Shown: positions 1 to 64,000 of the stretch, one piece after another
Position numbering within the stretch: the stretch's first letter is position 1
How the letters are laid out: every line of letters begins with the position of its first letter
IMG/VR virus record: IMGVR_UViG_3300046703_000247
Location: 1-64,000 of that record
Source: a virus
Direction: 5' to 3' (one strand)
DNA length: 64,000 nucleotides
Notes under the pieces: model-generated
What the model was told of the DNA's origin: nothing
Seen by the model: only the letters and a program-made list of their open reading frames with translations
Database searches by the model: none
Position numbers and translations under genes: made by a program

Positions 1-21
1 ATCGGCAGCATGGCCGACTAG
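1..21 (+). CDS. C-terminal end of an upstream gene (partial)
   Basis: The window opens in an open frame that reads Ile-Gly-Ser-Met-Ala-Asp and stops at TAG (19-21). Nothing can be said of its product. A strong hairpin follows directly, so this is probably the last gene of an upstream transcription unit. Confidence 0.5.
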   Translation: MGSMAD

Positions 22-48
22 CCGTTCGGGGATTTCACGAAACCCTAC

Positions 49-78
49 GGGCGGGGGGCCGCCTCCCGCCCTTCTTTC
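49..78 (+). terminator. Rho-independent terminator-like hairpin
   Basis: GGGCGGG (49-55) pairs with CCCGCCC (65-71), extended inward by three more pairs, one of them G-U, around a 3-nt CCG loop. The stem is followed by a T-rich tail (TTCTTTC). It lies between the stop of the partial upstream gene and the start at 88, so it probably ends transcription of the upstream unit. Confidence 0.7.
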
Positions 79-87
79 GAGAGGAAT

Positions 88-411
88 ATGAGACTGATTC
101 TCGCTGTGCTACTGACATTCTCGACTATCGGGCTGGCGCAAGATCCACCGGCGGCCACCCCGGCAACTACCGTAATTACCAAGGCTGCGCTCGAAGAACG
201 CCTGGCTGGTCTTCAGAAGAGTCGCGAGCAGACATTAGCTAACCTCAACGCCTACAACGGAGCCATTGAGGAGTGTCAGTACTGGCTCGATCAACTGAGG
301 GCCGAGGAGAAGGCCAAAGAGGAAGCGAAGAAGAAGGCCCCGCCTAAGCCCGCGAACGCGCCCGAGAAACCGGAGGCCAAGAAGCCTCCCGCCGGACCAG
401 CGGCACCGTAG
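88..411 (+). CDS. Secreted coiled-coil protein of unknown function
   Basis: The 107-residue product starts with a clear Sec signal peptide (hydrophobic core LILAVLLTF, cleavage near G-L-A-Q). A charged helical segment (about residues 33-80, with many Glu, Lys and Arg) predicts a coiled coil, and the tail is rich in Pro, Ala and Lys. A GAGAGGAAT ribosome site precedes ATG 88. The layout (signal peptide, coiled coil, Pro-rich tail) resembles some outer-membrane spanin subunits, but no lipobox cysteine is present and it is far from the lysis genes, so I leave the function open. Confidence 0.7.
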   Translation: MRLILAVLLTFSTIGLAQDPPAATPATTVITKAALEERLAGLQKSREQTLANLNAYNGAIEECQYWLDQLRAEEKAKEEAKKKAPPKPANAPEKPEAKKPPAGPAAP

Positions 412-496
412 CGTGGCCAACCAATTCTGGGCGGGCCACGTTCCGCGTTCTTCTGGTCCGCCCTCTCCCACCACCGAAACCGAGGAGTTAAGAACC

Positions 497-715
497 ATGG
501 AAGCCTTTGCAGAGTTCCCGAAGTGGAAGTACCACCCCGCCAAGGGTGGCAAGATCGTCCAGAATCCCGAAGAGGAAGCCGCGCTCGGCGCGAACTGGTA
601 CGAGTCTCCCGCCGACTTCCCCAAGCCCGACGAGATCCAGCCGGAAGCAGCCAGCGAACCCGCCCCGGCCAAATCAGCCAAGCCCAAGCGGCAGAAGAAA
701 CAAGACGGCGAATAG
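497..715 (+). CDS. Small hypothetical phage protein, lysine-rich tail
   Basis: The frame is open from 413, but the start at ATG 497 is preferred because GAGGAG lies 10 nt upstream; this gives 72 residues. The first half (FPKWKYHPAKGG, then NPEEEAALGANW) looks like a compact domain, while the last 25 residues are Ala/Pro/Lys-rich and end in a basic cluster. I do not recognise the family. It sits between small virion-module genes, so a minor structural role is possible. Confidence 0.65.
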   Translation: MEAFAEFPKWKYHPAKGGKIVQNPEEEAALGANWYESPADFPKPDEIQPEAASEPAPAKSAKPKRQKKQDGE

Positions 716-731
716 CGCCGCAACTTCAATC

Positions 732-787
732 AGGGAAGAAAAGGTTTGGGAGAGAAACCGCAGGGTTTCGCTCCCGAGGCTGCGGCC
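732..787 (+). repeat. Palindromic repeat copy 1 (forward)
   Basis: The inner stem GAAACC (754-759) pairs with GGTTTC (764-769). The outer stem GGGAG (748-752) pairs with CTCCC (771-775). A purine-rich 5' arm (GGGAAGAAAAGG) and a GAGGCTGCGGCC 3' arm flank the hairpin. It ends 27 nt upstream of the start codon at 815. Confidence 0.85.
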
Positions 788-814
788 TAAACCAACGCAG
801 CAGAGGAGTGTGTC

Positions 815-1171
815 ATGAGAGTCAACAAGACATTCACTGTTGGGGCCAACGAGATCAACGTCGCCACCGGCCTTACAACCGCCGCCGCGCGCGAGAATAG
901 CATGCCGGCGAAGCGGGTCTTCATCCAGATGCTGATGGGTGGATCCGGCCTGGGTTATGTGATGGACGGAATCCCCTGGGGGACCGTGGCGGACTCGACC
1001 GTCGACGGCCATGTGACGGCCCAACTCGCCGTCGCCACCGCCACCGCGCCGGGCGGCAGCTACACCGATAGGTCCCAAACGCCGGGCGCCGACATCGACC
1101 TGTCGAAGCTGTGGGTCCACGGCGCCAATTCGGGGGACAAGATCAAGGTCTCCTACGATTTGCCGGTCTAG
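815..1171 (+). CDS. Small probable virion protein
   Basis: The 118-residue product is preceded by an AGAGGAG ribosome site. It is rich in small residues and alternating hydrophobic positions, which suggests a beta-rich fold such as a small decoration or head protein. There is no signal peptide. The family is not recognised; the role is inferred from its place at the head of the virion module and the repeat copy just upstream. Confidence 0.7.
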   Translation: MRVNKTFTVGANEINVATGLTTAAARENSMPAKRVFIQMLMGGSGLGYVMDGIPWGTVADSTVDGHVTAQLAVATATAPGGSYTDRSQTPGADIDLSKLWVHGANSGDKIKVSYDLPV

Positions 1172-1185
1172 GAGGGAGGACTGCC

Positions 1186-2478
1186 ATGCTGAGACTCAAA
1201 CGCACCATCCTTTTCACGGCGCTCTCGGCCACTCTGGCCTTGGGCCAGCAAGTCACACAGCCATCCGCCGCGGGCGGTGGCGGTGGAGCCACTAGCGTTA
1301 CCGCGCCCGCCGTCATCGGCAAGGGGCAACTCGTCCAGGGCCAGGACGGTGCGCGGGGAATAGCACCGAACACCTCCGACCTCGGCGTGGTGAAGCTGAC
1401 CAAGGGCGTGCCGAGCGCGGCCGCCTCAACCGATCTGAGCGATTCTTCGGGGCTGGCCCGTGGCGCCGCCTCGCTCACCAATGCCGGCAAGGTGCCGGTT
1501 GTGGGAAGCACCCCCGGCACATTGGCCGAGGGGCCGATGTCCTGTGACGCTGTGACAGGGACTTGTACGATACCGACTACAGTGTTTGGCCCGAAGACGA
1601 TTGGCGCGGGCGCATCGCAGTTGCCAGCGGCGGCATCCTGCTCCGGCTGCATCACCATCGTCACGGACGCCTTGACTGCCGGGAGCGCGACGGGCGGCGG
1701 ATCGGCCATCTCGCTACTGAGGAGCAACGGGTCGGCGTGGGTGGCGCTGGGTGGCGGCGGCGGAGCGGCAGCATCTACTGACCTCACGGACTCAGCCGGT
1801 TTGGTACGCGGTGCCGCCGCCCTCACCACCAACAACAAGCTGGTAGAGGTCTCGACCACCGACGGCACAATACAGGAAGTAAGTAACCAGACCGCCAACT
1901 ACATCTACAGTGGTCCGGTATCTGGTGGGGCAGCGGCGCCGGCCTTCCGTGCTTTAGTCTCGGCCGACATCCCCGCCAATGCCGCCAATACGAGCGGAAA
2001 GGCTACGACGGCAGGGGCGGCGGCCACGGTCGCATTGACCGGCACAAATACTATCGCGGGTGGCACAGCCCTGGTTGTGACTGCGGCAGGCAGCGGCTAC
2101 ACGAGCGCCCCTACATCCTCTACGGCTGGCAACGGCACGGCCACATGCAGTGGTACGGCGGTGATTGCCACTGCGATTTCGGTAGCTGATCCGGGAGGAG
2201 CATCGGCCTATCTATTCAACCCCGCAGCCGCTTTAACGTTCCCCGCTCCTGTAGGGGTTGCGGGAGTACAGCGTTGCTATCGGAATGCAACCGGAGGGAC
2301 TGGCGTTATTACGATCAAAATGGCTGCTTCCAACACAGTGGACGTGGATGGAGCAAACGGCAGTTCTGCTGGCACGCTTGTCTCGGGAGGTGCCGTTGGG
2401 GACGCCGCCTGTATCGTTAGTGACGCGGCAAACCACTGGTATGCGTATGTCCAAAAGGGGACTTGGACAAACAACTAG
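1186..2478 (+). CDS. Secreted fibre-like protein with two internal repeats
   Basis: ATG 1186 is preferred over an in-frame upstream ATG at 1111, because GGAGGGAGGA lies just before it and it begins a typical signal peptide (hydrophobic core ILFTALSATLAL, cleavage before GQQ). The 430-residue product is very rich in Gly, Ala, Ser and Thr. It contains two related segments, AASTDLSDSSGLARGAASLT and AASTDLTDSAGLVRGAAALT, about 120 residues apart. Such composition and repeats are typical of tail-fibre shafts. A cleavable Sec signal is unexpected for a virion fibre assembled in the cytoplasm. Confidence 0.7.
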   Translation: MLRLKRTILFTALSATLALGQQVTQPSAAGGGGGATSVTAPAVIGKGQLVQGQDGARGIAPNTSDLGVVKLTKGVPSAAASTDLSDSSGLARGAASLTNAGKVPVVGSTPGTLAEGPMSCDAVTGTCTIPTTVFGPKTIGAGASQLPAAASCSGCITIVTDALTAGSATGGGSAISLLRSNGSAWVALGGGGGAAASTDLTDSAGLVRGAAALTTNNKLVEVSTTDGTIQEVSNQTANYIYSGPVSGGAAAPAFRALVSADIPANAANTSGKATTAGAAATVALTGTNTIAGGTALVVTAAGSGYTSAPTSSTAGNGTATCSGTAVIATAISVADPGGASAYLFNPAAALTFPAPVGVAGVQRCYRNATGGTGVITIKMAASNTVDVDGANGSSAGTLVSGGAVGDAACIVSDAANHWYAYVQKGTWTNN

Positions 2479-2486
2479 GGGCTAAC

Positions 2487-3212
2487 ATGCGATACCTTCT
2501 CGTCCTGATTCTTGCCGCGTCCGCCTACGGTCAGATGCTTCTGCCTATTGTGGGTGGAACTGTTGCGCCAGCTTCGGCCCCTCCTCCGCCTCCTGCAATC
2601 GTTCACTCAAGCCAAAATAGCACAACATCGGGCGTCACCAGCCTCGCTGCTCCATCAATAAACGCAACAACCGGAAACTTAATTGCTGTATATACTCGCA
2701 TCGGCGCTCCGCTAACGGACCCAAACTATGCTTCTGTGGGCGATTCCACTGGGGCTAACACCTACACTCCGCTCACGTCGCGCAACCTCAGTGGTGACGG
2801 CACGGGCCAATGGTTCTACGCGAAGAACATCACCGGAGCGGCCGATCTGGTTGTGACCCTGTACACCACGCAAGGTCGGGCCTACATAGCTCTTCAGGTC
2901 TTCGAGATTTCAGGAGTCTCGGCTACCACCCCGGCTGATGTTGACGCAGGCGGGACATTCAACGGCTCGACCGCGACTACGCCGACATTCAGCACGGCTG
3001 CCGCTGCCGAGATCATCTTGGCCGGGGCCAGCTTCAACAACATCTCAATCACGGCCACGGCGGGCGGGGCGTACACGATGGCCACACAGGATGCCCTTAA
3101 GGTGTCGGCAGTAGAGTACCTCGTGGTGTCGGAAACTCAAACCAACGTGACAGCGGACATGAGTATCACGAGCGCTGGCGGGTCGATCAATGCGGTGAGT
3201 TTCAAACAGTGA
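2487..3212 (+). CDS. Secreted beta-rich protein of unknown function
   Basis: ATG 2487 begins a signal peptide (core YLLVLILAASAYG, Gln next), giving 241 residues. The mature part has a short proline run (PPPPPA) followed by a Ser/Thr/Gly-rich, beta-strand-like region of about 190 residues without cysteines, ending in VSFKQ. It may be a lectin- or adhesin-like fold. It directly follows the other fibre-like gene on the same strand. Confidence 0.65.
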   Translation: MRYLLVLILAASAYGQMLLPIVGGTVAPASAPPPPPAIVHSSQNSTTSGVTSLAAPSINATTGNLIAVYTRIGAPLTDPNYASVGDSTGANTYTPLTSRNLSGDGTGQWFYAKNITGAADLVVTLYTTQGRAYIALQVFEISGVSATTPADVDAGGTFNGSTATTPTFSTAAAAEIILAGASFNNISITATAGGAYTMATQDALKVSAVEYLVVSETQTNVTADMSITSAGGSINAVSFKQ

Positions 3213-3252
3213 GGCAGGCACCCTAAATACCGTCCAACGTTCCTAGAACCCC

Positions 3253-3831
3253 ATGAACCCCACAACACTCTGCACACGCCTCCGCGGCCTCGAAGGCGCA
3301 ATCCCCTGGATGTACCTCGATGTGAAAGGCCTGGTCACCGTGGGAACCGGGCATCTACTCGAAACCCCCGAGGAAGCGGCCACGCTGCCCTTTATCGCGC
3401 GCGCGAGCGGGCTCCCTGCGGCGCCCTCCGTGATCGAGTTCAACTGGCAGTTGGTAAAGCGCGCCAAACCGGCCATGCTCGCGAGCTATTACCGGCGGTT
3501 CACCTCGATTGAGTTGCGCCCGGCGGCCATCGACCAGTTGCTTATAACCGACATCGAAGTCCACTGGCAGGGAGTGCTCACAGTCCGCCCCGAGTGCGCC
3601 GGCTTCCCCGAGCCCGCACAGCAGATCGTCGCCGAGATGGCGTTTGCATTGGGAGTTGGTGGGCTGCTCGCCTACAAGAAGATGCTCGGTGCCATGGCGC
3701 GCGGCGACTGGGACACGGCCGCATTCGAATCCCACCGCTCCGACATGCTCGCCTGGCGCAATGACGAGATGGCCAAGCTGATCCGCAGTATTCCGGCCGG
3801 CCTCGCGCCCGACACTTCACAGCTCGCCTGA
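3253..3831 (+). CDS. Endolysin, T4-type lysozyme (GH24)
   Basis: The 192-residue product hydrolyses the MurNAc-GlcNAc bond of peptidoglycan for host lysis. The catalytic triad is visible at family spacing: Glu14 (RGLEGAIPW), Asp23 (YLDVKG) and Thr29 (LVTVGTGHL), the same +9 and +6 spacing as Glu11, Asp20 and Thr26 of T4 lysozyme. No signal peptide or SAR segment is seen, so it probably needs a holin. A second, degenerate lysozyme-like gene lies at 46452. Its position among structural genes also allows a virion-associated role. Confidence 0.88.
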   Translation: MNPTTLCTRLRGLEGAIPWMYLDVKGLVTVGTGHLLETPEEAATLPFIARASGLPAAPSVIEFNWQLVKRAKPAMLASYYRRFTSIELRPAAIDQLLITDIEVHWQGVLTVRPECAGFPEPAQQIVAEMAFALGVGGLLAYKKMLGAMARGDWDTAAFESHRSDMLAWRNDEMAKLIRSIPAGLAPDTSQLA

Positions 3832-3869
3832 GGCGAGCGCAACCAAATCGAAAACAGGAAGGATTCATT

Positions 3870-4370
3870 ATGAACTCGCTCAAGAGAATTCTGGGAGGCG
3901 CCGCTCTCGCGCTTCTCGTCGCAGGCCTCGCGTTCGCCCAAGACAACTCGCCCCGCCAGTTTGCCGGCGCCGGCGCCAGTTGGAACCAGTTCTCCTCGCC
4001 GCAGATCAACGGGCTGCTCGTGTACGCGCACCGGCTCACCGGCAACGAATACCCGACCTACTCTTTCAGCGCCATCAACCTGCTGAGCGTCTCCCGAAAT
4101 CCGTTCAAGCTCCTAACGACCACGGAAACCGGCGTCGCTCAGTACCTGACGAAGTTCGGGCCGTTCTCGGTTTATGGCCTGGGCACGGCGGGCATGGCCG
4201 CGGTGGGAACCGCTGAGGGGACCAGCACGGGCTACGTCTTGGGAACGGGCGCGCTGGCGCTCGCGGGCTTCAAGGGAGGCTGGAAGGTCGGGCCGTACCT
4301 GCGCGTCATCAAGAGTTCGCTCGCCGAGCGCCAATGGGCCGTAGGAGTGATGGTCGGCTGGGGGGAATAG
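3870..4370 (+). CDS. Outer-membrane beta-barrel-like secreted protein
   Basis: An AGGAAGGA site precedes ATG 3870. A signal peptide (core GGAALALLVAGLAFA, Gln next) is followed by about 140 residues of alternating aromatic and small residues, ending VGVMVGWGE. These are features of a small porin- or OmpX-like barrel, although the terminal residue is Glu rather than an aromatic. It is encoded between the lysozyme and the gp4-type gene. If it inserts in the host outer membrane it could modify phage adsorption; this is inference. Confidence 0.6.
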   Translation: MNSLKRILGGAALALLVAGLAFAQDNSPRQFAGAGASWNQFSSPQINGLLVYAHRLTGNEYPTYSFSAINLLSVSRNPFKLLTTTETGVAQYLTKFGPFSVYGLGTAGMAAVGTAEGTSTGYVLGTGALALAGFKGGWKVGPYLRVIKSSLAERQWAVGVMVGWGE

Positions 4371-4371
4371 C

Positions 4372-5055
4372 ATGGCAACCGTCCTCGACGTCATTAAGAG
4401 TTCCATGCGCAAGATCGGCGCGCTGGGGCAGGGGGAAACGCCCTCGGTCTCGGAAGCCGCCGATGCCTTGGCAGCGCTCAACCTGCTGCTCGCGAGCTGG
4501 AGCATTGAGCGCATCAACATCTACACCAAGTTGCGCTCGACCCACGCGCTGCAGGCAAACGTCCAGACCTACACGATTGGTGTAGGCGGGGTTTTCAACG
4601 TGGCGCGGCCGGTGATGCTCGACGCGGCCAAGATTCTGCAGTCGAACGGCCTCGAAAGCGAGTTGGCCATTCTGAAGCGCGCCGAGGACTGGAACGCCAT
4701 CCCCGAGAAGAGTGTCGCAGCGGTTCAGCCGCTCTCGCTCTATGACGATTACGCCTACCCGCTCTCGACGCTGCACTTGTGGCCCAAACCCTCTGGGACG
4801 CCCACGCTGGTTCTCGTGAGCTGGCAGCAGTTGACCGGGTTCACTCTCGTAACCGACACCTTCGATCTGCCGCCGGGCTACCAGCTTCCGATTGAGTGCA
4901 GCCTGGCGGTGCTCATCGCGCCCGACTATGGGCGGGAGATTCCGGCAGCAGTAGCTTCAATCGCGGGGAGCTCGAGAAGTACGGTCGCGCAGATGAACGT
5001 GGCGCAGGGGCTGCCGGAGATCCCGAGTGGTCCGCCGCAGCAGCAGGCCGGTTAG
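4372..5055 (+). CDS. P22 gp4-like tail accessory/head completion protein (paralogue A)
   Basis: The 227-residue product starts with the helical pattern of P22 gp4-type proteins: VLDVIKSSMRKIGALGQGE, then ADALAALNLLLASW. In P22, gp4 binds the portal ring, closes the packaged head and receives the tail. The start lies 1 nt after the preceding stop. It is a paralogue of the gene at 5548 (shared LN...SW.IER..IY..LRS block); having two such genes in tandem is unusual. Confidence 0.75.
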   Translation: MATVLDVIKSSMRKIGALGQGETPSVSEAADALAALNLLLASWSIERINIYTKLRSTHALQANVQTYTIGVGGVFNVARPVMLDAAKILQSNGLESELAILKRAEDWNAIPEKSVAAVQPLSLYDDYAYPLSTLHLWPKPSGTPTLVLVSWQQLTGFTLVTDTFDLPPGYQLPIECSLAVLIAPDYGREIPAAVASIAGSSRSTVAQMNVAQGLPEIPSGPPQQQAG

Positions 5056-5170
5056 GTTTCGCCTTTTCTATTCCCCATCCTAAGTTGGGGTAATTCCACT
5101 ACTTACGGGCGAAATCAGGTTTTCATGATTGTGCCGCAAATTGGCCGGGGTTGTCAAGCACAATTCTCAG

Positions 5171-5227
5171 CCGCAGCCACCAGAGGCGAAACCTGCGGTT
5201 TCTCCCCCGGTACCCCTTCTTCCCTTC
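5171..5227 (-). repeat. Palindromic repeat copy 2 (reverse)
   Basis: GAAACC (5188-5193) and GGTTTC (5197-5202) form the inner stem. CCGCAGCC lies on the left and TTCTTCCCTTC on the right, which is the reverse complement of the forward arms. It lies between the gp4 paralogue A stop and the stop of the minus-strand gene that ends at 5226. Confidence 0.85.
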
Positions 5228-5441
5228 AGCACCCGAGCGGACGGCTCAGAATGAACCGTTGCGGCGATTGGCTGATGGCGGCAATCTCTCTTGGCGGTAG
5301 ATCGGGCATGTCAACCCATTTGACCGGGCGCCCGAATAATTCGCGCGGCTCCGCTTCCGAATGGAGCGTAAGCCGAACCACATCTTGCATCGGCCGTTCT
5401 TTACTGACCGGCCTTTTGAGCGATTCCACAATTTGGCTCAT
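5226..5441 (-). CDS. Small hypothetical protein in cassette A
   Basis: The 71-residue product (MSQIVESLKRPVSKERP...) has ATG 5441 preceded on the minus strand by a GGAG site. It runs against the virion genes around it and its last residues lie in repeat copy 2. A Pro-rich middle (WVDMPDLPP) is visible and no domain is recognised. A longer plus-strand frame over the same bases lacks a ribosome site and is made partly of repeat sequence, so I prefer this one. Confidence 0.55.
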   Translation of the reverse strand: MSQIVESLKRPVSKERPMQDVVRLTLHSEAEPRELFGRPVKWVDMPDLPPREIAAISQSPQRFILSRPLGC

Positions 5442-5458
5442 GTCTCCGTTGTACCACC

Positions 5459-5516
5459 GAAGGGAAGAAAAAGGTTCGGAAAAAGAAACCTCGGTTTCGT
5501 TTTCCGAGGCTTCGGC
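5459..5516 (+). repeat. Palindromic repeat copy 3 (forward)
   Basis: The inner stem is GAAACC/GGTTTC (5485-5490, 5494-5499) and the outer stem is CGGAAA/TTTCCG-like. The 3' arm GAGGCTTCGGC ends 31 nt before the start codon at 5548. Confidence 0.85.
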
Positions 5517-5547
5517 ATAAACAGCCGCCTAGAAACGAGAACAGCCC

Positions 5548-6348
5548 ATGAGCACCCCCCCAGCTTCAGCCTTCCCGCAAACCGCCGCCTGGAACGCCTC
5601 GATCTTCGGCGGCCCCGGCGTAACCGTGGGGTCGGACATCCTCTATCCGGCCCTGCGCCTACTGCGTCTGATCCGCCCCGGTCAAGGCCCCCAACCCGAA
5701 ATCCTCACCGAAGCGCTAGCGGCACTGAACTCGATGATCGACTCGTGGAACATCGAGCGGTTGATGATCTACGCCGTATTGCGCAGCGTGTTCACCCTGG
5801 TTGCAAGCGACGGAGACTACAGCATCGGCCCTTCGGGAGACTGGCTCGTGGATAGCCGACCGTCGCGCGTGGAGAAGGCCGGCCTGATCGACATCAGCAA
5901 TCCGGCGCAGCCGCTCGAGCTGCCCATCGAGGTCCTCACCCTCGACAAGTGGAAGGCGATCACGCTCAAGAGTCTCGCCTCCACCCTCCCGCTGAGCCTC
6001 TACTACGACCAGAACCTGGACGTGGGCTCGGGCATGGTCTACGTCTGGCCGGTCCCGACCGTGGCCAACCAGGTGGCGCTCTACCTGTGGCGCTCCCTGC
6101 TCATGTTCCAAAGCGTGGAAGAGGCTTTCGATGTGCCGCAGGGCTACCTGCGTGCCTTGAAGTACAACCTGGCGGTGGAACTCGCGCCGTCCTATGAGAA
6201 CGCCGTGCTCAGCCCGCGGGTGGTGCAGACAGCGGCGGAAAGCAAAGCCCGGATCAAGAGCCTGAACGCGCCCTCGCTCGTGATGCGCTGCGACTCGGGG
6301 CTGCTCAACAACTCCGGCGGTGGGTCGGACTGGAGGACGGGGCAGTAG
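5548..6348 (+). CDS. P22 gp4-like tail accessory/head completion protein (paralogue B)
   Basis: The 266-residue product has the same core as the gene at 4372 (ILTEALAALNSMIDSWNIER, then IYAVLRSVFTL) but an N-terminal extension of about 45 residues. The C-terminal half keeps the same order of beta-rich and helical segments, including the DVPQGYLRALKYNLAVELAP helix that matches DLPPGYQLPIECSLAVLIAP in paralogue A. The two proteins could form a mixed ring, or one could serve a different joint of the neck. Confidence 0.75.
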   Translation: MSTPPASAFPQTAAWNASIFGGPGVTVGSDILYPALRLLRLIRPGQGPQPEILTEALAALNSMIDSWNIERLMIYAVLRSVFTLVASDGDYSIGPSGDWLVDSRPSRVEKAGLIDISNPAQPLELPIEVLTLDKWKAITLKSLASTLPLSLYYDQNLDVGSGMVYVWPVPTVANQVALYLWRSLLMFQSVEEAFDVPQGYLRALKYNLAVELAPSYENAVLSPRVVQTAAESKARIKSLNAPSLVMRCDSGLLNNSGGGSDWRTGQ

Positions 6349-6349
6349 G

Positions 6350-7471
6350 ATGTCGTTCGCCAACGGCTACACATACCGGCGCTCGATCACGGTCGATAAG
6401 GATCTCGTCCCGAACACCGATCAGACGGATTTCCCGGTTCTGGTTTCGGGGACCTATTCCTACCTCGCGCACACGACGCACGGAGGGCTCTGCACCGATC
6501 TGAATGGCTACGACATCGCATTCTATGCCGACGAAGCCGGAACAACGCCGCTCTACTGGGAGATCGAGTCGTACAACCACGAAACCGGCGCGGTGGTGTT
6601 CTGGGTGAAGGTGTCGCTCGCCACGGCGTCTGACACGGTATTCTACGTCTTCTACAGCAACGCCTCCGTCAGCACATTCCAGAGCACCGCGGCGAGCGTT
6701 TGGAGCGCGTCCTTTGTAAGCGTCTTTCACCACAAGGACACCAACGGTACGGACAGTCTCGGTGCCAACAATCTGGCAGGTATCACAGGCACTCCCGATG
6801 CAGCGGCAGGTCAAATCAACGGGGGGATGTACTGTAACAACGAGAGCAAATATAAAGCCGCGCCAGTGTCCGGGATTCCCAGCGGAACAGCCGCCAGAAC
6901 CTACTCTAAGTGGTTTAAGTTGGCCGCCACCGGGCAGGTTGACAAGTATATGGGTGGGTGGGGAGACACAGGGGTGGGAGCCAATGGAACCGCTTGGGTA
7001 TTTACTGTCTGGAACTCTGGAGCCAACTGGTACGTCAGCCTTCACACGACCGGAAGCGGCGGAACTGCTTATTTCACCCAAGACACGGAATGGCACCATC
7101 TTGTCGCCACACTACCGACGGGCGGTGGGAATGCCGACATTAAAATCTACCTAGATGGAGTAGACGGCACTCTTGCGGGAGCGACTGGCACCATCAATAC
7201 CTCTGTTGCTGGCGGAATATCTGCCGGGGATCGCCCTTACGTTGGCGCTGGTGCCAACTTCACAATGGACGAGGAACGCATCTCATCCATTGTCCGCTCC
7301 GCCGACTGGATCGCCACCGAGTACAACAACCAGTCCGACCCGAGCACGTTCTACGCGGTGGGGGACCAGGCGGAAGCGGGTGGCGAACCACCGGCCGGGG
7401 GAATGAACCCAGGCATCCTGCGCGGTCTCAACCGCGGCCTCAACCGCGGTATGGCCGCAAGACTTCAATGA
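6350..7471 (+). CDS. DUF2341/LamG-like adhesin or fibre-tip protein
   Basis: ATG 6350 is chosen over an in-frame ATG 30 nt upstream because GGAGGACGGGG precedes it; this gives 373 residues. The N-terminal ~110 residues match the DUF2341 pattern (TDFPVLVSG, YDIAFYADEAGTTPLYWEIE, YVFYSN). Residues ~125-325 look like a concanavalin A/LamG jelly roll (DTEWHHLVATLP, DIKIYLDGVDG). Both domains commonly bind surface glycans. The C-terminus repeats GLNRGLNRGM. A host-binding role in the tail is inferred. Confidence 0.75.
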   Translation: MSFANGYTYRRSITVDKDLVPNTDQTDFPVLVSGTYSYLAHTTHGGLCTDLNGYDIAFYADEAGTTPLYWEIESYNHETGAVVFWVKVSLATASDTVFYVFYSNASVSTFQSTAASVWSASFVSVFHHKDTNGTDSLGANNLAGITGTPDAAAGQINGGMYCNNESKYKAAPVSGIPSGTAARTYSKWFKLAATGQVDKYMGGWGDTGVGANGTAWVFTVWNSGANWYVSLHTTGSGGTAYFTQDTEWHHLVATLPTGGGNADIKIYLDGVDGTLAGATGTINTSVAGGISAGDRPYVGAGANFTMDEERISSIVRSADWIATEYNNQSDPSTFYAVGDQAEAGGEPPAGGMNPGILRGLNRGLNRGMAARLQ

Positions 7472-8394
7472 AAATCCTCCACCTGATGTCCAAGGAAGAC
7501 AGCGGCCTGAGCCGCAGCACGCTCGAACTCGCCAAGTACGAGGAGTTGGCGGGGCACACCGCCACCATCCGACAGCCCTCGGGCGGCGGGCTGATCTTCG
7601 GGCACGGCAAAGAGTACGACATCACCTGCGCCCACCACCAACTCGACCCCAACCAGTACCACGACGGCAAGCCCAAGTTCCTGTGGTGCCACGGTGAGCC
7701 GCTGTCCTCGGTTGGCAACGGGATCTCGATGAAAGCGGTGGTCGAGATGGCCCCCATGTGCTCGGCGTTCATCGCCATGCGCAAGGACGAGGTTACGATC
7801 TGGAAGGCGATTAAGAATGAAACCTACCTCGTGGACAAAGGCATCGACCTGGACGCCTACAAGCCGCTTCCGGGAATCACGGAGCGGCTCTCGGGCGAAC
7901 CGGCGGTTCTCTACTACGAGAACTGGCGCGGGCAGCGCAACCCGCTGTACTGGTGCATCGCCATGCAGAAGGTCCATCAGAAGTATCCCAACGCCCGGCT
8001 GCACCTCTACAACTGCACCGACAAGCGCATGTACGAAACCTTCCAGGCGCTCAACACCCACTGCCATTGGTGGCCGTTCCTGCGGACGATCTCGGGCTCC
8101 GTAGAGGACGTGAACCTGCTCCTGAACCGGGTGGACATCGTGGTGAGCGGGCTGTACCCGCTGTACGCCCGCTCGATCGAGGCGTTCGGGGCGGGGAAGG
8201 CGTTCATCTCTCCGGGCTACAAGGAGCACGACTACCCCTGGACGTGCGACTACGACCCCGATTCGATGGCCGACGTCCTACTGAAGTGCTTCGAAAACTA
8301 TGACCAGGTGAACTACCGCAAGTACGCCGAGGAGCACCACGACGTTCGGAAGACCGTTGTGCAGTCGATCAAGATCTACGAGAGGTTCCTGTGA
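7468..8394 (+). CDS. Glycosyltransferase (GT4/GT-B-like)
   Basis: The 308-residue product overlaps the preceding gene by 4 nt (ATGA). It begins MKILHLMSKEDSGLSRST, a Rossmann-type first strand, and ends in a GT-B second lobe with ARSIEAFGAGKAFISPG, the place of the donor-sugar E-x7-E-like motif. It probably transfers an activated sugar to a virion protein or cell-surface glycan. It forms a tightly overlapping trio with the next two genes. Acceptor and sugar cannot be told. Confidence 0.72.
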   Translation: MKILHLMSKEDSGLSRSTLELAKYEELAGHTATIRQPSGGGLIFGHGKEYDITCAHHQLDPNQYHDGKPKFLWCHGEPLSSVGNGISMKAVVEMAPMCSAFIAMRKDEVTIWKAIKNETYLVDKGIDLDAYKPLPGITERLSGEPAVLYYENWRGQRNPLYWCIAMQKVHQKYPNARLHLYNCTDKRMYETFQALNTHCHWWPFLRTISGSVEDVNLLLNRVDIVVSGLYPLYARSIEAFGAGKAFISPGYKEHDYPWTCDYDPDSMADVLLKCFENYDQVNYRKYAEEHHDVRKTVVQSIKIYERFL

Positions 8395-8957
8395 ACATCT
8401 GTGTGGCTGGGTTTTACTTTCACAAGCCACTAGTGGACCTGCTGATCGGGACCAACGCCTTCTTCGTCTGTCACAAGCCGGTCCCGCTGAATGCCTTCTT
8501 CGGGATGCAGTGTGAGTTCATCCGCAACGTCGGTCTGGAGTTCGGCTGCTACGACTGGTACCTGAAGAACAAGTGGGTGGGCGGCCCGGTTCTCTTCCTG
8601 CACGACGACAACGAGATCACCCAGGAAGCCCTGGACGCTATCGCCACCATTCAGCAGGACCAGGTCTTCCTGTTCGCAAGCGAAGCCGAAGCCGAGGCCA
8701 ACGGCAAAGCCCACGGCCGCGCGATGTTCTGCTCTGAACGGTTTCTCAACCGGCTGAAAACGGACAGCGGTTTCTGGTACGACGAGGGGCCGATCACAAG
8801 CGTGGCGATCCCGGCAACCTCGGCCGAGGAGCCCAACTACCACAACGCCGGCATCCAGACCTTCGTCGCCTACCTGAAGTCTCTACCGAAAGAGTTCTCG
8901 GTGAATCGCGTGGGCATCCTCAAAGGATTGAAAACAGGCTACCGGGGGCGGCTGTGA
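8391..8957 (+). CDS. Hypothetical protein of the glycosylation trio (GT-A-like)
   Basis: GTG 8391 overlaps the glycosyltransferase stop (GTGA). The 188-residue product has VLFLHDDNEITQEAL, which resembles the Asp-rich metal/nucleotide-sugar site of GT-A enzymes, and an N-terminal strand MNICVAGFYFHKPL. The overlap with genes on both sides argues that it acts in the same pathway. The exact family is not recognised. Confidence 0.6.
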   Translation: MNICVAGFYFHKPLVDLLIGTNAFFVCHKPVPLNAFFGMQCEFIRNVGLEFGCYDWYLKNKWVGGPVLFLHDDNEITQEALDAIATIQQDQVFLFASEAEAEANGKAHGRAMFCSERFLNRLKTDSGFWYDEGPITSVAIPATSAEEPNYHNAGIQTFVAYLKSLPKEFSVNRVGILKGLKTGYRGRL

Positions 8958-9463
8958 CCAAGATCAACCTCTGCTGCGGGCAGAGCATCCTCCCCGGCTA
9001 CGTGAATGTGGACGCCTGGCCCGGCGCCGGTGTGGACGTGGTACTGGACGCCCGCGACCTCCAATACGACGAGGGGATTGTGGACGAAGTCCTGATGTTC
9101 CACTGCATTGAGCACTTCTCGCTGGATGATGCCTGCGCCCTGCTCCGCAAGGTCTTCCGCTGGCTCAAACCGGGAGGGCATGTGATTGTCGAGGGGCCGG
9201 ATGTGCGGAAGGCCGTCGAGAACTGCAAGACCGGAGACTTCGACGCCATCAAGGGCATCTTCGGTGACATCGCGGAGCTGCGCAAGGGCAAGGAAGGCTA
9301 CCAGCACAAGTGGGGCTGGACCGGGGCGCTGATGCAGCAGGAGTTGGCCTCCGCCGGCTTCAACGTCGGCGAGGTGGAGGCGGGTCTCTCGCACTCTCCG
9401 CACGAATGGCGCGACTACCGAGTGGTCGGATTCAAACCCCAGGCGGTGAAACATGGCCTTTAA
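8954..9463 (+). CDS. SAM-dependent methyltransferase (class I)
   Basis: The 169-residue product starts at GTG 8954, overlapping the previous stop. The SAM-binding region is INLCCGQSILPGYVNVDAWP (motif I with acidic loop), followed by VDEVLMFHCIEHF and VFRWLKPGGHVIVEGPD (post-motif strand with LKPGG). It is of the size seen in small-molecule or sugar methyltransferases found next to glycosyltransferases. It may cap or modify the glycan made by its neighbours. Confidence 0.82.
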   Translation: MTKINLCCGQSILPGYVNVDAWPGAGVDVVLDARDLQYDEGIVDEVLMFHCIEHFSLDDACALLRKVFRWLKPGGHVIVEGPDVRKAVENCKTGDFDAIKGIFGDIAELRKGKEGYQHKWGWTGALMQQELASAGFNVGEVEAGLSHSPHEWRDYRVVGFKPQAVKHGL

Positions 9464-11270
9464 GAAGAACACCGGCAACCAGATCCTCTTCATCCTGACG
9501 AAGTCGGGTGATGGCAGCCACGCCAAAGGCGCGACGGTTTCTCAGGTCACCGCAGGTGGTGCATCCTACGTGCTGGTGAGCAACGGATCGGCCGCTGTTG
9601 CCAGCAAGGGGACGATTTCGCGGGCCGCCAGCCTGGTCAAGTCCGGTGTGTTCCGGCAGTCTCTGAAGGCGGCGGAATGCAACGGCGACATGGCCCTGTA
9701 TATGTTCACGGCCACGAGTTGCGCGCTTCAGCTCATCCCGGTCACCTTCGAGGCGAACACCCCTGGAGAAACCTACTCCCGGGTGCTTCTGAACGGTTCG
9801 CTGGCCTCGGATGCGCACAGCCAGTGTGTGTTGGCCACCTCGGCGGCGCGCCAGGCCGCCAGCCGCGCGCTGGTCATTCAATCCTTAGCCTCCGATGCCC
9901 AGTCGATGGCACAGCAAACCTACAGCCGTGTGATGCTTACGGCCTCTCTGGCGAGCGATGCTCACTCCCAGGCAGTTCTAGCCACCTCCGCTGCGCGGCA
10001 AGTGAACTCGCGGGCGCTGATTGTTCAGTCCTTGGCTTCCGACACCCACAGCCAGTGCGTTCTCGCGGTCTCTGCCGCCCGGCAGGGCAATTCCCGGGCC
10101 TTGCTCATTCAATCCCTAGCCTCCGACGCCGTATCGGCAGCCAGAGCCGTAGTGGTTACCATCGGGGCCTCCGACATCTCAGCGATCGCCTCAACGGTGG
10201 CCTCGGCCGTTCTCGCCGCTGGAGTGGGCGGGGATAATGCCTCTCGGATCTGGGCCTATTCCGACGCCGCCGCCACGAAATCGGCAGCCGAGCAGGCCAA
10301 CGCCCGCGCCCTGGTAATCCAATCTCTCGCCTCAGACGCCGAATCCCAGGCACAACGGAGCTACTCAGCCGTCCAACTCGCCACAAGCGCGGCCCGGCAA
10401 GGCGTTTCCCGGGCTCTCATAGTCCAGAGTCTGGCCTCCGATGCCCACAGCCAGGCGCTCCGCGTCTATTCCGCAGTAGCAGCGGGGGCGGGCGGGGCAA
10501 CGCCATCCGAAGTCTGGGCTTACCCCAATGCGGCAGCCGTGTTGAGCGCTGCGCAGGAAGCCAACTCCCGGGTGCTGGTGGTGCAGTCGGCGGCTTCGGA
10601 CGCCGTCGCGCTGGGCGTCCTTTCGACCAGTGCGGCTCGCCAGGCGGCTGCGCGGGCTCTCGTGATCCAGAGCCTCGCTTCCGATACCCACTCCCAAGCG
10701 GCGCGGACCTACTCGGCGGTGGCGGCCGGGGCCGGAGGCGCAACTCCTTCGGAGGTATGGGCCTATTCAGACGCCGCAGCGGTGCTGAGCGCCGCGCGCA
10801 AAGGCAGTTCCAGGGTGTTGACTGTCCAGTCGCTTGCCAGCGATGCCCAAAGTGTTGCCGCGGCCGCCTACTCCCGGTGCGTGCTGGCGACCAGCGCAGC
10901 CCGGCAAGGAAGTTCCCGCGCCCTAGTGGTTCAATCGCTGGTCTCGGATACCCACTCCGCAGCGATTCAGGGACTATCGCGGGCGCTGAGCATTCAGTCC
11001 CTCGTGAGCGACGTTCACTCCTTGGTGCAGGACGTTCCTACAGCGGATGAGAACGCCGACAAACTGCTCGGCCGCAACATCGCCGGCGCCTCGGATGGCG
11101 GCAGGACCGTCACCGGCGCCCTGCGCACTGTTCGCAACAAGATCGACACCGTAACGGTTCCAGGCTACGCCATCATCTACAGGGAAGACGACCTCACCGA
11201 AGACCACCGGCGCGCTCTGGCCACGGACGCCTCGGCGTTGCCGATCGTAACCTCCGACCCCACCACATAG
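9453..11270 (+). CDS. Heptad-repeat tail fibre with conserved C-terminal domain
   Basis: The 605-residue product has an N-terminal ~105-residue globular part. It is followed by ~420 residues of tandem 28-residue units in which Ser recurs every seventh residue (for example SRALVIQ, SLASDAH, SQAVLAT, SAARQ). This predicts a long oligomeric fibre shaft. The last ~75 residues (ADKLLGRNIAGASDGGRTV, then RNKIDTV and YREDDLTEDHR) form a C-terminal domain also present in the gene at 14837 and familiar from other phage structural proteins. ATG 9453 overlaps the methyltransferase gene end, so fibre and modification genes are co-transcribed. Confidence 0.75.
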   Translation: MAFKKNTGNQILFILTKSGDGSHAKGATVSQVTAGGASYVLVSNGSAAVASKGTISRAASLVKSGVFRQSLKAAECNGDMALYMFTATSCALQLIPVTFEANTPGETYSRVLLNGSLASDAHSQCVLATSAARQAASRALVIQSLASDAQSMAQQTYSRVMLTASLASDAHSQAVLATSAARQVNSRALIVQSLASDTHSQCVLAVSAARQGNSRALLIQSLASDAVSAARAVVVTIGASDISAIASTVASAVLAAGVGGDNASRIWAYSDAAATKSAAEQANARALVIQSLASDAESQAQRSYSAVQLATSAARQGVSRALIVQSLASDAHSQALRVYSAVAAGAGGATPSEVWAYPNAAAVLSAAQEANSRVLVVQSAASDAVALGVLSTSAARQAAARALVIQSLASDTHSQAARTYSAVAAGAGGATPSEVWAYSDAAAVLSAARKGSSRVLTVQSLASDAQSVAAAAYSRCVLATSAARQGSSRALVVQSLVSDTHSAAIQGLSRALSIQSLVSDVHSLVQDVPTADENADKLLGRNIAGASDGGRTVTGALRTVRNKIDTVTVPGYAIIYREDDLTEDHRRALATDASALPIVTSDPTT

Positions 11271-11303
11271 GACACCTGTTCGCGTTGTGTCGAGGATCAA
11301 GCA

Positions 11304-12104
11304 ATGAGATTTACTGCGGCTTTTCTGGGACTGTGGCTTGTAATCCCGCTCTCCAGCCAGGTGTTCACTGTTGGCCAGCCAAAGAACATCGACTACTCGG
11401 CCAAAACCAGCACGCGCACAATGAAGATTGGCACCGCCGCGCCATCCTCGGGCGACTGCGATGCTGCCGGCGAAGAGGGTCGTCTGTACCTCCAGACCGG
11501 CGACCCCGCCTCGGTGCCGGGCCAGACATGGGTCTGCCGGAAGGCCGGCGCGAGCACCTACGGTTGGCAACCCATCGGGCATCTTCAGGGGACCGCCGCC
11601 CCTGCGACGTGCGTGGTAGGCCAGGTCTTCTTCGACACCGACGCGACCGCGGGTGCCAACTGGTTTGGCTGCACGTCGACCGACATCTGGACGCCGCTCT
11701 CCCATCTCCAGAACACCGATACCGGCACGACCTCTACCTGCTTCCAGGTAGCGAGCGGCGCTACGGGCCCGAAGTTGTGTACGGACGGATCGGGCGGATT
11801 TTCGCTCAAGGATGCGAGTGACAACGTCATTCTGAGTTGCACGACGGCGGGCGCCTGTACCTACTACGGCACCGGTTCTGGCGAAACCGAATTGAAGAAC
11901 CAGACTGGCACGCTCGCCGCCGGCTCCGCCTCGGGATATACGAACACCGGCATCAACTCGAGCGGTGATCCAGTTTGGCGCACCTATGGGGGAAGCGAAA
12001 AAACGGCGGCGGCCGCGTCCGCAGTGACCGCCAGCGGCGGATCGGGCTGCACCATCACGGCAATCGTGGCCGGAATCATCACCGCGGCGACGTGTGCACC
12101 ATGA
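11304..12104 (+). CDS. Secreted fibre-like protein with cysteines
   Basis: The 266-residue product carries a signal peptide (core FLGLWLVIPLSS, Gln next) after a GAGGA ribosome site. The mature chain is Gly/Thr/Ser-rich, with short motifs such as GRLYLQTGDPASVPGQTWVC and GQVFFDTDATAGANWFGC that repeat as 'value plus unit' beta segments. Several cysteines suggest an oxidising extracellular location. It overlaps the next gene by ATGA. Confidence 0.65.
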   Translation: MRFTAAFLGLWLVIPLSSQVFTVGQPKNIDYSAKTSTRTMKIGTAAPSSGDCDAAGEEGRLYLQTGDPASVPGQTWVCRKAGASTYGWQPIGHLQGTAAPATCVVGQVFFDTDATAGANWFGCTSTDIWTPLSHLQNTDTGTTSTCFQVASGATGPKLCTDGSGGFSLKDASDNVILSCTTAGACTYYGTGSGETELKNQTGTLAAGSASGYTNTGINSSGDPVWRTYGGSEKTAAAASAVTASGGSGCTITAIVAGIITAATCAP

Positions 12105-14317
12105 GAAAACTACTGTTGGCTCTGATCCTCCTCGCCCTGCCCCTGTGGGCAGCGGCACCCGTGTGCAATGCCGGGGCGCAGACCACGTACCGGGCGGTCA
12201 CTTCGGCCACCCTGGATGGTACTGGATCTACAGGAGATTCGGCGCTTGCCTACGCCTGGAGCCAGACCAGCGGACCGTCTACGGTGGCTTGGAGTGGACA
12301 GACGACAGCTACCCCGAGCGTCACCAACACTGTGTTCGGGTCCTACGTGTTCAGCCTGACGGTTACGGACGCCATCGCGCAGACCGCCACCTGTAGCGTG
12401 AAGCACGGGTTTGTGCTGACCGACGCCAACGGGATAGTGAATACCGGGAGCACCACGCTCGACACCCTGCTGGGGAAGTTGATCCGGTCTGGACTCAATC
12501 CCTGGCCGTGGGCTGACGATCGCCACACCGCGGCGGCGGACTTCAATATCGTCTATCTGGCGGACGGCTCCTACTACCAGGAATTTTGGGAGGACAGCCA
12601 AGGTCCGGGAACTGTCACTGTGACCGAGGGAAGTGCTGCCGTGACGGGAGTTGGTACGGACTTTACGACGCGCTACTGCGAAGGACCAGGGAGCCCGACG
12701 GTGGTCAAGACGGCTGCTGGTGGTCAGCACGTCCTGCTTTTGCTCTGGTACCCGGATAGCTCACCCGAAGGGTACGGTCTACGCTTTCAGTCGATTGCCA
12801 GTTGCACCGATGACACGCATCTGACCCTTGACGCTGTGTGGTTCGGGAACGGCCACGACTGCGCGGCGGGCGGGTGCTCCTACTCATACGACGACCCCTC
12901 GAACAGCTATGGCGGCGTGTGGAACTGGCCGGAGCGGGCCGGCTCGAACTACTACGATGCAGTGGCGGCCTTTTACGCGCTGTACTACCGCAGCGGCATC
13001 GACGACTACCTGACGGCGGCGCGAGACCTCGCGGACCGCGACTGGAAGTACCGCATGGACAGCGGGTTCATGTGCTACTACGGGCCGGGGGATCGCTGTG
13101 GTGGGAGCCTGCAACCGAGGTCGTATTCCGCGCTGGGGTTTGTCCTGCGGGCCAACGATGGGCGGTCTGATATGTGGCCGGGGCTGGAGAATCTCTGGTC
13201 GTATTCGATGAGTCTTGCCACGGACAGTATTTCCTGGGGCATCTGGGACACGCGCGAAGAGGCGTACATGACGGCGATGATCGCCTACTGTGCGCTCTAC
13301 GACACCGACGCCACGTATCGGGCGAACTGCAAGACCAGCCTCAGCGGATTGATGGAAGACCTTTGGGGCGTGAACCAATCTGCGACTGGAACCTTCGATG
13401 CTTTCTACGGCGCCCATAGTTCCTGGCTGGACTCGTGCCACGTGGATCTGACAAATAGTTCCACCACGGTGACCGCCGACGGCTGCACTTTCGATTCGGC
13501 CCACTTCCCGACACACATCGTTTTCCAGGCCGGCTTGACGGCCCCTGCAAACAACGCTGCAACAGAGAATGTCTATTACACGGCGACCTATTCAAACGAC
13601 ACGACGCTCACCCTTGATGCCCCCTACGCGGGCACCACGGGTGAGCACGGCTGGATGATCGGGTACGGGACTTGCCCCGGCGAGTGTTTCGTCGGCTGGG
13701 GATCGCAGCCGTTCATGGTGGGCATTCTGGGATTCGCTTTCGACATGACTGCAAAGGCTTTGACGGTTTCGGACCCAACCAACGCGGCGTTGGCTCTGCA
13801 CTACAATGCCGATCTCGCCACCTGGCAGAAGGATTACGGCTACCGCCCGGCAGTCAAGGGAATGCAGTACATGGTCGGGACGGTGGACTGTCCGACGCCC
13901 ATCAATGAGTCGTGGACGTGGTGCACGGCAAGCATGACCCCGACACAGGCCCGCACACTCAACGCGGAGTCTCTGCGGTCCGTGATGCTGGCCTATCAGC
14001 AGTCCTCCAACGCGACCCTGAAGACCTTTGCGGACACCCTCTACAACTCGATGTGGGCGGCGCCGGGGACGTGTCCTGTCGGATCAACGGCTTGCGTGGC
14101 AGACGGTGACTACATCTCCGACTGGGACGATGGCGCGTGGTTTCTACAACCTCCACCGGGAGGGAGCCCGTGGAACAACCGATGGCACAAGTATTTCGGC
14201 ATGTCATTCGGAATCGGGGGCAGCGCGTCGTGGCCTGCTGTCCGGCTGGGACCGTATACCGCCCCGACCCGGTTCATTCGCGGCCGACTGACCACCAATG
14301 TAGGAGGCACACCATGA
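12101..14317 (+). CDS. Large secreted PKD-domain protein, possible alpha/alpha-barrel carbohydrate-active enzyme
   Basis: ATG 12101 overlaps the previous stop (ATGA) and starts a signal peptide (core LLLALILLALPLWAAA); the product is 738 residues. Residues ~20-105 read as a PKD/REJ-type Ig domain (SATLDGTGSTGD, then YVFSLTVTDA). Residues ~270-660 contain repeated aromatic helices (NYYDAVAAFYALYYRSGIDD, ARDLADRDWKYRM), as in (alpha/alpha)6 toroid glycosidases or lyases. Beta segments such as VTEGSAAVTGVGTDF occur twice. A glycan-degrading tailspike-like role is inferred; no catalytic pair is assigned. Confidence 0.6.
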   Translation: MRKLLLALILLALPLWAAAPVCNAGAQTTYRAVTSATLDGTGSTGDSALAYAWSQTSGPSTVAWSGQTTATPSVTNTVFGSYVFSLTVTDAIAQTATCSVKHGFVLTDANGIVNTGSTTLDTLLGKLIRSGLNPWPWADDRHTAAADFNIVYLADGSYYQEFWEDSQGPGTVTVTEGSAAVTGVGTDFTTRYCEGPGSPTVVKTAAGGQHVLLLLWYPDSSPEGYGLRFQSIASCTDDTHLTLDAVWFGNGHDCAAGGCSYSYDDPSNSYGGVWNWPERAGSNYYDAVAAFYALYYRSGIDDYLTAARDLADRDWKYRMDSGFMCYYGPGDRCGGSLQPRSYSALGFVLRANDGRSDMWPGLENLWSYSMSLATDSISWGIWDTREEAYMTAMIAYCALYDTDATYRANCKTSLSGLMEDLWGVNQSATGTFDAFYGAHSSWLDSCHVDLTNSSTTVTADGCTFDSAHFPTHIVFQAGLTAPANNAATENVYYTATYSNDTTLTLDAPYAGTTGEHGWMIGYGTCPGECFVGWGSQPFMVGILGFAFDMTAKALTVSDPTNAALALHYNADLATWQKDYGYRPAVKGMQYMVGTVDCPTPINESWTWCTASMTPTQARTLNAESLRSVMLAYQQSSNATLKTFADTLYNSMWAAPGTCPVGSTACVADGDYISDWDDGAWFLQPPPGGSPWNNRWHKYFGMSFGIGGSASWPAVRLGPYTAPTRFIRGRLTTNVGGTP

Positions 14318-14832
14318 TCCTCGAACTGGCGCTTCTGTTCCAGGTTGCGCTGGGAGGTGCAACGGTCACCCTCTCCACGGGGCAGAGTAGTGTGACGGAC
14401 GCGCAGGGATACTACTCGTTTCAGGTTCCAAATTGCTGGACCGGGAGGGTTACACCGAAACTGAGCGGATTTCTCTTCACTCCGGCCTCCAGCTCGCGGA
14501 CCTGCCTGGGGGCGGATTTCGTGGCCGACTTCGTAGGCAATGCCACGGATGTGACGCCGCCGGTGGTGAAGGTGATCAATCCCAAGAACAACGCCTCGCT
14601 TCTGCGCCAACTTGTGCTGATCCAGGCCACAGCGACCGACAATCGGGCTGTGGTGGGAGTGCGCTTTCTGGCGGACGGAGTGGCACTGGGAGGTGAACTT
14701 CAGGTCGGGCCATATAAGACCCTCTGGGACGCCAGAAAGACGACCGCGAAGAGCTGGCACACGATCACGGCCATTGCGCGCGACGGGGCCGGGAACTCCG
14801 CTACGACGAGCGTGCGCGTGCGGATGAGGTAA
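14314..14832 (+). CDS. Ig-like (Big_7-type) secreted or fibre protein
   Basis: ATG 14314 overlaps the previous stop and has AGGAGG upstream; 172 residues result. The N-terminal half resembles a carboxypeptidase-regulatory-like sandwich (GATVTLSTGQSSVTDAQGYY). Residues ~80-172 form an Ig domain with the common pattern VRFLADGVALG, then PYKTLWDA, then HTITAIARDGAGN. Such domains decorate fibres and bind polysaccharide. The hydrophobic start (MILELALLFQVALG) could be a short signal peptide or just a strand. Confidence 0.65.
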   Translation: MILELALLFQVALGGATVTLSTGQSSVTDAQGYYSFQVPNCWTGRVTPKLSGFLFTPASSSRTCLGADFVADFVGNATDVTPPVVKVINPKNNASLLRQLVLIQATATDNRAVVGVRFLADGVALGGELQVGPYKTLWDARKTTAKSWHTITAIARDGAGNSATTSVRVRMR

Positions 14833-14836
14833 CCCC

Positions 14837-15328
14837 ATGAGCCGACTAGACCAGTCCACCGCTTACGAGCGCATGTTCTACATGAACGATGCCGGCCTGA
14901 CCGTCTCGGTTGCGATCAGTAAGGCCGGAGCGGCGTTCGGAGCGGCGGCCGGGGCCGTGACTGAGGTAGCATACGGCTGGTACAAAGTCTCCCTGACTGC
15001 TGGGGATACCAACACCCTCGGGGATTTGGCATATCAGTGCACAGCGCCGGGCGCCGACCCGTGTGCGTTTGCGGATCAGGTGGGCCCCGCGCCCGTCGAC
15101 GAGGCCGCGATCGCCGACAAACTCCTCGGCCGCAACATCGCCGGTGGATCGGATGGGGGGCGGACTGTGACGAGCGCTCTGCGGAGTATGCGCAACAAGG
15201 TGGACACGGTTTCCGTACCAGGCAAGGCCATCTTCTACCAGGAGGACGACATAGTTGAAGATCACCGGCGTGATCTGACCAGCGACGCCCTGGCATTGCC
15301 TATTGTAACCGCCGACCCAACCACATGA
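14837..15328 (+). CDS. Fibre-associated protein sharing the C-terminal domain of the 9453 fibre
   Basis: The 163-residue product has a ~75-residue N-terminal beta domain (NDAGLTVSVAISKAG, then YGWYKVSLTAGDTN). Its C-terminal ~77 residues closely match those of the fibre at 9453 (ADKLLGRNIAGGSDGGRTV, then EDDIVEDHRRDL). It may be a short version of that fibre without the heptad shaft, acting as an adaptor at the same site. A GTAACCCC leader gives only a weak ribosome site. Confidence 0.7.
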   Translation: MSRLDQSTAYERMFYMNDAGLTVSVAISKAGAAFGAAAGAVTEVAYGWYKVSLTAGDTNTLGDLAYQCTAPGADPCAFADQVGPAPVDEAAIADKLLGRNIAGGSDGGRTVTSALRSMRNKVDTVSVPGKAIFYQEDDIVEDHRRDLTSDALALPIVTADPTT

Positions 15329-15651
15329 TGCACCCGTTCTGGCATCCGGTTTTCGGTAGACTCCGTCGAACCTCACTGACACCGGCAGTTCCTCCGCCGC
15401 CCCCGGAGTTGCATCTCGGGTTGATGTTTTGGCACCCGATCCTTGGCAGGCTGCGGGCCTGGTTCGGCATCGGAACGCCCAGCGGCCGCCCGGCGGTGTT
15501 TCTTGGCACTATCAACGGGCAGGCAATCTTCCTCGGTGGGATGGATGGGGCCTGTTCACTTGGTTCTATCAATGCGGTGGGGCTCGACCTGGGAACGATG
15601 GAGGCGGGGGCGGTCCGGTTGGGGAAGATTCCGATCAGACGCGGCTCTTAA
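15325..15651 (+). CDS. Short repetitive beta protein
   Basis: The 108-residue product overlaps the previous stop (ATGATG). It has a duplicated N-terminal motif (FWHPVFGRLRR and FWHPILGRLRA) and a C-terminal ladder of Leu-Gly strands (FLGTINGQAIFLGGMDG, CSLGSINAVGLDLGTMEAG) that suggests a small beta-helix or prism. It ends just before repeat copy 4. The function is unknown; its position suggests fibre association. Confidence 0.55.
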   Translation: MMHPFWHPVFGRLRRTSLTPAVPPPPPELHLGLMFWHPILGRLRAWFGIGTPSGRPAVFLGTINGQAIFLGGMDGACSLGSINAVGLDLGTMEAGAVRLGKIPIRRGS

Positions 15652-15997
15652 CTTCTATGCCGTACCTTTGGGAGACGGAACCCTGCGGTTCCTTCCCCCA
15701 AACCCGCTTCTTCCCTGATCCGAAAGGGAAAGGCTGGAGAAGTTCGAGTGTGGAACTCATGGCCCGATTGTGGAACTCCTGCAAACGAACCACGGAGTTG
15801 GGTAAGGCGGGCCGGGGCCAGAGTTCAATGAGACCGTTTGGCTGCATCCAGTACATCTGTGGTGCCAACGCTCCGTACGGGAAATATGGCGGAATGGCGC
15901 CCATCCTTCCCTTAGCTGGTGCGGCCACCTTCGACACCGGCACAGCCGGCGCGGCGGCCATCCCCAGCAGCATGCGGAGCAGCCCGCGGCGGTTCAT
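15635..15997 (-). CDS. Twin-arginine-leader protein of unknown function
   Basis: The 120-residue product begins MNRRGLLRMLLGMAAAPA, a Tat-type leader (Arg-Arg followed by a hydrophobic stretch and Ala-rich cleavage region). The mature part has PPYFPYGALAPQMYW and a short helix, without a recognised domain. About the last 25 residues (GKKRVWGKEPQGSVSQ onward) are encoded by repeat copy 4, so the original C-terminus was probably replaced. It overlaps the upstream Tat gene by 4 nt. Confidence 0.6.
   Translation of the reverse strand: MNRRGLLRMLLGMAAAPAVPVSKVAAPAKGRMGAIPPYFPYGALAPQMYWMQPNGLIELWPRPALPNSVVRLQEFHNRAMSSTLELLQPFPFGSGKKRVWGKEPQGSVSQRYGIEVKSRV
15661..15718 (-). repeat. Palindromic repeat copy 4 (reverse)
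   Basis: The inner stem is GGAACC/GGTTCC (15678-15683, 15687-15692), a paired A-to-G change relative to the GAAACC/GGTTTC copies. GGGAG and TTCCCCC form the outer stem. It begins 10 nt after the preceding stop and codes the C-terminal residues of the minus-strand gene at 15635. Confidence 0.85.
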
Positions 15998-16281
15998 GAT
16001 GTTCCTTCGGCACGCTGGCTGAACCGCGCGGGTTTGCGAACCTCCAAGGTATCCCCGATTTTCGGCCCTTTGAAGGCAAACTGGTTCTCATAATCGCGGT
16101 TTACCATTTTGGCGAATGCGAGATGCTTTTTAAGAATGGCCAGCATCTCCCTCGTGATTTCCGACTGAGTCAATAGTCGGTTTCCGGGCCACGGCAGCCG
16201 GGCAGCCAGAGTGTTGCGCAGTGGAAACGTGGCGGAGGCCGCAGCCCCCAAGAGAGCGCCGATGAACCCGCGCCGATTCAT
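15994..16281 (-). CDS. Tat leader fused to an N-terminal fragment of a P22-type major capsid protein
   Basis: The 95-residue product begins MNRRGFIGALLGAAASATFP (Tat leader). Residues ~36-90 (LTQSEITREMLAILKKHL, FAKMVNRDYENQFAFKGPK, KIGDTLEVRKPARF) match the N-terminal arm pattern of P22-coat-family capsid proteins, which typically read 'ITREAL..L...L.F...V.R.YD..FA..GAKIGD.L.IR.P.R'. A full capsid protein is several times longer, so this is a fragment, encoded opposite to the virion genes. It could be an exported decoy or a remnant. The match is from memory of the family. Confidence 0.65.
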   Translation of the reverse strand: MNRRGFIGALLGAAASATFPLRNTLAARLPWPGNRLLTQSEITREMLAILKKHLAFAKMVNRDYENQFAFKGPKIGDTLEVRKPARFSQRAEGTS

Positions 16282-16292
16282 GTCCCCATTCT

Positions 16293-16351
16293 AAGGGAAG
16301 AAAAGGTCCTAGGAAAAGAAACCGTAGGTTTCGTTTCCTGGAGCCCCGGCC
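16293..16351 (+). repeat. Palindromic repeat copy 5 (forward)
   Basis: The outer stem AGGAAA/TTTCCT and inner stem GAAACC/GGTTTC surround a GTA loop. It lies between the minus-strand Tat gene start (16281) and the plus-strand start 16371. Confidence 0.85.
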
Positions 16352-16370
16352 AATAAAGGGAATTTGAGCC

Positions 16371-16664
16371 ATGCCCATGAACCCCAACGTATTGGAACTG
16401 GATCCCAACGACGAGCGCGACTGCTATTGGGATGCTGAGAACGACACCATCGCCACCGGCGGCGCCGCCTGGAGTTCCGTCGCCATCTCGCCCGTGGGAA
16501 CCCCCGCCCTGACCATCGGAGTGCCGGTGAACACCACGACGCGCACCATGGCCAACGTCAAGGGCATCGCCCTGGGGTCTCTGCACGAGCTGATCTGTAA
16601 GGTAACGCTCACCTCGGGGCAGAAGATCGAGCGCTCGCGCTACGTGAAAGGCGTGAACCAGTGA
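16371..16664 (+). CDS. Small Ig-like protein, candidate fibre-tail adaptor
   Basis: The 97-residue product follows a pattern seen in short phage adaptor proteins next to tail genes: an acidic start (LELDPNDERDCYWD), a 'DTIATGGAAWSS' strand pair, and a closing strand with conserved Arg and Glu (VTLTSGQKIERSRYV). An AAAGGG site lies 10 nt upstream of ATG 16371; ATG 16377 is an alternative. It overlaps the next gene by GTGA. The adaptor call is moderate. Confidence 0.6.
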   Translation: MPMNPNVLELDPNDERDCYWDAENDTIATGGAAWSSVAISPVGTPALTIGVPVNTTTRTMANVKGIALGSLHELICKVTLTSGQKIERSRYVKGVNQ

Positions 16665-17278
16665 GCTACGAGATCCCCTACTCGGATCTGGACCTAATTC
16701 TGAAGACGCTCAAGGAGAGCACCGACCCGGACGTCATCCGCGCGCGCAACCAGATTGAGGCTCAGAGCCTTATCGAGGATCTGAAGAAGTACGACCCGCC
16801 CGCGGAATTCCGCCTGCACATCGCAAAGATCACCCACTATCTGAAGCACTGGTTCAGCCTGGATGACTGGGCCGGCTACATCCAGTTCGAAGCTCTCCAG
16901 GAGACCGGCGACCCGCACACGGAAACCAGGGTGACCATCCGCACGGACCGGGTCTACCTGAACTACACCCTGAGAATTGGAATCCCGATTCTCGAAAACT
17001 GGCGGCGCGGCGAGTGGTTCACCATCGGGCATAGTCTGTGCCACGAGTTCTGCCACATCCTCACCGATCCGATCATTGCTCTGGCTCTCTCGGACGCTGC
17101 TCCCTCGCAGGTTCCCATGATGCAGGAGATCAACGAGCGCCAGGTCCAGCGCTTCGCGGTGATCATCACCGAGGCTCTTCCCGACAACTGGTACACCCCC
17201 GAGAAGTTGACCGACTGGTTCCAACGCCATCCGGAAATCGAACTGCCCAAAGCAGAAGCCACACCCGCCGCAGCCTGA
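16661..17278 (+). CDS. HExxH zinc metallopeptidase-like protein
   Basis: The 205-residue product starts at GTG 16661 (GTGA overlap). The zinc motif HEFCH (His128, Glu129, His132) lies in a helix after WRRGEWFTIGHSLC. A downstream helix with QEINERQVQRFAVIITEAL may provide the third ligand. The N-terminal ~70 residues are charged and helical. It may process virion proteins or act on the cell envelope. The specific peptidase family is not identified. Confidence 0.65.
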   Translation: MSYEIPYSDLDLILKTLKESTDPDVIRARNQIEAQSLIEDLKKYDPPAEFRLHIAKITHYLKHWFSLDDWAGYIQFEALQETGDPHTETRVTIRTDRVYLNYTLRIGIPILENWRRGEWFTIGHSLCHEFCHILTDPIIALALSDAAPSQVPMMQEINERQVQRFAVIITEALPDNWYTPEKLTDWFQRHPEIELPKAEATPAAA

Positions 17279-17284
17279 ACCCCC

Positions 17285-18979
17285 ATGCTCGTCCCCCTCT
17301 TCCAAGGCGGCAGCTACACCTCCGACTCCCCCAACTGGGCGGCGGACCGCACCGTCAACCTCTTCACCGAAGTAGGCGAGTCGGGCGCCACCAAATCCGC
17401 GATGCGGCTGCGGGGCTCGCCCGGGCTGCGCCTCTTCTGTGAGCTGCCGACCGCTCCGGTCCGGGGTATTTGGGTCAACGAATCGCGCCTGTTTGCAGCC
17501 GGCGGCTCACGTAGCTATGAGGTCTTTCCCAACGCTGTCCCCCACGACCAGGGCGAGATCGGCGACGACGCCACGCATACGCCGGTCCAGATGTTTCCGA
17601 ACGGCGGGCAGTTGTTCATCGTTTCGGCTGGACAAGGCTACATCGACACCGGCACCGAGATCATCGCCTGCGAGCTCGCGACCCTGACCGGAACACTATC
17701 GAGCCCCGGAACGATCATCGTTACCCGCCGCGGCCGGGAGGGCGGTCGAACCAACTACCCGCCCACGACAAATGTCGATCCTCTGAACCCCTGGTTCACT
17801 GTCGATTGGACTTCGGGCGATACTTTCGACCCGGCCATGGTGGGCCGGGACATCACCCTGAATGGGGCGACCTTCGAGGTTCTCAGCGTTCGAGGAGACG
17901 GAAAGCAGATGAGGATCCGGGGCAGCGCCGGTGTCCTGGCAAACCTCACCTGGACCTGTGTTCTGCCCGTGTTGGCCAAGACCGGGGCCTTTCTCGACGG
18001 CTATTTCATCGCGGCTCCACCGGATGATAAGCGCTTCAGAATCAGTTCCCTCTATGACGGGCTGACCTGGGATCCGCTGGATTACGGGGTGAAACAGGGC
18101 TATCCCGACAACATCTCCTCGATCCTGGCCGATCACGGCGACCTCTGGCTGCTTGGCACCGAAACCGCCGAGATCTGGCGGAACACGGGGAATGCCGACT
18201 TCCCCTATGAGAAGGATCTGGGGGCCTTCATCCACCAGGGCTGTGCGGCCACCTGGAGCGTGGTACGGCTGAACAACGGCGTGGCCTGGCTGGGAGGGGA
18301 CGCTCGAGGAAGAGTCACCGCCTGGCGCGCCCAGGGCTACATTCCGGTACGGATTTCGACCCACGGCGTGGAGCAAGCTTGGCGCAACTATGCTGAGGTC
18401 TCGGACGCCATCGGCTTCGTCTACCGCCTGGACGGCCACGAATTCTGGCAACTCCAGTTCCCCACCGCGAAAGCCACCTGGGTCTACGATGCGCTCACTG
18501 GCCTGTGGCACGAGCGGGATAGTTGGGACCCGGTCGAAGCCGAATACGGGATGCACCGGGCCCGCTGCTACGGCTATGTGTGGGGCAAACACTTCGTGGG
18601 GGACTACGCCTCGGGCAAGATCTACGAGATGTCGGCGAGCTTCTATGACGACGACGGGACGGCGATTCGAAGATTGCGGCAGGCGCCACATCTCTCCGAC
18701 GAGCAACTCTGGCACTTCTTCTACCGGCTGCAGCTCGACATGGAGACCGGCTCGGTCGTGGCAGATCCGCCCATGACGCTCGAATGGTCCGACGACGGCG
18801 GCCACACCTGGAAGACGCCGCTGACAATTACCGCCGGGGCGCTGAACGACTTCACCAAGCGGGTGATCTGGCGCCGGCTCGGAAAATCCAGAGACCGGGT
18901 CTGGCGGATCACCTCAACAGCAGCCATTCCGCACACCTGGATCAATGCCATTATCGATGTCACTAAAGGAACGGCCTGA
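17285..18979 (+). CDS. P22 gp10-like packaged-DNA stabilisation / tail hub protein
   Basis: The 564-residue product is recognised by its N-terminal VPLFQGGSYTSDSPNWAADRTVNLFTE, GSPGLRLF, and the central block GAFLDGYFIAAPPDDKRFRISSLYDG, then LWLLGTETAEIW. These repeated blades are typical of the gp10 family. In P22, gp10 closes the neck below gp4 and anchors the tail needle and tailspikes. P22 gp10 is about 472 residues; the extra length here is spread over the N-terminal half. Confidence 0.85.
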   Translation: MLVPLFQGGSYTSDSPNWAADRTVNLFTEVGESGATKSAMRLRGSPGLRLFCELPTAPVRGIWVNESRLFAAGGSRSYEVFPNAVPHDQGEIGDDATHTPVQMFPNGGQLFIVSAGQGYIDTGTEIIACELATLTGTLSSPGTIIVTRRGREGGRTNYPPTTNVDPLNPWFTVDWTSGDTFDPAMVGRDITLNGATFEVLSVRGDGKQMRIRGSAGVLANLTWTCVLPVLAKTGAFLDGYFIAAPPDDKRFRISSLYDGLTWDPLDYGVKQGYPDNISSILADHGDLWLLGTETAEIWRNTGNADFPYEKDLGAFIHQGCAATWSVVRLNNGVAWLGGDARGRVTAWRAQGYIPVRISTHGVEQAWRNYAEVSDAIGFVYRLDGHEFWQLQFPTAKATWVYDALTGLWHERDSWDPVEAEYGMHRARCYGYVWGKHFVGDYASGKIYEMSASFYDDDGTAIRRLRQAPHLSDEQLWHFFYRLQLDMETGSVVADPPMTLEWSDDGGHTWKTPLTITAGALNDFTKRVIWRRLGKSRDRVWRITSTAAIPHTWINAIIDVTKGTA

Positions 18980-19003
18980 GTTTGCGCGAACGTTCTATTT
19001 TCT

Positions 19004-19063
19004 GAAGCCTGAAGGGAGCGAAACCCTGCGGTTTCTCTCCCTTCCAACCCACTCTTCCCTGAT
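19004..19063 (-). repeat. Palindromic repeat copy 6 (reverse)
   Basis: The inner stem is GAAACC/GGTTTC and the outer AAGGGAG/CTCCCTT. It starts 24 nt after the gp10-like stop. Confidence 0.85.
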
Positions 19064-19129
19064 GTTAAAGACAATCGAGCATACAGAGGCGCGCTTGCCG
19101 CAGCCGCCGCTCCCCTCCAAGGAGACGAA

Positions 19130-19462
19130 GTGAAAATCAGGTACCGTATCGCGACCGCGGCAGTGGGCGTGGCGCTCCTGGTTGTGTTGTCCGCCCTGCC
19201 GATAGGGGGCGCACGGACCTACAAGGTGCTCGTGAAGTGGCAGGATAACGCGAATCCGTCCGGAACGACGTACCTGTTGTATCGAGCCGTGGGTGCTTGC
19301 AGCGCGACTTCGCAATTCTCGCAAATTGCGGCGACAACTAAAAAGAGCTATACGGATTTGCTCAAGCCCGGAGACTACTGCTTCCGCTGCACGGCGATAG
19401 CGAAGGGGCTTCCCGAATCCGCGCCCTCGAATCTGGTCACCGTCAGAAAGGCGGACTTCTAG
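19130..19462 (+). CDS. Secreted single Fn3-like domain protein
   Basis: GTG 19130 is preceded by AAGGAG. The 110-residue product has a signal peptide (core AAVGVALLVVLSALPIGGA) and one fibronectin type III-like domain (KVLVKWQDNANPSGTTYLLY, then KPGDYCFRCTAIAKGLPES). It abuts the two-domain Fn3 gene at 19462. Exported Fn3 modules often bind surface carbohydrate; no specific role is visible. Confidence 0.7.
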   Translation: MKIRYRIATAAVGVALLVVLSALPIGGARTYKVLVKWQDNANPSGTTYLLYRAVGACSATSQFSQIAATTKKSYTDLLKPGDYCFRCTAIAKGLPESAPSNLVTVRKADF

Positions 19463-20055
19463 TGAAATCCTTACTGCTATTCTTTGTTGCGATCCCCGCG
19501 TTCGCACAGGTTCACAGCGCCACACTCTCCTGGAATCACGCAGACCCAGCGGCGACGTTCTCGATTTATAAGGCATCTGGACCGTGTTCGAGCAGTCCGG
19601 CGTTCGCAAAAATTGCCAGTGGCATCACCGTCAAAACGTATCAGGATTTGGCCGTGGCGACCGGAGCCTACGCCTACGTCGCCACCGCAACGGTCGCGGG
19701 CGCGGAGAGCGTCTATTCCAATTGCGCGGATGCCCTTGTCCCGGCGTTTGCGCCGACTGGGCTCTCTGCCGGACCTGTTGCCAATGGGGCCGTGCCGCTG
19801 ACGTGGGCGGATCCGCAGGTTGGCGCGACGTGGAGCGTCTATCGTTCCCCCAGCGCCTGCAACCAGACGCCGACGTGGGCCAAGCTCGTTGGCGGCCTGA
19901 CGACGCGAGCATACAGCGATTCTACCGTTCCGATGGGCAGTTCCTGCTATGGGGTCACCGCCACATTGAACGGAGTAGAGTCTCCCATATCCAGCAGCGT
20001 GACCGTAACCCGGTCCGCTGCGGCCCCTACCGGGTTGACGGTGCAGGTACAGTGA
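19462..20055 (+). CDS. Secreted double Fn3-like domain protein
   Basis: GTG 19462 overlaps the previous TAG by one base. The 197-residue product has a short signal peptide (LLLFFVAIPAFA, Gln next) and two tandem Fn3-like domains (ATLSWNHADPAATFSIYKAS, and VPLTWADPQVGATWSVYRSP), each with one cysteine pair. It is clearly related to the single-domain gene before it, which suggests tandem duplication within cassette C. Confidence 0.7.
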   Translation: MKSLLLFFVAIPAFAQVHSATLSWNHADPAATFSIYKASGPCSSSPAFAKIASGITVKTYQDLAVATGAYAYVATATVAGAESVYSNCADALVPAFAPTGLSAGPVANGAVPLTWADPQVGATWSVYRSPSACNQTPTWAKLVGGLTTRAYSDSTVPMGSSCYGVTATLNGVESPISSSVTVTRSAAAPTGLTVQVQ

Positions 20056-20067
20056 TTTCCCACCACC

Positions 20068-20448
20068 ATGTCTAGAGCCATGGAATACGCGGGCTTGGGG
20101 ACGATGCAATTGCGGCCCTTTAAGCCCGGCCAGTTGCTTCACCGTCGCGTTCAGCAGCCGCCGCGCGAACTCCCACTGCTGACCACGCGGCAGGCGCAGG
20201 TTGTCGCGCTGGTGCGGGAGGGTATCCACTCCACAAAGGAGATTGCGTTTCGCATGGGGTGGACGCCTCAAAGCGCGAAAGTGATGCTGGTGCTGCTCTA
20301 TCGGAGACTGCAAGCGAATGGCTACGGCGTGGACAACTTGACCTCGCTAGCCATCTGGGCCTTCGCTCCAGAGGTTCTCCGCAGGGAAGAAAAGGGTTCT
20401 AGGAAAAAGGAACCGTCCGGTTCCGTTTCCCTGGAGCTTCAACCGTAA
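20068..20448 (+). CDS. LuxR/GerE-type helix-turn-helix protein with repeat-encoded C-terminus
   Basis: The 126-residue product holds a GerE-like DNA-binding region at residues ~38-95 (LTTRQAQVVALVREGIHSTK, EIAFRMGWTPQSAKVMLVLL). The classic 'LT.RE.EVL.L...G.S.KEIA..L..S...V' pattern is recognisable although not perfect. There is no receiver or autoinducer domain. About the last 25 residues (REEKGSRKKEPSGSVS) come from repeat copy 7, which also provides the stop codon region. It may regulate late or cassette genes. Confidence 0.65.
   Translation: MSRAMEYAGLGTMQLRPFKPGQLLHRRVQQPPRELPLLTTRQAQVVALVREGIHSTKEIAFRMGWTPQSAKVMLVLLYRRLQANGYGVDNLTSLAIWAFAPEVLRREEKGSRKKEPSGSVSLELQP
20383..20444 (+). repeat. 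Palindromic repeat copy 7 (forward)
   Basis: The inner stem is GGAACCG/CGGTTCC and the outer GGAAA/TTTCC. It is read in frame as the tail of the helix-turn-helix protein and ends 28 nt before ATG 20473. Confidence 0.85.
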
Positions 20449-20472
20449 AGCAATTCTCGACAGTTTAGGCCC

Positions 20473-21924
20473 ATGCCCGCACCTGGCGCAGTCACTTTCA
20501 CTCCCTTCGTGGACATCTACGGGATGCTCTCGCTCAAGGACATCCGGGTCTCCTCGTGGGAGGACGACAGCGGTTCGAACGGAGACGTAGCCCCTTACGT
20601 TCCGCTGAGAACCCCGCTCTTCAAGAGCCGCATCGACCCAACTTCGGGCGCTCCCGCCCAAGATCAACGCAATGTGTTTGGAGCATCGCAGGATGCCCGC
20701 ATAGAGGCCGGCGCAAACCTGACGCGCACCTGGGTACTGTTCTTCGAGAAAATCGCCGAGTTGCTCAAGCGAGTGGTCAGCCGTTCCCGGCGCCTGCATG
20801 CGCTGGTTTGCTACATCGATGAGACCGAGACGGATCAGGTGTGGGCCGAGATTCAAGCGGTGGACGCTTCGACCGACCCCATTGTTGTGGGCAATCTGAT
20901 ACCGCCGCCGCTGCTCCGCTCCTTGCCCCAGACGGACGCCTCTCCCTACCCACGTGACTGGGTGGTAGGCGATTACGTGGTCTGGAACGATCCCGAGAGA
21001 TCCGCGGTGGACCTGACCCGCCGGCGTTATGAGTGCGGTCAGATCACGGCCATCTCCGACACGGGAGACTGGACAATTCGGCGCCACTGGCCCGAATCGA
21101 CTCCCGGGAACCGCGCCACCTTCGGCAGCTACATGGAAGCGCATCCGGCGGTACGCCTCTACCGGATTGAGGTTGCCCACTTCACCTATGAGATTGTCGA
21201 AAACGCCTTCATGGTGGACAGCGATGGGAACCGCTCGGGAGTTCCAAAGCGCTGGGACATTGTACTGCCGCATGCCGCAGTCGTGGCCGTGTACATGGCG
21301 GCCGAAAACAGCACCGGGATGGGCCCGGCCACCGAAGTGAATTGCAGCTACCCGTACACGAGCATCAACCCCGCCTTGCTCCCTCCCGCTCCCGGGCTCC
21401 GGACTCACGTGGGGGCCGCGTACTGGTTTGAAGAGCCGGGAACCATTGCGCTGCGCACCCGGCCGGAAGGCTTGACGTTCAATTTCTACCCGACACTGCC
21501 CATCCGGATTCAAGACTGGGCCACCATCCGGACCATGTACGGGTTTCTGGGGACTCCCTCCGGCGACCTCACCGTCCGAGTGAAGATACTCCGTGCCTCC
21601 GAGCGGCTTCCAGACGTTCAGCTTTACGATCCCAGCCAGCCCTGGCGGGACCTCGAGGACCTGGTCTGGGCCAGCGGGGAGATTTCGAGCGCAGACAAGG
21701 GGCCCGGCTGGACAGCCCCTGGAACCAGCAACCCGCCCCGGGAGCGCCGGATGCCGTACTGCGAAAACGACCTGTTCTATTGGGACCCCGAGGACGTGGG
21801 CGATCCAGACTACGTCAAGAAAGCTTGGCCGGTACCGGTGATGGAAGCCGACGCCTGGCTGACCTTTGACATTGTCTCGATGGCCGGGGCTCCGGCGGAC
21901 ATCAGTGTGGTGGTGCAGACATGA
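20473..21924 (+). CDS. Probable structural protein, large, unknown family
   Basis: The 483-residue soluble product has no signal peptide. It has many Trp-, Tyr- and Pro-rich beta segments (YPRDWVVGDYVVWNDPERSA, YEIVENAFMVDSDGN). The ribosome site is weak. It lies among neck and tail genes and overlaps the next gene by 4 nt. A baseplate, tailspike or neck component is plausible; I cannot assign a family. Confidence 0.65.
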   Translation: MPAPGAVTFTPFVDIYGMLSLKDIRVSSWEDDSGSNGDVAPYVPLRTPLFKSRIDPTSGAPAQDQRNVFGASQDARIEAGANLTRTWVLFFEKIAELLKRVVSRSRRLHALVCYIDETETDQVWAEIQAVDASTDPIVVGNLIPPPLLRSLPQTDASPYPRDWVVGDYVVWNDPERSAVDLTRRRYECGQITAISDTGDWTIRRHWPESTPGNRATFGSYMEAHPAVRLYRIEVAHFTYEIVENAFMVDSDGNRSGVPKRWDIVLPHAAVVAVYMAAENSTGMGPATEVNCSYPYTSINPALLPPAPGLRTHVGAAYWFEEPGTIALRTRPEGLTFNFYPTLPIRIQDWATIRTMYGFLGTPSGDLTVRVKILRASERLPDVQLYDPSQPWRDLEDLVWASGEISSADKGPGWTAPGTSNPPRERRMPYCENDLFYWDPEDVGDPDYVKKAWPVPVMEADAWLTFDIVSMAGAPADISVVVQT

Positions 21925-22343
21925 GCAAGACCGTCTTTAATGTGTCCGCCCTAACCAGACCCGATCCCACGGCCAGCGATGCGGAGAAAGCTACACACTT
22001 TCTCGCGCAACTGCGCGTCCGAACTTTGGAAAGCCTGCAAACCCTCCACGTCGTTGCAATACCCGATGCCGCCTACTGCCTGGATCTATCCCTACAGCGG
22101 CTGGACCTCGATGCGTTAAACCGCGCGTGCATCGACAAGCTGCTGTCCATGCCGCGCGACGAGGTGCTTCCCGCCGCCGCCGATTCCTTCTGGTCGCAGA
22201 CCTACCCGCACGCCCACATCCGATGTCTCAAGCGCTACGTGATTCGGGTGCAGGGCAGGGGGGGGACTTGGGTAGGGGTGATGGTCATGGACGGCGCAGC
22301 GATGGGCTTTGACGGGAAAGGATTTCCCCATGGCCTGGATTAA
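21921..22343 (+). CDS. Hypothetical phage protein
   Basis: The 140-residue product starts at ATG 21921 (ATGA overlap). The first 90 residues are helical with regular leucines (ATHFLAQLRVRTLESLQTLH) and the end is Gly-rich (VQGRGGTWVGVMVMDG). It overlaps the next gene by 14 nt. No domain is recognised; co-translation suggests that it works with the genes at 20473 and 22330. Confidence 0.6.
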   Translation: MSKTVFNVSALTRPDPTASDAEKATHFLAQLRVRTLESLQTLHVVAIPDAAYCLDLSLQRLDLDALNRACIDKLLSMPRDEVLPAAADSFWSQTYPHAHIRCLKRYVIRVQGRGGTWVGVMVMDGAAMGFDGKGFPHGLD

Positions 22344-23580
22344 CGGACCAGCCCTGCTTTTGCAGGCACCCACTTGGCCGATGCTGCTGGGGTCAACCGA
22401 TTCCGGCCCCTGGCAGAACGTCTCCACGGGAAAATTCTACTGCGCGCTGACCTATTACGATCCCGTTGCGGGTGACCGGTACTTTCGAATCTACCGTGCG
22501 GATGACAGCGCAACCAGCCCGTGGGTGTCGGTTCTCGATCTGCCGAACTACCGCAATGGCGGCACCCCTACGTTCGGATTCGACCCCTCCACCGGAATCA
22601 TCACCGCGTACTACCCGATCACCCCGAGCGGGTATCGGTTGGGAGAATTCGACACCAACACGGAATCTTGGACAACCTTAGCAAGTTCTGGTGGCCCGAC
22701 CGCGTTTTCGTACCTGCAGGTTCAGAGATGCGCAGACGGTTCCACCCTGTTGGCCTATAACGGTGGCTCGCCAGCGCACACGTTGGGCCAACGCTACGCA
22801 TCTGGATGGGGCGCCGTCTTCGACATTGCATCAGTGAGCGCCCCCCCTTTGGGCACGGCCGCGGACGGGAGCATCGTATATGTGCTCTACCGGGAAGCGG
22901 CCAGCACGACGGCCAAAATCGCCAGGGTGCTGGCGGACAACACGATTGATTGGACGGTGACCGTCGCAAACTGGCCCTCCCTCCCTTCTTACCTCAATAA
23001 CCTGTTCTTACAGCTTCACGACGGCCCGCCACAGGAGTTTGTGGTGGGTAGTGCCGACAAGACGTGGACGGGTCCAGTTGCGGCCGACGCGACGTTTACC
23101 GAGGCTCCCGTACTAGGTGTTCCGGCTGGCGGGACCTCTTTAGATTATTCAAGGAGCATCGTCCGCCGCCCCGATGGGGTTGTATGGCAAATCTGGAATG
23201 TTCAAGTTGTCACGTGGGTAGGAGAGGTTGCCACCCTAACCTTCGACGGCATGTACGCCCGGCAGTACCTGGGCGGGAACGCGTGGGGAGCCGATCAAGT
23301 CGGAATTGATTTCGTCGAGCATCCGCCGGACATGCCCCCCGCGTTCACTCCACCTGGCTTTCCGGACGGCCCATATCTGTATCAGTACAGCCACGCCCAA
23401 TGGACGACGCGAGGATCGAACGCCGGCTTCGGGATCATTTGTGACTTTCTCGTCAACGACACCAACCTGACCTGTACTATTTTCTTCAGCGAATTCGACG
23501 CTATCCCCGAAGTTCCGCCGGTTGTGACGGCCCTGCGCTCCCGCACCTGCTACTACAAGCCCTTTTTTCCACCGCGATGA
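22330..23580 (+). CDS. Probable beta-propeller-like virion protein
   Basis: ATG 22330 is chosen over an upstream in-frame TTG because AAAGGA lies 7 nt before it; this gives 416 residues. Repeated blade-like segments (RYFRIYRADDSATSPWVSVL, GYRLGEFDTNTESWTTL, DGSIVYVLYREAAS) suggest a propeller or a fibre head. The last third contains PPGFPDGPYLYQYSHAQWTT. It is probably part of the tail structure; no enzymatic motif is seen. Confidence 0.6.
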   Translation: MAWINGPALLLQAPTWPMLLGSTDSGPWQNVSTGKFYCALTYYDPVAGDRYFRIYRADDSATSPWVSVLDLPNYRNGGTPTFGFDPSTGIITAYYPITPSGYRLGEFDTNTESWTTLASSGGPTAFSYLQVQRCADGSTLLAYNGGSPAHTLGQRYASGWGAVFDIASVSAPPLGTAADGSIVYVLYREAASTTAKIARVLADNTIDWTVTVANWPSLPSYLNNLFLQLHDGPPQEFVVGSADKTWTGPVAADATFTEAPVLGVPAGGTSLDYSRSIVRRPDGVVWQIWNVQVVTWVGEVATLTFDGMYARQYLGGNAWGADQVGIDFVEHPPDMPPAFTPPGFPDGPYLYQYSHAQWTTRGSNAGFGIICDFLVNDTNLTCTIFFSEFDAIPEVPPVVTALRSRTCYYKPFFPPR

Positions 23581-23596
23581 TCCGAACGGCGCTGCC

Positions 23597-24064
23597 GTGA
23601 CCCAATTCGAGCGCACCAACGACATGGAACTCGTTAGGAAGATTCTCGCGCATCCCAGGCTGTGGGATCACATGACGGACGACTTCTGTCCGACCCGCGA
23701 AGAGTTCACGCCCGTCAATGACCCGCTGGTCTGGTACGTTCTCGCGACGGATGGCCCTGACGTGCTGGGCTTGTTTCTGTTCAGCCCCCAGAACGGAATT
23801 TGCTGGGACGCACACGTCTGCATACTGCCGCACGCATGGGGAGCCCGAGCGCAACAGGCGGTCCGGGGCGTGATTCAGTGGGTCTTCGACACGACGCCCT
23901 GCCGCCGGATCGTAGCCTCGATCCCCGAGTACAACCGCCTGGTGCTGCGCTTCGCGGAGCGCGCCGGGTTTGAGGTGTTCGGGGTGAATCGGAGAAGTTT
24001 CCAGAAAAACGGCAGGTTGCAGGACCAGATCATGTTAGGAATTTCCAAATCGGAGGTGGTGTGA
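23597..24064 (+). CDS. GNAT-type N-acetyltransferase-like protein
   Basis: The 155-residue product starts at GTG 23597. It shows the GNAT order: N-terminal helices, a central strand pair (VLGLFLFSPQNGICWDAHVC), the acetyl-CoA loop region (HAWGARAQQAVRGVIQWVF) and the last strand/helix (IPEYNRLVLRFAERAGFEVF, then GVNRRSF). Similar small acetyltransferase-like proteins occur in podovirus virion modules. The substrate is unknown; modification of a virion or host protein is possible. Confidence 0.72.
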   Translation: MTQFERTNDMELVRKILAHPRLWDHMTDDFCPTREEFTPVNDPLVWYVLATDGPDVLGLFLFSPQNGICWDAHVCILPHAWGARAQQAVRGVIQWVFDTTPCRRIVASIPEYNRLVLRFAERAGFEVFGVNRRSFQKNGRLQDQIMLGISKSEVV

Positions 24065-24065
24065 C

Positions 24066-24926
24066 ATGCCGCCAATCGTAATTGCAGGAGCGATTTCAGC
24101 CGGAGCTTCTATCGGTGGGGCTCTCATTAACAAGAGTTCCGCCAATAAGGCGGCCGAGATTCAGGCCGAAGCCGCACGCAAGGCAGACGAGGTCGCCAAC
24201 AAGCAGGCGGGCTACGTGGCCGACACGGGTTACGGCCTGGCCACCAACCTGCGCGACGCGGGCACCGCCAACGAGCAGACGCTGCAGCAGGTATCGGGAA
24301 CCGGCGAGAAAGCGCTGTCCCCGTACCTCGAGGCGGGCACGTATGGGGTGACGGCGCTCAAGGACCTCGGTCAGAACTTGAACAAGCCGGTCACAATGGC
24401 CGATTTACAACTCGACCCCGGCTTCCAGTTTCGGATGGAGGAAGGGCAGAAGGCGCTGGAGCGCTCGGCCTCAGCTCGAGGAGGTCTGCTCGGCGGCGGA
24501 ACCCTGAAATCCCTGGCGCGCTATTCGCAAGGCGTAGCTTCGGACGAATACCAGAAGGCCTTCGACCGGTACCAGACCGACAATGCCGCGCGCTTCTCAA
24601 GGCTGTCCACGCTCACAGGTGTCGGGCAGAACGCCACCGGCAGCCTGCTGGATCTGAGCAAGTGGTACGGGACCAGTTCCACCGGCAACCGCACGGATAC
24701 CGAATCGAGAGCTGCCAGCCTGGCCATGGGCGGAGTGACCGGGGCGGCCGATCTGCGCATGAAGGGGGCTGAGGCCGGCCTACAAGGAGCGAACGCATCG
24801 GCAGCCGGCACCGTGGCATCGGGCAACGCCTGGGCGCAAGGATTGAGCGGGGCGGGCTCGAGCATCTCGAACGCCATCCTGCTCTCTCAGATGCTGAAGC
24901 CGCAGACGCAGCCAATCAATATCTAA
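24066..24926 (+). CDS. DNA ejection protein (P22 gp7 type)
   Basis: The 286-residue product has a Gly/Ala-rich hydrophobic N-terminus (IVIAGAISAGASIGGALI), a coiled-coil rich in Ala, Glu and Gln, and the family hallmark RSASARGGLLGGGTLKSLAR with YSQGVASDEYQKAFDRYQTD. In P22-like phages these proteins are packed inside the head and injected with DNA to form a periplasmic channel. It precedes further internal virion protein genes (27497, 29055). Confidence 0.85.
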   Translation: MPPIVIAGAISAGASIGGALINKSSANKAAEIQAEAARKADEVANKQAGYVADTGYGLATNLRDAGTANEQTLQQVSGTGEKALSPYLEAGTYGVTALKDLGQNLNKPVTMADLQLDPGFQFRMEEGQKALERSASARGGLLGGGTLKSLARYSQGVASDEYQKAFDRYQTDNAARFSRLSTLTGVGQNATGSLLDLSKWYGTSSTGNRTDTESRAASLAMGGVTGAADLRMKGAEAGLQGANASAAGTVASGNAWAQGLSGAGSSISNAILLSQMLKPQTQPINI

Positions 24927-24928
24927 TT

Positions 24929-24986
24929 GAAGCCACCAGGGGCGAGACCCGGCGGTCTCTCCCCCGGTACCCCCTCGTCCCTGATC
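24929..24986 (-). repeat. Palindromic repeat copy 8 (reverse)
   Basis: The inner stem is GAGACC/GGTCTC, another compensated pair, with outer GGGG/CCCC. It begins 2 nt after the ejection gene stop. Confidence 0.85.
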
Positions 24987-24996
24987 TGCTCCGTCC

Positions 24997-25053
24997 GAAG
25001 GGAGAAAAAGGGTTTGGGAAAAGGAACCATAGGTTCCGTTTCCCGAGGCCCCA
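24997..25053 (+). repeat. Palindromic repeat copy 9 (forward)
   Basis: The inner stem is GGAACC/GGTTCC and the outer GGGAAA/TTTCCC. It ends 19 nt before ATG 25073. Confidence 0.85.
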
Positions 25054-25072
25054 CTTGAAAGAGGCAATCTTT

Positions 25073-26377
25073 ATGGAACACAAACGCAGTTTCCCACGGG
25101 CCATTCTTGGCCTGATCGCGGTTATGGTCCTGTCGGTAGTCGCACTGAACTGGCAGACCCTGGCCCAGAGCACCGGGCAGTCGGCCATGTACGCGCAGAT
25201 CTTCAAGACCCAGACGTCGACGGGCCGCAGCCTGATCTTTGTAGATGCCCGGGGAGTCGGCGCGACCAACCACGTCTTCACCTGGACTACGGCTGGAGTT
25301 CCCAGCGGCTGCACCCTGCTCATCGAATCGAGTCTGGATGCCGTCACCTGGACCACGGCGAGCACCCAGACCTGCACCTCGAGCGGGAGTGTGACCCTCG
25401 CAGATGCCAGTTATTCCTTCCTGACCGCGAATCTGAGCGTGCTGACGGGCGGCTCTACGCCGTCGATCGACGTGGCCTATCGCGGGTACCTGCCGGGGCA
25501 GGGCGTCCCCGTGCGCCCGGCGGAAGGCGGGACCGGCAGCACAACCGCCTTCACGGCGGGCTCGGTGCTCTTCAGCGGAGCCTTGGGTGTCTACACCCAG
25601 GACAATGCCAACTTCTTCTGGGACAACTCAAATAAGCGCCTGTGCCTGCTGGCGGCCGCCTGTTCGAACACTCTCGACGTTGGCAACGGCAAGTTCTCGG
25701 TGACTTCGAACGGGCTGCTCACGAGCTACGACGCCACCCTGCGTGCGCGCGTGGCCGGGAGCGTGGCCAGCACGGTAACAGGGGCAGCCTCCCAGACCGC
25801 CGCTCTCAGCGAGTGGAAGAACAGCGCGGGAAGCGTGCTGGCGAGTGTCACGGCAGCCGGGGTGATCACCCCGACCTCGGGTATCGCGGGGACCGGGAAG
25901 TCCCGGTTCTCGACCGTGCCGATTGGCTTCACCGCCTACGGCTCCTTTGGAACCAACACAACTCTGGTTGCCGGAACGATCTATTGGGCCGAGGTCTTCA
26001 TCCCGCGCAACGTCACCCTCACGGGGATCGGCGTCTTGAACGGCGCGACCGTGGGCACCGACAAGTGGATTGTGGGGCTGTACGGATCTGCGGGTGGCGC
26101 CGTGTTGGCCAACAGCGCCCTGGCCGGAGCGACTGCGAGCGGCGCGGACGCCTTCCAGGAGCTGGCTTTCACGGCGACCTATGCGGCGGTCGGACCGGCG
26201 CGGTACTGGATCGCATTTCAATCCAACGGAACCACCGCCAAGATCCGCACGATTGCGGTGAACACGTTTGTGGATGTGCTGACCGATAGCGATACAGGAT
26301 CGTTTGGGATACTGACGGCTTTGACGGCGCCGACCACGTTCACAGCGGATTTGGGACCCATAGCCTACGTGTACTGA
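25073..26377 (+). CDS. Fibre protein with N-terminal signal/anchor
   Basis: ATG 25073 has GAGG upstream; an in-frame TTG at 25055 is less likely. The 434-residue product starts with a long signal or anchor (AILGLIAVMVLSVVALNW, then LAQ). It contains the fibre motif RPAEGGTGSTTAFTAGSVLF, followed by a Gly/Ala/Thr-rich shaft and a C-terminal beta domain (YWAEVFIPRNVTLTGIGVLN, YWIAFQSNGTTAKIR) resembling the receptor-binding end of tail fibres. Confidence 0.7.
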   Translation: MEHKRSFPRAILGLIAVMVLSVVALNWQTLAQSTGQSAMYAQIFKTQTSTGRSLIFVDARGVGATNHVFTWTTAGVPSGCTLLIESSLDAVTWTTASTQTCTSSGSVTLADASYSFLTANLSVLTGGSTPSIDVAYRGYLPGQGVPVRPAEGGTGSTTAFTAGSVLFSGALGVYTQDNANFFWDNSNKRLCLLAAACSNTLDVGNGKFSVTSNGLLTSYDATLRARVAGSVASTVTGAASQTAALSEWKNSAGSVLASVTAAGVITPTSGIAGTGKSRFSTVPIGFTAYGSFGTNTTLVAGTIYWAEVFIPRNVTLTGIGVLNGATVGTDKWIVGLYGSAGGAVLANSALAGATASGADAFQELAFTATYAAVGPARYWIAFQSNGTTAKIRTIAVNTFVDVLTDSDTGSFGILTALTAPTTFTADLGPIAYVY

Positions 26378-26387
26378 GCGATTAGAG

Positions 26388-26446
26388 GCCGAAGCCTCGG
26401 GGACGAAACCCGGCGGTTTCTTCCCCAAACCCCTTCATCCCTGATC
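26388..26446 (-). repeat. Palindromic repeat copy 10 (reverse)
   Basis: The inner stem is GAAACC/GGTTTC and the outer GGGGA/TCCCC-like. It begins 10 nt after the fibre stop and ends 4 nt before ATG 26450. Confidence 0.85.
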
Positions 26447-26449
26447 GCA

Positions 26450-26758
26450 ATGCCCAAGCTCAAAGGCGTCAGCAACTCCGAGGGCCAGCGTCTGGGCTAC
26501 ATGATGGAGTGCCCCGGCTGCGGCCAGTGGCACGTCATCTACACCGAACAAGCCAACGACCTCAAGGCCCGCTGGACCTTCGACGGAAACATGGAGAAGC
26601 CCACCTTCCACCCTTCCATTCTGTGCCGCTGGACCGAAGGCAAGGAGCAGGTGAAGAAGGTCTGTCACTTCTTTGTGCGCGCGGGCAAGATCGAGTTCTG
26701 CGGCGACTCGACACACGCGCTGGCGGGTAAGACCGTAGATCTACCGGACTGGAGTTAA
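26450..26758 (+). CDS. DUF6527-type zinc-ribbon-like protein
   Basis: The 102-residue product follows the DUF6527 pattern: CPGCGQWH (zinc knuckle), WTFDGNMEKPTFHPSIL, CHFFVRAGKIEFCGDSTHAL and VDLPDWS. Relatives are common in phages, often mis-annotated as ammonia monooxygenase; their role is unknown. ATG 26450 lies just after repeat copy 10, so no separate ribosome site is visible. Confidence 0.75.
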   Translation: MPKLKGVSNSEGQRLGYMMECPGCGQWHVIYTEQANDLKARWTFDGNMEKPTFHPSILCRWTEGKEQVKKVCHFFVRAGKIEFCGDSTHALAGKTVDLPDWS

Positions 26759-26764
26759 CTGCTA

Positions 26765-27088
26765 ATGCCAATCCCAGAAATGCTTTGGTGGCTGATCGTC
26801 GCGCACGCCCTCTGCGACTTCCCGTTGCAGGGCGACTTCCTGGCGCGCGGGAAGAACCACCGCGCTCCGATTGCCGGGGTGCCCTGGATTATCTGTCTCT
26901 TCTCCCACGCGCTGATTCACGGCGGAGCGGTGGCGCTCGTGACCGGCAGCGTCTTACTCGGAGCGGCCGAGACTGCCGCACACGCCTGGATTGACTGGGC
27001 CAAGTGCGACGGCCGCTACGGGTTCGCGGTGGACCAAGGGCTGCATCTGCTGGTCAAGGTCGGGTGGGTGATTTGGCTGACGCGCTAG
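26765..27088 (+). CDS. DUF3307-type integral membrane protein
   Basis: The 107-residue product has three to four hydrophobic segments and the family marks: AHALCDFPLQGDFLARGKN near the N-terminus, FSHALIHGGAVALV, AHAWIDWAKC, and a C-terminal DQGLHLLVKVGWVIW. DUF3307 proteins occur in bacteria and phages and have no known activity. It follows the DUF6527 gene by 6 nt. Confidence 0.75.
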   Translation: MPIPEMLWWLIVAHALCDFPLQGDFLARGKNHRAPIAGVPWIICLFSHALIHGGAVALVTGSVLLGAAETAAHAWIDWAKCDGRYGFAVDQGLHLLVKVGWVIWLTR

Positions 27089-27091
27089 AAC

Positions 27092-27406
27092 TCAGCCGTG
27101 CCGGTGCCGGCGAGCGCGGCGAGGAATCCATGGCGGTTCAGGGCTTCTTTTCATGGACACTTTCTTTCCCAATACAGGCTGGAAGCAGAAGGACGATTCA
27201 ACCACTTCCGTGATTCGGAACTGTGTCGGGTCCTCAAAGAACGTAACAATGTCCCCAACATTGAGAAATGCCAGACCATTGACCTGGCAAGCAGTTCCCG
27301 GCGGAATACATCCGAGAGACGGGATGCCGGCTGCCGGTGCGGGCTGCGGCAGCAGTGGCGCGGCAATCGCGCCCGCCAGCGCTCCGATGAACCCGCGTCG
27401 ATTCAT
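27092..27406 (-). CDS. Twin-arginine-leader protein, cassette E
   Basis: The 104-residue product starts at ATG 27406 with MNRRGFIGALAGAIAAPLLP, nearly the same leader as the gene at 15994. The mature part has two cysteines in a short loop (GCIPPGTAC) and a beta-like segment (NVGDIVTFFEDPTQFRITEV), ending in a run of Arg and His. It is convergent with the DUF3307 gene and lies next to repeat copy 11. The function is unknown; the leader predicts export of a folded protein. Confidence 0.6.
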   Translation of the reverse strand: MNRRGFIGALAGAIAAPLLPQPAPAAGIPSLGCIPPGTACQVNGLAFLNVGDIVTFFEDPTQFRITEVVESSFCFQPVLGKKVSMKRSPEPPWIPRRARRHRHG

Positions 27407-27423
27407 AAACCCATTCTGCCACC

Positions 27424-27479
27424 GAAGGGAAAAGAAAGGTTCGGAAAGAGAAACCTCGGTTTCGTTTTCCGAGGCCCCC
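27424..27479 (+). repeat. Palindromic repeat copy 11 (forward)
   Basis: The inner stem is GAAACC/GGTTTC and the outer CGGAAA/TTTTCCG, almost identical to copy 3. It ends 17 nt before ATG 27497. Confidence 0.85.
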
Positions 27480-27496
27480 AGTAAAGGAACCGTGCC

Positions 27497-29053
27497 ATGC
27501 CGATAGATCCATCCATCCCTTTGCAAGTGAAATCCTACCAGCCCCCGGACTTCATGGAGCAGTACGGCCAGGTGCTGAGCCTGCGCAACCTCCAGGAGCG
27601 CGGCAAGATGAGCGCCATCCAACTGCGCCAGGCGCAAGCCGAGGAGCAGCAACGCCAGCGTGACTTGAGGGATCAGCAGGGGATCGAGGCCTCCTACGTC
27701 AAAGCCGAGGGCGACCCCGACAAGTTCGAGGCTTTCGCTAGAGAGAGTGGAGTGTCCCCCAACGGCCTGTTGAAGGTTCGTGGCCTGGTGCTCGACCAGA
27801 AGACCAAAATGGAGACGCTCGATGAGAAACAGCGCGCCAACGCCCGGCAGCAGGCTGAACTTCGCGCCGGCTATATGGCACCGCTCTCTGCAGCCCCCCC
27901 CGAGCAGCGGCCAGCGCTGTGGGGAGTCACCCGGTCACAGGTGATTGCGGCGGGGCATGCCAAGGAAGATCAGATCCCCGTCGATTACCCCGGCGATCAG
28001 GTTTTCGAAATCGAATATGCCGGAGCCCTGGGAACGAAGAACTACCTAGAGCAACTGGACAAGAGGGCGCAGGAACAGCGCAACCAGGCCGAGGAGACCC
28101 GCAAGGCAGCCGAAGAGGGGCGCAAAGCGGAAGAGTACGGGGTGAAACTCCCCGGCACGCGCGCGGACGCAACCGGGAAGGTTCGCCAGGACGCCGCCGC
28201 ACGGTTGGCCGCGGCGGGCTCAGCCGAGGCTTACCGCACGATCTGGGAACAGTTGCCGGCGGGAGTAGCGCGGGACTTCGACCCGCCCGAGACGTGGGAC
28301 GCGAAAAAGACCCCGGAGCGGTCTCGCCAGTTTGGTATGACGCCCACCGAGCAGGCTACCTCGCTGCGTGGGAACCGGCCCGAAGTGCTGCGCACCCCCG
28401 AGGGGACGTATCTGACCGATGTCGGTACGGGAGAATCCATCGAAGCCAAGACTCCCGCCGGAGGCCCAATCAAAGCAATCACTGGGGTTCCGCGCACCGC
28501 CGAAGGGTTTACACCAGGCGAAGCGGCCCGCCGGCTCGATCAAGGCATGGCTGAAGCCGACAGGGCGCAGGTGGAGGAGCAGGAGCAACACCAACTCCGC
28601 ATCCGCGCCGGGAACGTCATCAAACTGATTCGAGACGCGCAGAAGGCCGGCAAGCCCACCTACACTGCCGCCGATGGTAGGGAGTATCCCGCGACCAATG
28701 AGCAAGCCAAGTTGCTCCAAACCGAGTTCGATGCGGCAACCCAGAGAGTCACCGCCCTACAGCGCAAGCAACGGGATCTTCGCCAGAAGTTCAAGGTGGG
28801 AGAATTCTCCGAGCAACCCTCGGCCAGGGTCCCGCTCTCCCAAACCGGCACACCTCCGCCGGTTGCGGCACCTCCCCCGGCGGCGCCCGGACGTGGCGGG
28901 GTCCCTGCGCAGACCCCGCCCGCCCCGGGCCGGGGAACCCCGGCACCGGCCGCGCCCGCAAGACCCGGCAAAATCCACGTGCGCCTGAAGGACGGGCGCC
29001 CCGGCTGGATCATCCCTGCCGAGTTTGACGACAAGACCATGACCAAGCTCTAG
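27497..29053 (+). CDS. Internal virion / ejection-type coiled-coil protein
   Basis: The 518-residue soluble product is dominated by Gln/Glu/Arg/Ala-rich helices (LRQAQAEEQQRQRDLRDQQG, QRNQAEETRKAAEEGRKAEE). A Pro-rich stretch runs from ~440 to 490, and the end is basic (KIHVRLKDGRPGWIIPAEF). It sits directly between the ejection protein region and the giant virion protein and its stop is 1 nt before the latter's start, as expected for internal head proteins injected with DNA. The family is inferred from context and composition. Confidence 0.65.
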   Translation: MPIDPSIPLQVKSYQPPDFMEQYGQVLSLRNLQERGKMSAIQLRQAQAEEQQRQRDLRDQQGIEASYVKAEGDPDKFEAFARESGVSPNGLLKVRGLVLDQKTKMETLDEKQRANARQQAELRAGYMAPLSAAPPEQRPALWGVTRSQVIAAGHAKEDQIPVDYPGDQVFEIEYAGALGTKNYLEQLDKRAQEQRNQAEETRKAAEEGRKAEEYGVKLPGTRADATGKVRQDAAARLAAAGSAEAYRTIWEQLPAGVARDFDPPETWDAKKTPERSRQFGMTPTEQATSLRGNRPEVLRTPEGTYLTDVGTGESIEAKTPAGGPIKAITGVPRTAEGFTPGEAARRLDQGMAEADRAQVEEQEQHQLRIRAGNVIKLIRDAQKAGKPTYTAADGREYPATNEQAKLLQTEFDAATQRVTALQRKQRDLRQKFKVGEFSEQPSARVPLSQTGTPPPVAAPPPAAPGRGGVPAQTPPAPGRGTPAPAAPARPGKIHVRLKDGRPGWIIPAEFDDKTMTKL

Positions 29054-29054
29054 C

Positions 29055-32000
29055 ATGCCCCTTACCGATACCCCCGACAGCTTCGTGCCCGACGTTCCGA
29101 CCCCGGAAGAGGTCGAAGCCGAGTTGCGCGCGGCTGCCAAAGCCCACGGCCTCGACGAGGACCTGGCGCTACGTGTGGCCAACCGGGAAAGCCGGCTCAC
29201 GCAGTCCGCCACCTCCCCTAAAAAGGCGCGCGGAGTCATGCAACTGATGCCCGAGACAGCCAAAACCCTGGGCGTCGATCCAGAGGACTGGCAGCAGAAC
29301 ATCCAGGGTGGGGTGAAGCTCCTCAAGAGTAATCTTGACTACTACAAGGGCGACACCAGGAAAGCGCTCGCGGCTTACAACGCCGGACGCGGACCCGTCG
29401 ACAAGTACAACGGCGTTCCCCCCTACAAGGAAACCCAGGAGTATGTGGATAACATCCTCGGCAAGCCCGTAGCCCCGCCGCCGAGTTTCGAGCCGGATCC
29501 GCCCAGCTTCGAAGCGGACCAGCCGGTCACCATCCCCGGCCTACTTAAACCGGGCAATATCGACCTCACCGCCAGGCCCGTTCATAAGAACCCTGATGGC
29601 ACAACCTCAACAGTGCTTTCCATGAGGTTTGGCGAGGATGGCAAGGAAATACTGGTTCCCAAGGTCAGTGAGGATGGGACCTGGATACTGTCCGACGAAG
29701 AGGCGGTCGACACCTACCACAAAACGGGGAAGCACCTCGGGATCTTCAAGGATGTGCCCAGTGCGAACGCCTATGCGCAGCAACTCCACGAAGATTACGC
29801 CTCCGGAAGAATCAAGTTAAAGACCCCGGGGGCCGCTGACCCGCCCAGCTTCGAAGCGGACCAGCCGACTGCACTCCAGGTTCCCGCCCAGATCCCCAGC
29901 CGAGCCGAACTGGCCACGATGGGCGAGCGCTTGGGCGTCCTACGCATGACGCTCGATACTCAGGCCGAGCAGATGGCCCGCAACCGGGCCGCGCTCGAGG
30001 CCGAGGCCCAGCAGTTCACCCCCAAGACCCCTCCCGAGCAACTGGCGGCCTTCGACCAGAAGGTGAAGTTGCACAACCTGGACCTGGCCGAGTTCCAGAA
30101 CGCGGTCGCCGGGCACGCCAAAGACATCGAGGCGTACAACGCCGGGACGGCGGCGTTCAACGAGAACCTTGGGCGCTATGACCAGGCAATGAAGGTGCCG
30201 CCGGGCACCCAACGGACAGGACTCCCAGGAATGCCGCTCACCCGCATGCCGGTGCAGGTGCAGCCGAGCGGGGTGTTAGGCCTGGCTAAAGAGTCGCTGC
30301 CTTGGAAGATTGCCAACACCCAGGCATTCAAGGCGCTGGGATTGCCCACCACCGCCGACGCCTACGACTATTCGGTGGAGGCTGCGAAGAAACTTGTAGC
30401 GAAGGTGCTGGGTGAACCGAGCGAAACCACCGCCAGGAAGCACCCAGGCGTGGCAGCAACCCTCACATTCGGCGCGCGCGTTGCCCGCCTGTTCCCTGAA
30501 GTGGCCGACTTCATCCTGACGCCGGCGGGGACGGCTACGGCCATCGCGACCGCGGTCGCCCCTCCGGCGGTAGTCGCAGGTGTGGGCGCCGCCTTCAGCA
30601 CAGACATCGCCCTGAAGGCGAATGACGCCATCGAAGTAGCCCGGACCAACCCGACTCCCGAGAATATCGGGGAGGCCGTCAAGCTGTCGGCTATGGCTCT
30701 CTTGCCCTTCCTGCGGCCGGCGGCCGAGTTGGGCCGGAAGGTCGAACGCGGGATCGAACAGCACAACGTCCAGGCGGCCCAACTGGTGGAGCGGGAGCGC
30801 ACCCAGGGGTTAGGAAAAGAATGGGGGCAGGCCATCCTTGGGGAAGAGCCGGTCCGCGTCGAGATTGCGGGGAAGTCCCACACTATTCAGGCGCTGGGCG
30901 GGAATCCTGTTGCCGGTAGTGTCAGACCGCGTCCCACCTACCAAGTGGTGGATGATGCCACCGGCAAAGCCGTCTACTCGGGAGAAGCTCCGGCGGTCCA
31001 AGGTTATCTCGAACAGCAGCAGGCAGTTCGAGTCGGCGGGCTCGTAACATCTGTCGACCAGATCTCAGCGCAACTCGATACTGAGTATTCCAAAGCCGTG
31101 GCCGACCGCGCGGTGGCCCAATCGGTTCGGGACCAGATCAGACAACTTCAGAAATTCTCGCCCGAGCAACTGAAGGCCGAGCAAGCCAAGGGCAAGGTCA
31201 TCCTGGACCACGAGGCCGAACTCAACCAAAAAGGCGTAGCGGGGCTCTCGGAAACAGACCTGGTGGAGGTCCAACAGCACCTCCAGATGGTCGATGATCT
31301 ACTCGCCGGGAAGCCCATCAGCGACAACTTTGCCGAACAGGCCGTCAAGGAAGCCGACGCACATATCTCCGAAATTCAGAAGAAACGGGCACAACTCGGA
31401 GCCGAAGGCACGAAGCTCCCACAAGCGCAGCGGCCCGCCGCCCCCGGGCCCGCCGCTCCCGCCGTGATCGCCAAAGGCACCACCGTCGCCGGCGGGAAGA
31501 TCACGGTCACCGAGGTCAAAGGCGGCAAGGTCGGCTTCGAAAAGACCATGCCCGGCGGCCAGAAGATCCGCGGAACCATGCCGATCGAAGCCTTCCGGTC
31601 CCAGTTTCTTGCGACGTCGCAGCCTGTTCAGCCGCAGCCTACTGCTCAGCCGAAGCCTCGGGAGACGGAACCTACGGTTCCTTCTCCCAAACCCACTTTT
31701 TCCCTTTCGGAAGCCGAGCAGGCGCAGTACGACCAGGTCGCGGAGTTCGCCCGCACCGCCGGAAAGCCGCTCACCGACAAGTTGCTTTGGGAGAAGTTGA
31801 AGATTCCGCGCCACGAGGGCGCAAAGATCCTCGCGGTGATGAAGCAGCAGGGAGCGCTGGACCAGCAGGGGCAGCCGCAAGCTCTTTCGCCGCAGCCTGT
31901 TGTTCAACCGCAGCCTCCAGGGGCGAAACCTGCGGTTTCTCCCCTAGCAACCCCTCTTCCCTTGAACGCCGCCCCGGTCGGCCAAGCCTACCAGGGCGAG

Positions 32001-35000
32001 CTGGCGGGCGACTGGTCGCCCTACTACCGGACCATGGCCGAGGCGCAGGCCGCCGGCGCGAAGAACGTGCAACTCGGGGCGGCTCCGGAGGTATGGAACG
32101 GGCAGAAGTGGGCGGGGGCGGTATCAAATGATGCCAAGCAGCAGGCTCAGCCGCAGCCTCCAGGGGCGAAACCTGCGGTTTCTCCCCTAGCAACCCCTCT
32201 TCCCTCCGAACCCCAAACGCCCGCCCTTGAGGCGCTGAAGCGCCAAATGTCGGACTTCTACAGACGGCGCGTGCGCGTGAACGACCGCACCTTCGTGGGG
32301 GGCGTCTACAATCCCAATCGCTCCGAAGAGGAACGCCAAAGCATTGACGCCCAACTAGAAGAGATTGATTCCGAGGCGCGCAGTGTTCTGTCGAAGGTCC
32401 CACAGAACGACTTGCCCGAGCTAATGAGCGCGGACAACCGGATGCGGGTCCTTGAAGGGGACAATCCCCTAACCCGAAATGACAGAGGAGGCCCTGACTG
32501 GGCAGCGCAGGAATGGCTGAACCGGATTGTCGAGGTGACGCCGGAGCGCGCCGCATTGTCTGCGCCGACAAGCACCCCAGCCCCAGCAGGTAAGCAGATT
32601 GCCGCGCCCCAGCCCCCCGCTGTGCGCGCGCCGGCCCCCGCCGAGACTCCAGCATCCTTCGAGCCGGACACACTGCCCAGGAGCCTGGAACTGGAGCAGA
32701 AGCACGGTCTCTCACCCGCCGAGGCAGCCGTCATCAACCATGCGCTCGACCGCCTGCCCCAGGTTCGCAAGGACTACTCCAGCGCAGCGGAGGCACTTCA
32801 GAAGGAAGCCCTGCGGCTGGCGGCGCCGGCGAACGTCCCGCTCGACAAGATCGCCAACATCAAGTTGCTCAAGCGCATCCTGGCGGACTACCTCGACCCC
32901 GAGCAGTTTAGAGCCGCAGAGGCGCAGAACAAGGAACCCTGGCAGATGACGCGGGAGGAGTTCACCGCCCCGGTGCGTGAGGATCTGGCTCGTTGGAATT
33001 CGTCCTTCGATGAGTTGCGCGCCAAGAGAGGCGGGACTCGCGGACAGACCCCAGCACAGGCTCTCTTTGATGCGAAGCAGAAGCACGAAGAGGGAAGAAA
33101 GCCCTACCTCGAACGTATCGCGGAGACAGAGCAACTTCATGAGCGGAACATTCGCCGTGCGGTTGCAGACGGTAAACCCGTTCCGGCCGCAGTCCTAGCC
33201 GAGTACCCCGATCTGAAGCCCGCGCAAGCACTCGACCCCGACCAAGTCTACCGACGCGCACAGGCCGAGATGGAGCGGCGCCATCTGAAGCAGGGGCTGG
33301 AGCAGTTAATCGCCCTCGACCCCGACAACCCGCGTGAAGACGATCTTGGAGTTGGCAACGATCTTGAGGACGTAACAGGAAACCTGCAAAGCATCGGCTT
33401 CTCCAGACCGGAGATCCAGGCCGTACTGGAAGGCCGCCGCCAGCGGCTCCAGGCGCACCGTGAGCAATCCGCGCGCGCGGCTGAAGCCATCAAGCCGGCG
33501 ATGCCTGGGGGCGTGGTCTATGAAGCGGTGGGCAAGGCTGTGGGCGCTTCGCGCGATAAGAAGGACTCCCAGATGTTCGTGTGGCGCACGGACAGCGAGA
33601 AGCAGGGCTACGAGTTCCTGAACGCGCTGGGCAACAACCTCCAATATGGCCACAAGGATCTGCCGGCCGCCATTCGCGCGGTAGCCGAGCAGAACCCAGA
33701 TTGGACGGATCTATCAAAGACGGCTCTCACTGCGCTCGGAAGGGAAGAAGTGGTCTCGGAGAAGAAACCGCAGGTTGCGTCTCCGGAGTCTCAGCCGAAA
33801 GAAAAGCCCACCGAGTACGACTTCGCCTCCACCCAGGTGAACCTCCCGCCGGAGATCGCCCAGGCCATGCAGGAGTTCAACGCCCAGATCCCAGATGAAG
33901 ACCTGGCGGTAGAGGCGGGAGCCAAATACGGCGGGGAGACAGCCGCCAAGGGCCGCGAAGAACAGTCGCACGTCACCCTGCTCTACGGAATCAAATCCGA
34001 GAACCCGGACGCTGTGCGCAAGTTGCTGGAGAACCAGCCGCCCATCACCCTGAAGCTGGGCAAGACCTCGGTGTTCGCAGGAACCGACAACGGCGATGTG
34101 CTCAAAATCGACGTGGAATCAGAGGATCTGGAGCGGCTCAACAAGCTGTTGAAAGACAACCTGGAGTTCACCGAGACCCACCCAGGCTACAAGCCCCACG
34201 CCACGCTGGCCTACCTCAAGGTGGGGAAGGGCAAGGAGTGGAGCGGCAAGGACGTGCCGGGAGTCACCGGGAAGACTGTAACCCTGGACCGGATTGCATT
34301 CTCGGACAAGAGCGGGGAGCAGACATCTATCCAATTGAAAGGTGAGAAGCCGCAGACTACTCCTAAGCCGCAGCCTCGGGAGACGGAACCAACGGTTCCT
34401 TCTCCCAAGCCCGCTTCTTCCCTTTCGGAAATCCCGAAGCCGAAGGCCTACACCTTTGCCAATCACAAGTTCATGTCGGCGAAGGACAAGCAACTCACCT
34501 TCAAGGCGTGGATCACCTTCCTCCGCAACGGGCTACAACAGAAGGACTTCACCAAGCGGCTGTACGAGCAACTCCACCAGCACATGGGCTTCATCGCCCA
34601 CTACAACATCAACGGGTTCTACGAGGAGTACTTCCTGCACGGCGAGGACACCGAGCGGTTCATTCAGCACTTTGACCTGGCCGACCACCGCTACGGTCCG
34701 GACTCCACCAACGGATTCTGGATGAATAGTGACACCGCCAAGGATTTGAACCGCGCCATGGTGGATGAGGCGGCGCCGTATCTGCCCGGCCTGTTGGAGA
34801 AGGCGGCGGCGGGCCAGAAGGCCGAAGACCTGGCGGAAGCGCAACGGCTCCAGGCGAAGCACGGCGCGCCGGCGCCGGCGCCGGTTGTCACCCATAAACT
34901 TCAGGGCGGAGGGATCGTACAGGAGTTGAAGTCTCCGGAATTGCGTTTTCAGAAGAACGACCACGTTCGCTGGACCGACAAAGACGGAAATGCCAAAGAG

Positions 35001-38000
35001 GGATACGTCAGCCGCGTCGAGGGTCACCTGGTTTTCATCGGGACAGAGTCAGATCAGAAGTTCGGGATGTTCCGCCCGGTGATGGCGAGCAAGGTCGAAC
35101 TGATCGAGGATGAGGGCGACACCCCCACTCCGAAAAGGGATGAAGGGGTCGAGGGGAAGCAACCGCAGGTGGCGTCCCCTCGGGCTCCAGCCAAGACAGA
35201 AGCGCCCGCCAAGACCGGAGATATCGAGCGCCAGATCACCGAAGCTGAATCCGACTTGGCCGCCGCCCGTAAGCTCTACGAGGGCACCGAAGACGGAACA
35301 CTCGACCAGGAAGAAGCCATCCGGGAGATGCACCAGGCGCTGGCCGAGGTGAACCGCCTCCAGGCCGAAGCCGCCAAAGAGAACCCGCTCCTCACCGAAC
35401 AGGCCGAAGGCCGCCGTCAGACCATGCCCCCGATGCCCAAGGGCAAGGAGAGCCACTGGCAGCAGTTGATGGACGACTCCTCCGACCTGGGGGCCACCGC
35501 CGGCGAGGAGTACGTCGTTGACTACGGCCTATGGGTCGAGCGCGGCAAACCGGCAGGCAAGGAACCCGAGAAGCCCAACGCCGAGCGTGAGACCTCCATC
35601 GACCGCGGCGAATACCCCAAGGGTTGGCTGCGCCAGGCGGCCGCCGAGTTCCAGACCAGCTTTGATAAGGAAGTTGCCAAGGGGCTGAAGGAGATTGAGC
35701 AGGAGACCGCCAGAAACGCGGCGGGAGCGGCGGCCGACGCGGCGCGCGAGCTCGAGATCCGCAAGGCTGAGATTCAGGACCTGGCCGCCAAGTTGCGCGA
35801 GCACGCGAGCGGCGATCGCACCGACCTGGCGGAGCGCAAGCGGCTCGTCACCGCCGCCCTAGACCTGAAGACCGGCAAGAAGCTCAACGAGGACACCGAT
35901 GCGCTCTGGGAGCAAGCAATCCGCCCGGCCATCGAGGCGATCCGTCGCGCCGCGGTGGACAAGATTGAGGGCAAACAGATCACCCCTGACACCCCTGTCT
36001 GGGAGATGCGACCAGCGCAATACCTGGAGCACCGGCGCGAACAGGCGTTGCAGATTCCAAAGGGCAGCTTCCTCGAGCGCGAGCCCGGGGAGTGGCGCAC
36101 CGAGTTTCTGGTAACGCTGTCCAAGGAGGAACTTGGGGTATTGCTCCGCCTCAACGGTCTCCCCATAAACGGCACCAAAGCCATGATGGTGCAGCGCTTC
36201 CAGGATGCCCGCGCGTTGCGCAACCAGTTCGAGGGCAAGACGGCGGAGCAGATCGAAGAGGAGATGACTGGCGCGGAGATCGACCGCGCGCTGGAACAAC
36301 TCGGGGCGGGGAAGTACGGCAACAAGCTGACGCGGGCCGGGACAATCCTCGGCACCATTCAAAGCCAGCGTAAGAAGGGCGAGAGCGTCCTGGCTGAATT
36401 CAACTATCAGCGCGCCATCTATCGGGCAGTGGGGAAAGGCCAGCCGGTCCCCGAGGAGATCCAGAAGAAGTACGGCGCCTTCCAGACAATCGAGGATGTT
36501 GCCGCCGCAATTCCAGAAGAGGGGACCGCGGAACCAGACAAGAAAATCAGGATTGGCGACCGGGTCACATGGAAGGGATTCGACAAGGTTGTACGGGTCG
36601 GCACGGTCAGCCACATTCGCCACCACATAGAGAACGGCCGGGAGCGCAATACGCTGGAGATTGACGGCGACGACCATGGCCGCTACTTCCCTGACGACGT
36701 CGACGTCACGAAAGTAGCCGCCGAAACCAGGGATGAAGGGGGCGCGGGGGAAGCAACCGCAGGGTTGCGTCCCCAGCAGGCTCCGGCAGAAACACCCGCC
36801 GAACCGACGGAATACGCCTTGTCGGGCGACACCTACCGCTTCAAGAACATCATCCGGGCCCAACTGCAAGGCAAGTGGAACGGCAAAGAAAAGGTGTGGA
36901 TTATCCCCGCCAGCCAGGTGGAGGCAGCCCGGAAACTCTCAAAGAAGATCGAGGTGAAGCCCTTCGGGCAGGTGAAGACAGCCCCCGCCCAGCCGCCCAT
37001 GGACGAGCAGACCGCCTCGGCCGTCATCCAGGATCTGGTCAAGACCATCTCCGAAGCCCAGGAAGAGGTGCACTTCGCGCAGAACGACAAGGACACCGAC
37101 AAAGGCGCAAGCACTCAGGCAAACGAGGCCAAACTGGCTACGGCCGTCAAGGATCTGCGGAGCGTGGTAACGGAAGCCAAGAAGTACTTGGACTTTCCAA
37201 ACGCACCGGAGAGCGATAGGGAAGCTTTGCGGACTCAACTCTACCGCGCCGAGCAAAACCTCAGAGGATATGAGCGCCCCGGCCCCTCCATCAACCAGAC
37301 CATCGAAGCCGAGAAGTACGTTGAGAAACTGACGGGTCCCGAGCAGACCTACGCGGCGAAGTACAAGGACTACTGGCTGGGAAAGATCGCCGAAGAGCCT
37401 CCCTACGTCGGCGTCCACATCAACCCGCTGCGCGCTGAAGGCATCCGGACACATCTAAAACACGTCCTCGGAAAACGGGTAGAGGTTACCGGCGGGCCGG
37501 AAGCTACGAAGCCCGCGACCGAGACGCGCGTCCCCAAGTGGGGCAACCTCACAGAATTGGAAGCTGAGCTGCTCCGCGGCCTCAATAGACCACAGCCTAT
37601 TGGTGATCTCTTTGATTCGATCGGTCAGCATTGGCCTGATTCCGAGAAAATCAAGGTGCTTCATGCACTCGACAGCCACGGTCTGGTAAAAGCCATCCAC
37701 GGCGGCGGGTACGAGCGCACCGAGGCGGGCACCGTCGCAATCGGCAAAGGACCGGCGGAAGCGTATCTTCCGAAGGGGACCGCGCCGGCGCCTGCACCGA
37801 AGGGCAGCTTCAAATACGAGTTCCAGGTGCACGGCGAAGGCGGCAAGTGGAGCGACAACGCCCTGCGCTTTGCCACCGAGAAGGAAGCCCAAGCAGCCGG
37901 AGATGAGCACCTTACGCGCTGGACCATGGCCGATGCGGTCCGGGTGGTGCCGTCCGAGGATGCGCCTAACTACCGCTGGGACGACGACCAGTACAAATCC

Positions 38001-41000
38001 GTCCGGCTGTCCGGGAAGGAAGAGGGGGTGCAGGGGGAGAAACCGGAGGTTTCGCCTCCTGAAGCGCCGGCCCCAACAGTTGAGGAAGCCCTGGCTATCA
38101 TCGAGAGAAAAGGCTCAGCCCATTGGGAAGACACTACCATCAAGGTGGTTCCACACCCATCGGTTACCGGGATGGTCGACACCGATGGAACCAGCTTCTC
38201 AGTAGAAGTGACCCGGAATGGGGAGCGCAACATCATCGAAGCCGCCCCTCTGTCCCTGGAAGATGCCCAGAAAAAAGCTGCCCGGATGCTGGTGGAACGC
38301 GCAAAACTTCCGCCACTCGGCAAAAAACAGAGCATAATGGAGGCGGAGCAACCCAATGCCCCAGGTGGAATACAGCAGCCCGTTCGTTCAACTGGTGCTC
38401 GACCAGTGGAAGAACAACTTCCCGAAGGAAGCCGAGCGCCTGGAGAAGCAGGGAACGCTCCTCAAGTGGGCCGAGTACGCGACCAAGCGGGCGGGCGCGG
38501 TACACGAGCAGGCGCTGGCAAACGGAGCGAGCTACACCCAGGCGGAGGATCTGTCCCTACCCGAGTGGGGCCAGCCACCGACGTTGAACGATCCCTCCCT
38601 CCCCGTTCCCGAGACGTAGCCAACAACCGCCACGAGCACGACTTCCGCATTCCGGACCGGCGTGTCATTTCCGGATCCCCTGAAACCCGGGCGAAAGCCA
38701 ACCTCGCAGCCATCCGCCTGTTGCGCGAAATCCAGCAAGACAACCGCGCCGCCACGGTCGAGGAGCAGGAGACCCTGGCGCGGTACGTCGGATGGGGCGC
38801 CGTTCCGCAGTTGTTCGCCGGCAACACCTCAGAGTGGAAGGCGCTCCAGAACGACCTGCGCAAGTCGTTGAGCGAAGAGGAGTACTCTCTCGCCCAGAAT
38901 TCCACCAAGAACGCCCACTACACGGGAGATGAGGTGGTGGATGCCATGTGGGCCACGCTCGAGCGGATGGGCGCCACGCCGGGCATGAACTGGCTGGAGC
39001 CCGCGGTGGGAGTCGGGAACTTCTTCGGCCGGCAGCCGGAGGCCTTGCTCGCGGGTTCGCGACGAATCGGAATCGACAAGGATTCGCTTTCCGCACAGAT
39101 TGCCACGCTGCTCTACCCGGACTCGGGCATCCAGAACCAGCCCTTCGAGGAAGCCGAACTCCCCAAGGACTACTTCGACGCCGCCATCTCAAACGTGCCC
39201 TTCGCCGATGTTAAGGTGCACGACCCTGAATTCCGCAACAAAATATACCTGAGATCGAGCGTTCACAACTACTTCTTTGCAAAGACTTTGGGCAATGTGA
39301 AGCCGGGCGGCATCGTGGCCTTCATCACTTCTCACTACACCATGGACGCCTACGGCCAAGAGGCCAGGGCTTTCCGGAAGTGGATCGCTTCACAGGCCGA
39401 TTTCCTCGGCGCCGTGCGGCTGCCCTCGAACGCCTTCATGCAGAGTTCGGGCACCCACGTCATCACCGACATCGTCTTCCTACAGAAGCGACTGCCCAAC
39501 GCTGCGCCCGCCGGCGAGGATTGGGTGGAGACGGTGAACAAGACGCTCTCCGGGCAGTGGGGCGTGTATCCCGTAACCACCAACGCCTACTACAAGCGGC
39601 ATCCCGAACACCTTCTGGGAGAGGAGAAGCTGAAACGCGGCCAGTTCTCAGACCATGATTACTTTGTGGAAGGGGAACTGACGCCGGCCGCCCTGAAGAA
39701 AGCCCTCTCCAAGATCCCCGGCCAGTTCCAGCAATGGCAGACAGGGGCGACGGCCCCCCGGCGGATCGCCCTGCGGGAGATTCGCGCAGAATCCGACAAG
39801 GCCAAGCTCGGAGCCCTCTTCTTTGATGACAAGGGCGACCTGTTCCGCAAGACCAGCAAGGGATCCGCTGAGCCGATTCCCGTGAGTGCGGATGCCAAGC
39901 AGAAGATCAAGGGTCAGTTGGAATTGCGCAACGCCTACGCGGAGCTGCTCGAGCTCGAGCGCAAGGATGCCCCCGAGGCGGCGCTCGATAGCGCCCGCAA
40001 GCGGCTCAACCGGATGTACGACAAGTACGTCGCCGAGCACGGCCCCTTATCGAGCCGAAGCAACACGGAGCTGCTCAAGGGAGATCCGGACGCCCCGCAC
40101 GTCGTCAGCCTGGAGCGCAAGTGGGACCCCAAGACGAAGACCGCCGAGAAGTCCCCGATTTTCAAGCGCCGCATGCTCCAGCCGCCCAAGGCCCTGGAAC
40201 ACACCGCCGACGCCAAAGATGCTCTTTACGTCTCCCTGAATCAGACCGGGCGGATTGACTTCGAGCGCATGGAGAAGTTAACCGGCAAGGGAAGCACCCA
40301 ACTCCAGAGCGAGTTGAAGGGCATCATCTACCAGGACCCGACCAGCCGCGAGTGGGAGATGGCCGACGAGTATCTCTCCGGAGCGGTGCGCACGAAGTTG
40401 CGCCAAGCCCAGGCCGTGGCCAAATTGGAGCCCGAGTTTGAGGAGAACGTCAAGGCGCTCGAACAGGTGCAGCCCGACGACATTCCGCCGGCACAGATCA
40501 GGGTCGCACTGGGCGCAACCTGGGTTCCGATCGATATCTACACCGAGTTTGCAACGCACATTCTGAACAGCTCGACCGACACCCCGGTCCGCTACGTGGC
40601 GAACCACTGGCACGTGGATGAGCCCTACTACAGTTCCGCCCGGTCCAAGAGCCAGTGGGACACCGGCCGCATGAATGCCCACCAGATCCTGGAAGGCTCC
40701 CTCAACATGACGCGCCTCAAGGTCCACGACTGGGACAGCGATAAGAAGCGGGATGTTATCAACCAGCCGGAAACGGCCGCGGCGCAGGCCAAGCAGCAGG
40801 AGTTGCAGACCTACTTCGAAAGATGGCTTCTATCTACCGAGGCCGCGCGCACGGACCAGATGGTGCGCCTCTACAACGATGCGAAAAACGACCTCCGCCT
40901 CCCGACCTTTGACGGCTCCCACCTGACCCTTCCGGAAATCGTTCGGGATCCGCAGATTGTGACGGGCGGCGATCTGGCACCCCACCAGAAGAATGCCGTT

Positions 41001-44000
41001 TGGCGCGGCATCAAGCAGCGCAATGTGCTCCTGGCCCACTGGGTAGGAACCGGCAAAACCTTCGAAGGCATCACCATCGGCATGGAGCTGAAGCGGCTGG
41101 GTCTCATCCAGCGGCCGATGTACGTGGTTCCGAACGCCACCCTGGGCGGTTGGCAGTTGCAGTTCAACCAACTCTACCCGCAGAAGCGCGTCATTGTTTT
41201 CAGCGAGAAGGACCTGGAGAAGGAAAACCGGCGGGCCACTATCGCGCGCATCGCGGGCGGCGAGTGGGACGCGGTTGTCATGCCCGAGTCCAGTTTCCGG
41301 TTCATCCGCACCGGCGACGAGATCTTCAACCAGCATTTTCAGCGTCTCCAGGAAGAATTGGACACCTCCATCCAAGAGGCTGAGGGCGCCGGGATGGACA
41401 CCCGGATGATTAAGCGCATGGAAAAGATGCGCGACAAGCTGCTCACGGCCCTGCAGGATAAGCGCAACGCGGAGCGGCAGGATCAGACCATCATCTGGGA
41501 GCAGTTGGGGATCGATTGGCTGTTCGTGGACGAATCCCACCACTACCGCAAGTTGGGGTTCTCAACCAAACAGCAGAACATCGCCGGCATCGATGTGAAC
41601 GGCAACCAGATGACGTTCGACCTGCTCATGAAGATGCGGCACGTCCAGACGACCGGGCGCGGAGTGGTCTTCGCCACGGGTACACCGATTGTCAACACCA
41701 TTGGGGAAATGTACTCTCTGATGCGCTACCTGATTGAGCCGGAAATGCAGGCGCGCGGCATCGGCCGCTTCGATGAATGGTCGGCCGACTACGCCCGGAC
41801 GGTCCCCGTGTTCGAACCGAAGGTGGAGGGTGGCGGCTACCGGATGAAGGACCGCTTCGCCCGCATCGTCAACATCCCCGAGTTGGCGAACCTGTTCCGC
41901 TCCTTCGCCGATGTGGTCACCAATGACATGGTAGACCTAAAGATCCCGGGTTTGGCGGGAGGGGAACGCAAGAGCATCCTGACGGACTTGAGCGACGAGC
42001 AGACTCAATATCTGGAAGAAGATCTGCGACCCCGCGGGGCCGCTATTCGCCACAACCCCCGGGATGCCATGCCGGACAACATGCTGGCTGTCTATACCGA
42101 CGCCGGCAAGATGGCATTGGACATCCGGACGGTAATGCCGCACGCCAAAGAGGACCCCGGCAGCCGGCTGAACAAAGCCGCCGAAATCATCTTCCGCGAC
42201 TGGCAGGACAGCGCGAAGACGAAGGGCGTACAGGCCATATTCTGCGACTGGGGCAAGCCCAACAGCGCGCGCCCCCTTGCGGATCGCGGGCAGTTCTCGG
42301 TGTACGACGAGCTGATTCGAAAGCTGATTAAAAAAGGCATCCCGCGCGAGCAGATTGCCACTATCTATCAGGCGAAAGGGAAGGACCAGCGGGCCCGGCT
42401 CTTCCAGCAGGTGAACGAGGGGACCATCCGGATCATCCTCGGTTCCACGAAGAAGCTCGGTGAAGGCGTAAACATTCAGGAGCGCCTATATTCCCTTCAT
42501 CACCTGGACCTGCCGCACACGCCCTCGGAACTAGACCAGCGCGAAGGCCGCGCCCTGCGCCAAGGGAACACCAACCCCGACGTGCGGGTGTACTACTACA
42601 TGACCCGGGGCTCACTCGACGAAATGAAGTTCGCCAACGTCCTGCGTAAGGCGAAGTTCATCCTGGCCATGATGCAGGGCAAGGCCACGGTACGCGAGGC
42701 CGACGACGTGGGCGGTATGATCCCCTCTCTTGAGATGTTCCAGGCGGCCACCTCGGGGGATCCGCGCGTGCTGAGGAAGATGGAGGTTGACGCCGAAGTA
42801 GCGCGCCTCGAGGCCATTCACTACGCCTGGCGGAATCAGCAATGGGACGAGCGGCGCCAGTTGGCGGACCTGCCTGGCAGAATCAGTCGCTTTGAAACTA
42901 CCATCTCCAATTCCCGAAGTGACATCGCCCTGCGGGACGCGCACCTGCCGGGGGTGTGGTCGGTCCGCGGGCAGACCTATGAAGGCAAAACTCCGGAAGC
43001 GGCGAAGGCACTTGCCGAGTACTCCAACAGCAGGCGAAGGGAGCATGACGCGGATCTGAAAACGGAGATGGCCAAGGCTATAGCGGAAGGCGGTGAAGAC
43101 GCCAAGAAGGTCCGCGCGCTACAGAATCGAGCCTTTACAGAAGCGGGGAAGCGCTTTCCTCCCGAGATCATCGCTGAATACGCCGGTTTCAAGATCCGGT
43201 TTGATCCCATTGATGGGGCAATGACCATCGTTGGCGAAGGGTCCGCATACGGGATGGAGCGGCAGGACACCGCGACAGGCACGCTCGCGAGCGCAGCCTA
43301 CTTCATTCACCACCATTTTGAAAAGGCCATCACCAGTGCCGAAGAGGACATTGCCCGCGCCAGGCGCGACGAGGAACAGTTGCAGATCTCTGTCGGAAAG
43401 TCCTGGCCCTATCAGAAGCAGTTCGACAACCTGGTTGCCGAGCAGGAGACCCTGACTCACGATTTGGGCGGCGATCACGGAGACCCCGGCGCCGCTCTGC
43501 TCGAGGATGGGGAGGAAATAGAAGACAAGCGGGTGGAAGCCGAGGAGACGGCAGAGTCTGGAGACGAGGCCCAGCCGGAGCAGCCGCACCCAACCACACC
43601 CAATCCACCTACGCCGGGCCGGCGGCCGGGAGCAGCTACGCAATCCCGCCGCTCCAGCCAGGCCGGCGCGGCCAGCCTCGATCTGCTCACCCTGGGAGCG
43701 CCCAAGTTCATCCAAGAGGATGTCGCCCCAGCCCTCGGCAGGGTCGCCCAGAACTTTGTGGCGGTCAAAAACGAGATCTTCACGATTATCGCCCCGGCCG
43801 CTCGCGGGCCCGCCGCCAAACAAACTGCCCTCTCCGTGCGCTACCGGGCGGCCGAGTTGGCCCAGAAGACGGACCGTGCCCTGGCCGCCCTCAAGGAAAC
43901 CCGCCGCTACTTCGACTCGCTGCCCGAGTGGAACCGGTTGGAGTTCATGGACCGCATCGAAAACGGCCAGCAGCAGATCTATCCACAGGAGGACGCGATT

Positions 44001-46415
44001 GCTGAGGTCTTTCGCGAGATGCTCGACGGCCGCCGGCAGGATGTGCAGGATTTGGGAACCGGAAAACTTGAGAACTGGATCGAGAACTACTTCCCACACA
44101 TCTGGGAGGACCCCGAAAAGGCCACCAAGTTCGCCGCCGACTGGCTCGCAAAGCGCCCGTTCGAAGGAAAGAAAGCGTTTCTCAAGAAGCGCAAGATCCC
44201 TACTATTCAAGAGGGCATGAACGCCGGGCTCGTGCCGGTCTCAACCAACCCCGTCGACCTGGTCCTCATGAAGGTCCGGGAGATGGACAAGTACATCATG
44301 GCCCACAAGGCCCTCGGCGATCTGAAGGACATGGGCTTTCTGCCATTCGTTTCCTCTTTCGACAAACTCCCGGAGGGTCACAAGTGGATCGATGACCGGG
44401 TCGCCACGGTCTTCGGGCCACCCACCGTCACAGTGAAAGAGGCCTTCGATCAGCAGTTGAGCGACCGGCTGAACCAGTTGGCCGACGCCCTCGGCATCAA
44501 ACACGAGCGCAAGGTCCAAATCGGCGGTCAGCGAAGCGGGTATGCCGAAAAAGCCAGCGGCAAAGTGGTGACGCGCTTCGCCTCCCCCGAGAGCGTGCTG
44601 ATCCACGAGATCGGCCACCAGTTGGAGTGGAAGTACAACCTGCTCTCCCTGCTGAAAGACCGCGACTTCCCGGAGCGCACCAAGGAACTGCGCGCGCTGG
44701 CGGACCTCCGCTATGAGGGGGACCCCGACGTCGCCGAATCCTTCAAGAAGTACGTGCGCCGGAAGGACGAGAAGATCGCCAACGCGGTGATGGCGGTGCT
44801 GTACGCGCCGGAGAAAGTCAAAGCCGTGGCGCCCAACACCTGGGATTTTCTACGCGATGAGCTGTGGCATATCCCCGCGTTGCGGCCACTGTTTGACATC
44901 AAACCTTCCCTGGTGCTCGGAGCCCGCACAGCGGAAGTGCCGGTTGGTGGGCTGGTGATTATTGGGAGGTACGCGGCGCCTGAGCCTGCCGCGCGCGTGC
45001 TCAACAACTACCTCTCTCCGGGCCTGCGGGACAGGAGCATGCTATTCCGGTCCTACCTGGGGGCGGCCAACGTGCTGAACCAGTTCCAATTGGGTTGGAG
45101 CGCGTTCCACTTGGGGTTCACCAGCATGGATGCGGCGGTTTCGAAGTTCGGCCTGGGGATCTACCAACTGGCCCACGGTCATCCGCTCGAGGCCTTGGGT
45201 TCCATGGCGCTCACTCCCGTGGCTCCCTTCACCAACATCCTGCACGGGGACAAAATCCTGAAGGAATGGGATCATCCGGGAACCCAGAGCGCACAGATTG
45301 CTGAACTGGTCGACGCCATGGTCCAGGCCGGCGGCCGGGCCCACATGGACAAGTTCTATGAGACCCAGATCAGCAAGCGGATGACAAACACCATGCGCGG
45401 TGCCCTTCAGGCGTGGCAGGGCGGCAACTGGGTGGGCGCTGGGGCACGAATCGTGGGAGCTGGGCTGCAACTGCCCTTCGCCCTCACCGAGCAGGCTTCT
45501 CGCCCCATCATGGAATGGCTGGTTCCACGTCAGAAGATGGGCGTCTTCGCGGACATGGCGCGATTTGAACTGGATCGCCTTGGAAATAATGCAACCGAGC
45601 AGGACAAGCGGGCAGCCCTCGCCAAGGCCTGGGATTCGGTTGACAACCGCATGGGCCAACTCGTCTACGACAACCTCTTCTGGAACAAGGTCACCAAGGA
45701 CCTGGCCATGGGTTCGATCCGGTCGGTAGGTTGGAACGTCGGAACAATCCGGGAACTGGTGGGAGGCGCCGGAGATACCGTGGTTGCTCTCGGGGGCGCC
45801 CTCGGCGGGAAGAAGCCCGAGATGACCTGGCGCATGTCCTACCTGATTGCCCTGCCGATCGTCGTCGGGATTCTGGGGGCCATCCTTTATTACCTGTTCA
45901 ACGGCAAGGCACCCGAGAACCTGCGCGACGTATATGCCCCGCGGACCGGTCTCAAGGACAAGTCTGGGATGCCCGAGCGGCTGATGCTGCCGAGCTACAT
46001 GAAGGACGTGATCCACTACACCAAGGAACCCGTCCGGACGGCCACCAATAAAATCCATCCGCTGCTCACGCTGATCGCCGACACGCTCACCAACGAAGAC
46101 TTCGCGCACCGAAAGATTCGTGATCCCAAGGACCCGCTCGAGAAGCAGCTCGTTGAATTGGCGGACCACGTTGCCACGCAATTCGTCCCAATGGCCTGGC
46201 GGGGCTGGGTGGACCCCGGCAAGCGGCGCCCGCAGGCCAACTGGACCGAGGAATATCTGCCGTTCGTCGGCATCACCCCAGCACCGAAGGCCATCAAGGA
46301 AGGCGGAAACCAGCCGGCCACCGCCGCCCCGAACCTCCGCCGCATGTTGAGCGCCCCGGCCTCGGGCTACCGTGGCGGCTCACTCAAGCAACTCGGCCGC
46401 CCCGCCGGCTACTGA
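29055..46415 (+). CDS. Giant polyvalent virion protein (5,786 residues)
   Basis: Domains in order: lytic transglycosylase (residues ~35-135, catalytic Glu45 in NRESRL); phage 'GNIDL...SDEEA' domain (~165-260); hydrophobic segment (~486-522); 2H phosphoesterase (His1639 in HVTLLYG, His1715 in HATLAYL); a module also known as a stand-alone family (~1796-1900); SAP-like (~2355-2390); N6-adenine methylase (LEPAVGVGNFFG ~3314, NVPF at 3380); Snf2-type helicase (GTGKT with Lys4001, DESHH from Asp4159, QREGRALRQGN ~4495); zincin (HEIGH, His5184-His5188); membrane segment (~5594-5617). This matches the polyvalent/DarB-like proteins injected to protect incoming DNA. Eight repeat copies encode linkers at 31649-38072. 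Confidence 0.88.
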   Translation: MPLTDTPDSFVPDVPTPEEVEAELRAAAKAHGLDEDLALRVANRESRLTQSATSPKKARGVMQLMPETAKTLGVDPEDWQQNIQGGVKLLKSNLDYYKGDTRKALAAYNAGRGPVDKYNGVPPYKETQEYVDNILGKPVAPPPSFEPDPPSFEADQPVTIPGLLKPGNIDLTARPVHKNPDGTTSTVLSMRFGEDGKEILVPKVSEDGTWILSDEEAVDTYHKTGKHLGIFKDVPSANAYAQQLHEDYASGRIKLKTPGAADPPSFEADQPTALQVPAQIPSRAELATMGERLGVLRMTLDTQAEQMARNRAALEAEAQQFTPKTPPEQLAAFDQKVKLHNLDLAEFQNAVAGHAKDIEAYNAGTAAFNENLGRYDQAMKVPPGTQRTGLPGMPLTRMPVQVQPSGVLGLAKESLPWKIANTQAFKALGLPTTADAYDYSVEAAKKLVAKVLGEPSETTARKHPGVAATLTFGARVARLFPEVADFILTPAGTATAIATAVAPPAVVAGVGAAFSTDIALKANDAIEVARTNPTPENIGEAVKLSAMALLPFLRPAAELGRKVERGIEQHNVQAAQLVERERTQGLGKEWGQAILGEEPVRVEIAGKSHTIQALGGNPVAGSVRPRPTYQVVDDATGKAVYSGEAPAVQGYLEQQQAVRVGGLVTSVDQISAQLDTEYSKAVADRAVAQSVRDQIRQLQKFSPEQLKAEQAKGKVILDHEAELNQKGVAGLSETDLVEVQQHLQMVDDLLAGKPISDNFAEQAVKEADAHISEIQKKRAQLGAEGTKLPQAQRPAAPGPAAPAVIAKGTTVAGGKITVTEVKGGKVGFEKTMPGGQKIRGTMPIEAFRSQFLATSQPVQPQPTAQPKPRETEPTVPSPKPTFSLSEAEQAQYDQVAEFARTAGKPLTDKLLWEKLKIPRHEGAKILAVMKQQGALDQQGQPQALSPQPVVQPQPPGAKPAVSPLATPLPLNAAPVGQAYQGELAGDWSPYYRTMAEAQAAGAKNVQLGAAPEVWNGQKWAGAVSNDAKQQAQPQPPGAKPAVSPLATPLPSEPQTPALEALKRQMSDFYRRRVRVNDRTFVGGVYNPNRSEEERQSIDAQLEEIDSEARSVLSKVPQNDLPELMSADNRMRVLEGDNPLTRNDRGGPDWAAQEWLNRIVEVTPERAALSAPTSTPAPAGKQIAAPQPPAVRAPAPAETPASFEPDTLPRSLELEQKHGLSPAEAAVINHALDRLPQVRKDYSSAAEALQKEALRLAAPANVPLDKIANIKLLKRILADYLDPEQFRAAEAQNKEPWQMTREEFTAPVREDLARWNSSFDELRAKRGGTRGQTPAQALFDAKQKHEEGRKPYLERIAETEQLHERNIRRAVADGKPVPAAVLAEYPDLKPAQALDPDQVYRRAQAEMERRHLKQGLEQLIALDPDNPREDDLGVGNDLEDVTGNLQSIGFSRPEIQAVLEGRRQRLQAHREQSARAAEAIKPAMPGGVVYEAVGKAVGASRDKKDSQMFVWRTDSEKQGYEFLNALGNNLQYGHKDLPAAIRAVAEQNPDWTDLSKTALTALGREEVVSEKKPQVASPESQPKEKPTEYDFASTQVNLPPEIAQAMQEFNAQIPDEDLAVEAGAKYGGETAAKGREEQSHVTLLYGIKSENPDAVRKLLENQPPITLKLGKTSVFAGTDNGDVLKIDVESEDLERLNKLLKDNLEFTETHPGYKPHATLAYLKVGKGKEWSGKDVPGVTGKTVTLDRIAFSDKSGEQTSIQLKGEKPQTTPKPQPRETEPTVPSPKPASSLSEIPKPKAYTFANHKFMSAKDKQLTFKAWITFLRNGLQQKDFTKRLYEQLHQHMGFIAHYNINGFYEEYFLHGEDTERFIQHFDLADHRYGPDSTNGFWMNSDTAKDLNRAMVDEAAPYLPGLLEKAAAGQKAEDLAEAQRLQAKHGAPAPAPVVTHKLQGGGIVQELKSPELRFQKNDHVRWTDKDGNAKEGYVSRVEGHLVFIGTESDQKFGMFRPVMASKVELIEDEGDTPTPKRDEGVEGKQPQVASPRAPAKTEAPAKTGDIERQITEAESDLAAARKLYEGTEDGTLDQEEAIREMHQALAEVNRLQAEAAKENPLLTEQAEGRRQTMPPMPKGKESHWQQLMDDSSDLGATAGEEYVVDYGLWVERGKPAGKEPEKPNAERETSIDRGEYPKGWLRQAAAEFQTSFDKEVAKGLKEIEQETARNAAGAAADAARELEIRKAEIQDLAAKLREHASGDRTDLAERKRLVTAALDLKTGKKLNEDTDALWEQAIRPAIEAIRRAAVDKIEGKQITPDTPVWEMRPAQYLEHRREQALQIPKGSFLEREPGEWRTEFLVTLSKEELGVLLRLNGLPINGTKAMMVQRFQDARALRNQFEGKTAEQIEEEMTGAEIDRALEQLGAGKYGNKLTRAGTILGTIQSQRKKGESVLAEFNYQRAIYRAVGKGQPVPEEIQKKYGAFQTIEDVAAAIPEEGTAEPDKKIRIGDRVTWKGFDKVVRVGTVSHIRHHIENGRERNTLEIDGDDHGRYFPDDVDVTKVAAETRDEGGAGEATAGLRPQQAPAETPAEPTEYALSGDTYRFKNIIRAQLQGKWNGKEKVWIIPASQVEAARKLSKKIEVKPFGQVKTAPAQPPMDEQTASAVIQDLVKTISEAQEEVHFAQNDKDTDKGASTQANEAKLATAVKDLRSVVTEAKKYLDFPNAPESDREALRTQLYRAEQNLRGYERPGPSINQTIEAEKYVEKLTGPEQTYAAKYKDYWLGKIAEEPPYVGVHINPLRAEGIRTHLKHVLGKRVEVTGGPEATKPATETRVPKWGNLTELEAELLRGLNRPQPIGDLFDSIGQHWPDSEKIKVLHALDSHGLVKAIHGGGYERTEAGTVAIGKGPAEAYLPKGTAPAPAPKGSFKYEFQVHGEGGKWSDNALRFATEKEAQAAGDEHLTRWTMADAVRVVPSEDAPNYRWDDDQYKSVRLSGKEEGVQGEKPEVSPPEAPAPTVEEALAIIERKGSAHWEDTTIKVVPHPSVTGMVDTDGTSFSVEVTRNGERNIIEAAPLSLEDAQKKAARMLVERAKLPPLGKKQSIMEAEQPNAPGGIQQPVRSTGARPVEEQLPEGSRAPGEAGNAPQVGRVRDQAGGRGTRAGAGKRSELHPGGGSVPTRVGPATDVERSLPPRSRDVANNRHEHDFRIPDRRVISGSPETRAKANLAAIRLLREIQQDNRAATVEEQETLARYVGWGAVPQLFAGNTSEWKALQNDLRKSLSEEEYSLAQNSTKNAHYTGDEVVDAMWATLERMGATPGMNWLEPAVGVGNFFGRQPEALLAGSRRIGIDKDSLSAQIATLLYPDSGIQNQPFEEAELPKDYFDAAISNVPFADVKVHDPEFRNKIYLRSSVHNYFFAKTLGNVKPGGIVAFITSHYTMDAYGQEARAFRKWIASQADFLGAVRLPSNAFMQSSGTHVITDIVFLQKRLPNAAPAGEDWVETVNKTLSGQWGVYPVTTNAYYKRHPEHLLGEEKLKRGQFSDHDYFVEGELTPAALKKALSKIPGQFQQWQTGATAPRRIALREIRAESDKAKLGALFFDDKGDLFRKTSKGSAEPIPVSADAKQKIKGQLELRNAYAELLELERKDAPEAALDSARKRLNRMYDKYVAEHGPLSSRSNTELLKGDPDAPHVVSLERKWDPKTKTAEKSPIFKRRMLQPPKALEHTADAKDALYVSLNQTGRIDFERMEKLTGKGSTQLQSELKGIIYQDPTSREWEMADEYLSGAVRTKLRQAQAVAKLEPEFEENVKALEQVQPDDIPPAQIRVALGATWVPIDIYTEFATHILNSSTDTPVRYVANHWHVDEPYYSSARSKSQWDTGRMNAHQILEGSLNMTRLKVHDWDSDKKRDVINQPETAAAQAKQQELQTYFERWLLSTEAARTDQMVRLYNDAKNDLRLPTFDGSHLTLPEIVRDPQIVTGGDLAPHQKNAVWRGIKQRNVLLAHWVGTGKTFEGITIGMELKRLGLIQRPMYVVPNATLGGWQLQFNQLYPQKRVIVFSEKDLEKENRRATIARIAGGEWDAVVMPESSFRFIRTGDEIFNQHFQRLQEELDTSIQEAEGAGMDTRMIKRMEKMRDKLLTALQDKRNAERQDQTIIWEQLGIDWLFVDESHHYRKLGFSTKQQNIAGIDVNGNQMTFDLLMKMRHVQTTGRGVVFATGTPIVNTIGEMYSLMRYLIEPEMQARGIGRFDEWSADYARTVPVFEPKVEGGGYRMKDRFARIVNIPELANLFRSFADVVTNDMVDLKIPGLAGGERKSILTDLSDEQTQYLEEDLRPRGAAIRHNPRDAMPDNMLAVYTDAGKMALDIRTVMPHAKEDPGSRLNKAAEIIFRDWQDSAKTKGVQAIFCDWGKPNSARPLADRGQFSVYDELIRKLIKKGIPREQIATIYQAKGKDQRARLFQQVNEGTIRIILGSTKKLGEGVNIQERLYSLHHLDLPHTPSELDQREGRALRQGNTNPDVRVYYYMTRGSLDEMKFANVLRKAKFILAMMQGKATVREADDVGGMIPSLEMFQAATSGDPRVLRKMEVDAEVARLEAIHYAWRNQQWDERRQLADLPGRISRFETTISNSRSDIALRDAHLPGVWSVRGQTYEGKTPEAAKALAEYSNSRRREHDADLKTEMAKAIAEGGEDAKKVRALQNRAFTEAGKRFPPEIIAEYAGFKIRFDPIDGAMTIVGEGSAYGMERQDTATGTLASAAYFIHHHFEKAITSAEEDIARARRDEEQLQISVGKSWPYQKQFDNLVAEQETLTHDLGGDHGDPGAALLEDGEEIEDKRVEAEETAESGDEAQPEQPHPTTPNPPTPGRRPGAATQSRRSSQAGAASLDLLTLGAPKFIQEDVAPALGRVAQNFVAVKNEIFTIIAPAARGPAAKQTALSVRYRAAELAQKTDRALAALKETRRYFDSLPEWNRLEFMDRIENGQQQIYPQEDAIAEVFREMLDGRRQDVQDLGTGKLENWIENYFPHIWEDPEKATKFAADWLAKRPFEGKKAFLKKRKIPTIQEGMNAGLVPVSTNPVDLVLMKVREMDKYIMAHKALGDLKDMGFLPFVSSFDKLPEGHKWIDDRVATVFGPPTVTVKEAFDQQLSDRLNQLADALGIKHERKVQIGGQRSGYAEKASGKVVTRFASPESVLIHEIGHQLEWKYNLLSLLKDRDFPERTKELRALADLRYEGDPDVAESFKKYVRRKDEKIANAVMAVLYAPEKVKAVAPNTWDFLRDELWHIPALRPLFDIKPSLVLGARTAEVPVGGLVIIGRYAAPEPAARVLNNYLSPGLRDRSMLFRSYLGAANVLNQFQLGWSAFHLGFTSMDAAVSKFGLGIYQLAHGHPLEALGSMALTPVAPFTNILHGDKILKEWDHPGTQSAQIAELVDAMVQAGGRAHMDKFYETQISKRMTNTMRGALQAWQGGNWVGAGARIVGAGLQLPFALTEQASRPIMEWLVPRQKMGVFADMARFELDRLGNNATEQDKRAALAKAWDSVDNRMGQLVYDNLFWNKVTKDLAMGSIRSVGWNVGTIRELVGGAGDTVVALGGALGGKKPEMTWRMSYLIALPIVVGILGAILYYLFNGKAPENLRDVYAPRTGLKDKSGMPERLMLPSYMKDVIHYTKEPVRTATNKIHPLLTLIADTLTNEDFAHRKIRDPKDPLEKQLVELADHVATQFVPMAWRGWVDPGKRRPQANWTEEYLPFVGITPAPKAIKEGGNQPATAAPNLRRMLSAPASGYRGGSLKQLGRPAGY
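31649..31710 (-). repeat. Palindromic repeat copy 12 (reverse, in frame)
   Basis: The inner stem is GGAACC/GGTTCC. It is read in frame in the giant gene as RETEPTVPSPKP plus TFSLSE, a Pro/Thr-rich linker. Confidence 0.85.
31908..31963 (-). repeat. Palindromic repeat copy 13 (reverse, in frame)
   Basis: The inner stem is GAAACC/GGTTTC and the outer AGGGG/CCCCT. It encodes PQPPGAKPAVSPLATPLP. About 55 nt are identical to copy 14. Confidence 0.88.
32151..32207 (-). repeat. Palindromic repeat copy 14 (reverse, in frame)
   Basis: It is the same sequence as copy 13 over about 55 nt, 243 nt further on, and is read in the same frame. This indicates a recent duplication. Confidence 0.88.
33739..33796 (+). 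repeat. Palindromic repeat copy 15 (forward, in frame)
   Basis: The inner stem GAAACC/GGTTGC is imperfect and the outer is CGGAGA/TCTCCG. It encodes REEVVSEKKPQVASPESQ just before the 2H phosphoesterase domain. Confidence 0.8.
34367..34428 (-). repeat. Palindromic repeat copy 16 (reverse, in frame)
   Basis: The inner stem is GGAACC/GGTTCC with an AA centre. It encodes PRETEPTVPSPKP plus ASSLSE, nearly the same peptide as copy 12. Confidence 0.85.
35133..35192 (+). repeat. Palindromic repeat copy 17 (forward, in frame)
   Basis: The outer stem is GAGGGGA/TCCCCTC (perfect) and the inner GCAACC/GGTGGC (one mismatch). It encodes DEGVEGKQPQVASPRAPA. Confidence 0.8.
36728..36787 (+). repeat. Palindromic repeat copy 18 (forward, in frame, shifted frame)
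   Basis: The inner stem GCAACC/GGTTGC and outer GGGGA/TCCCC are both perfect. It is read in a different frame from its neighbours (GEATAGLRPQQAPA). Confidence 0.82.
38012..38072 (+). repeat. Palindromic repeat copy 19 (forward, in frame)
   Basis: The inner stem is GAAACC/GGTTTC with a GGA loop. It encodes KEEGVQGEKPEVSPPEAPA before the linker leading to the methylase region. Confidence 0.8.
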
Positions 46416-46451
46416 AACATCCTGCAACCCACTGAAACGCTCTGCAACACC

Positions 46452-46868
46452 ATGCTCCCCAGCCGAAAGCTGATCGCCTTCTTATCGCTCTACGAGACCC
46501 TGGACCCCCAGAAGTTGTTGCAGGTCACCGCCGGCCTGAATCACCTGGTCACAGCCCCCTTATCGCGCCACCAGTTCGACGCCTTAGTCTCATTGACGTG
46601 CAGCATCGGGGTCTCGGACCTGCGCACTTCGAACCTGCTTTACCAGATTAATCTGTCGAATTGGGAAGCCGCAGCAAAGGAGTGGAAGCGCTGGCACTGG
46701 TGGCAAGGGGTACCCCACCTAGCCGACGACCGGCGCGCGGCGGAACTGAAGATCTGGGAGCAAGGCTGGCCCGTCAGTAAATCGAAACGAAAGGAACGAC
46801 CATGCCAAAAGACCCGACCTACCACAAGGCCGCAAGCGAAACGCGGTTGCGGATCCGCCACGCAATAA
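46452..46868 (+). CDS. Lysozyme-like (GH24-type) protein with a degenerate active site
   Basis: The 138-residue product matches the C-terminal lobe of phage lysozymes (LSRHQFDALVSLTCSIGVSD, then DDRRAAELKIWEQG). In the N-terminal part, VTAGLNHL aligns with the usual TIGYGH-type segment, but the space from Glu15 to Thr26 is 11 rather than 15 and Gln20 stands where the catalytic Asp should be. It is therefore probably inactive or repurposed. The last ~25 residues overlap the next gene in another frame. Confidence 0.65.
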   Translation: MLPSRKLIAFLSLYETLDPQKLLQVTAGLNHLVTAPLSRHQFDALVSLTCSIGVSDLRTSNLLYQINLSNWEAAAKEWKRWHWWQGVPHLADDRRAAELKIWEQGWPVSKSKRKERPCQKTRPTTRPQAKRGCGSATQ

Positions 46869-46987
46869 AGTGCATTTTCAAGGCCGCCCCGCATTCCTGT
46901 TGGGTGGTTGTGGACATCGAGAAAAAGATCAACCAGTTCATCCTGGGGATGGACGAGCGGCAGGACAAGCGGAAGGGTGGATTGTGA
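46802..46987 (+). CDS. Small hypothetical protein
   Basis: ATG 46802 has a good AAAGGA ribosome site. The 61-residue product is basic at the N-terminus (TRLRIRHAIKCIFKAA) and amphipathic after it (VVVDIEKKINQFILGMDE). It overlaps the end of the lysozyme-like gene by 67 nt and touches the following start. It is probably part of the lysis or accessory cluster; the family is unknown. Confidence 0.55.
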   Translation: MPKDPTYHKAASETRLRIRHAIKCIFKAAPHSCWVVVDIEKKINQFILGMDERQDKRKGGL

Positions 46988-47202
46988 TGGCACTGATCGA
47001 CGTTTTGGAAGCGAAGGACATCGACCAACTCGGCCAAGTGCTCCTGGGCGCGCTCGACCGCGGCAAGGAAATCGTTCAGGAACTCCGCGACGAATCCGAA
47101 ATCGTAATCGAGATCCCCGGCCCCATCCGAATTCACTTCAAACGTAAGGAGAAATTTCAATGTCCCTTAAAGCCTGGCTCTTTGGACTCCTCTCCGGTGT
47201 GA
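46987..47202 (+). CDS. Small hypothetical protein
   Basis: The 71-residue product (MALIDVLEAKDIDQLGQVLL...) has an acidic helical first half and a beta-like middle (SEIVIEIPGPIRIHFKRK). It starts as the previous gene ends. The tail overlaps the holin-like gene by 43 nt, which lowers confidence in the last residues. Confidence 0.5.
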   Translation: MALIDVLEAKDIDQLGQVLLGALDRGKEIVQELRDESEIVIEIPGPIRIHFKRKEKFQCPLKPGSLDSSPV

Positions 47203-47447
47203 TTGCCTCGGCCGCAAACGCTGGATCGGGGCTGCTCGGAGCGATGGTCCTGGGTCCCGAGTTGCTGCATGATCGAAACTTCTGGAAGGTGATGTGTGCG
47301 ACTGCGCTATTCGCCGGCCTGAAGACCGCCCTGGCGTGGCTGAAACAGAGCCCTCTGCCGGCCGTTTTACTCACTACGGAGACGGTCACCACCGTCAAGA
47401 CCACCAGCACGGACCCGGCGCCAGCCGTGCCAGATCCCAAGCAGTAA
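47160..47447 (+). CDS. Holin-like small membrane protein
   Basis: TAAGGAGA precedes ATG 47160. The 95-residue product has two predicted membrane segments (LFGLLSGVIASAANAGSGLL, VMCATALFAGLKTALAWL) joined by a short polar loop, and a hydrophilic Thr/Pro-rich C-terminus. This topology and its place among lysis-type genes suit a class II-like holin. No sequence family is recognised. Confidence 0.55.
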   Translation: MSLKAWLFGLLSGVIASAANAGSGLLGAMVLGPELLHDRNFWKVMCATALFAGLKTALAWLKQSPLPAVLLTTETVTTVKTTSTDPAPAVPDPKQ

Positions 47448-47506
47448 ACGCCCGACGCCCGCGGACTCCGCGCGGCCCAGACCGAATCTTTTGAAAGGCA
47501 CTTCCT

Positions 47507-47758
47507 ATGTCCATCGCCAATTGCAACTTCACCCCTCAGAGCTGTAAAGAACTCATCAACGTGCGGATCGCACAGGAAGGCTCATTCGAGCGGCTCGATA
47601 GCCTCGAACGCTGGCAGGAAAATCAGAACGGCCACATCAGCCGGATTGACAACAAGCTCGATAAATTCTTCTGGTTCTGGTTGAGTTTACTGGCAACCTC
47701 GGCCGGCACCCTGCTGGTCCTGATCCTCACCCAGACTGGTGTGCTTGGCCATCGTTAG
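47507..47758 (+). CDS. Coiled-coil single-TM protein, XhlA-like
   Basis: The 83-residue product has an N-terminal region with two cysteines and a coiled coil (GSFERLDSLERWQENQNGHI, SRIDNKLDK). A C-terminal membrane segment follows (FFWFWLSLLATSAGTLLVLI). The same build is seen in XhlA-type lysis accessory proteins that work with holins. A ribosome site GAAAGG precedes ATG 47507. Confidence 0.6.
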   Translation: MSIANCNFTPQSCKELINVRIAQEGSFERLDSLERWQENQNGHISRIDNKLDKFFWFWLSLLATSAGTLLVLILTQTGVLGHR

Positions 47759-47766
47759 CCCTCCCA

Positions 47767-48135
47767 ATGGCTCTCCGCCTGGTCCGTCAACCGCCCGGGA
47801 CTTCGCTGTGTGGCCAGTGCTGTGTGGCCATGGCAGCCGAAGTGTGCCTCGACAGGGCCATTGCGGTTGTCAATCATCGCGGGCCCGCTGGAACCACCAC
47901 GCGGGAAGTGATTGCGGCCCTTCGGAAGTTGGGGTTGAAGTGCGCCGATCGCTGCCGGCCGCTCTCCCGAATCAGACCGAGCTACCCGAGGCGGGCCATC
48001 CTCGCACTGCGACAGAACGGGCGAGCGCGCTACCACTGGGTGTATTACGAGGATGGAGTCTTCTACGATCCGGAAGATGAATGGCCGCGCTATGACGGGT
48101 GGCGAATTACAAGTTACCTAGAAGTCTTCGGTTGA
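47767..48135 (+). CDS. C39-like papain-fold cysteine peptidase
   Basis: The 122-residue product shows the C39-like order. An oxyanion Gln (Gln8) and CGQ (Cys15) lie in RQPPGTSLCGQCCVAMAAEV, and a C-terminal His appears in GRARYHWVYYEDGVFYDPED with a following Asp. Cys18 and Cys19 are extra. Such domains cleave leader peptides or peptidoglycan cross-links; here a role in lysis or host envelope entry is inferred from the neighbours. Confidence 0.62.
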   Translation: MALRLVRQPPGTSLCGQCCVAMAAEVCLDRAIAVVNHRGPAGTTTREVIAALRKLGLKCADRCRPLSRIRPSYPRRAILALRQNGRARYHWVYYEDGVFYDPEDEWPRYDGWRITSYLEVFG

Positions 48136-48164
48136 ATCTGCATCATCCTGCCTTTTTGCTGCTA

Positions 48165-48221
48165 CTCCAGGGGAACGAAACCTCACGGTTTCTTTCCCCT
48201 CGCCCCCTTTCATCCCTTCGG
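48165..48221 (-). repeat. Palindromic repeat copy 20 (reverse)
   Basis: The inner stem is GAAACC/GGTTTC and the outer AGGGGA/TCCCCT-like. It starts 29 nt after the peptidase stop and ends 13 nt before ATG 48235. Confidence 0.85.
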
Positions 48222-48234
48222 CTAGAATCGAAGC

Positions 48235-48660
48235 ATGAACCGCCGAGGGTTCCTCTTCACAGCCTTGGGAGCACCCGCTGTTGTTGTTGGCGCGACCGCG
48301 CCCACCACGCGCTTACAACCTCCCGGCCTGCCTGTAGATCCTCAGTTTGATTTTGTCGACGGGGCACATTACTGTGCTGGGCTGTACTACGGCCGCCGGG
48401 TTGCCTTCGCTTCGCCAAATTATCCCAACCGCCTCTGGTTTTCCCGTGCCGATCCCCCGCGCCGCTTTCACGACCCCTACGGTATTGGCGACTGGGTCGA
48501 CGTCGGCGATTCATGGGACCGGATCGTTTCAGTCTATGTTTGGCACGCGGACCTGATTATTCGCAAGCTCAACAGTGAATGGCAGTTCTGCGGCGACCTA
48601 GACTGGGGCATTTTCTATTTTCTGGGTGATCCCCAACGGAGAGGAGTTCTGAGAGTATGA
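48235..48660 (+). CDS. Tat-leader protein with a gp10-blade-like body
   Basis: The 141-residue product begins MNRRGFLFTALGAPAVVVGA. The body (YYGRRVAFASPNYPNRLWFS, WVDVGDSWDRIVSVYVWHAD) has the layout of one blade of the gp10-like stabilisation protein at 17285 (GYFIAAPPDDKRFRISSLYDG, then NISSILADHGDLWLLG). I infer that it may be a virion-protein fragment carrying an export leader, parallel to the capsid fragment at 15994. It overlaps the next gene by ATGA. Confidence 0.6.
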   Translation: MNRRGFLFTALGAPAVVVGATAPTTRLQPPGLPVDPQFDFVDGAHYCAGLYYGRRVAFASPNYPNRLWFSRADPPRRFHDPYGIGDWVDVGDSWDRIVSVYVWHADLIIRKLNSEWQFCGDLDWGIFYFLGDPQRRGVLRV

Positions 48661-49007
48661 ACCGCCGCGGCTTCCTGGCTATGCTGGCTGGCGCGGTGCT
48701 CGACCCCGAGCGCTTGCTCTGGGTGCCGGGGAAGAAGCTCATCTCTATTCCGGCAGAATCCGCGCCCTGGCCTTGGCGGCACGGACCGTTTCTCGTAACC
48801 GCGCACATGGAAGGTTCCAGCGACGTGGCCGCCATTATGGAACGCCTACTCAATCACCGTTGGACGATGGACCCCGTGTGGCGACAGCACGCGCAAGACA
48901 TGATTGACCGCGACATGCAACGGATTCTTCTGGGCGAGGTGCAGCAGACCATCGGGTTCTTCCGCACTTCCGAGAAACCTACTCCTTCGCTGCAGATGTC
49001 GGCCTGA
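48657..49007 (+). CDS. Tat-leader protein of a phage-associated family
   Basis: The 116-residue product begins MNRRGFLAMLAGAVLDPERL and continues LWVPGKKLISIP. I associate this 'DPERLLWVPGKKLISIP' string with short phage proteins, but not with a function. The body is helical (LNHRWTMDPVWRQHAQDMID). It is translationally coupled to the gene before it and ends tail to tail, with a 29-nt overlap, with the minus-strand gene at 48979. Confidence 0.6.
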   Translation: MNRRGFLAMLAGAVLDPERLLWVPGKKLISIPAESAPWPWRHGPFLVTAHMEGSSDVAAIMERLLNHRWTMDPVWRQHAQDMIDRDMQRILLGEVQQTIGFFRTSEKPTPSLQMSA

Positions 49008-49338
49008 CAATAATAGGCGGTGTCACCTGCTGCATGACTCGTTCCATCGCCAACTCGTCGTAGGCGCTGAGCCGCTCCTGCAAGTGTTCAAAGGCGTTTT
49101 CACAGCAGCGCAGCACGTCCTCACACCAGCGGATCTTTTCTCTCTCCATCTCAGCCTTGCTCCAGAAATCCAGTTGACGAGGGACCAGAAACATCCGCTC
49201 CTGCGTCAACGCTAGGATTTGCCGCGCCAGTTGGTGCGCCACTGTTGGAGGGGGCGGCAGACGCATGCGCGGCTGAAGGGATGAAGGGGCTTCCGGGGAA
49301 GCAACCGCAGGTGGCGTCCCCGGAGGCTGCGATTTCAC
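48979..49338 (-). CDS. Small helical protein with repeat-encoded N-terminus
   Basis: GTG 49338 overlaps the previous stop (GTGA). Of the 119 residues, about the first 20 (PPGTPPAVASPEAPSSLQP) are read from repeat copy 21. The rest is a long charged helix with a cysteine pair (ILALTQERMFLVPRQLDFWS, CEDVLRCCENAFEHLQERLS). A downstream Met could be the original start before repeat insertion. The function is unknown. Confidence 0.5.
   Translation of the reverse strand: MKSQPPGTPPAVASPEAPSSLQPRMRLPPPPTVAHQLARQILALTQERMFLVPRQLDFWSKAEMEREKIRWCEDVLRCCENAFEHLQERLSAYDELAMERVMQQVTPPIIVRPTSAAKE
49273..49331 (+). repeat. Palindromic repeat copy 21 (forward)
   Basis: The outer stem is CCGGGGA/TCCCCGG and the inner GCAACC/GGTGGC (one mismatch), closely like copy 17. 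It is read on the opposite strand as the N-terminus of the gene at 48979. Confidence 0.82.
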
Positions 49339-49517
49339 TTGGAATCCTTTACCAGACGATCCACCAGCTTGCTGAAGTTCAGATCCCCGTCTACCTGCAC
49401 GGTACGCTCCTCCCCGCGTTCAAAGTGATCCAGGTCCAGCTCCTGGACATAGACGAAGTCCGCAATCTGACCATGCAGCCATTCACAGACGATCTTCCGG
49501 GCAAGCGCCTCTTTCAT
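49335..49517 (-). CDS. Small hypothetical protein
   Basis: The 60-residue product has ATG 49517 with an AGGAGT site on the minus strand. It is acidic and helical with an aromatic middle (WLHGQIADFVYVQELDLDHF). It is coupled to the genes on both sides of a leftward mini-operon (49530-49742, then this, then 48979-49338). No family is recognised. Confidence 0.6.
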   Translation of the reverse strand: MKEALARKIVCEWLHGQIADFVYVQELDLDHFERGEERTVQVDGDLNFSKLVDRLVKDSK

Positions 49518-49529
49518 CAGAACAACTCC

Positions 49530-49742
49530 TCACTTCTCCCACCTGGCCAGAGCGGCCACCCTGGCAATCTCAGATCGTCGCTTTGCCGACAACTTCTTTG
49601 CCCTGGCTCTGCCGCCGGCCGCGCCGCCTTGCCGCCCAATCTCACTGAGTTGCTCAGGAGATAAGGATGCTGCGCGGGCCTTGCCTCCCTTGGAAGCTCC
49701 GAGCTTTCCCAGAGCAACCGCGTGCGGGTTTTTGTAGACCAT
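49530..49742 (-). CDS. Small basic 'RSEIA' repeat protein A
   Basis: The start at ATG 49742 gives 70 residues; the frame extends upstream to ATG 49808. The sequence is made of short basic modules (GKLGASKGGKARAASLSPEQ, KKLSAKRRSEIARVAALARW). Similar short proteins are common in soil bacteria and phages and may bind DNA, but the function is unproven. It is related to the gene at 52286. Confidence 0.6.
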   Translation of the reverse strand: MVYKNPHAVALGKLGASKGGKARAASLSPEQLSEIGRQGGAAGGRARAKKLSAKRRSEIARVAALARWEK

Positions 49743-49845
49743 CACGTCAAGCATACCGGACCCGCCCAAGACAAGCAAGAGGCTTGGCCCTGTTTTTATG
49801 CGTGACATACGCGGCTAGATCAGGCATACTCAAGCCGTGATACGA

Positions 49846-49905
49846 GGAAGGGAAGAAAAGGTTCAAGGAAAAGAAACCGCAGGTTTCGTGTCCTTGGGCT
49901 CCAGC
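49846..49905 (+). repeat. Palindromic repeat copy 22 (forward)
   Basis: The inner stem is GAAACC/GGTTTC and the outer CAAGGA/TCCTTG (perfect). It lies between divergent genes and ends 15 nt before ATG 49921. Confidence 0.85.
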
Positions 49906-49920
49906 GAAAAGGAGTTCGCC

Positions 49921-50220
49921 ATGTGGATCAACGATAAGAAACTCGAAACCGCCCAGGAACTACTGATGCTGGTCGGCCAGGCACTGGACTTGACCCCGGA
50001 AGCGATCGAACGGCTCTCGGAGGTAGACCCCCACTATCTGACGGAAGCCCGCACGGAGTTGCACAACGCCCTCGAGCGGTGGAACGACGACCACACCGTG
50101 CCGGCCTGCCTCGCCTGCGGCAGCCAGCGGGTGGACTTCGCGGGCGACGTCGGGATGTTCCGCTGCCAGGATTGCGGCGCCGAAGAGGACCGCACGGGAA
50201 AGGTGCGGAAGGCCGCCTGA
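49921..50220 (+). CDS. Small zinc-ribbon protein
   Basis: ATG 49921 is chosen for its AAAAGGAG ribosome site; the frame could also start at GTG 49837 through the repeat. The 99-residue product has an N-terminal helical part and a C-terminal zinc ribbon with two CxxC knuckles (CLACGSQRVDF and CQDCGAEED). It may act in nucleic-acid binding or transcription. It is followed at once by the HNH gene. Confidence 0.68.
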   Translation: MWINDKKLETAQELLMLVGQALDLTPEAIERLSEVDPHYLTEARTELHNALERWNDDHTVPACLACGSQRVDFAGDVGMFRCQDCGAEEDRTGKVRKAA

Positions 50221-50222
50221 CT

Positions 50223-50570
50223 GTGCTCCGCCGCTACACCCGCCTGCGTTGCTACACCCGGCTGCGGCCGGTCCGCCTGAAGCCCCGGCGCGGACGGATC
50301 GAAGACCCGGCCTACCTGCGCTGGATCCGGTCGCAGCCCTGCATGATTCAAAACCGCGAGTGCCGCGGCGCGACCGATCCGCACCACGTCGGCCACTGCG
50401 GCCAGGCCCGGTCGAACGACCGGAACGCCGTCCCGCTCTGTAGGCTGCACCACGACGAAGCGCAAGACATTCATAACCGGCCGTTTGAAGAGCGCTACGG
50501 CGTCTCGTTTGCGGCCGCTATCCAGGAGTTGAACGACGAGTACGATGCAACCAGGAGGAAGATCGCATGA
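50223..50570 (+). CDS. HNH endonuclease-like protein
   Basis: The start at GTG 50223 gives 115 residues. The region C-R-G-A-T-D-P-H-H-V-G, then NAVPLCRLHHDEAQDIHNRP, has the paired His and zinc Cys layout of DUF968/HNH nucleases found in phages. The first 25 residues are strongly basic. Possible roles are packaging-linked nicking or homing; neither is shown here. It overlaps the next gene by ATGA. Confidence 0.68.
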   Translation: MLRRYTRLRCYTRLRPVRLKPRRGRIEDPAYLRWIRSQPCMIQNRECRGATDPHHVGHCGQARSNDRNAVPLCRLHHDEAQDIHNRPFEERYGVSFAAAIQELNDEYDATRRKIA

Positions 50571-50791
50571 GGGACCTCGACATCCGCGTGGAGCGCAACT
50601 TCCCGCCGATCCGGGATCGGAGTTGCGACTGGTCCGCCTGGGTCAACGGCCAGGAGGAGACGACCACCTGCACGGCGGCCACTGCACCTGAAGCCCTGTT
50701 TGCCCTCGCCGAACGCATCGAAGAAACCGTTATCATTCCTCCCATATCCTTACTACCCTTCGAGTGTTCCCGTACTGACCAGCACTTATAG
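50567..50791 (+). CDS. Small hypothetical protein
   Basis: The 74-residue product (MRDLDIRVERNFPPIRDRSC...) is translationally coupled to the HNH gene. It has a beta-like first half (CDWSAWVNGQEETTTC) and a helix (APEALFALAERIEE). No family is recognised. Confidence 0.6.
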   Translation: MRDLDIRVERNFPPIRDRSCDWSAWVNGQEETTTCTAATAPEALFALAERIEETVIIPPISLLPFECSRTDQHL

Positions 50792-50795
50792 GCCG

Positions 50796-50824
50796 TTGTT
50801 TTTTCCGGTCCGACCGTTTAGATT
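50796..50824 (+). promoter_or_regulatory. Possible sigma70-type promoter
   Basis: TTGTTT (50796-50801) and TAGATT (50819-50824) are separated by 17 bp in an AT-rich island between the genes at 50567 and 50845. The match to consensus is moderate. Confidence 0.35.
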
Positions 50825-50844
50825 TGCCACAGTGAATCTGACTG

Positions 50845-51375
50845 ATGAACGCAATAGTGGCGGCGGAAGTCGCTGGTGCGGAGCGGCTCATCCGGTTGCC
50901 CCATACCTCTGGACGGCGTAACCAAATCACCTACCTTCAGTTGCTGGAGCGCGTGACCCCGGACACGGTCTGGGGCGGCTGGCGCTTCGAAGGGCGATTA
51001 CTGCGGCATGGCGCCACGGTGCCCGCGGATACCCTCCCAAAGAAAGCACTCCTACTCGAGTGTGTCGGCAACCAGCCCGGCGGATCCGGGCACCGGCGGG
51101 CGCCCACGGTCTACATCTTATGGAGATTGCAGGGCGATGCCTGGCGGGAGGTCGCTCGGGCGGCGAGCGTTGGCCGGGACTGGACGCTCGACCTGGGGCC
51201 GATCGCCCGGCGGGAGCTCGAGCCGGCCCGTCCGGTGCTGGTCGATCCGGAGGGCGCGGCGGGGCGGGTGATGATTGCGCTCGACCGGGAACTCGAGCCG
51301 CTCAACGCCGAGGCGCGGTGTCTGGTGGCGCGGGCGGTGTACGATCGGTTCGCGTCGCGGGTGGTGGCGGGGTAG
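50845..51375 (+). CDS. Hypothetical protein
   Basis: The 176-residue product is Arg- and Ala-rich and has no recognised domain. Visible segments include RRNQITYLQLLERVTPDTVW and APTVYILWRLQGDAWREVAR. The ribosome site is poor, but the frame is long and downstream of a possible promoter. It is convergent with the secreted-protein gene at 51383. Confidence 0.5.
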   Translation: MNAIVAAEVAGAERLIRLPHTSGRRNQITYLQLLERVTPDTVWGGWRFEGRLLRHGATVPADTLPKKALLLECVGNQPGGSGHRRAPTVYILWRLQGDAWREVARAASVGRDWTLDLGPIARRELEPARPVLVDPEGAAGRVMIALDRELEPLNAEARCLVARAVYDRFASRVVAG

Positions 51376-51382
51376 TCCCGGT

Positions 51383-51802
51383 TCAGCGCGGGCCGACGGG
51401 TGGTGGCTGGGTGACGGGTGCATCTGTCCTAACGGTCATCCCAACCAGGCCGAACTTGTGTTTCTTCTTCTTCGAGTCCAGAACAATGAACCAGTCTTTG
51501 TCGCGGTAAAACTGGATGACACCGTTTACCGGCAGAATCACACTCGGTGAAGTAGCCTCGCTCCATTCGAGACGATGCGTTTCGGTTTCGACGACGACGC
51601 GGTTGGATGTTCGATAGATGGGAACCCCAACCACCGCGGTCCCGATGGGAGCGGCATAGACGCCCGCCTGTGAGGAATTCAGACTCTGGGAGAGCACTTT
51701 CGCTTTCTCCCAATTTTGCTTCTTCTCGGCCAGTGTGGCGGGAACGTATAAAAGAAGAGCGAGCGCGATGCAGGAGGTTGTTCGGAGGGTAGGGCACTTC
51801 AT
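51383..51802 (-). CDS. Secreted small beta protein of acidobacterial type
   Basis: ATG 51802 has GAGGTGG upstream. The 139-residue product has a signal peptide (core CIALALLLYVPATLA) and a body with WEKAKVLSQSLNSS, VVVETETHRLEW, VNGVIQFYRDKDWFIVLDSK and KKHKFGLVGM. I associate this pattern (W..gkV.D...., Y.V......Y) with secreted proteins common in Acidobacteriota genomes. It is likely a host-derived gene. Its role in the phage is unknown. Confidence 0.6.
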   Translation of the reverse strand: MKCPTLRTTSCIALALLLYVPATLAEKKQNWEKAKVLSQSLNSSQAGVYAAPIGTAVVGVPIYRTSNRVVVETETHRLEWSEATSPSVILPVNGVIQFYRDKDWFIVLDSKKKKHKFGLVGMTVRTDAPVTQPPPVGPR

Positions 51803-51814
51803 ATTGGTCCACCT

Positions 51815-51991
51815 CTACGCGGATATTTTCGCCTTGAGTTCGGCGATGATCTCGCGCATTCGTTTTGGCGCGGCCTCATCGTTGTTGGCGGATGGATTCT
51901 CTTCGCCCGTCTCGATGCAACCGAAGTACTCAACGTTTTCCAGTAGGGCTTCAGCTTCCTGGAGGAGCAGCAACTGCTTTTCTTGGTGCAT
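51815..51991 (-). CDS. Small helical protein
   Basis: ATG 51991 gives 58 residues; an in-frame TTG lies at 52003. The product is a Leu/Glu-rich helix (LLLLQEAEALLENVEYFGCI) followed by a loop and a second helix. It lies downstream of and overlaps the membrane-protein gene at 51951. The function is unknown. Confidence 0.5.
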   Translation of the reverse strand: MHQEKQLLLLQEAEALLENVEYFGCIETGEENPSANNDEAAPKRMREIIAELKAKISA

Positions 51992-52334
51992 TATGTTGGC
52001 CAACCTCTCTGGACGAACGGTTCTTCTTTCCCCACCTCTTCAACGCCTCCATGGAATTTGCGGCCACTACAATCACCAGGACTGCAGCCGCCAATATCCA
52101 CAGCCACCAGAACGCGAGGGCGACCAGCCAATTGAGAGCTACAAAAGCGAGAATTAAACACGTGGCGCCAAACACCCCGAAGACAACCTCTTGCTGGTAG
52201 GCTTTACCGCGCTGCCGGATCATCCCTTCTACAACTAGGCCCGCCCCAATCAGAAACATACCAGCGATGATGCTGAGTACGAGGATCACGGTTGGCTCGT
52301 TTCTCCCGTCTTCCGTTTCCTGGTCGTTCCCCAC
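51951..52334 (-). CDS. Integral membrane protein, three TM segments
   Basis: GTG 52334 lies within the end of the upstream gene. The 127-residue product has three hydrophobic segments (VILVLSIIAGMFLIGAGLVV, VVFGVFGATCLILAFVALNW, WLWILAAAVLVIVVAA) and a polar, basic C-terminus. It may be a small inner-membrane protein altering the host envelope; no family is recognised. Confidence 0.6.
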   Translation of the reverse strand: MGNDQETEDGRNEPTVILVLSIIAGMFLIGAGLVVEGMIRQRGKAYQQEVVFGVFGATCLILAFVALNWLVALAFWWLWILAAAVLVIVVAANSMEALKRWGKKNRSSREVGQHNAPRKAVAAPPGS

Positions 52335-52507
52335 CTCTTCAACGCCCCAGCCTTTCCGGCCTTGCTCGCGATCGCGCTGCGCCGCTCCGGTGTGAGCTTC
52401 TCGTTCCGTGCTTGGTTGGCACCTTGAGCAATTTCACTTCGGCGAGCGGGAGACAGCTTTCGCGCTCGTTCCCGCGCCATCTCCGCTGCCGCCGTCGAAA
52501 CAGACAT
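52286..52507 (-). CDS. Small basic 'RSEIA' repeat protein B
   Basis: The 73-residue product repeats basic modules (RARKLSPARRSEIAQGANQA, KLTPERRSAIASKAGKAGAL) and is a relative of the gene at 49530. ATG 52507 sits about 8 nt from the -10 box of the minus-strand promoter, so the transcript may be leaderless; the in-frame ATG at 52480 is the alternative. Confidence 0.6.
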   Translation of the reverse strand: MSVSTAAAEMARERARKLSPARRSEIAQGANQARNEKLTPERRSAIASKAGKAGALKRWGTTRKRKTGETSQP

Positions 52508-52514
52508 CAAGAAG

Positions 52515-52543
52515 AGTATAGTCTCACATCCGCAAGAAAGTAA
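52515..52543 (-). promoter_or_regulatory. Minus-strand promoter (divergent)
   Basis: On the minus strand a TATACT -10 box (plus-strand 52515-52520) is preceded at 17 bp by TTACTT. It would drive the leftward genes at 52286, 51951 and 51815. Confidence 0.45.
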
Positions 52544-52557
52544 AGTGAATTCTCCTA

Positions 52558-52586
52558 TTGACTCGCCTACGCAAGAGAGCTATACT
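52558..52586 (+). promoter_or_regulatory. Near-consensus sigma70 promoter
   Basis: TTGACT (52558-52563), 17 bp, TATACT (52581-52586). It lies 38 nt upstream of GTG 52625, which has its own AAAGGAG site. It is the strongest promoter seen in the window and fits an early rightward operon. Confidence 0.75.
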
Positions 52587-52624
52587 AGGGCTGCAATCGA
52601 TCTTCCGAAAGGAGAAAACACACT

Positions 52625-53332
52625 GTGGCAACAACGGAAGGAGCAAGCACCCAAGCGGGGGGATACCTTCGCTTCCAAACCAACATCCCCGAAGAGGTGG
52701 CCCTGCGCTACGCCGAGGGGAAACAGGTCAAATCGCAGAACAAGGCCCCCGACGGGACACCCTGGCCCGACCAGTTGATGTTCTCGTTGGTAGACGGCCG
52801 CGTGATGTACGTTCCCCTGCACGTGGGGGAGATCATCCGCGAATTGGGCATCGGCCCCGGAGAGCGGATCAGCATCGGGAAGTTCGAAGTCAAACAGGGG
52901 AACCGGCGCGGAACCCAAATCCAAATAAAGCGGGTGGACCCGCCCGCTGAGAAGCCGGCGGCGCCGGCTGCCCCCCAGGCGGCGAAGCTAGAAGGGGCAG
53001 CGGCACGGCCAGGAACTCCAGTGCGAACCGGAACTCCAACCCAGTCTACCGCGAACGGTAATGGGAACGGAACGGCTCCGGTGAACGGCAAACCGCCGGT
53101 GAACGGCAACGGAAACGCAGCCGCAATCCCCACTAAGGTGCAGTTCGGCGACGCCATGCAGGAGTTCCTGGTGCTGGCCGGCCGCGCCACCAAGGGAGCG
53201 GAAGTCACGCTCGGCGCCGAGGGCGGCAGCGTCCGGTTCGACAGCCGGGACATCGCCGCAACCGCAACCACCATGTTCATCGAGGCGGCCCGCAACGGCT
53301 GGCTGACCTGGAGACCGGGGGGTGTGCGATGA
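52625..53332 (+). CDS. Early protein, possible OB-like nucleic-acid-binding
   Basis: GTG 52625 has AAAGGAG and a strong promoter upstream. The 235-residue product has an N-terminal beta domain of ~95 residues (YLRFQTNIPEEVALRYAEGK, RVMYVPLHVGEIIRELGIGP), a low-complexity linker of Pro, Ala, Asn and Gly, and a C-terminal helix pair. Its coupling to a RecB/Cas4-type nuclease suggests a DNA-binding partner; this is inferred from context. Confidence 0.6.
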   Translation: MATTEGASTQAGGYLRFQTNIPEEVALRYAEGKQVKSQNKAPDGTPWPDQLMFSLVDGRVMYVPLHVGEIIRELGIGPGERISIGKFEVKQGNRRGTQIQIKRVDPPAEKPAAPAAPQAAKLEGAAARPGTPVRTGTPTQSTANGNGNGTAPVNGKPPVNGNGNAAAIPTKVQFGDAMQEFLVLAGRATKGAEVTLGAEGGSVRFDSRDIAATATTMFIEAARNGWLTWRPGGVR

Positions 53333-54315
53333 CGCCCACCAACGGCCACTCGACACAATTCAGCTTTATCGACCGGATCGCCCTGCTGTTCGGCGGCTCG
53401 TTCGAGGAGCGCATGGCCCGGCTCGAAAAGACCGTGGCCGAAGGGACGGATAGGGTCCAGGGGAAGGAAACCGTAGGTGTCCTTCCCTTGGAGTCTCAGC
53501 CCCAAATACTGCCAGTCCTAGCAGTATCCCCGCAGCCCGACCTCGGTCTGAACATGGAAGTAGCCGAGATCCTGAGTCCCTCGCAGGTGAACAACTACCT
53601 GAACTGCTCAGCCTCGTGGTACTTCAAGTATTTCCGCAACCTACCCGACAAGACCGACGCCAAGCGCGCGCTAGGTAAAGCAGTCCACTCAGCCCTGGAG
53701 GGCAACTTCCGCCAGAAGATCGAGACGAAGAAGGATCTGGGCAGGGAAGAGTTGCTCGAGGCTTTCGCCTTGGCTTGGAAGAAGGAAGCCGAACTGGCGC
53801 AGTTCTCGGAAGGCGACGACCAGGCCGAACTGGAGCGGACCGGCACGGTGCTGGTTCAGAAGTACCTCATCGAAGCGGCGCCGGAGATCACGCCGATCGC
53901 CGTCGAGCACCCGGTCTCGGGAGTAATCGCCGGCGTGAAGGTCCGAGGGTACGTCGACCTGATGGACTCGAACGGCAGAATCGTAGACCTGAAGACCTCC
54001 TCGAAGAAGCCGAGCGAGATCACCCCTGGCTACAAGCGCCAGTGCACCACCTACACGCGCATCATGCCCGGCGCCTCGGGCAAGGTGACGGTCCAGACCC
54101 TGGTCCGCACCAAGACCCCGCAACTGGCCGAGCAGCACCTGACGGTCGGCCCGGAAGACGTCCGCCACATCGAAGTGATGTTCCCTCTCGTGCAAGAGGC
54201 CATGAGATCCGGCTTGTACACACCCAACCGCGAGAATATGTTCTGCTCCAAGAAGTCGTGTGCCTTCTGGAAATCCTGTCAGGACGAGTACGGTGGAGAG
54301 GTGCCGGAGTCATGA
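53329..54315 (+). CDS. PD-(D/E)XK nuclease, RecB/Cas4-type with Fe-S cysteines
   Basis: The 328-residue product overlaps the previous stop (ATGA). The conserved residues are in place: His120 (GKAVHSALE), Asp210 (GYVDLMD), Asp220-x-Lys222 (IVDLKTSS) and Gln238/Tyr242 (RQCTTY). Cysteines 93, 306, 311 and 317 form the pattern of an Fe-S-bound nuclease. It probably processes DNA ends in phage recombination or replication. Repeat copy 23 encodes ~20 residues (38-58) between an N-terminal helix and the nuclease core. Confidence 0.85.
   Translation: MTPTNGHSTQFSFIDRIALLFGGSFEERMARLEKTVAEGTDRVQGKETVGVLPLESQPQILPVLAVSPQPDLGLNMEVAEILSPSQVNNYLNCSASWYFKYFRNLPDKTDAKRALGKAVHSALEGNFRQKIETKKDLGREELLEAFALAWKKEAELAQFSEGDDQAELERTGTVLVQKYLIEAAPEITPIAVEHPVSGVIAGVKVRGYVDLMDSNGRIVDLKTSSKKPSEITPGYKRQCTTYTRIMPGASGKVTVQTLVRTKTPQLAEQHLTVGPEDVRHIEVMFPLVQEAMRSGLYTPNRENMFCSKKSCAFWKSCQDEYGGEVPES
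53440..53501 (+). repeat. Palindromic repeat copy 23 (forward, in frame)
   Basis: The long stem CCAGGGGAAGGA/TCCTTCCCTTGG has one G-U pair, and its bases differ from other copies while pairing is kept. It is read in frame in the nuclease gene as DRVQGKETVGVLPLESQ. Confidence 0.85.
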
Positions 54316-54614
54316 GCGACGAATTCAGACCGCCCGCGCGCGGGCTCACAGATCAGGAGTTCATCCGGCGCGATGAGGAAGCCGACCGCCGCGCTCATCC
54401 TCCACTGGCACCCGGACTCGACACCCACCCGGCGCCCGGCTGCATCCAGGAGATGGTGGTGAAGCTGGCCGCCATCAAGACCGCCGCATTGAACGGCGAC
54501 TCGAAGGAGACCATCATCCGCCTGACGGCCGAGGCCGAGGTCTCCATACTGAGGATCTGGCGGGAGATCAACCTACTGTCCGCACTGGCGGCGCGGCCGA
54601 GGAGGTCGGCATGA
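54312..54614 (+). CDS. Small hypothetical early protein
   Basis: ATG 54312 overlaps the nuclease stop. The 100-residue product has a charged N-terminal part (FIRRDEEADRRAHPPLAPGL) and two helices in the C-terminal half (CIQEMVVKLAAIKTAALNG, IIRLTAEAEVSILRIWREIN). No family is recognised; it is part of the early operon by 4-nt overlaps on both sides. Confidence 0.6.
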   Translation: MSDEFRPPARGLTDQEFIRRDEEADRRAHPPLAPGLDTHPAPGCIQEMVVKLAAIKTAALNGDSKETIIRLTAEAEVSILRIWREINLLSALAARPRRSA

Positions 54615-54748
54615 AGACCGGACGCGAGCAATTCTGGCTCTACATGGTGCTGATTCTGGCCCTGGCTGCCAGCGCCTACATCCTGGGCAGCGAGATCACG
54701 GCCGCCTGGCACTCGACCGCGCAGCACATCGAGGAGGCGATCAAGTGA
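54611..54748 (+). CDS. Short single-TM protein
   Basis: A GGAGG site precedes ATG 54611. The 45-residue product has one membrane segment (FWLYMVLILALAASAYIL) and a short helical tail. It overlaps the genes before and after by 4 nt, so it is part of the early operon. The function is unknown. Confidence 0.6.
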   Translation: MKTGREQFWLYMVLILALAASAYILGSEITAAWHSTAQHIEEAIK

Positions 54749-54972
54749 CCCGCCTCGATAAGCCCGTGACGCGCGAAGCCAAGCAGTTTCACCGCGGCCG
54801 GCCCTTGGTGGTGAAATTGGATCCGGCCGGATACGTCGAGATCCACCCGAAAGGGAAGCGGACAGAGGTCTACCGTCTGACCTTCGACCAGATTATGCAG
54901 AGGGCCGCCTGGTTTGACGGCGCGCCACAGCGGGCGGATCGTGCCCGGGAAAGGAGGCAGGCCACCAGGTAA
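54745..54972 (+). CDS. Small hypothetical protein, end of early operon
   Basis: GTG 54745 overlaps the previous stop (GTGA). The 75-residue basic product has a beta-like middle (RPLVVKLDPAGYVEIHPKGK) and a helical, Arg-rich end. It is followed by a strong terminator. Confidence 0.6.
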   Translation: MTRLDKPVTREAKQFHRGRPLVVKLDPAGYVEIHPKGKRTEVYRLTFDQIMQRAAWFDGAPQRADRARERRQATR

Positions 54973-54996
54973 GACTCCAGAGTCCGAAAACAACAG

Positions 54997-55029
54997 ACGC
55001 CGCGGTTTCCACAGGGCCGCGGCGTTTTT
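54997..55029 (+). terminator. Strong rho-independent terminator
   Basis: ACGCCGCGG (54997-55005) pairs perfectly with CCGCGGCGT (55017-55025), followed by TTTTT. It ends the early operon that starts at the promoter at 52558. Confidence 0.9.
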
Positions 55030-55090
55030 CTATTGAGGGAAGCGGCAGGATGCACTGAATTTCGCGCACGGCCTGCGTAGGAAAGGTTCT

Positions 55091-55101
55091 CGCGACCAGG
55101 G
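55091..55101 (+). repeat. 11-bp direct repeat near the recombinase, copy 1
   Basis: CGCGACCAGGG occurs here and again at 55142, 51 bp apart, between the early terminator and the recombinase gene. It could be a recombinase binding or att half-site. Confidence 0.5.
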
Positions 55102-55141
55102 TAATGGTTCTATACCCCCGAAATCGTTGTAGGGGCTCTGG

Positions 55142-55152
55142 CGCGACCAGGG
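55142..55152 (+). repeat. 11-bp direct repeat near the recombinase, copy 2
   Basis: Second CGCGACCAGGG, running straight into palindromic repeat copy 24. Confidence 0.5.
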
Positions 55153-55205
55153 AAGAGGGGTTCCAGGGGAGAAACCGTAGGGTTTCGCCCCTTGGGGCTC
55201 CGACC
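55149..55205 (+). repeat. Palindromic repeat copy 24 (forward)
   Basis: The stem is CCAGGGG/CCCCTTGG plus GAAACC/GGTTTC. It ends 39 nt before ATG 55245 of the recombinase. Confidence 0.85.
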
Positions 55206-55244
55206 TCCCTGGCAGATTCTCCCGCGAACTGGCGACTATAAGGT

Positions 55245-55907
55245 ATGCGAGCTGCGATCTACGCCCGAGTGAGCACCCTCGATCAGAACTGCCAGATGCA
55301 ACTGAAGGAACTCCGTGAGTACTGCGAGCGCCGAGCGTGGACCATCTCAGGCGAGTACGTCGACACCGGCTGGTCTGGCGCCAAGGCCTCGAGGCCGGAA
55401 CTGGACCGGATCATGCACGACGCCGGCCAGCATCGGTTCGACGCCATCCTGGTCTGGAAGCTGGACCGCTTCGGCCGCTCGGTGTTGAACCTCTCCGAGC
55501 AGCTCGCCCGGCTGAGCTCCTGGGGGATCCGCTTCCTGGCAACCACGCAGGCCCTAGACACAGATGCCTCGAACCCGACGAGCCGCCTGATGCTGCACAT
55601 CCTGGCCTCGGTGGCGGAGTTCGAGCGTGAGATGATCCGGGAGCGCGTAAGCGCCGGCCTGAAGAACTACCGCGAGGCGTTCAAGCAGAAGCGGATTGGC
55701 CGCGATCGCCACAGCCACAGCGGCATGAACTTGGCAGTCGGCAGGCCGAAGAAGATATTCGATCGTGAGCGAGTGCTGGAGATGCGAGACGGAGGATTCT
55801 CGGTCCGCGCGATCGCGCACAAGTTCAAGATTGGCGTTGCAACCGTACAACGGCTGGTTTCGGCGCATAAAAAGGCTAAAAAGGGGCGTTCCAAAACCCC
55901 ACGTTGA
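55245..55907 (+). CDS. Serine recombinase (resolvase/invertase type)
   Basis: The 220-residue product has the nucleophile Ser10 in AIYARVSTLDQ and the catalytic-site arginines in WKLDRFGRS (Arg75, Arg78). SRLMLHILASVAEFEREMIR lies at the dimer helix, and a C-terminal helix-turn-helix is present (VLEMRDGGFSVRAIAHKFKI, GVATVQRLV). The length fits the small resolvase/invertase group rather than large serine integrases. It could invert or resolve phage DNA, or integrate. Short direct repeats lie on both sides. Confidence 0.9.
   Translation: MRAAIYARVSTLDQNCQMQLKELREYCERRAWTISGEYVDTGWSGAKASRPELDRIMHDAGQHRFDAILVWKLDRFGRSVLNLSEQLARLSSWGIRFLATTQALDTDASNPTSRLMLHILASVAEFEREMIRERVSAGLKNYREAFKQKRIGRDRHSHSGMNLAVGRPKKIFDRERVLEMRDGGFSVRAIAHKFKIGVATVQRLVSAHKKAKKGRSKTPR
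55885..55898 (+). repeat. 14-bp direct repeat, copy 1
   Basis: GGCGTTCCAAAACC lies inside the last codons of the recombinase gene and recurs at 55957, 72 bp on. Confidence 0.5.
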
Positions 55908-55956
55908 CCCCCCACCGCCTGCAAGCGATTCTAAAGGACCTCCGCGCGCAGGTATC

Positions 55957-55970
55957 GGCGTTCCAAAACC
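55957..55970 (+). repeat. 14-bp direct repeat, copy 2
   Basis: Second GGCGTTCCAAAACC, downstream of the recombinase stop. The 269 bp between 55908 and 56176 hold no convincing gene, only this repeat and a small AATCGAGG tandem at ~56033. Confidence 0.5.
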
Positions 55971-56176
55971 TTCAGTTTTCCGAACACCCAGGTTGCGCGG
56001 AAGGGCCGTGGATATTGGAGTTGGATGATGTAATCGAGGAATCGAGGATTCGAACTTCGCGCAAAAGTTGCGAAAGAGTGCGCGGAAAAGGCTCAAATTT
56101 GGCGCCCTCCGTCCGACAAAGTTGTACACCGGATCGGGGGTCCAGAGTTTCGTTGACGCTTCAGTGGGTATTGCTT

Positions 56177-56341
56177 TTACGATTCTTCTGCCGCTCGAAT
56201 CGCGGCCTCAACCTCGGCGTTGAACTTCGCTACTTGTTCGAGGTCGTAACGCCAATCAGTCTTGTTGCCATCCTCGTCAAAGTCCAGCGGTGCAAGCCTT
56301 GCTGCTATTTCACCCTTTTCTTCGGGAGACAATTTCTTCAT
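56177..56341 (-). CDS. Small acidic protein
   Basis: The 54-residue product (MKKLSPEEKGEIAARLAPLD...) starts at ATG 56341 and has a codon pattern and composition like a real protein (DFDEDGNKTDWRYDLEQVAK). No ribosome site is seen. It lies just downstream of the tRNA-like sequence on the same strand. No family is recognised. Confidence 0.5.
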   Translation of the reverse strand: MKKLSPEEKGEIAARLAPLDFDEDGNKTDWRYDLEQVAKFNAEVEAAIRAAEES

Positions 56342-56353
56342 ATAGCAACGGGA

Positions 56354-56429
56354 CGCCAGCGGCCCGGAGTCGAACCGGGTGTCTCGTTGCGATAACGCCC
56401 GTGCGGGTCACCGAGTCCGCTCCCTGCTG
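56354..56429 (-). tRNA. tRNA-like sequence, probably degenerate
   Basis: Read on the minus strand it has a perfect T-arm (CCCGG-TTCGACT-CCGGG), a D-arm (GCGG/CCGC with GG in the loop) and an acceptor stem with 6 of 7 pairs (CCAGCAG/CCGCTGG). Overall length is normal. The expected anticodon stem (CGGGC against CAACG) has only two pairs, and CCA is not encoded. It is a pseudo-tRNA or att-type remnant; no anticodon is assigned. Confidence 0.4.
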
Positions 56430-56485
56430 GCACAATCAGTGTACCGCGGGCAGCGCCTCGAGAATCAGCAGCCCGCGGTCCTTCG

Positions 56486-56776
56486 TCACCCCGCCGCGGC
56501 GACCACTTTCAGCCGCGGTTTGGCCGCGCGCTTGGGCTTCTCGCCTGCCTTCTGTTCCGCGTGCACCTTCGCCCACCGGGCCTTCTGCGCGGCGACGATC
56601 CGCGCCCGACCGGCGGCGGACATCGTGCGCTTGGGGGCCGCGGTTCGGCTGCCGCCCTGGATGTGGGTGTGGGTTCTGCCGGTTAGGAGTCGGTGCACTT
56701 GCTCGATCTGAGCATCGATGCGAATGCGCTGCGCCTCAAGGCCTTCGAGCGCGGCTTCCAGAATGTAGTGTTCCAT
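56486..56776 (-). CDS. Small basic helical protein
   Basis: ATG 56776 has an AAAGG site. The 96-residue product has an N-terminal coiled coil (AALEGLEAQRIRIDAQIEQV) and a basic C-terminal half with the recurring 'KRTMSAAGRARIVAAQKARW' pattern, then Lys/Ala-rich tails. I associate this pattern with short DNA-binding-like proteins of soil bacteria including Acidobacteriota. The function is unproven. Confidence 0.6.
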   Translation of the reverse strand: MEHYILEAALEGLEAQRIRIDAQIEQVHRLLTGRTHTHIQGGSRTAAPKRTMSAAGRARIVAAQKARWAKVHAEQKAGEKPKRAAKPRLKVVAAAG

Positions 56777-56813
56777 GTTGTACTGCCTTTCTGGCGGCCA
56801 GTGTGCCGCCCTT

Positions 56814-56984
56814 TCACGCCAAATCCCCCATGGTTTCATCGACACAGCGCCGGTAGCCTGCCAACCAGGCGGCCTCCAGGAGCTTCCGAACGTCTTCCCG
56901 ATCACAGACGTTGCACAGAAGCAGGTTGTCAACCTCGTCCGCGTGCTCCTCCGCATATTCTCGGGCCAACTTCTCAGCGTCCAT
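56814..56984 (-). CDS. Small hypothetical protein with CxxC
   Basis: The 56-residue product (MDAEKLAREYAEEHADEVDN...) has an acidic helix, then CNVCDREDVRKLLEAAWLAG. It starts 4 nt after the end of the next upstream gene on the minus strand and ends 38 nt before the next start, as in a packed operon. Confidence 0.6.
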   Translation of the reverse strand: MDAEKLAREYAEEHADEVDNLLLCNVCDREDVRKLLEAAWLAGYRRCVDETMGDLA

Positions 56985-56987
56985 GGT

Positions 56988-57200
56988 TCACGGCTTCCTC
57001 AGTCTCGCCGCCACTCGTTCAGCACAGGTGGCACACAACTGTTTGCCCTTGTATAGCCGCCAGCCCGCCCGGTAGAGTTCGAAGTTGCACTCCTCCCGCG
57101 TCTTGCGGGCGACGTGAATCGACACCGGGCAGCGGGAGCGTGGCGACTTCCCATCGCAGGAAATCTCCATGTGGTGCATCGGCTCGTCAATCGTAATCAT
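56988..57200 (-). CDS. Small zinc-binding-type protein
   Basis: The 70-residue product starts at ATG 57200, overlapping the upstream stop (ATGA). Cysteines are spread as C15, C23, C37 and a final CATC (LYKGKQLCATCAERVAARL). A small zinc-bound fold is plausible. It is part of the leftward operon. Confidence 0.6.
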   Translation of the reverse strand: MITIDEPMHHMEISCDGKSPRSRCPVSIHVARKTREECNFELYRAGWRLYKGKQLCATCAERVAARLRKP

Positions 57201-57589
57201 GGCTTGGTTCCCCCGGTCCGCGGCGGATCCTGCCAGAACGCATTCGAGCAACGTGCACAGCGCTCAAGGTTCTGCGTTGGGAGCAGGGATGGGTCGCAAC
57301 CACTCTTTGTGGTTTGAGGTCCCACAGAAAGCGACCCGTCCTCGTTCAGCACGAGTGATCCGCCTGAAACTACCTGCACATCCCCGCAGCCCACCTGAGC
57401 TTGCGGAACAAACGGCGGCGCTTGTACCCCACACACCGGGCACTGGCCGTTGCGGGGTTTCCGTTGGCTCCAGGCGGTCCCCCAGTCTGGCGCGCCGGTA
57501 GCCATCTCAGACGACTGGGGCACTTGCGCTTTCAGCCCCACCGCCCCCAACAGAGCGGCCCATAAGGTACGTCGGGTCACGTTCACCAC
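57197..57589 (-). CDS. Exported protein with rubredoxin-like knuckles and RR leader
   Basis: The 130-residue product starts MVNVTRRTLWAALLGAVGLK, then Ala-Gln, which could be a Tat or Sec signal. The body has CPVCG and CARC pairs (GQCPVCGVQAPPF, ERCARCSNAFW) and Gly-rich strands (VVSGGSLVLNEDGSLSVG). It overlaps genes on both sides. A small exported zinc protein is inferred; the family is unknown. Confidence 0.6.
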   Translation of the reverse strand: MVNVTRRTLWAALLGAVGLKAQVPQSSEMATGAPDWGTAWSQRKPRNGQCPVCGVQAPPFVPQAQVGCGDVQVVSGGSLVLNEDGSLSVGPQTTKSGCDPSLLPTQNLERCARCSNAFWQDPPRTGGTKP

Positions 57590-57762
57590 GTTCTCCCTGC
57601 CAGTAAGGAGTTAAATAAAACCACCAAAGAGAAGCCCAGCGCCGCCCACGGTGGGCCGCCGCAGATCATCACCGAACCGGACGTAATAAGTGCCAGGGCA
57701 AGCGAGGCCAAGAACCTCCTGGTGGGCTCATCAAGTTGGGGCTCTACGGGTTTGTCAGCCAC
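57583..57762 (-). CDS. Small membrane protein
   Basis: GTG 57762 has a strong AGAGGAGAG site. The 59-residue product has two hydrophobic segments (FLASLALALITSGSVMICGG, WAALGFSLVVLFNSLLAG) after a polar start. It overlaps the next gene by 7 nt. Holin-like topology is possible but unproven. Confidence 0.62.
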   Translation of the reverse strand: MADKPVEPQLDEPTRRFLASLALALITSGSVMICGGPPWAALGFSLVVLFNSLLAGRTW

Positions 57763-57774
57763 AGCGTCTCTCCT

Positions 57775-58995
57775 CTACCCCACCGGGTTATCGCCCTTCG
57801 GCCGCGGAGGATCCGGCGGGCCGGGCGGCCGCGCGGGCTTTGTCATCTCCTCAAACTCCCGCTCCAGAGCACCCGCGACGCTCGACCCGTAGGGAATGTG
57901 CTCATGGGCCACCGCTACGCAGTGCCGCAGCATATCCAGGGCGGCCGCTTTGCGCTCGCGGGCGATGACAACCTCGGGGGCCTCGGGCTTCGGCGCCGGC
58001 TTCTCGTCGGCGAACGCATCCGGGTAGGCGGTGCGCAGATCGGCTGCATCGCAGTGCACCGCCTCGCCGGCGACCTCGTGATATATAAACGGAGCGCAGT
58101 CAAGGTGGCGGGACGGCAGTATCGGCTTATGCTCAGCGCACATCGAGCAGAGCCTGGCCGCGCAGTCCCGGTAGGCTTGGTTGACGGCGGCTTCCATCAG
58201 ATCCGCGGAGTGATGTACAAACTCCCAGTAGATTTCATGGAGGCGTAGCACCTTGCCACGCGCCTCCTCGAGCTCGCGCTTCTGCCGCTCGATCTCCCGG
58301 TCCCGGAAGCGGAGGCCGGCGAGTGCAAGGTCAGTTAGCTTCTGAAGTATCGTCACCTCACTGAATGTCGAAGGCTGCCGCCAATTGATCCTCTTTAGTT
58401 CCTCAATCTGGGCCGGGCTGATCGGGTCGACGTCGGGGGCGGCGGCTGCCGTTTCGTTGGCTGGGGCGTCAGCGCCGATCGGCGCGGGGTCGGACGCCAG
58501 GCGTAACGCCGTCCCCTCCCACTCCGAGCGCAACTTGTCCACCTGACGGTTGGCATCCTGGAGACTGCAGACCTCGGCGGCGTGCTCATCAGCCTCCTTC
58601 CACCGGATCCGCACCTCGGCCGCCAATGTTCCCAGGAGTTCGGCGGCCCTCAGTGCAGAACTGGTCGTGGTCCAGTGCCTATCGGACGCCAGTTTCTCAG
58701 CTTCCTCCAGCTCGGCCAGGCTGGGGCTCATGGGTTTGGTCGCTGGCGGATTCTTGGGTTGCGGGGGTGCGCGGCGAACGCCTGCTCCGTCGAGCCAATC
58801 AGGTCCAATCCCGCCCGTGGCCACAGTAATCTCCTGCTCGAGCGGCTGGAGCTGCCGGCGGATCAACTGGGCCAGAGCGCGGCACTCGGGGCAGGGCCGG
58901 TCAGGAAGGCAGGGTATATCGCCGAGCCTCTCCTCGGCGTGAGCGTTGAACGCGCGCGCGGCCTCTATGGCGGCCTTCCATTTCTCATTGGGCAT
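57775..58995 (-). CDS. Long coiled-coil protein with cysteine motifs
   Basis: ATG 58995 (MPNEKWKAAIEAARAF...) gives 406 residues. There is a CxxC-type knuckle near the start (IPCLPDRPCPECRALAQLIR), a central region of Glu/Arg coiled coil (FRDREIERQKRELEEARGKV), a second Cys group (CAARLCSMCAEHKP) and a Pro-rich C-terminus. It overlaps the small upstream gene by 11 nt. No family is recognised. Confidence 0.6.
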   Translation of the reverse strand: MPNEKWKAAIEAARAFNAHAEERLGDIPCLPDRPCPECRALAQLIRRQLQPLEQEITVATGGIGPDWLDGAGVRRAPPQPKNPPATKPMSPSLAELEEAEKLASDRHWTTTSSALRAAELLGTLAAEVRIRWKEADEHAAEVCSLQDANRQVDKLRSEWEGTALRLASDPAPIGADAPANETAAAAPDVDPISPAQIEELKRINWRQPSTFSEVTILQKLTDLALAGLRFRDREIERQKRELEEARGKVLRLHEIYWEFVHHSADLMEAAVNQAYRDCAARLCSMCAEHKPILPSRHLDCAPFIYHEVAGEAVHCDAADLRTAYPDAFADEKPAPKPEAPEVVIARERKAAALDMLRHCVAVAHEHIPYGSSVAGALEREFEEMTKPARPPGPPDPPRPKGDNPVG

Positions 58996-59146
58996 CAACA
59001 CGGGGCTCCTCCTTCGGCTGCTCGTGCAGCGGCTTGGTCGCGGGGTTGCGCACCTCGTGGCAGCGCTTGCACTCTTCCCGGACTCCAATCGTGCGCCACT
59101 GGTGGCGGCGCCAGATGCCTTGGCACTTCGGGCCTTTACTGCTCAT
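58985..59146 (-). CDS. Small zinc-knuckle protein
   Basis: AGGAGGA precedes ATG 59146. The 53-residue product has a Cys8 and a CKRCH knuckle (GVREECKRCHEVRNP), fitting a mini zinc-binding protein. It overlaps the coiled-coil gene upstream (ATGA) and the long gene downstream. Confidence 0.62.
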   Translation of the reverse strand: MSSKGPKCQGIWRRHQWRTIGVREECKRCHEVRNPATKPLHEQPKEEPRVDAQ

Positions 59147-59376
59147 GCGGATCTTCCTCCTGCTAGGTGATTGATGGATTCAAGGCGCTTCTGCAACTGG
59201 GCGATGTCCTCCCGCGCGCGGGCACGCACGTCCGAGAGTTCGCGCTGGAGTTGGGAAACTTTGTGCGAAACGATGGGCTGTTGGGTTTTCAGGCGCTCAT
59301 GCTCCAGGCGGAGCTTCTCGAGCTCCGAGGCGCGGACCAGGCCCAGGAAACCCAAGAGGTTATCGAGTGTGGTCAT
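59143..59376 (-). CDS. Small coiled-coil protein
   Basis: The 77-residue product is one long amphipathic helix (ELEKLRLEHERLKTQQPIVS, QLQRELSDVRARAREDIAQL) after a hydrophobic start (LDNLLGFLGLVRA). It is coupled to the next gene by ATGA. The function is unknown. Confidence 0.6.
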   Translation of the reverse strand: MTTLDNLLGFLGLVRASELEKLRLEHERLKTQQPIVSHKVSQLQRELSDVRARAREDIAQLQKRLESINHLAGGRSA

Positions 59377-59411
59377 TGCAAGGGGGGGCAGCCGGGCCGC
59401 CCCCCTTCCCC

Positions 59412-60008
59412 CTACGGCTGATCGACGGGCACTCCCGCCACAACCGAGAGTCCCACTGCTTCGCTCGGCACCACTTCGATGTCGAGGGTTCCGCTGATGG
59501 GTTTGATGCCCTCGCCCAGGTCAGCGTCGGCTTCTACCAGGATCTGAGCGACCCCCAGCGGCCCAACCGCTACCGCTTTGGCGCTCAATCCGTCCTCGGC
59601 AACCGTGAGTGAGACCACATCCGGCATGGAGCTACTCCACGCCGGCGCCCCTTCCACCGGAGCCGCGTTGCCTTTCTTGTCCACCGGCTGGATGGACAAG
59701 TCTACTTCCTGCACATCGGTCAATCGCATATTTGTAACGTCCTCCAAAACATGGCCTTCGAGTGTTGCCGTGAACACGAGCCTGAGAGCCTCGGAAGGAA
59801 TCAAGGCCTCCAGGATCTGGCGCAGTAGGAGTCGCTGCCCCAGGATCTCGGTCTCCACTGCTTGTAAGCGCTGCTCAACAGCTTGAACAGATTGGTTGAG
59901 GTCTTCGAGTTGGTCCGAGAGATGCCCCAGCATCCGGAGAATGCTTGCGATGCCGGTAACCAGTTCCAGGATCTTTGCCATGGCCTTCTGTAACAGCGAA
60001 AGAATCAT
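59412..60008 (-). CDS. Coiled-coil plus Ig-like (Big_2-type) protein
   Basis: ATG 60008 has GGAGAG 5 nt upstream; GTG 60020 is an alternative. The 198-residue product has a helical N-terminal third (LSDQLEDLNQSVQAVEQRLQ) and a C-terminal ~110-residue Ig-like sandwich (VSLTVAEDGLSAKAVAVGPL, GVAQILVEADADLGEG). A trimeric stalk with a sandwich head is a common build of phage appendage proteins, but here it lies in the leftward operon. The role is unknown. Confidence 0.62.
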   Translation of the reverse strand: MILSLLQKAMAKILELVTGIASILRMLGHLSDQLEDLNQSVQAVEQRLQAVETEILGQRLLLRQILEALIPSEALRLVFTATLEGHVLEDVTNMRLTDVQEVDLSIQPVDKKGNAAPVEGAPAWSSSMPDVVSLTVAEDGLSAKAVAVGPLGVAQILVEADADLGEGIKPISGTLDIEVVPSEAVGLSVVAGVPVDQP

Positions 60009-60032
60009 AGGTCTCTCCACGGATTGCGGGTT

Positions 60033-61847
60033 CTACACGAGAGCAGCAGCTTCTTCCACATCGCTGTCCTCATTCTGCTGAGACTCCAAGGGAGCGCAAC
60101 CTGCGGTTTCTCTCCCTTGGAAACCCACTTTTCCCTTCAGTTTCGCGGCCTGCCAGTTCGCCATCAGCACGTACTTGGGATTCACTTCAATCCCCACGAA
60201 GTTGCGCCCCAGCTTCACCGCGGCCAGGCCGGTGCGGCCGGATCCGGCGAAGGGATCGAGCACTGTACAGGGTTCCACTTCCGCCGGCATCAGTGGATGG
60301 GGACACGTCGGCCGCCAGCCGAGGGTTTCCGGCGCGGGGAAGGGGTTGTCGTGCTGGCCAGTTGATATGCGCGCACCCTCGGTATTCAGCGTCATCCTTA
60401 ACTGTGAGAACTGCGACCCTTCCGGAGCCGCCTTCGACTCCAGCCGCGATTCGCGCTCGAGGTGCGCCATCCGATGAACACCCTGCGCCTTCAGATCCTG
60501 CCGAGGATGCAGGTCCCCATTGCCGGGCTTCACTGTGATCCGCTCCCACGGCGCGCCGCACACCGAGCAGCAGCCGTGCGCGCTCGTGGCGGCTAGGATG
60601 CAGGGCGAGACCAGGCGCTCTGGGAACGTGGCAAAGTGACTCAGCCAGGTCGAGGCGCCGCACAGGCAGACCCTGACGTGCTGAATCTTCTTCGATTCGC
60701 AGGCGGGACATTGGCGGGACAGTTTCGACCCGCGTTCACTCCAAGAGTGCTGGCATTCCGTGCAGGTCATTGCCGCTTCGAGTTTCCGGTAGGTGGATTG
60801 CTCGTAGCAGGTGTCACACGCCGGGCACATCTCGACCGCGAAGGGCTGCGGGTTGACCAACATCGCGAGGGGCTCTCCGTCATCGTCCACCAGCAGGCCC
60901 TGAAAGTCGGGTGAGTAGGTTGCAAGCGAGGCGAAGAACCAGTCGGAGTTGCGGCGGACGCGGGAGGGGACCAGTGCGTGCACGGCGGCCGAGAAGCTCC
61001 GGTTCTGTTTGGCGCGAATGCGCCGGTCGGTCTGGTGGGCCGGGTCTTGGTCCAAAAGCATCCGGCTGTTCGGCCCCATGGCTTTCGGGTTGACGCCGTT
61101 GCCGCGCGCGGGGGAATTGGCGCTCGATGCGATCCGCACCGCCTCCTGGTCGTAGAAGGTGGTCTCGCTATTGGCGAGCATGAAGATGTACTCGACCATC
61201 GAGGTCGGACGATCCCTCACCGACTCGGGCATGCCGTTTTGCTTCACCCAGGGGTTTGCTGAGCGCAGATACCAGCCGTCCGCCTGCAGCGCCAGGGCGA
61301 CGCGGGCGGGGAGCATGGCGAGGTCCTTGGGTTTCAGACCAGGTATCGGCATGCGATTTGGCTGAGACGTCGGTCCTTTCCAGCGCTCGCCTTGTGAACC
61401 ACCGCCCGGGCAGTTTCCAACCTTGCCGCCGCCGGTCGCGTAGCAGTCCCCGAGGTTCAGCCAGCAACTTCCCTCTGGTCTGAGCACCCGCCGAACCTCG
61501 CGGAATACCGCGGTCATGTGCTCGACATAGAGCTGCGGTGTGGGTTCCAGGCCCAGGGCGCCGCGCCAGGCGGAGCAGCCGGAGCAGAACTGGCCGGTAG
61601 AACCGTGCTCATCCCTGCCAACCGGAGAGGTTCCGAGTGTGGGGTCCCAGGCGCGCCCGTTTCGTCGCGTCGGCTCTTGCTCACCCCATCTGTGCGCGCA
61701 CATCGGATCGCCGCCCCACACGCTGGGGGCGATGCCGTAGTCTCGGAGGCCCCAGTAGGGCGGGGAAGTCACAACGCAGTGCACCGAGTTCTCCGGCATC
61801 CCCGCGAGCACCTGCAGCACGTCGCCCTGCAAGATTTCAAAGCTCAT
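60033..61847 (-). CDS. DNA methyltransferase, beta-class, with zinc-ribbon insert
   Basis: The 604-residue product has the catalytic motif IV TSPPYWGL at residues 27-34 and the SAM motif I DPFAGSG at ~531-537, the order of beta-class N4-C/N6-A methyltransferases. Between them lies a long insert with several Cys pairs (MCPACDTCYEQ, CTECQHSW, CPACESKK, CSVCGAPW). About the last 30 residues include repeat copy 25. It probably methylates phage DNA to evade host restriction. It overlaps the upstream gene by ATGA. Confidence 0.85.
   Translation of the reverse strand: MSFEILQGDVLQVLAGMPENSVHCVVTSPPYWGLRDYGIAPSVWGGDPMCAHRWGEQEPTRRNGRAWDPTLGTSPVGRDEHGSTGQFCSGCSAWRGALGLEPTPQLYVEHMTAVFREVRRVLRPEGSCWLNLGDCYATGGGKVGNCPGGGSQGERWKGPTSQPNRMPIPGLKPKDLAMLPARVALALQADGWYLRSANPWVKQNGMPESVRDRPTSMVEYIFMLANSETTFYDQEAVRIASSANSPARGNGVNPKAMGPNSRMLLDQDPAHQTDRRIRAKQNRSFSAAVHALVPSRVRRNSDWFFASLATYSPDFQGLLVDDDGEPLAMLVNPQPFAVEMCPACDTCYEQSTYRKLEAAMTCTECQHSWSERGSKLSRQCPACESKKIQHVRVCLCGASTWLSHFATFPERLVSPCILAATSAHGCCSVCGAPWERITVKPGNGDLHPRQDLKAQGVHRMAHLERESRLESKAAPEGSQFSQLRMTLNTEGARISTGQHDNPFPAPETLGWRPTCPHPLMPAEVEPCTVLDPFAGSGRTGLAAVKLGRNFVGIEVNPKYVLMANWQAAKLKGKVGFQGRETAGCAPLESQQNEDSDVEEAAALV
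60077..60140 (-). repeat. Palindromic repeat copy 25 (reverse; forward relative to the gene)
   Basis: The outer stem is CCAAGGGAG/CTCCCTTGG (perfect) and the inner GCAACC/GGTTTC (one mismatch). It is read in frame on the minus strand as FQGRETAGCAPLESQQ near the C-terminus of the methyltransferase. Confidence 0.85.
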
Positions 61848-62047
61848 CTGATCTCAGGCTTCGCTTTCGTCTCGGGCCGCGCCGGCGGATCGTGCTTCCC
61901 CTCGCGTCCTTCGCCGGGGTGCAGCCGCCATTCCTCTTCGGTGTGGGGCCGTTTGTCGCGGCAGGCGGGGCAGGCAACCGCTTCCTTGGCTACGGCTATG
62001 TCGTGTTCGGTCAGCGACATGATTCCTTCCGGGTCGACGTCCCGCAT
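61844..62047 (-). CDS. Small zinc-knuckle protein
   Basis: The ATG at 62047 shares a base with the upstream stop (TGATG) and gives 67 residues; ATG 62020 with an AAGGA site 3 nt upstream is an alternative. A CPAC knuckle (AVACPACRDKRPHTEEEW) precedes a charged tail. It is coupled to the methyltransferase gene. Confidence 0.6.
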   Translation of the reverse strand: MRDVDPEGIMSLTEHDIAVAKEAVACPACRDKRPHTEEEWRLHPGEGREGKHDPPARPETKAKPEIR

Positions 62048-63021
62048 CACTTGAGCATCTCCGGCAACTCCAGCCACTCGCGCCCGTCGAACAGGCGGCC
62101 GGCGGAAGACTTGCCGACGCGGAGCATCAGCGTCGCGTCTCCGTCATCAAGGCGGCGCCCGTTGAACGGTCCCAAGAAACCAGCAGAGAAACCGTCTCGC
62201 CACACATAGCGCCCGCGATCCAGGAGGACGTTCAAATCCAGCCGCTCGTGTTTGGCCACTGGCCGAAACTCACCGTGCTGCTTGAAGTAGAACGGCACGC
62301 CTGCCGCCTGACACTGGTCACGCACGCTCCGAACCCAGTCGGGGTGGCACGGCCGCGCGCCGGGGCCGCTCTCGCCGCCGACGATTACCCAGTCGAGGGC
62401 GTTTAGGTCAGGTAGTCTTTCCAGAGCGGCTGCAAGGGGCGCTGGCAAACCAGACCCACGACCTGACCATCGCCTGAGCCATGGCGAGATGTCCACCGCC
62501 CCGAGTAGCGGCTCCAGACTTAGAAACCGCATCGCCGCCAGCTTCTCCAGTAGATCCACCGCGCGCGCTTCCCACTCCGCCTGGTTCGACGCGGAGATGC
62601 CCAGACCGACGTTGGGCAGAAACCCCTTCATCCCGAACTTCTGTCGGTACGCGGCCAGCCGCTTCGAGCGCTTGGTGAGTATCAGGAAGCGGTGCTGCGG
62701 GCTCGCCGCGCATGTGTGAAACACCCGATCAATCCAGATGTCGGGCACCGACTCATGGAACAGATCCCCCATGAACCCGATGCCAACCGTGGCCGGCTTG
62801 CGCCTCCGGAGCAACTCCCGGAGCGCCTCCTCGCAGAACGCCGTCTTCCCGGTCCAGTTGCCCTGCGCGTCCACAACATTCTGGTACTGCGGCAGCCCAG
62901 CCGCGCGCAGCCGCCGGGCCATCCGCCGCGCCCAGCAGTGCTCGGCACACGGCAGGCTCATGTCGCAGCCCACCACGGGGTTTGCGGTGAAGTCGAGGTA
63001 CTCGATGCCGGTGCGGTTCAC
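62047..63021 (-). CDS. DUF5131 (phage Gp37/Gp68-like) protein
   Basis: The 324-residue product shows the family marks: the N-terminal Cys cluster VGCDMSLPCAEHCWARRMA, then GIGFMGDLFHESVPDIWIDR, ILTKRSKRL, VGLGISASNQ, LSLEPLLG, VIVGGESGPGARP and FYFKQHGEF. Radical-SAM-like cysteines have been noted in this family; its activity is not established. It overlaps the upstream gene by ATGA and precedes the methyltransferase pair, so a DNA-modification role is conceivable. Confidence 0.85.
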   Translation of the reverse strand: MNRTGIEYLDFTANPVVGCDMSLPCAEHCWARRMARRLRAAGLPQYQNVVDAQGNWTGKTAFCEEALRELLRRRKPATVGIGFMGDLFHESVPDIWIDRVFHTCAASPQHRFLILTKRSKRLAAYRQKFGMKGFLPNVGLGISASNQAEWEARAVDLLEKLAAMRFLSLEPLLGAVDISPWLRRWSGRGSGLPAPLAAALERLPDLNALDWVIVGGESGPGARPCHPDWVRSVRDQCQAAGVPFYFKQHGEFRPVAKHERLDLNVLLDRGRYVWRDGFSAGFLGPFNGRRLDDGDATLMLRVGKSSAGRLFDGREWLELPEMLK

Positions 63022-63203
63022 CTGACCTCCACAAACAGGTGCGGCGCAAACTCAGCGCCCCAGCCTTCGAGCACCACCATGCCGTCCGAGGTGACCTCCA
63101 CCACTTTCGCGGGCCGTATGCCCTGTGGCTTGTGGACGAAGAGCACCAACTTGCCGAGTAGCGCCTGAGCTTGGATCTTGCGATCGACGATTTCCTGTTC
63201 CAT
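63018..63203 (-). CDS. Small hypothetical protein
   Basis: The 61-residue product (MEQEIVDRKIQAQALLGKLV...) has an N-terminal helix and a beta-like second half (PAKVVEVTSDGMVVLEGWG). It overlaps the DUF5131 gene by 4 nt. No family is recognised. Confidence 0.6.
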   Translation of the reverse strand: MEQEIVDRKIQAQALLGKLVLFVHKPQGIRPAKVVEVTSDGMVVLEGWGAEFAPHLFVEVR

Positions 63204-63206
63204 GGG

Positions 63207-63365
63207 TTATGAGTGCTGGCCTGTCACTTTCGCCAGGTGCAGCTCCGCCTCGTGGTTCTCCGCCTGCTGCTGCCGCTCCGCAACCTTCTCCGCAATCCAC
63301 CGGGCTACCTGGAGCACCAGCACGCTCCCGATAAGAGCCAAGAGCACAACGTCGTGCAGTTCCAT
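63207..63365 (-). CDS. Small single-TM coiled-coil protein
   Basis: ATG 63365 has a strong GGAGGT site. The 52-residue product has one membrane segment (VVLLALIGSVLVLQVARWI) and a charged coiled coil (AEKVAERQQQAENHEAELHL). It could be an i-spanin-like or XhlA-like membrane protein, but it lies far from the other lysis genes. Confidence 0.62.
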   Translation of the reverse strand: MELHDVVLLALIGSVLVLQVARWIAEKVAERQQQAENHEAELHLAKVTGQHS

Positions 63366-63444
63366 ACAGCACCTCCGGTCTGACGCGCGGGCCGGCGCAC
63401 CTCCCCGAGATGCTACCGGCCCGCGCGTTGCCAACTACACCCGG

Positions 63445-63582
63445 CTAGGTACAGCCAGCCGGTCGCTTCGCGGTGGTGCGCTTGGTGGTCCGCATGTTCC
63501 GCGTTGCTGGAGCCGCGTTCTTACGCGGCGCGGTCTTGCCGCCTTTCTTGGTGCCTGACGGTTTGGTGATTGGTCTCGCCAT
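63445..63582 (-). CDS. Very small basic protein
   Basis: A GGAGGGA site precedes ATG 63582. The 45-residue product is almost one third Lys/Arg (ITKPSGTKKGGKTAPRKNA, MRTTKRTTAKRPAG), like a histone tail. It may bind DNA or RNA; this is inferred from composition only. Confidence 0.6.
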   Translation of the reverse strand: MARPITKPSGTKKGGKTAPRKNAAPATRNMRTTKRTTAKRPAGCT

Positions 63583-63701
63583 ATCCCTCCTTCCTTTCGG
63601 TATGATTCTCCCCTCGTTCCCTACGTCCGGCTGTAAGACCGCGGCTCCCGGCTCAGTGGGTGCCGCGGCCCCAGCAGGCTCGCGGGTAGAGCTTGGTCGG
63701 C

Positions 63702-63959
63702 CTACTGATGAATGGCCTGAAGACGTTTGGGAAGCTCCCTGTCCTCTTCCGGCAAGTTAAAAAAGGCCGTGCTGCCGGGGACTCTGGCACTGACGGCCTT
63801 CACCATGTCTACTTCAGCCTTGGCGGTGTTGATGATGGTCTGTGCCACCAGACTGATAGTGCGAGCGCGATCGAGATCCATGGGTTTGTCCGGATCTTTA
63901 AGCGCTTCCAGCGTCTCGAACAGGTGATCCCGGAGATCGGTTATCTTGTTCTTCGCCAC
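63702..63959 (-). CDS. Small helical phage protein
   Basis: GTG 63959 gives 85 residues. The N-terminus KITDLRDHLFETLEALKDPD and the following DLDRARTISLVAQTIINTAK are a pattern I have seen in short phage proteins near small early genes, without a known role. It is the first complete gene of the leftward operon in the window; the 40 bases upstream are open but cannot be assigned. Confidence 0.65.
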   Translation of the reverse strand: MAKNKITDLRDHLFETLEALKDPDKPMDLDRARTISLVAQTIINTAKAEVDMVKAVSARVPGSTAFFNLPEEDRELPKRLQAIHQ

Positions 63960-64000
63960 CTAGTTTCCTCAACTTTCTCTTCAAGGCGCCCTGCGCCTGG

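Follow-up and report, generated by a model that had tools for sequence, protein, structure and literature searches.

A dispersed repeat in and around a giant polyvalent protein gene

The window analysed here, 64,000 nucleotides of a soil phage record (IMG/VR record IMGVR_UViG_3300046703_000247), carries a giant gene whose product combines SLT transglycosylase, 2H phosphoesterase, SAP and DarB-like methylase-helicase domains (Pfam: SLT, 1.5e-21; 2_5_RNA_ligase2, 9.5e-8; SAP; Helicase_C; PHROG: phrog_10089 DarB-like, 2.9e-300). With its many unrelated effector domains and a DarB-type methylase-helicase, it belongs with the polyvalent proteins described from phages and conjugative elements (PMC5512222), which share its giant, multi-domain build and its SLT, 2H phosphoesterase and DarB methylase-helicase parts.

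A repeat of about 58 nt is dispersed through the 83-kb viral record in 31 copies, 25 of them inside the window (Table 1). Its core, GAAACCTGCGGTTTC, occurs 26 times in the window with up to three mismatches against 2.0 expected, and none of 100 shuffles matched that count; exact-pattern scans using a long motif gave no matches. Twelve of the 31 copies are translated in frame, spread over five genes, with eight in the giant gene. Spacing is highly uneven, with gaps from 11 bases to 10 kb, and copies between viral records that have few genes in common are 80-90% identical. Copies tend to lie at gene edges, where one orientation is favoured: the 5′ side is a median of 21 nt from the gene boundary and the tail side 105 (Wilcoxon p 0.003), the orientation preference within the phage's own copies alone being 12 vs 8 and not significant. 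Arms that are A-rich before starts and G-rich after stops can be made out by eye here, a difference that is not significant overall (p 0.07).

Table 1. Coordinates of the giant gene, its modules and the repeat copies in the window
Feature	Position	Strand	Evidence
Intergenic copy	732..786	-	nhmmer listing
Intergenic copy	5170..5227	+	
Intergenic copy, start codon 32 nt on	5459..5516	-	
Copy close to gene ends	15659..15717	+	
Intergenic copy, perfect 9-nt pyrimidine mirror (TTCTTTTCC TAGGA CCTTTTCTT)	16293..16350	-	
Copy immediately past stop codon	19002..19060	+	
Copy, start codon 30 nt on	20382..20443	-	
Copy directly past stop codon, convergent with 24997 copy	24927..24982	+	
Copy, start codon 20 nt on	24997..25053	-	
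Copy past stop codon, left boundary of two-gene segment	26388..26442	+	
Copy, start codon 19 nt on, right boundary of two-gene segment from 26388(+)	27424..27478	-	
Giant polyvalent protein gene, 5786 aa, single open frame	29055..46415	+	ORF; Pfam, PHROG matches
Copy, aa 865-884 (QPKPRETEPTVPSPKPTFSL)	31649..31706	+	
Copy, aa 952-970 (PQPPGAKPAVSPLATPLPL)	31908..31964	+	
Copy, aa 1032-1051	32150..32205	+	
Copy, aa 1562-1580, immediately ahead of 2H phosphoesterase module	33739..33792	-	
2H phosphoesterase (LigT-like) module, aa ~1583-1765, found in other phages as a separate gene	33795..34364	+	
Copy, aa 1771-1790, joins 2H module to following module	34367..34424	+	
Module, aa ~1792-1943, found on plasmids as a separate protein of 168-170 aa	34425..34884	+	
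Copy, aa 2027-2046	35134..35191	-	
SAP-domain module flanked by two direct repeat copies	35193..36728	+	
Copy, aa 2559-2578, frame switch inside element	36729..36787	-	
Copy, aa 2988-3006, ahead of DarB-like part	38018..38071	-	
Copy outside giant gene	48158..48218	+	
Copy outside giant gene	49276..49332	-	
Copy outside giant gene	49848..49905	-	
Copy in N-terminal part of PD-(D/E)XK nuclease (53329-54315); G367 homologue without copy	53441..53500	-	
Copy upstream of serine recombinase gene (55245-55907)	55149..55204	-	
Copy read antisense as C-terminal extension of N6/N4 DNA methylase (60033-61847, -)	60077..60138	+	

Repeat copies as linkers between protein modules

The initial annotation had described eight in-frame copies within the giant gene (31649-38072), with both orientations and more than one reading frame represented, as linkers between domains. 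Our analysis bears this out. The copies all fall inside the gene's single open frame and are each detected by nhmmer (E from 2e-11 to 9e-17), and the repeat peptides quoted were correct. Four copies lie on the plus strand and are read in one common frame; three of the four on the minus strand share a second, and the remaining one, 36729(-), has a loop and arms of different length and so changes frame partway through. A recent duplication links copies 31908 and 32150, which are 98% identical over 59 nt; copies 31649 and 34367 are 85% identical over 98 nt. The translated linkers are rich in Pro/Glu/Gln.

Stand-alone homologues of two modules align to aa 1583-1765 and 1792-1949 of the giant protein, starting or stopping 2-6 residues from a repeat. 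The comparison with homologues that had been proposed was possible with one syntenic relative (G367), which has an orthologous giant protein. Domains next to the joints are kept at 56-65% identity, and most linkers are absent or unrelated: an unrelated P/Q-rich linker takes the place of 31649(+), the 32150(+) copy is missing, and similar-looking yet unrelated linkers stand at some joints. Two repeats are in common, 31908(+) and 38018(-), the latter with altered arms and third strand. The relative also lacks aa 1764-1943 and aa 2050-2586 of the phage protein, and one of these two modules has direct repeat copies on both sides here; at some joints the two proteins differ in repeat and module alike. 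The suggestion that repeats served to shuffle modules is supported by these two repeat-bounded modules missing from a relative; as the giant protein was found in only one close relative, they may be gains here or losses there.

Four further copies are translated elsewhere, at the C-termini of the portal, the DNA methylase and an 82-aa protein and at the N-terminus of the PD-(D/E)XK nuclease. Relatives of all four proteins have no repeat at those places, and the G367 homologue of the N6/N4 DNA methylase stops where the repeat-coded extension starts. These copies, and the third-strand covariation described below, go beyond the initial annotation.

It had also been proposed that the repeats avoid stop codons in the frames used. 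The copies are indeed stop-poor, yet the used frames are not the cause: of the six frames, 82% are open in copies lying outside the giant gene and 83% in those within it, whereas shuffles give 57% and ordinary intergenic DNA 68%. Stop-poverty is an intrinsic property of the repeat, not the outcome of selection in the giant gene.

A hairpin whose pyrimidine tail mirrors its 3′ arm

Each repeat unit has a two-part hairpin, in which an outer arm of about 5-8 bp is separated by an almost invariant mismatch from an inner arm of 6 bp, closed by a loop of 2-4 nt. A pyrimidine tail comes next and repeats the 3′ arm of the hairpin in mirror image, at a fixed register. The outer arms show Watson-Crick covariation (z 8.3-10.7; sister-pair odds ratio 30, p 2e-10). 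An earlier mirror test, in which the tail could match anywhere, gave a weaker signal and raised the direct-copy control too, and a fixed-register test was used in its place. At this register the mirror gives z 6.9 for the phage's own copies and 9.4 for all copies (0/20,000 permutations); the effect falls with a shift of one base, and with a shift of two bases z drops to 1.3-1.6. Among nearest-neighbour (sister) pairs, tail and 3′ arm co-vary almost as strongly as the Watson-Crick arms (odds ratio 22, p 3e-9). In the orthologous copies 38018(-) and G367 54153 both arms and both mirror halves are altered jointly (GAGGGGG/GGGGGAG vs GAAGGGG/GGGGAAG), although replacement of a whole copy by gene conversion at the orthologous site could mimic descent with change.

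Wobbles of the G.U type number 28 on the purine-tail strand and 3 on the other. This excess points to a folded strand, being compatible with RNA or DNA, and together with the covariation it suggests that the strand carries an intramolecular third strand. Exceptions among the third-strand bases are patterned, an isolated T being faced by A or G. The persistence of the three-strand pattern across copies and relatives suggests selection on the folded nucleic acid itself, be it DNA or RNA. Like the mirror repeats of H-DNA, the phage repeat has a polypurine-polypyrimidine mirror and a short loop; in contrast to them its mirror spans a short 7-10 nt and occurs together with an inverted repeat, as part of a repeat family. 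That the third strand follows the duplex sequence, as in an intramolecular triplex, is seen here as sequence covariation.

Relation to known elements

Rickettsia palindromic elements are short palindromes found in frame in unrelated proteins and also in intergenic DNA (PMC10969869), and are reported to terminate in CGTC (PMC3733652). The likeness to them drawn by the initial annotation holds for in-frame translation in unrelated genes and for intergenic copies, but not for the ends: in 12-nt end windows GTAG and CGTC were each found in 2/31 copies, against a background of 15%. Rickettsia elements are moreover bacterial and about 100-150 bp long, and the phage repeat differs in its co-varying third strand. 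REP/REPIN sequences with their RAYT transposases are also high-copy small palindromes by gene ends, sometimes intragenic, with a hairpin and short tail. The phage repeat differs from them in its longer bipartite stem and mirror tail, and we rejected a REP/RAYT assignment on the missing GTAG/CGTC tag and Y1 transposase: Y1 (HUH) transposase PF01797 is absent from the phage records carrying the repeat (G000-G006, possibly incomplete), and is present in three Acidobacteria genomes without a tie to the repeat. MITEs are comparably small, non-autonomous and dispersed, and can form translational fusions; unlike them, the repeat is a single hairpin rather than two terminal repeats and has no phage transposase partner, and no target duplication above background was seen (mean best length 2.84 vs 2.65 at random sites), so a MITE with target duplication was rejected too.

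A bacterial high-copy origin was discarded since the element is in only 3/61 genomes around G010 and 1/297 of a wider phylum draw. One MAG holds 11 identical copies as part of an IS-like repeat. In one Acidobacteria genome an IS-like unit encoding a 543-aa protein has the repeat close to its left end, and in two others the repeat sits in a leader of the same kind; the phage copies are without the ends of this unit. Both orientations and the C-rich tail rule out an intrinsic terminator, and no Rfam family matched the window above its gathering score, which excludes known RNA families. Variation in the 2-4 nt loop between half-sites probably argues against a serine-recombinase crossover site. 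Short hairpins in CPR and Oscillospiraceae genomes have the core, but the mirror tail is missing and they were left out of the count.

Possible explanations and significance

We consider it probable that the repeats are a phage-borne family of short structured elements that spreads, settles at gene edges, fuses reading frames and swaps modules of the giant protein. Spread or copying would proceed through a single strand in folded form, the one with the purine tail, and the tail would fold back as a third strand, for which a purine motif on the purine strand is the better fit. Being stop-poor in all frames, copies at gene edges could fuse adjacent frames through flexible Pro/Glu/Gln-rich linkers, and recombination between copies could then add, drop or swap modules. 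Since we found no transposase, no target duplication and, in the repeat-carrying phage records, no Y1 transposase, mobility, like the triplex, is something that we infer from sequence patterns.

A somewhat unlikely alternative is that the repeats are fixed functional sites at gene edges (for transcription, packaging, replication or recombination), with the giant-gene copies as relics of separate genes since fused. It would account for the oriented placement at gene edges, the three-part structure preserved even in an orthologous coding copy, and the copy upstream of the serine recombinase, alike in position and orientation in three records (G000, G001, G003); the 2H module, moreover, is flanked by repeats as a free gene would be, each turning its 5′ side towards the module 3-6 residues away. 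It sits badly with the very uneven spacing, with the syntenic intergenic sites of G367, including that of 24927..24982, where no element was found, and with the terminase relatives, most of which have no repeat: free loss at relatives' sites argues against a required site. We judge improbable a purely selfish repeat, tolerated and functionless, with no triplex and a mirror pattern due to shared ancestry of few subfamilies. Tolerated insertions are known from Rickettsia palindromic elements and intragenic REPs (PMC10969869, PMC3733652), and partial mirror matches arise readily from the purine/pyrimidine bias (95.6 of 155 on average in permutations). Against this reading stand the register dependence, the persistence of the signal in nearest-neighbour contrasts and the symmetric change in the orthologous pair. 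Hardly credible, finally, is the reading that the linkers are common Pro/Ala-rich low-complexity stretches whose DNA is similar through composition. The peptides are Pro/Glu/Gln-rich and G367 does have similar-looking unrelated linkers, but the core count and the strength of the nhmmer matches refute this reading. Also against it are the use of both orientations and more than one frame, and the occurrence of the repeat on either strand of intergenic DNA.

For polyvalent proteins, cassette recombination has been suggested in a text from which linkers are absent (PMC5512222); here, by contrast, the joints hold copies of a dispersed repeat in the DNA, which could be the physical means of module joining. 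With the repeat at the joints and a relative without repeat-bounded modules, the way in which phages assemble giant polyvalent proteins from interchangeable domains becomes testable. Rickettsia is the best-known case of protein-coding palindromes, and a phage case with empty sites in relatives broadens them beyond it. It is possible, if short of probable, that the repeat is a new kind of mobile or selected phage nucleic-acid element, a hairpin with a co-evolving third strand (an encoded intramolecular triplex) that doubles as protein linker and exchange joint for giant polyvalent proteins. An unusual natural third strand co-varying with its hairpin would permit triplex function to be studied in a living system.

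Structure of the repeat

The full viral record (83,233 bp, with the window as its positions 1-64000) carries 31 copies of a 58-nt repeat on both strands, 25 of them in the window. Read on the pyrimidine-tail strand, its plan is flank GCCGNAGCC, outer arm, C, inner arm, loop (2-4 nt), inner arm, T, outer arm, spacer, tail and TCCCT. Arms are variable, both outer (GGGAGA, GGAAAA, GGGGA, GGGG and others) and inner (GAAACC, GGAACC, GCAACC, GCCACC), and the outer ones show strong pairing covariation. The tail is the 3' arm read backwards in a fixed register: the mirror holds at 132 of 155 positions in the 31 copies of this phage (95.6 ± 5.3 in permutations) and at 195 of 225 in 45 copies (136 ± 6.3). 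In contrasts between 22 nearest-neighbour pairs, arm and tail also change jointly (odds ratio 22, close to the value of 30 for the two pairing arms), while shifted registers give about 1-3. At positions where the arms fail to match each other, the tail mostly agrees with the 3' arm.

The mirror is broken in a regular way: where the arm has an isolated T the tail has A or G, and a C-G pair of the inner arm stands opposite A. Seen from the complementary strand, A-T is faced by T (or C) and C-G by T, from which we infer a purine-motif third strand as the better fit. Mismatches are lopsided between the strands: 28 are A.C on the pyrimidine-tail strand (hence G.U on the complement), against 3 of the opposite kind. 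This count takes in copies related to one another as well as the pairs at the outer end, which are the least certain; limited to the inner pairs and the first five outer ones it is 10 versus 2 (p 0.04). The G.U excess points to the purine-tail strand as the probable folded strand.

Copies in the giant protein

As the initial annotation had proposed, eight copies lie in frame inside the giant gene, whose 5,786-aa product is a DarB-type polyvalent protein, a member of a described class (PMC5512222), with an N-terminal SLT transglycosylase followed by 2H phosphoesterase, SAP and a methylase-helicase part. The record also holds terminase, portal and major head genes, and hence belongs to a tailed phage. 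The 2H phosphoesterase module, with a repeat on either side, aligns to nearly the whole length of an ORF (192 aa) from a huge phage and is the same domain as a 161-aa gene of a Maribacter phage; the next, plasmid-type module aligns to a 170-aa Roseomonas plasmid protein, starting two residues past a repeat. The repeat's neighbours are thus unrelated genes elsewhere, and the repeats mark module joints.

Positions of the features discussed
Feature	Position	Remark
Giant gene	29055-46415 (+)	
2H phosphoesterase module	aa 1583-1765	repeats at aa 1562-1580 and 1771-1790
Plasmid-type module	aa 1792-1949	
Segment absent from G367	aa 1764-1943	repeat 34367 and plasmid-type module
Segment absent from G367	aa 2050-2586	module between direct copies 35134- and 36729-
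G367 repeat with enlarged hairpin	L194:16552-16632	G367 56552-56632
Genes within convergent pairs	26388-27478; 15659-16350; 76257-76639	last in record coordinates
Serine recombinase gene	55245-55907	
Acidobacteria IS-like unit	L060:2297-3925 (-); L021; L049	
Patescibacteria hairpins	L030:5654-5749; L032:4457-4481; L057:825-849	

The expectation that linkers differ where domains are conserved was borne out for most linkers in G367, a relative of 87.8 kb with large synteny, a terminase 70% identical and a giant reading frame (5,579 aa) orthologous to the one described here. Domains beside the joints are 56-65% identical; 31908+ and 38018- are common to both genes in position and orientation, most other repeats correspond to unrelated linkers, and one repeat is private to G367. 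Two segments are absent from G367, a comparison resting on this one relative, so that gain here or loss there fit alike. Two intergenic repeat sites bracketed by syntenic genes carry no repeat there. At the 38018- site GAGGGGG-TGCA-GGGGGAG in the phage is GAAGGGG-TCGA-GGGGAAG in G367, with the pairing arms changed too; descent or gene conversion could each account for this symmetric change. Another giant-gene repeat of G367 has an enlarged hairpin with a perfect 7-nt mirror, GAAGGGG-CCGC-GGGGAAG.

Translation of the repeat

Five proteins contain translated copies, 12 of the 31 in all. Repeat-coded peptides form the C-terminal ends of the portal, a DNA methylase and an 82-aa protein, and one lies within the N-terminal part of a nuclease; homologues of these four in G367 or in two repeat-carrying records, G003 or G006, are without them. 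Avoidance of stop codons in the used frames, also claimed initially, holds in that copies are stop-poor, yet this is not special to the giant gene: 83% of the six frames are open inside it and 82% in copies outside (shuffles 57%), so no selection within the gene need be assumed. The repeat's composition and structure make it translatable in most frames.

Placement and distribution

Taken over seven viral records, and by our own gene calls, the repeat's flank side lies closer to a gene boundary than its tail side (medians 21 and 105 nt, p 0.003), a difference that does not reach significance when only the copies of this phage are counted. Along the record, orientation alternates more than expected (23 runs versus 16.4, p 0.011), and the distance within convergent pairs is smaller than within divergent ones (p 0.004). 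Three convergent pairs enclose small genes that look like insertable cassettes.

Six further viral records from soil, which have few genes in common, contain copies 80-90% identical. Bacterial matches fall in three Acidobacteria genomes, always within the same kind of IS-like leader, which hints at an Acidobacteria host. In that unit the hairpin lies between the left end, CTAGCCAAA, and the gene for a 543-aa protein with no Pfam or NCBIfam match; one MAG has 11 copies with near-identical leaders. Beside distant homologues of this protein (L073, L081, L082) a four-helix-bundle (Avd/S23-like) gene seemingly adjoins, judged by eye from upstream sequence only. Patescibacteria genomes have a similar core hairpin, GGGACGAAACCTACGGTTTCTTCCC, without the mirror tail; in L030 it occurs twice, 71 nt apart.

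The likeness to Rickettsia palindromic elements stands in that the repeat works alike (PMC10969869), but it falls outside the sequence definition of REP/RPE tags (PMC3733652). No spreading enzyme turned up: a Y1 transposase was not found in the phage records carrying the repeat, some of which may be incomplete, nor was a target duplication or REP tag found at its copies. In three phages (G000, G001 and G003) the repeat lies upstream of a serine recombinase gene, oriented alike relative to it each time, an arrangement lacking from G006 and G367; this recombinase is only a candidate for the spreading enzyme. Searches of the open-licence literature yielded no paper on repeats of this kind in phages; cassette recombination has been proposed for polyvalent proteins, in a text that does not mention linkers (PMC5512222).

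The repeat is dispersed, structured, in open protein frames, at joints and variable among relatives. It would spread as a folded single strand and may fuse reading frames at gene edges, and recombination between its copies would allow modules to be exchanged.

Follow-up and report, generated by a model that had tools for sequence, protein, structure and literature searches.

A single phage gene of 5,786 codons stands directly ahead of an endolysin gene, and it raises the question of what a protein of this size does for its virus. The window in which we analysed it covers bases 1 to 64,000 of an IMG/VR virus record that is 83,233 bases long. The product belongs, as an unusually large member, to a known class: the polyvalent ejection proteins of DarB type found in podoviruses with P22-like heads. 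Our analysis indicates that it is quite probably the last ejection protein of such a podovirus, enlarged by cargo and packaged in the virion, with its two ends used for delivery and host-side cargo lying between them.

A single open frame

The frame starts with ATG and contains no internal stop (Table 1). When the sequence was replaced by first-order Markov versions of itself, the longest open run was 435 codons, and the probability that 5,786 codons would stay open by chance is very small (ln P ~ -130). Codon position 2 had the lowest GC content in each 300-codon block of the gene, and coding periodicity was even along the whole frame. Because the codon-position GC pattern is uniform, and because collinear homologues of 5,579 and 6,205 codons are present on independent contigs, a misassembled frame is very unlikely.

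An earlier note on this DNA had described one long frame that filled more than a quarter of the window. We found that this is correct: the gene accounts for 27% of the window's length and for 21% of the whole record. The note had also placed the product among the larger phage proteins, and this agrees with the 5,007 aa of Pavtok gp27, which was named the longest known phage protein in 2021 (PMC8402733). We rejected the idea that it is the largest phage protein, because a relative of 6,205 aa is encoded on a different IMG/VR contig (G002).

The chain combines disparate activities (SLT transglycosylase, 2H phosphoesterase, methyltransferase, SNF2 helicase, and zincin), as described for polyvalent proteins (PMC5512222). 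These domains had all been listed in the note, together with a SAP domain and membrane segments. The SAP-like motif scored under the Pfam cut-off, and we do not claim it. The membrane segments were reduced to one strong helix (aa 5597-5615), and aa 496-514 form a weaker hydrophobic stretch.

Table 1. Positions in the window of the giant gene, its parts, and its neighbours
Feature	Coordinates	Strand	Evidence or remark
Head closure protein Hc3	17285..18979	+	phrog_578 4.1e-104
Acetyltransferase-like head morphogenesis protein	23597..24064	+	phrog_651, phrog_1249
DNA ejection protein	24066..24926	+	phrog_598 1.1e-23; weak T7_gp14
440-aa ejection-cassette protein	25055..26377	+	59% to L098 counterpart
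518-aa ejection-cassette protein, adjoining the giant gene upstream	27497..29053	+	36% to L255 and 41% to L098 counterparts
Giant ejection/polyvalent protein	29055..46415	+	5,786 aa, about 636 kDa
SLT lytic transglycosylase domain, aa 25-129	29127..29441	+	PF01464 4.8e-21; phrog_342 1.2e-23
30-nt direct repeat in linker DNA	29496..29867	+	copies at 29496 and 29838, 97% identical
Domain common to podovirus DNA transfer/minor structural proteins, aa 162-262	29538..29840	+
Conserved block without known domain, aa 703-1020	31161..32114	+	40% to G001/L098
Pro-rich linker repeats	31630..34445	+	98-nt (31630, 34348; 85%), 59-nt (31904, 32147; 98%)
2H phosphoesterase domain, aa 1575-1763	33777..34343	+	HVT at 1639, HAT at 1715
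Conserved block, aa 1944-2049, candidate SH3-like by eye	34884..35201	+	65% identical to G001/L098
SAP-like motif, aa 2354-2385	36114..36209	+	Pfam 22.6 bits, cut-off 23.9
Conserved block, aa 2587-2647 (GDTYRFKNIIRAQLQGKWNGKEKVWIIP)	36813..36995	+	conserved against relatives
DarB-type methylase-SNF2 helicase block, aa 3114-4811	38394..43487	+	phrog_10089 'DarB-like antirestriction' 1425 bits
C-terminal module, about aa 4870-5786	43662..46412	+	common to polyvalent proteins with other cargo
Zincin metallopeptidase within the module, aa 5124-5295	44424..44939	+	HEIGH at 5184; an insertion by alignment
Transmembrane helix within the module, aa 5597-5615	45843..45899	+	conserved in relatives
Endolysin, directly downstream of the giant gene	46452..46868	+	phrog_7, phrog_10457

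Position at the end of the ejection cassette

The genes for Hc3, the acetyltransferase-like protein, the DNA ejection protein, and two larger ejection-cassette proteins lie on one strand and are followed by the giant gene and the endolysin gene. Small open reading frames (ORFs) are interspersed among the ejection-cassette genes upstream. The giant gene starts one base past the stop of the preceding 518-codon gene. In the E. coli phage Bas106, the order is Hc3, tail needle, head morphogenesis, DNA ejection, a 'released upon infection' protein, and an 830-aa DNA transfer protein, the last of which is in the slot equivalent to that of the giant gene. The two orders are parallel. The giant gene therefore takes the place of the final ejection gene and, as in a P22-type cassette, comes last after Hc3 and the DNA ejection protein. 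It also lies near virion structural genes, which is a described property of genes for polyvalent proteins (PMC5512222).

The portal, scaffold, and P22-type coat (major head protein) genes lie in the last part of the record (G000 77387-82140; L002 13387-18140). Vibrio phage VvAW1 has a similar portal and coat, and its coat gene is annotated as P22 coat. Since this head-gene block runs on into the tail genes that open the window, we think it probable that the record is a near-complete genome in circularly permuted form.

Several other genes of the window were noted. An adaptor/stabilisation-type related pair (4372-5055 and 5548-6348, + strand) is a tandem duplication; the same family is present in VvAW1 and in L255, which has the duplication with three copies. 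A protein with Laminin_G_3 and DUF2341 (6320-7471, + strand) is encoded among the tail genes and is probably a sugar-binding tail or fibre protein. A serine recombinase/DNA invertase (55245-55907, + strand; phrog_125, phrog_95) may serve for integration or for switching tail fibres. On the minus strand, 563 residues of a 604-aa DNA methyltransferase (60033-61847) align over only about 220 positions of the phrog_67 profile, the surplus being a large insertion that separates its first methylase motif from its last. The product of 62047-63021, also on the minus strand, strongly matches phrog_2045 (280 bits), whose function is not known.

The N terminus

The SLT domain is an entry enzyme. The profile that it matches, phrog_342, represents a T7-type internal virion protein with an endolysin domain, and the region is 52-53% identical to the N termini in L098 and L255. 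The domain that follows (aa 162-262) is about 50% identical to Bas106, SPN1S, and other podovirus proteins. The giant protein aligned with the Bas106 DNA transfer protein at 40% identity over 150 aa (E 1e-25).

The cargo region and its 2H domain

The cargo region is rich in Ala and Pro, and its conserved blocks are joined by linkers, several of which are repeated in the DNA. A single-sequence scan of IMG/VR with this region gave no matches. We suspected by eye a HARP-type domain at aa 2587-2647; a PDB search with it was matchless, and we do not claim it.

The 2H domain matched phrog_755 (2e-8), and domain-wise AlphaFold modelling confirmed the assignment: the model had a pLDDT of 92.2, and all of its Foldseek matches under E=0.001 were 2H-fold proteins. 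Across 48 relatives, the two HxT motifs keep both histidines and the first threonine without exception, and the second threonine almost always. Most of the 60 loci checked for this domain, by a great majority, carry it in long ORFs, and about 10 carry it in ORFs near 200 aa.

Which substrate would this domain act on? Iyer et al. (2017) predicted that such polyvalent 2H domains are RNases or destroyers of signal nucleotides (PMC5512222). By sequence, the domain is closest to the anti-CBASS protein Acb1; structure does not settle the substrate. The best sequence-profile match in the PDB was Acb1 of Burkholderia phage BCSR5 (9q2g, E 8.3e-9), with which the domain shares the 2H fold and the HxT/HxT tetrad. 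In contrast to Acb1, which is a small free protein, the domain is embedded in the giant chain, and its Pfam score was under the curated Acb1 cut-off (PF23474; 16.9 versus 27 bits). The domain might instead process or repair RNA ends, like LigT or 2',3'-cyclic phosphodiesterase (CPDase), and leave CBASS signals alone. The VIA-align Z scores of the model were greater for CPDase (15.9) and LigT (15.2) than for Acb1 (12.6), and there was a weak TIGR02258 match. However, the Acb1 score is lower in part because the Acb1 structures are shorter, plant CPDase ranked below Acb1 by profile (1.6e-5), and an association of polyvalent 2H domains with RNA ligases was not seen (PMC5512222). We give the RNA-end reading somewhat less than an even chance. 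If an Acb1-like domain is indeed present in this probable virion protein, a signalling-based defence could be disarmed at entry.

The methylase-helicase block

The DarB-type block matched Eco57I, SNF2, and Helicase_C in Pfam, and TaqI, EcoKI M, and ISWI in the PDB. It is thus built as a TaqI/EcoKI-like adenine methyltransferase fused to an SNF2 helicase, as in the DarB type. The helicase motifs are present (Walker A GTGKT at 3998, and DESH). Methylase motif IV reads NVPF at 3380, not NPPF. We rejected the reading that the methylase is dead, because the variant is common to 31 of 97 relatives. The LPD36 GXG(G/A/S) motif, which usually lies ahead of the methylase and is present in 54 of 63 relatives, is missing, and the giant protein reads VISGSPE. 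Therefore, we do not call the block a DarB orthologue. With the core, a single-sequence scan of IMG/VR gave no matches, and an alignment-based scan gave 277 relatives. DarB-like giants are encoded downstream of virion genes in VvAW1, BcepIL02, PEp14, LASTA, and Mwe-JY07.

The C-terminal module and its zincin

From aa 4716 onward, tblastn found no match in 50,697 phage records. The C-terminal module, roughly 870 residues at the end of the chain, had no match in Pfam or PHROG, no sequence relative in the PDB, and no PDB fold with E<0.001. The LPD38 C-terminal domain (PF18857), which is present in the relative L012, was unmatched in the giant protein. In IMG/VR, the module was found at 7 loci by a single-sequence scan and at 137 loci by an alignment scan. 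A further source was bacterial genomes and MAGs of several phyla (22 loci). The AlphaFold model of the module (pLDDT 82) is largely helical. Its best fold matches in BFVD come from proteins named for large-polyvalent-protein domains, of which they are C-terminal pieces (E ~1e-10, TM ~0.44). The tail is therefore likely to be a diverged version of an already known type of C terminus and not a new fold. We compared the module by hhalign with the Bas106 protein, the L098, L031, and L113 tails, and the LPD38 tail of L012, and these weak comparisons, in which the partners were single or three sequences, showed no link. We therefore assign the tail its role by position, not by homology.

In the 85 loci checked, the module forms the C-terminal end of the ORF, and 0 to about 3,900 residues precede it. 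The cargo ahead of the module is SLT, ddrB-ParB, LPD5, LPD1, and MuF_C in L092, and GGDEF, InPase, and RadC in L097; L221 has SLT and ART-PolyVal there. L253 is cargo-free, with SLT and the same module alone in 1,437 aa. Its gene order is Hc3, DNA ejection, a 375-aa protein, and then the SLT-module gene, which is the same slot as that of the giant gene. In L216, L219, L191, L056, and L089, a DarB-type block is joined to the window-type tail, most of these without zincin.

The alignment places the zincin as an insertion at one point of the module. Its HExxH motif is present in 41 of the 85 module loci, a sample ranked by similarity to the zincin-bearing giant, so the true share may be lower; L234 has HExxH without the insertion length. 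The giant might be a polyprotein, a precursor that the zincin or a protease of the phage divides into individual virion proteins and effectors. The intact HExxH motif and the long Pro-rich linkers with DNA repeats fit this reading, and P1 DdrB is cleaved before packaging (reviewed in PMC5512222). However, the zincin sits inside a conserved module, HExxH is absent from 44 of the 85 loci, including the DarB-bearing L089 and L056, and the N4 virion RNA polymerase has a zincin yet is packaged uncut (PMC5512222). Since the zincin belongs to the module and is missing from about half of the module relatives, these proteins as a whole cannot depend on being cut by it. We regard a polyprotein as unlikely.

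Exchange of cargo and tails

The closest relatives found are those of the IMG/VR contigs G001 (L098), with 5,579 aa between stops, and G002 (L031), with 6,205 aa. They are collinear with the giant protein and share its N terminus (48-55%), several cargo blocks, and the DarB block. Their C-terminal tail differs from that of the giant protein, with no detected relation, and the same tail is present in G003. L098 has the 2H domain at 65% identity; L031 has no detectable match to it. Thus, on sequence comparison, cargo and tails are swapped between giant proteins that share other parts. Together with the SLT-plus-tail protein of L253, this tail exchange marks natural module boundaries.

Packaging and a model of delivery

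Packaging, which we infer from synteny and from the virion proteomics of the relative JC1, is well supported indirectly. Very large putative ejection proteins have to be unfolded, at least in part, to fit through the conduit (PMC8402733). Passage of a chain of about 636 kDa through a short tail, presumably unfolded, is a mechanical puzzle. A contrary reading is that the giant protein is not injected and that its cargo works mainly in the cell that makes the phage, or late in infection as a cytoplasmic enzyme. This would suit a phage that is known from a metagenomic record alone and whose genome also encodes a methylase as a free protein. However, injection is indicated by the position of the gene as the last of a P22-type ejection cassette, by the N-terminal SLT domain, and by the domain at aa 162-262 that is common to podovirus DNA transfer proteins, and the JC1 homologue is found in virions (PMC9144972). 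We consider the non-injection reading highly improbable. An assembly or frame artefact behind the gene, to which a single metagenomic record might lend itself, can practically be dismissed in view of the uniform codon periodicity and the homologues on independent contigs.

The sequence itself shows the frame, the domains, the conserved catalytic residues, the gene slot, and the exchange of modules; we infer ejection and every enzymatic role in the following model of a cargo-carrying last ejection protein. The giant would be packaged in the head and would leave ahead of the DNA or with it. The SLT and ejection-type domains would assist in opening the peptidoglycan and take part in the trans-envelope delivery step, and the helical C-terminal module, with its one transmembrane helix, may serve as a delivery or anchoring tail. 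Once inside, the DarB-type adenine methylase and SNF2 translocase would track along the incoming DNA and shield it from type I restriction, and the 2H phosphoesterase would cleave defence-related nucleotides or RNA ends. Once the protein is packaged or delivered, the tail-inserted zincin may cleave the chain and free its parts.

The earlier note had expected several anti-defence activities to be delivered at once if the protein is packaged and injected. This overshoots: the candidates are only the methylase-helicase, for which P1 DarB is the precedent, and possibly the 2H domain, and the SLT, SAP, and zincin parts do not count among them. More tentatively, and with considerable doubt, one may picture a two-ended podovirus injection chassis, an SLT head with interchangeable tails, in which anti-defence cargo is swapped via repeated linkers, so that the giant would deliver ready-made countermeasures against nucleotide signals and restriction in one molecule, ahead of all phage gene expression. 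The locus offers a testable picture of injected multi-enzyme proteins, with fixed delivery ends and exchangeable cargo.

Comparison with known systems

Close counterparts of the giant protein are the DarB-like giants of Lessievirus and its relatives (JC1 gp69, 4,515 aa; BcepIL02 gp70; PEp14; Pavtok gp27, 5,007 aa). These have a late-gene position past the head closure and ejection genes, an N-terminal transglycosylase, and a methylase-SNF2 dyad that is 35-39% identical over about 1,450 aa. JC1 gp69 was found by mass spectrometry in CsCl-purified virions, with 51 unique peptides and second by score (PMC9144972). The window protein differs in being about 800 to 1,300 residues longer, in having the 2H domain, and in its C-terminal module, unmatched in the phage records searched.

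P1 DarB has the methyltransferase-SNF2 dyad of the DarB family (PMC5512222) and is a head-packaged antirestriction protein, with about 40 copies per virion, that inhibits EcoK and EcoB (PMC9024508; PMC5512222). However, it is about 250 kDa, whereas the window giant adds SLT and is without the LPD36 GXG motif. The Bas106 DNA transfer protein shares the gene slot and a domain of about 100 aa at about 50% identity, but it is far shorter, is without the DarB block, and has a C terminus that is not detectably related.

The polyvalent class, the DarB dyad, embedded 2H and zincin domains, and giant size in podoviruses have already been described (PMC5512222, PMC9144972, PMC8402733). What is new is the protein itself, which exceeds the longest of 2021, its unusual combination of a DarB block with a zincin-bearing tail, the cargo-free L253 counterpart in the same slot, and the exchange of tails.
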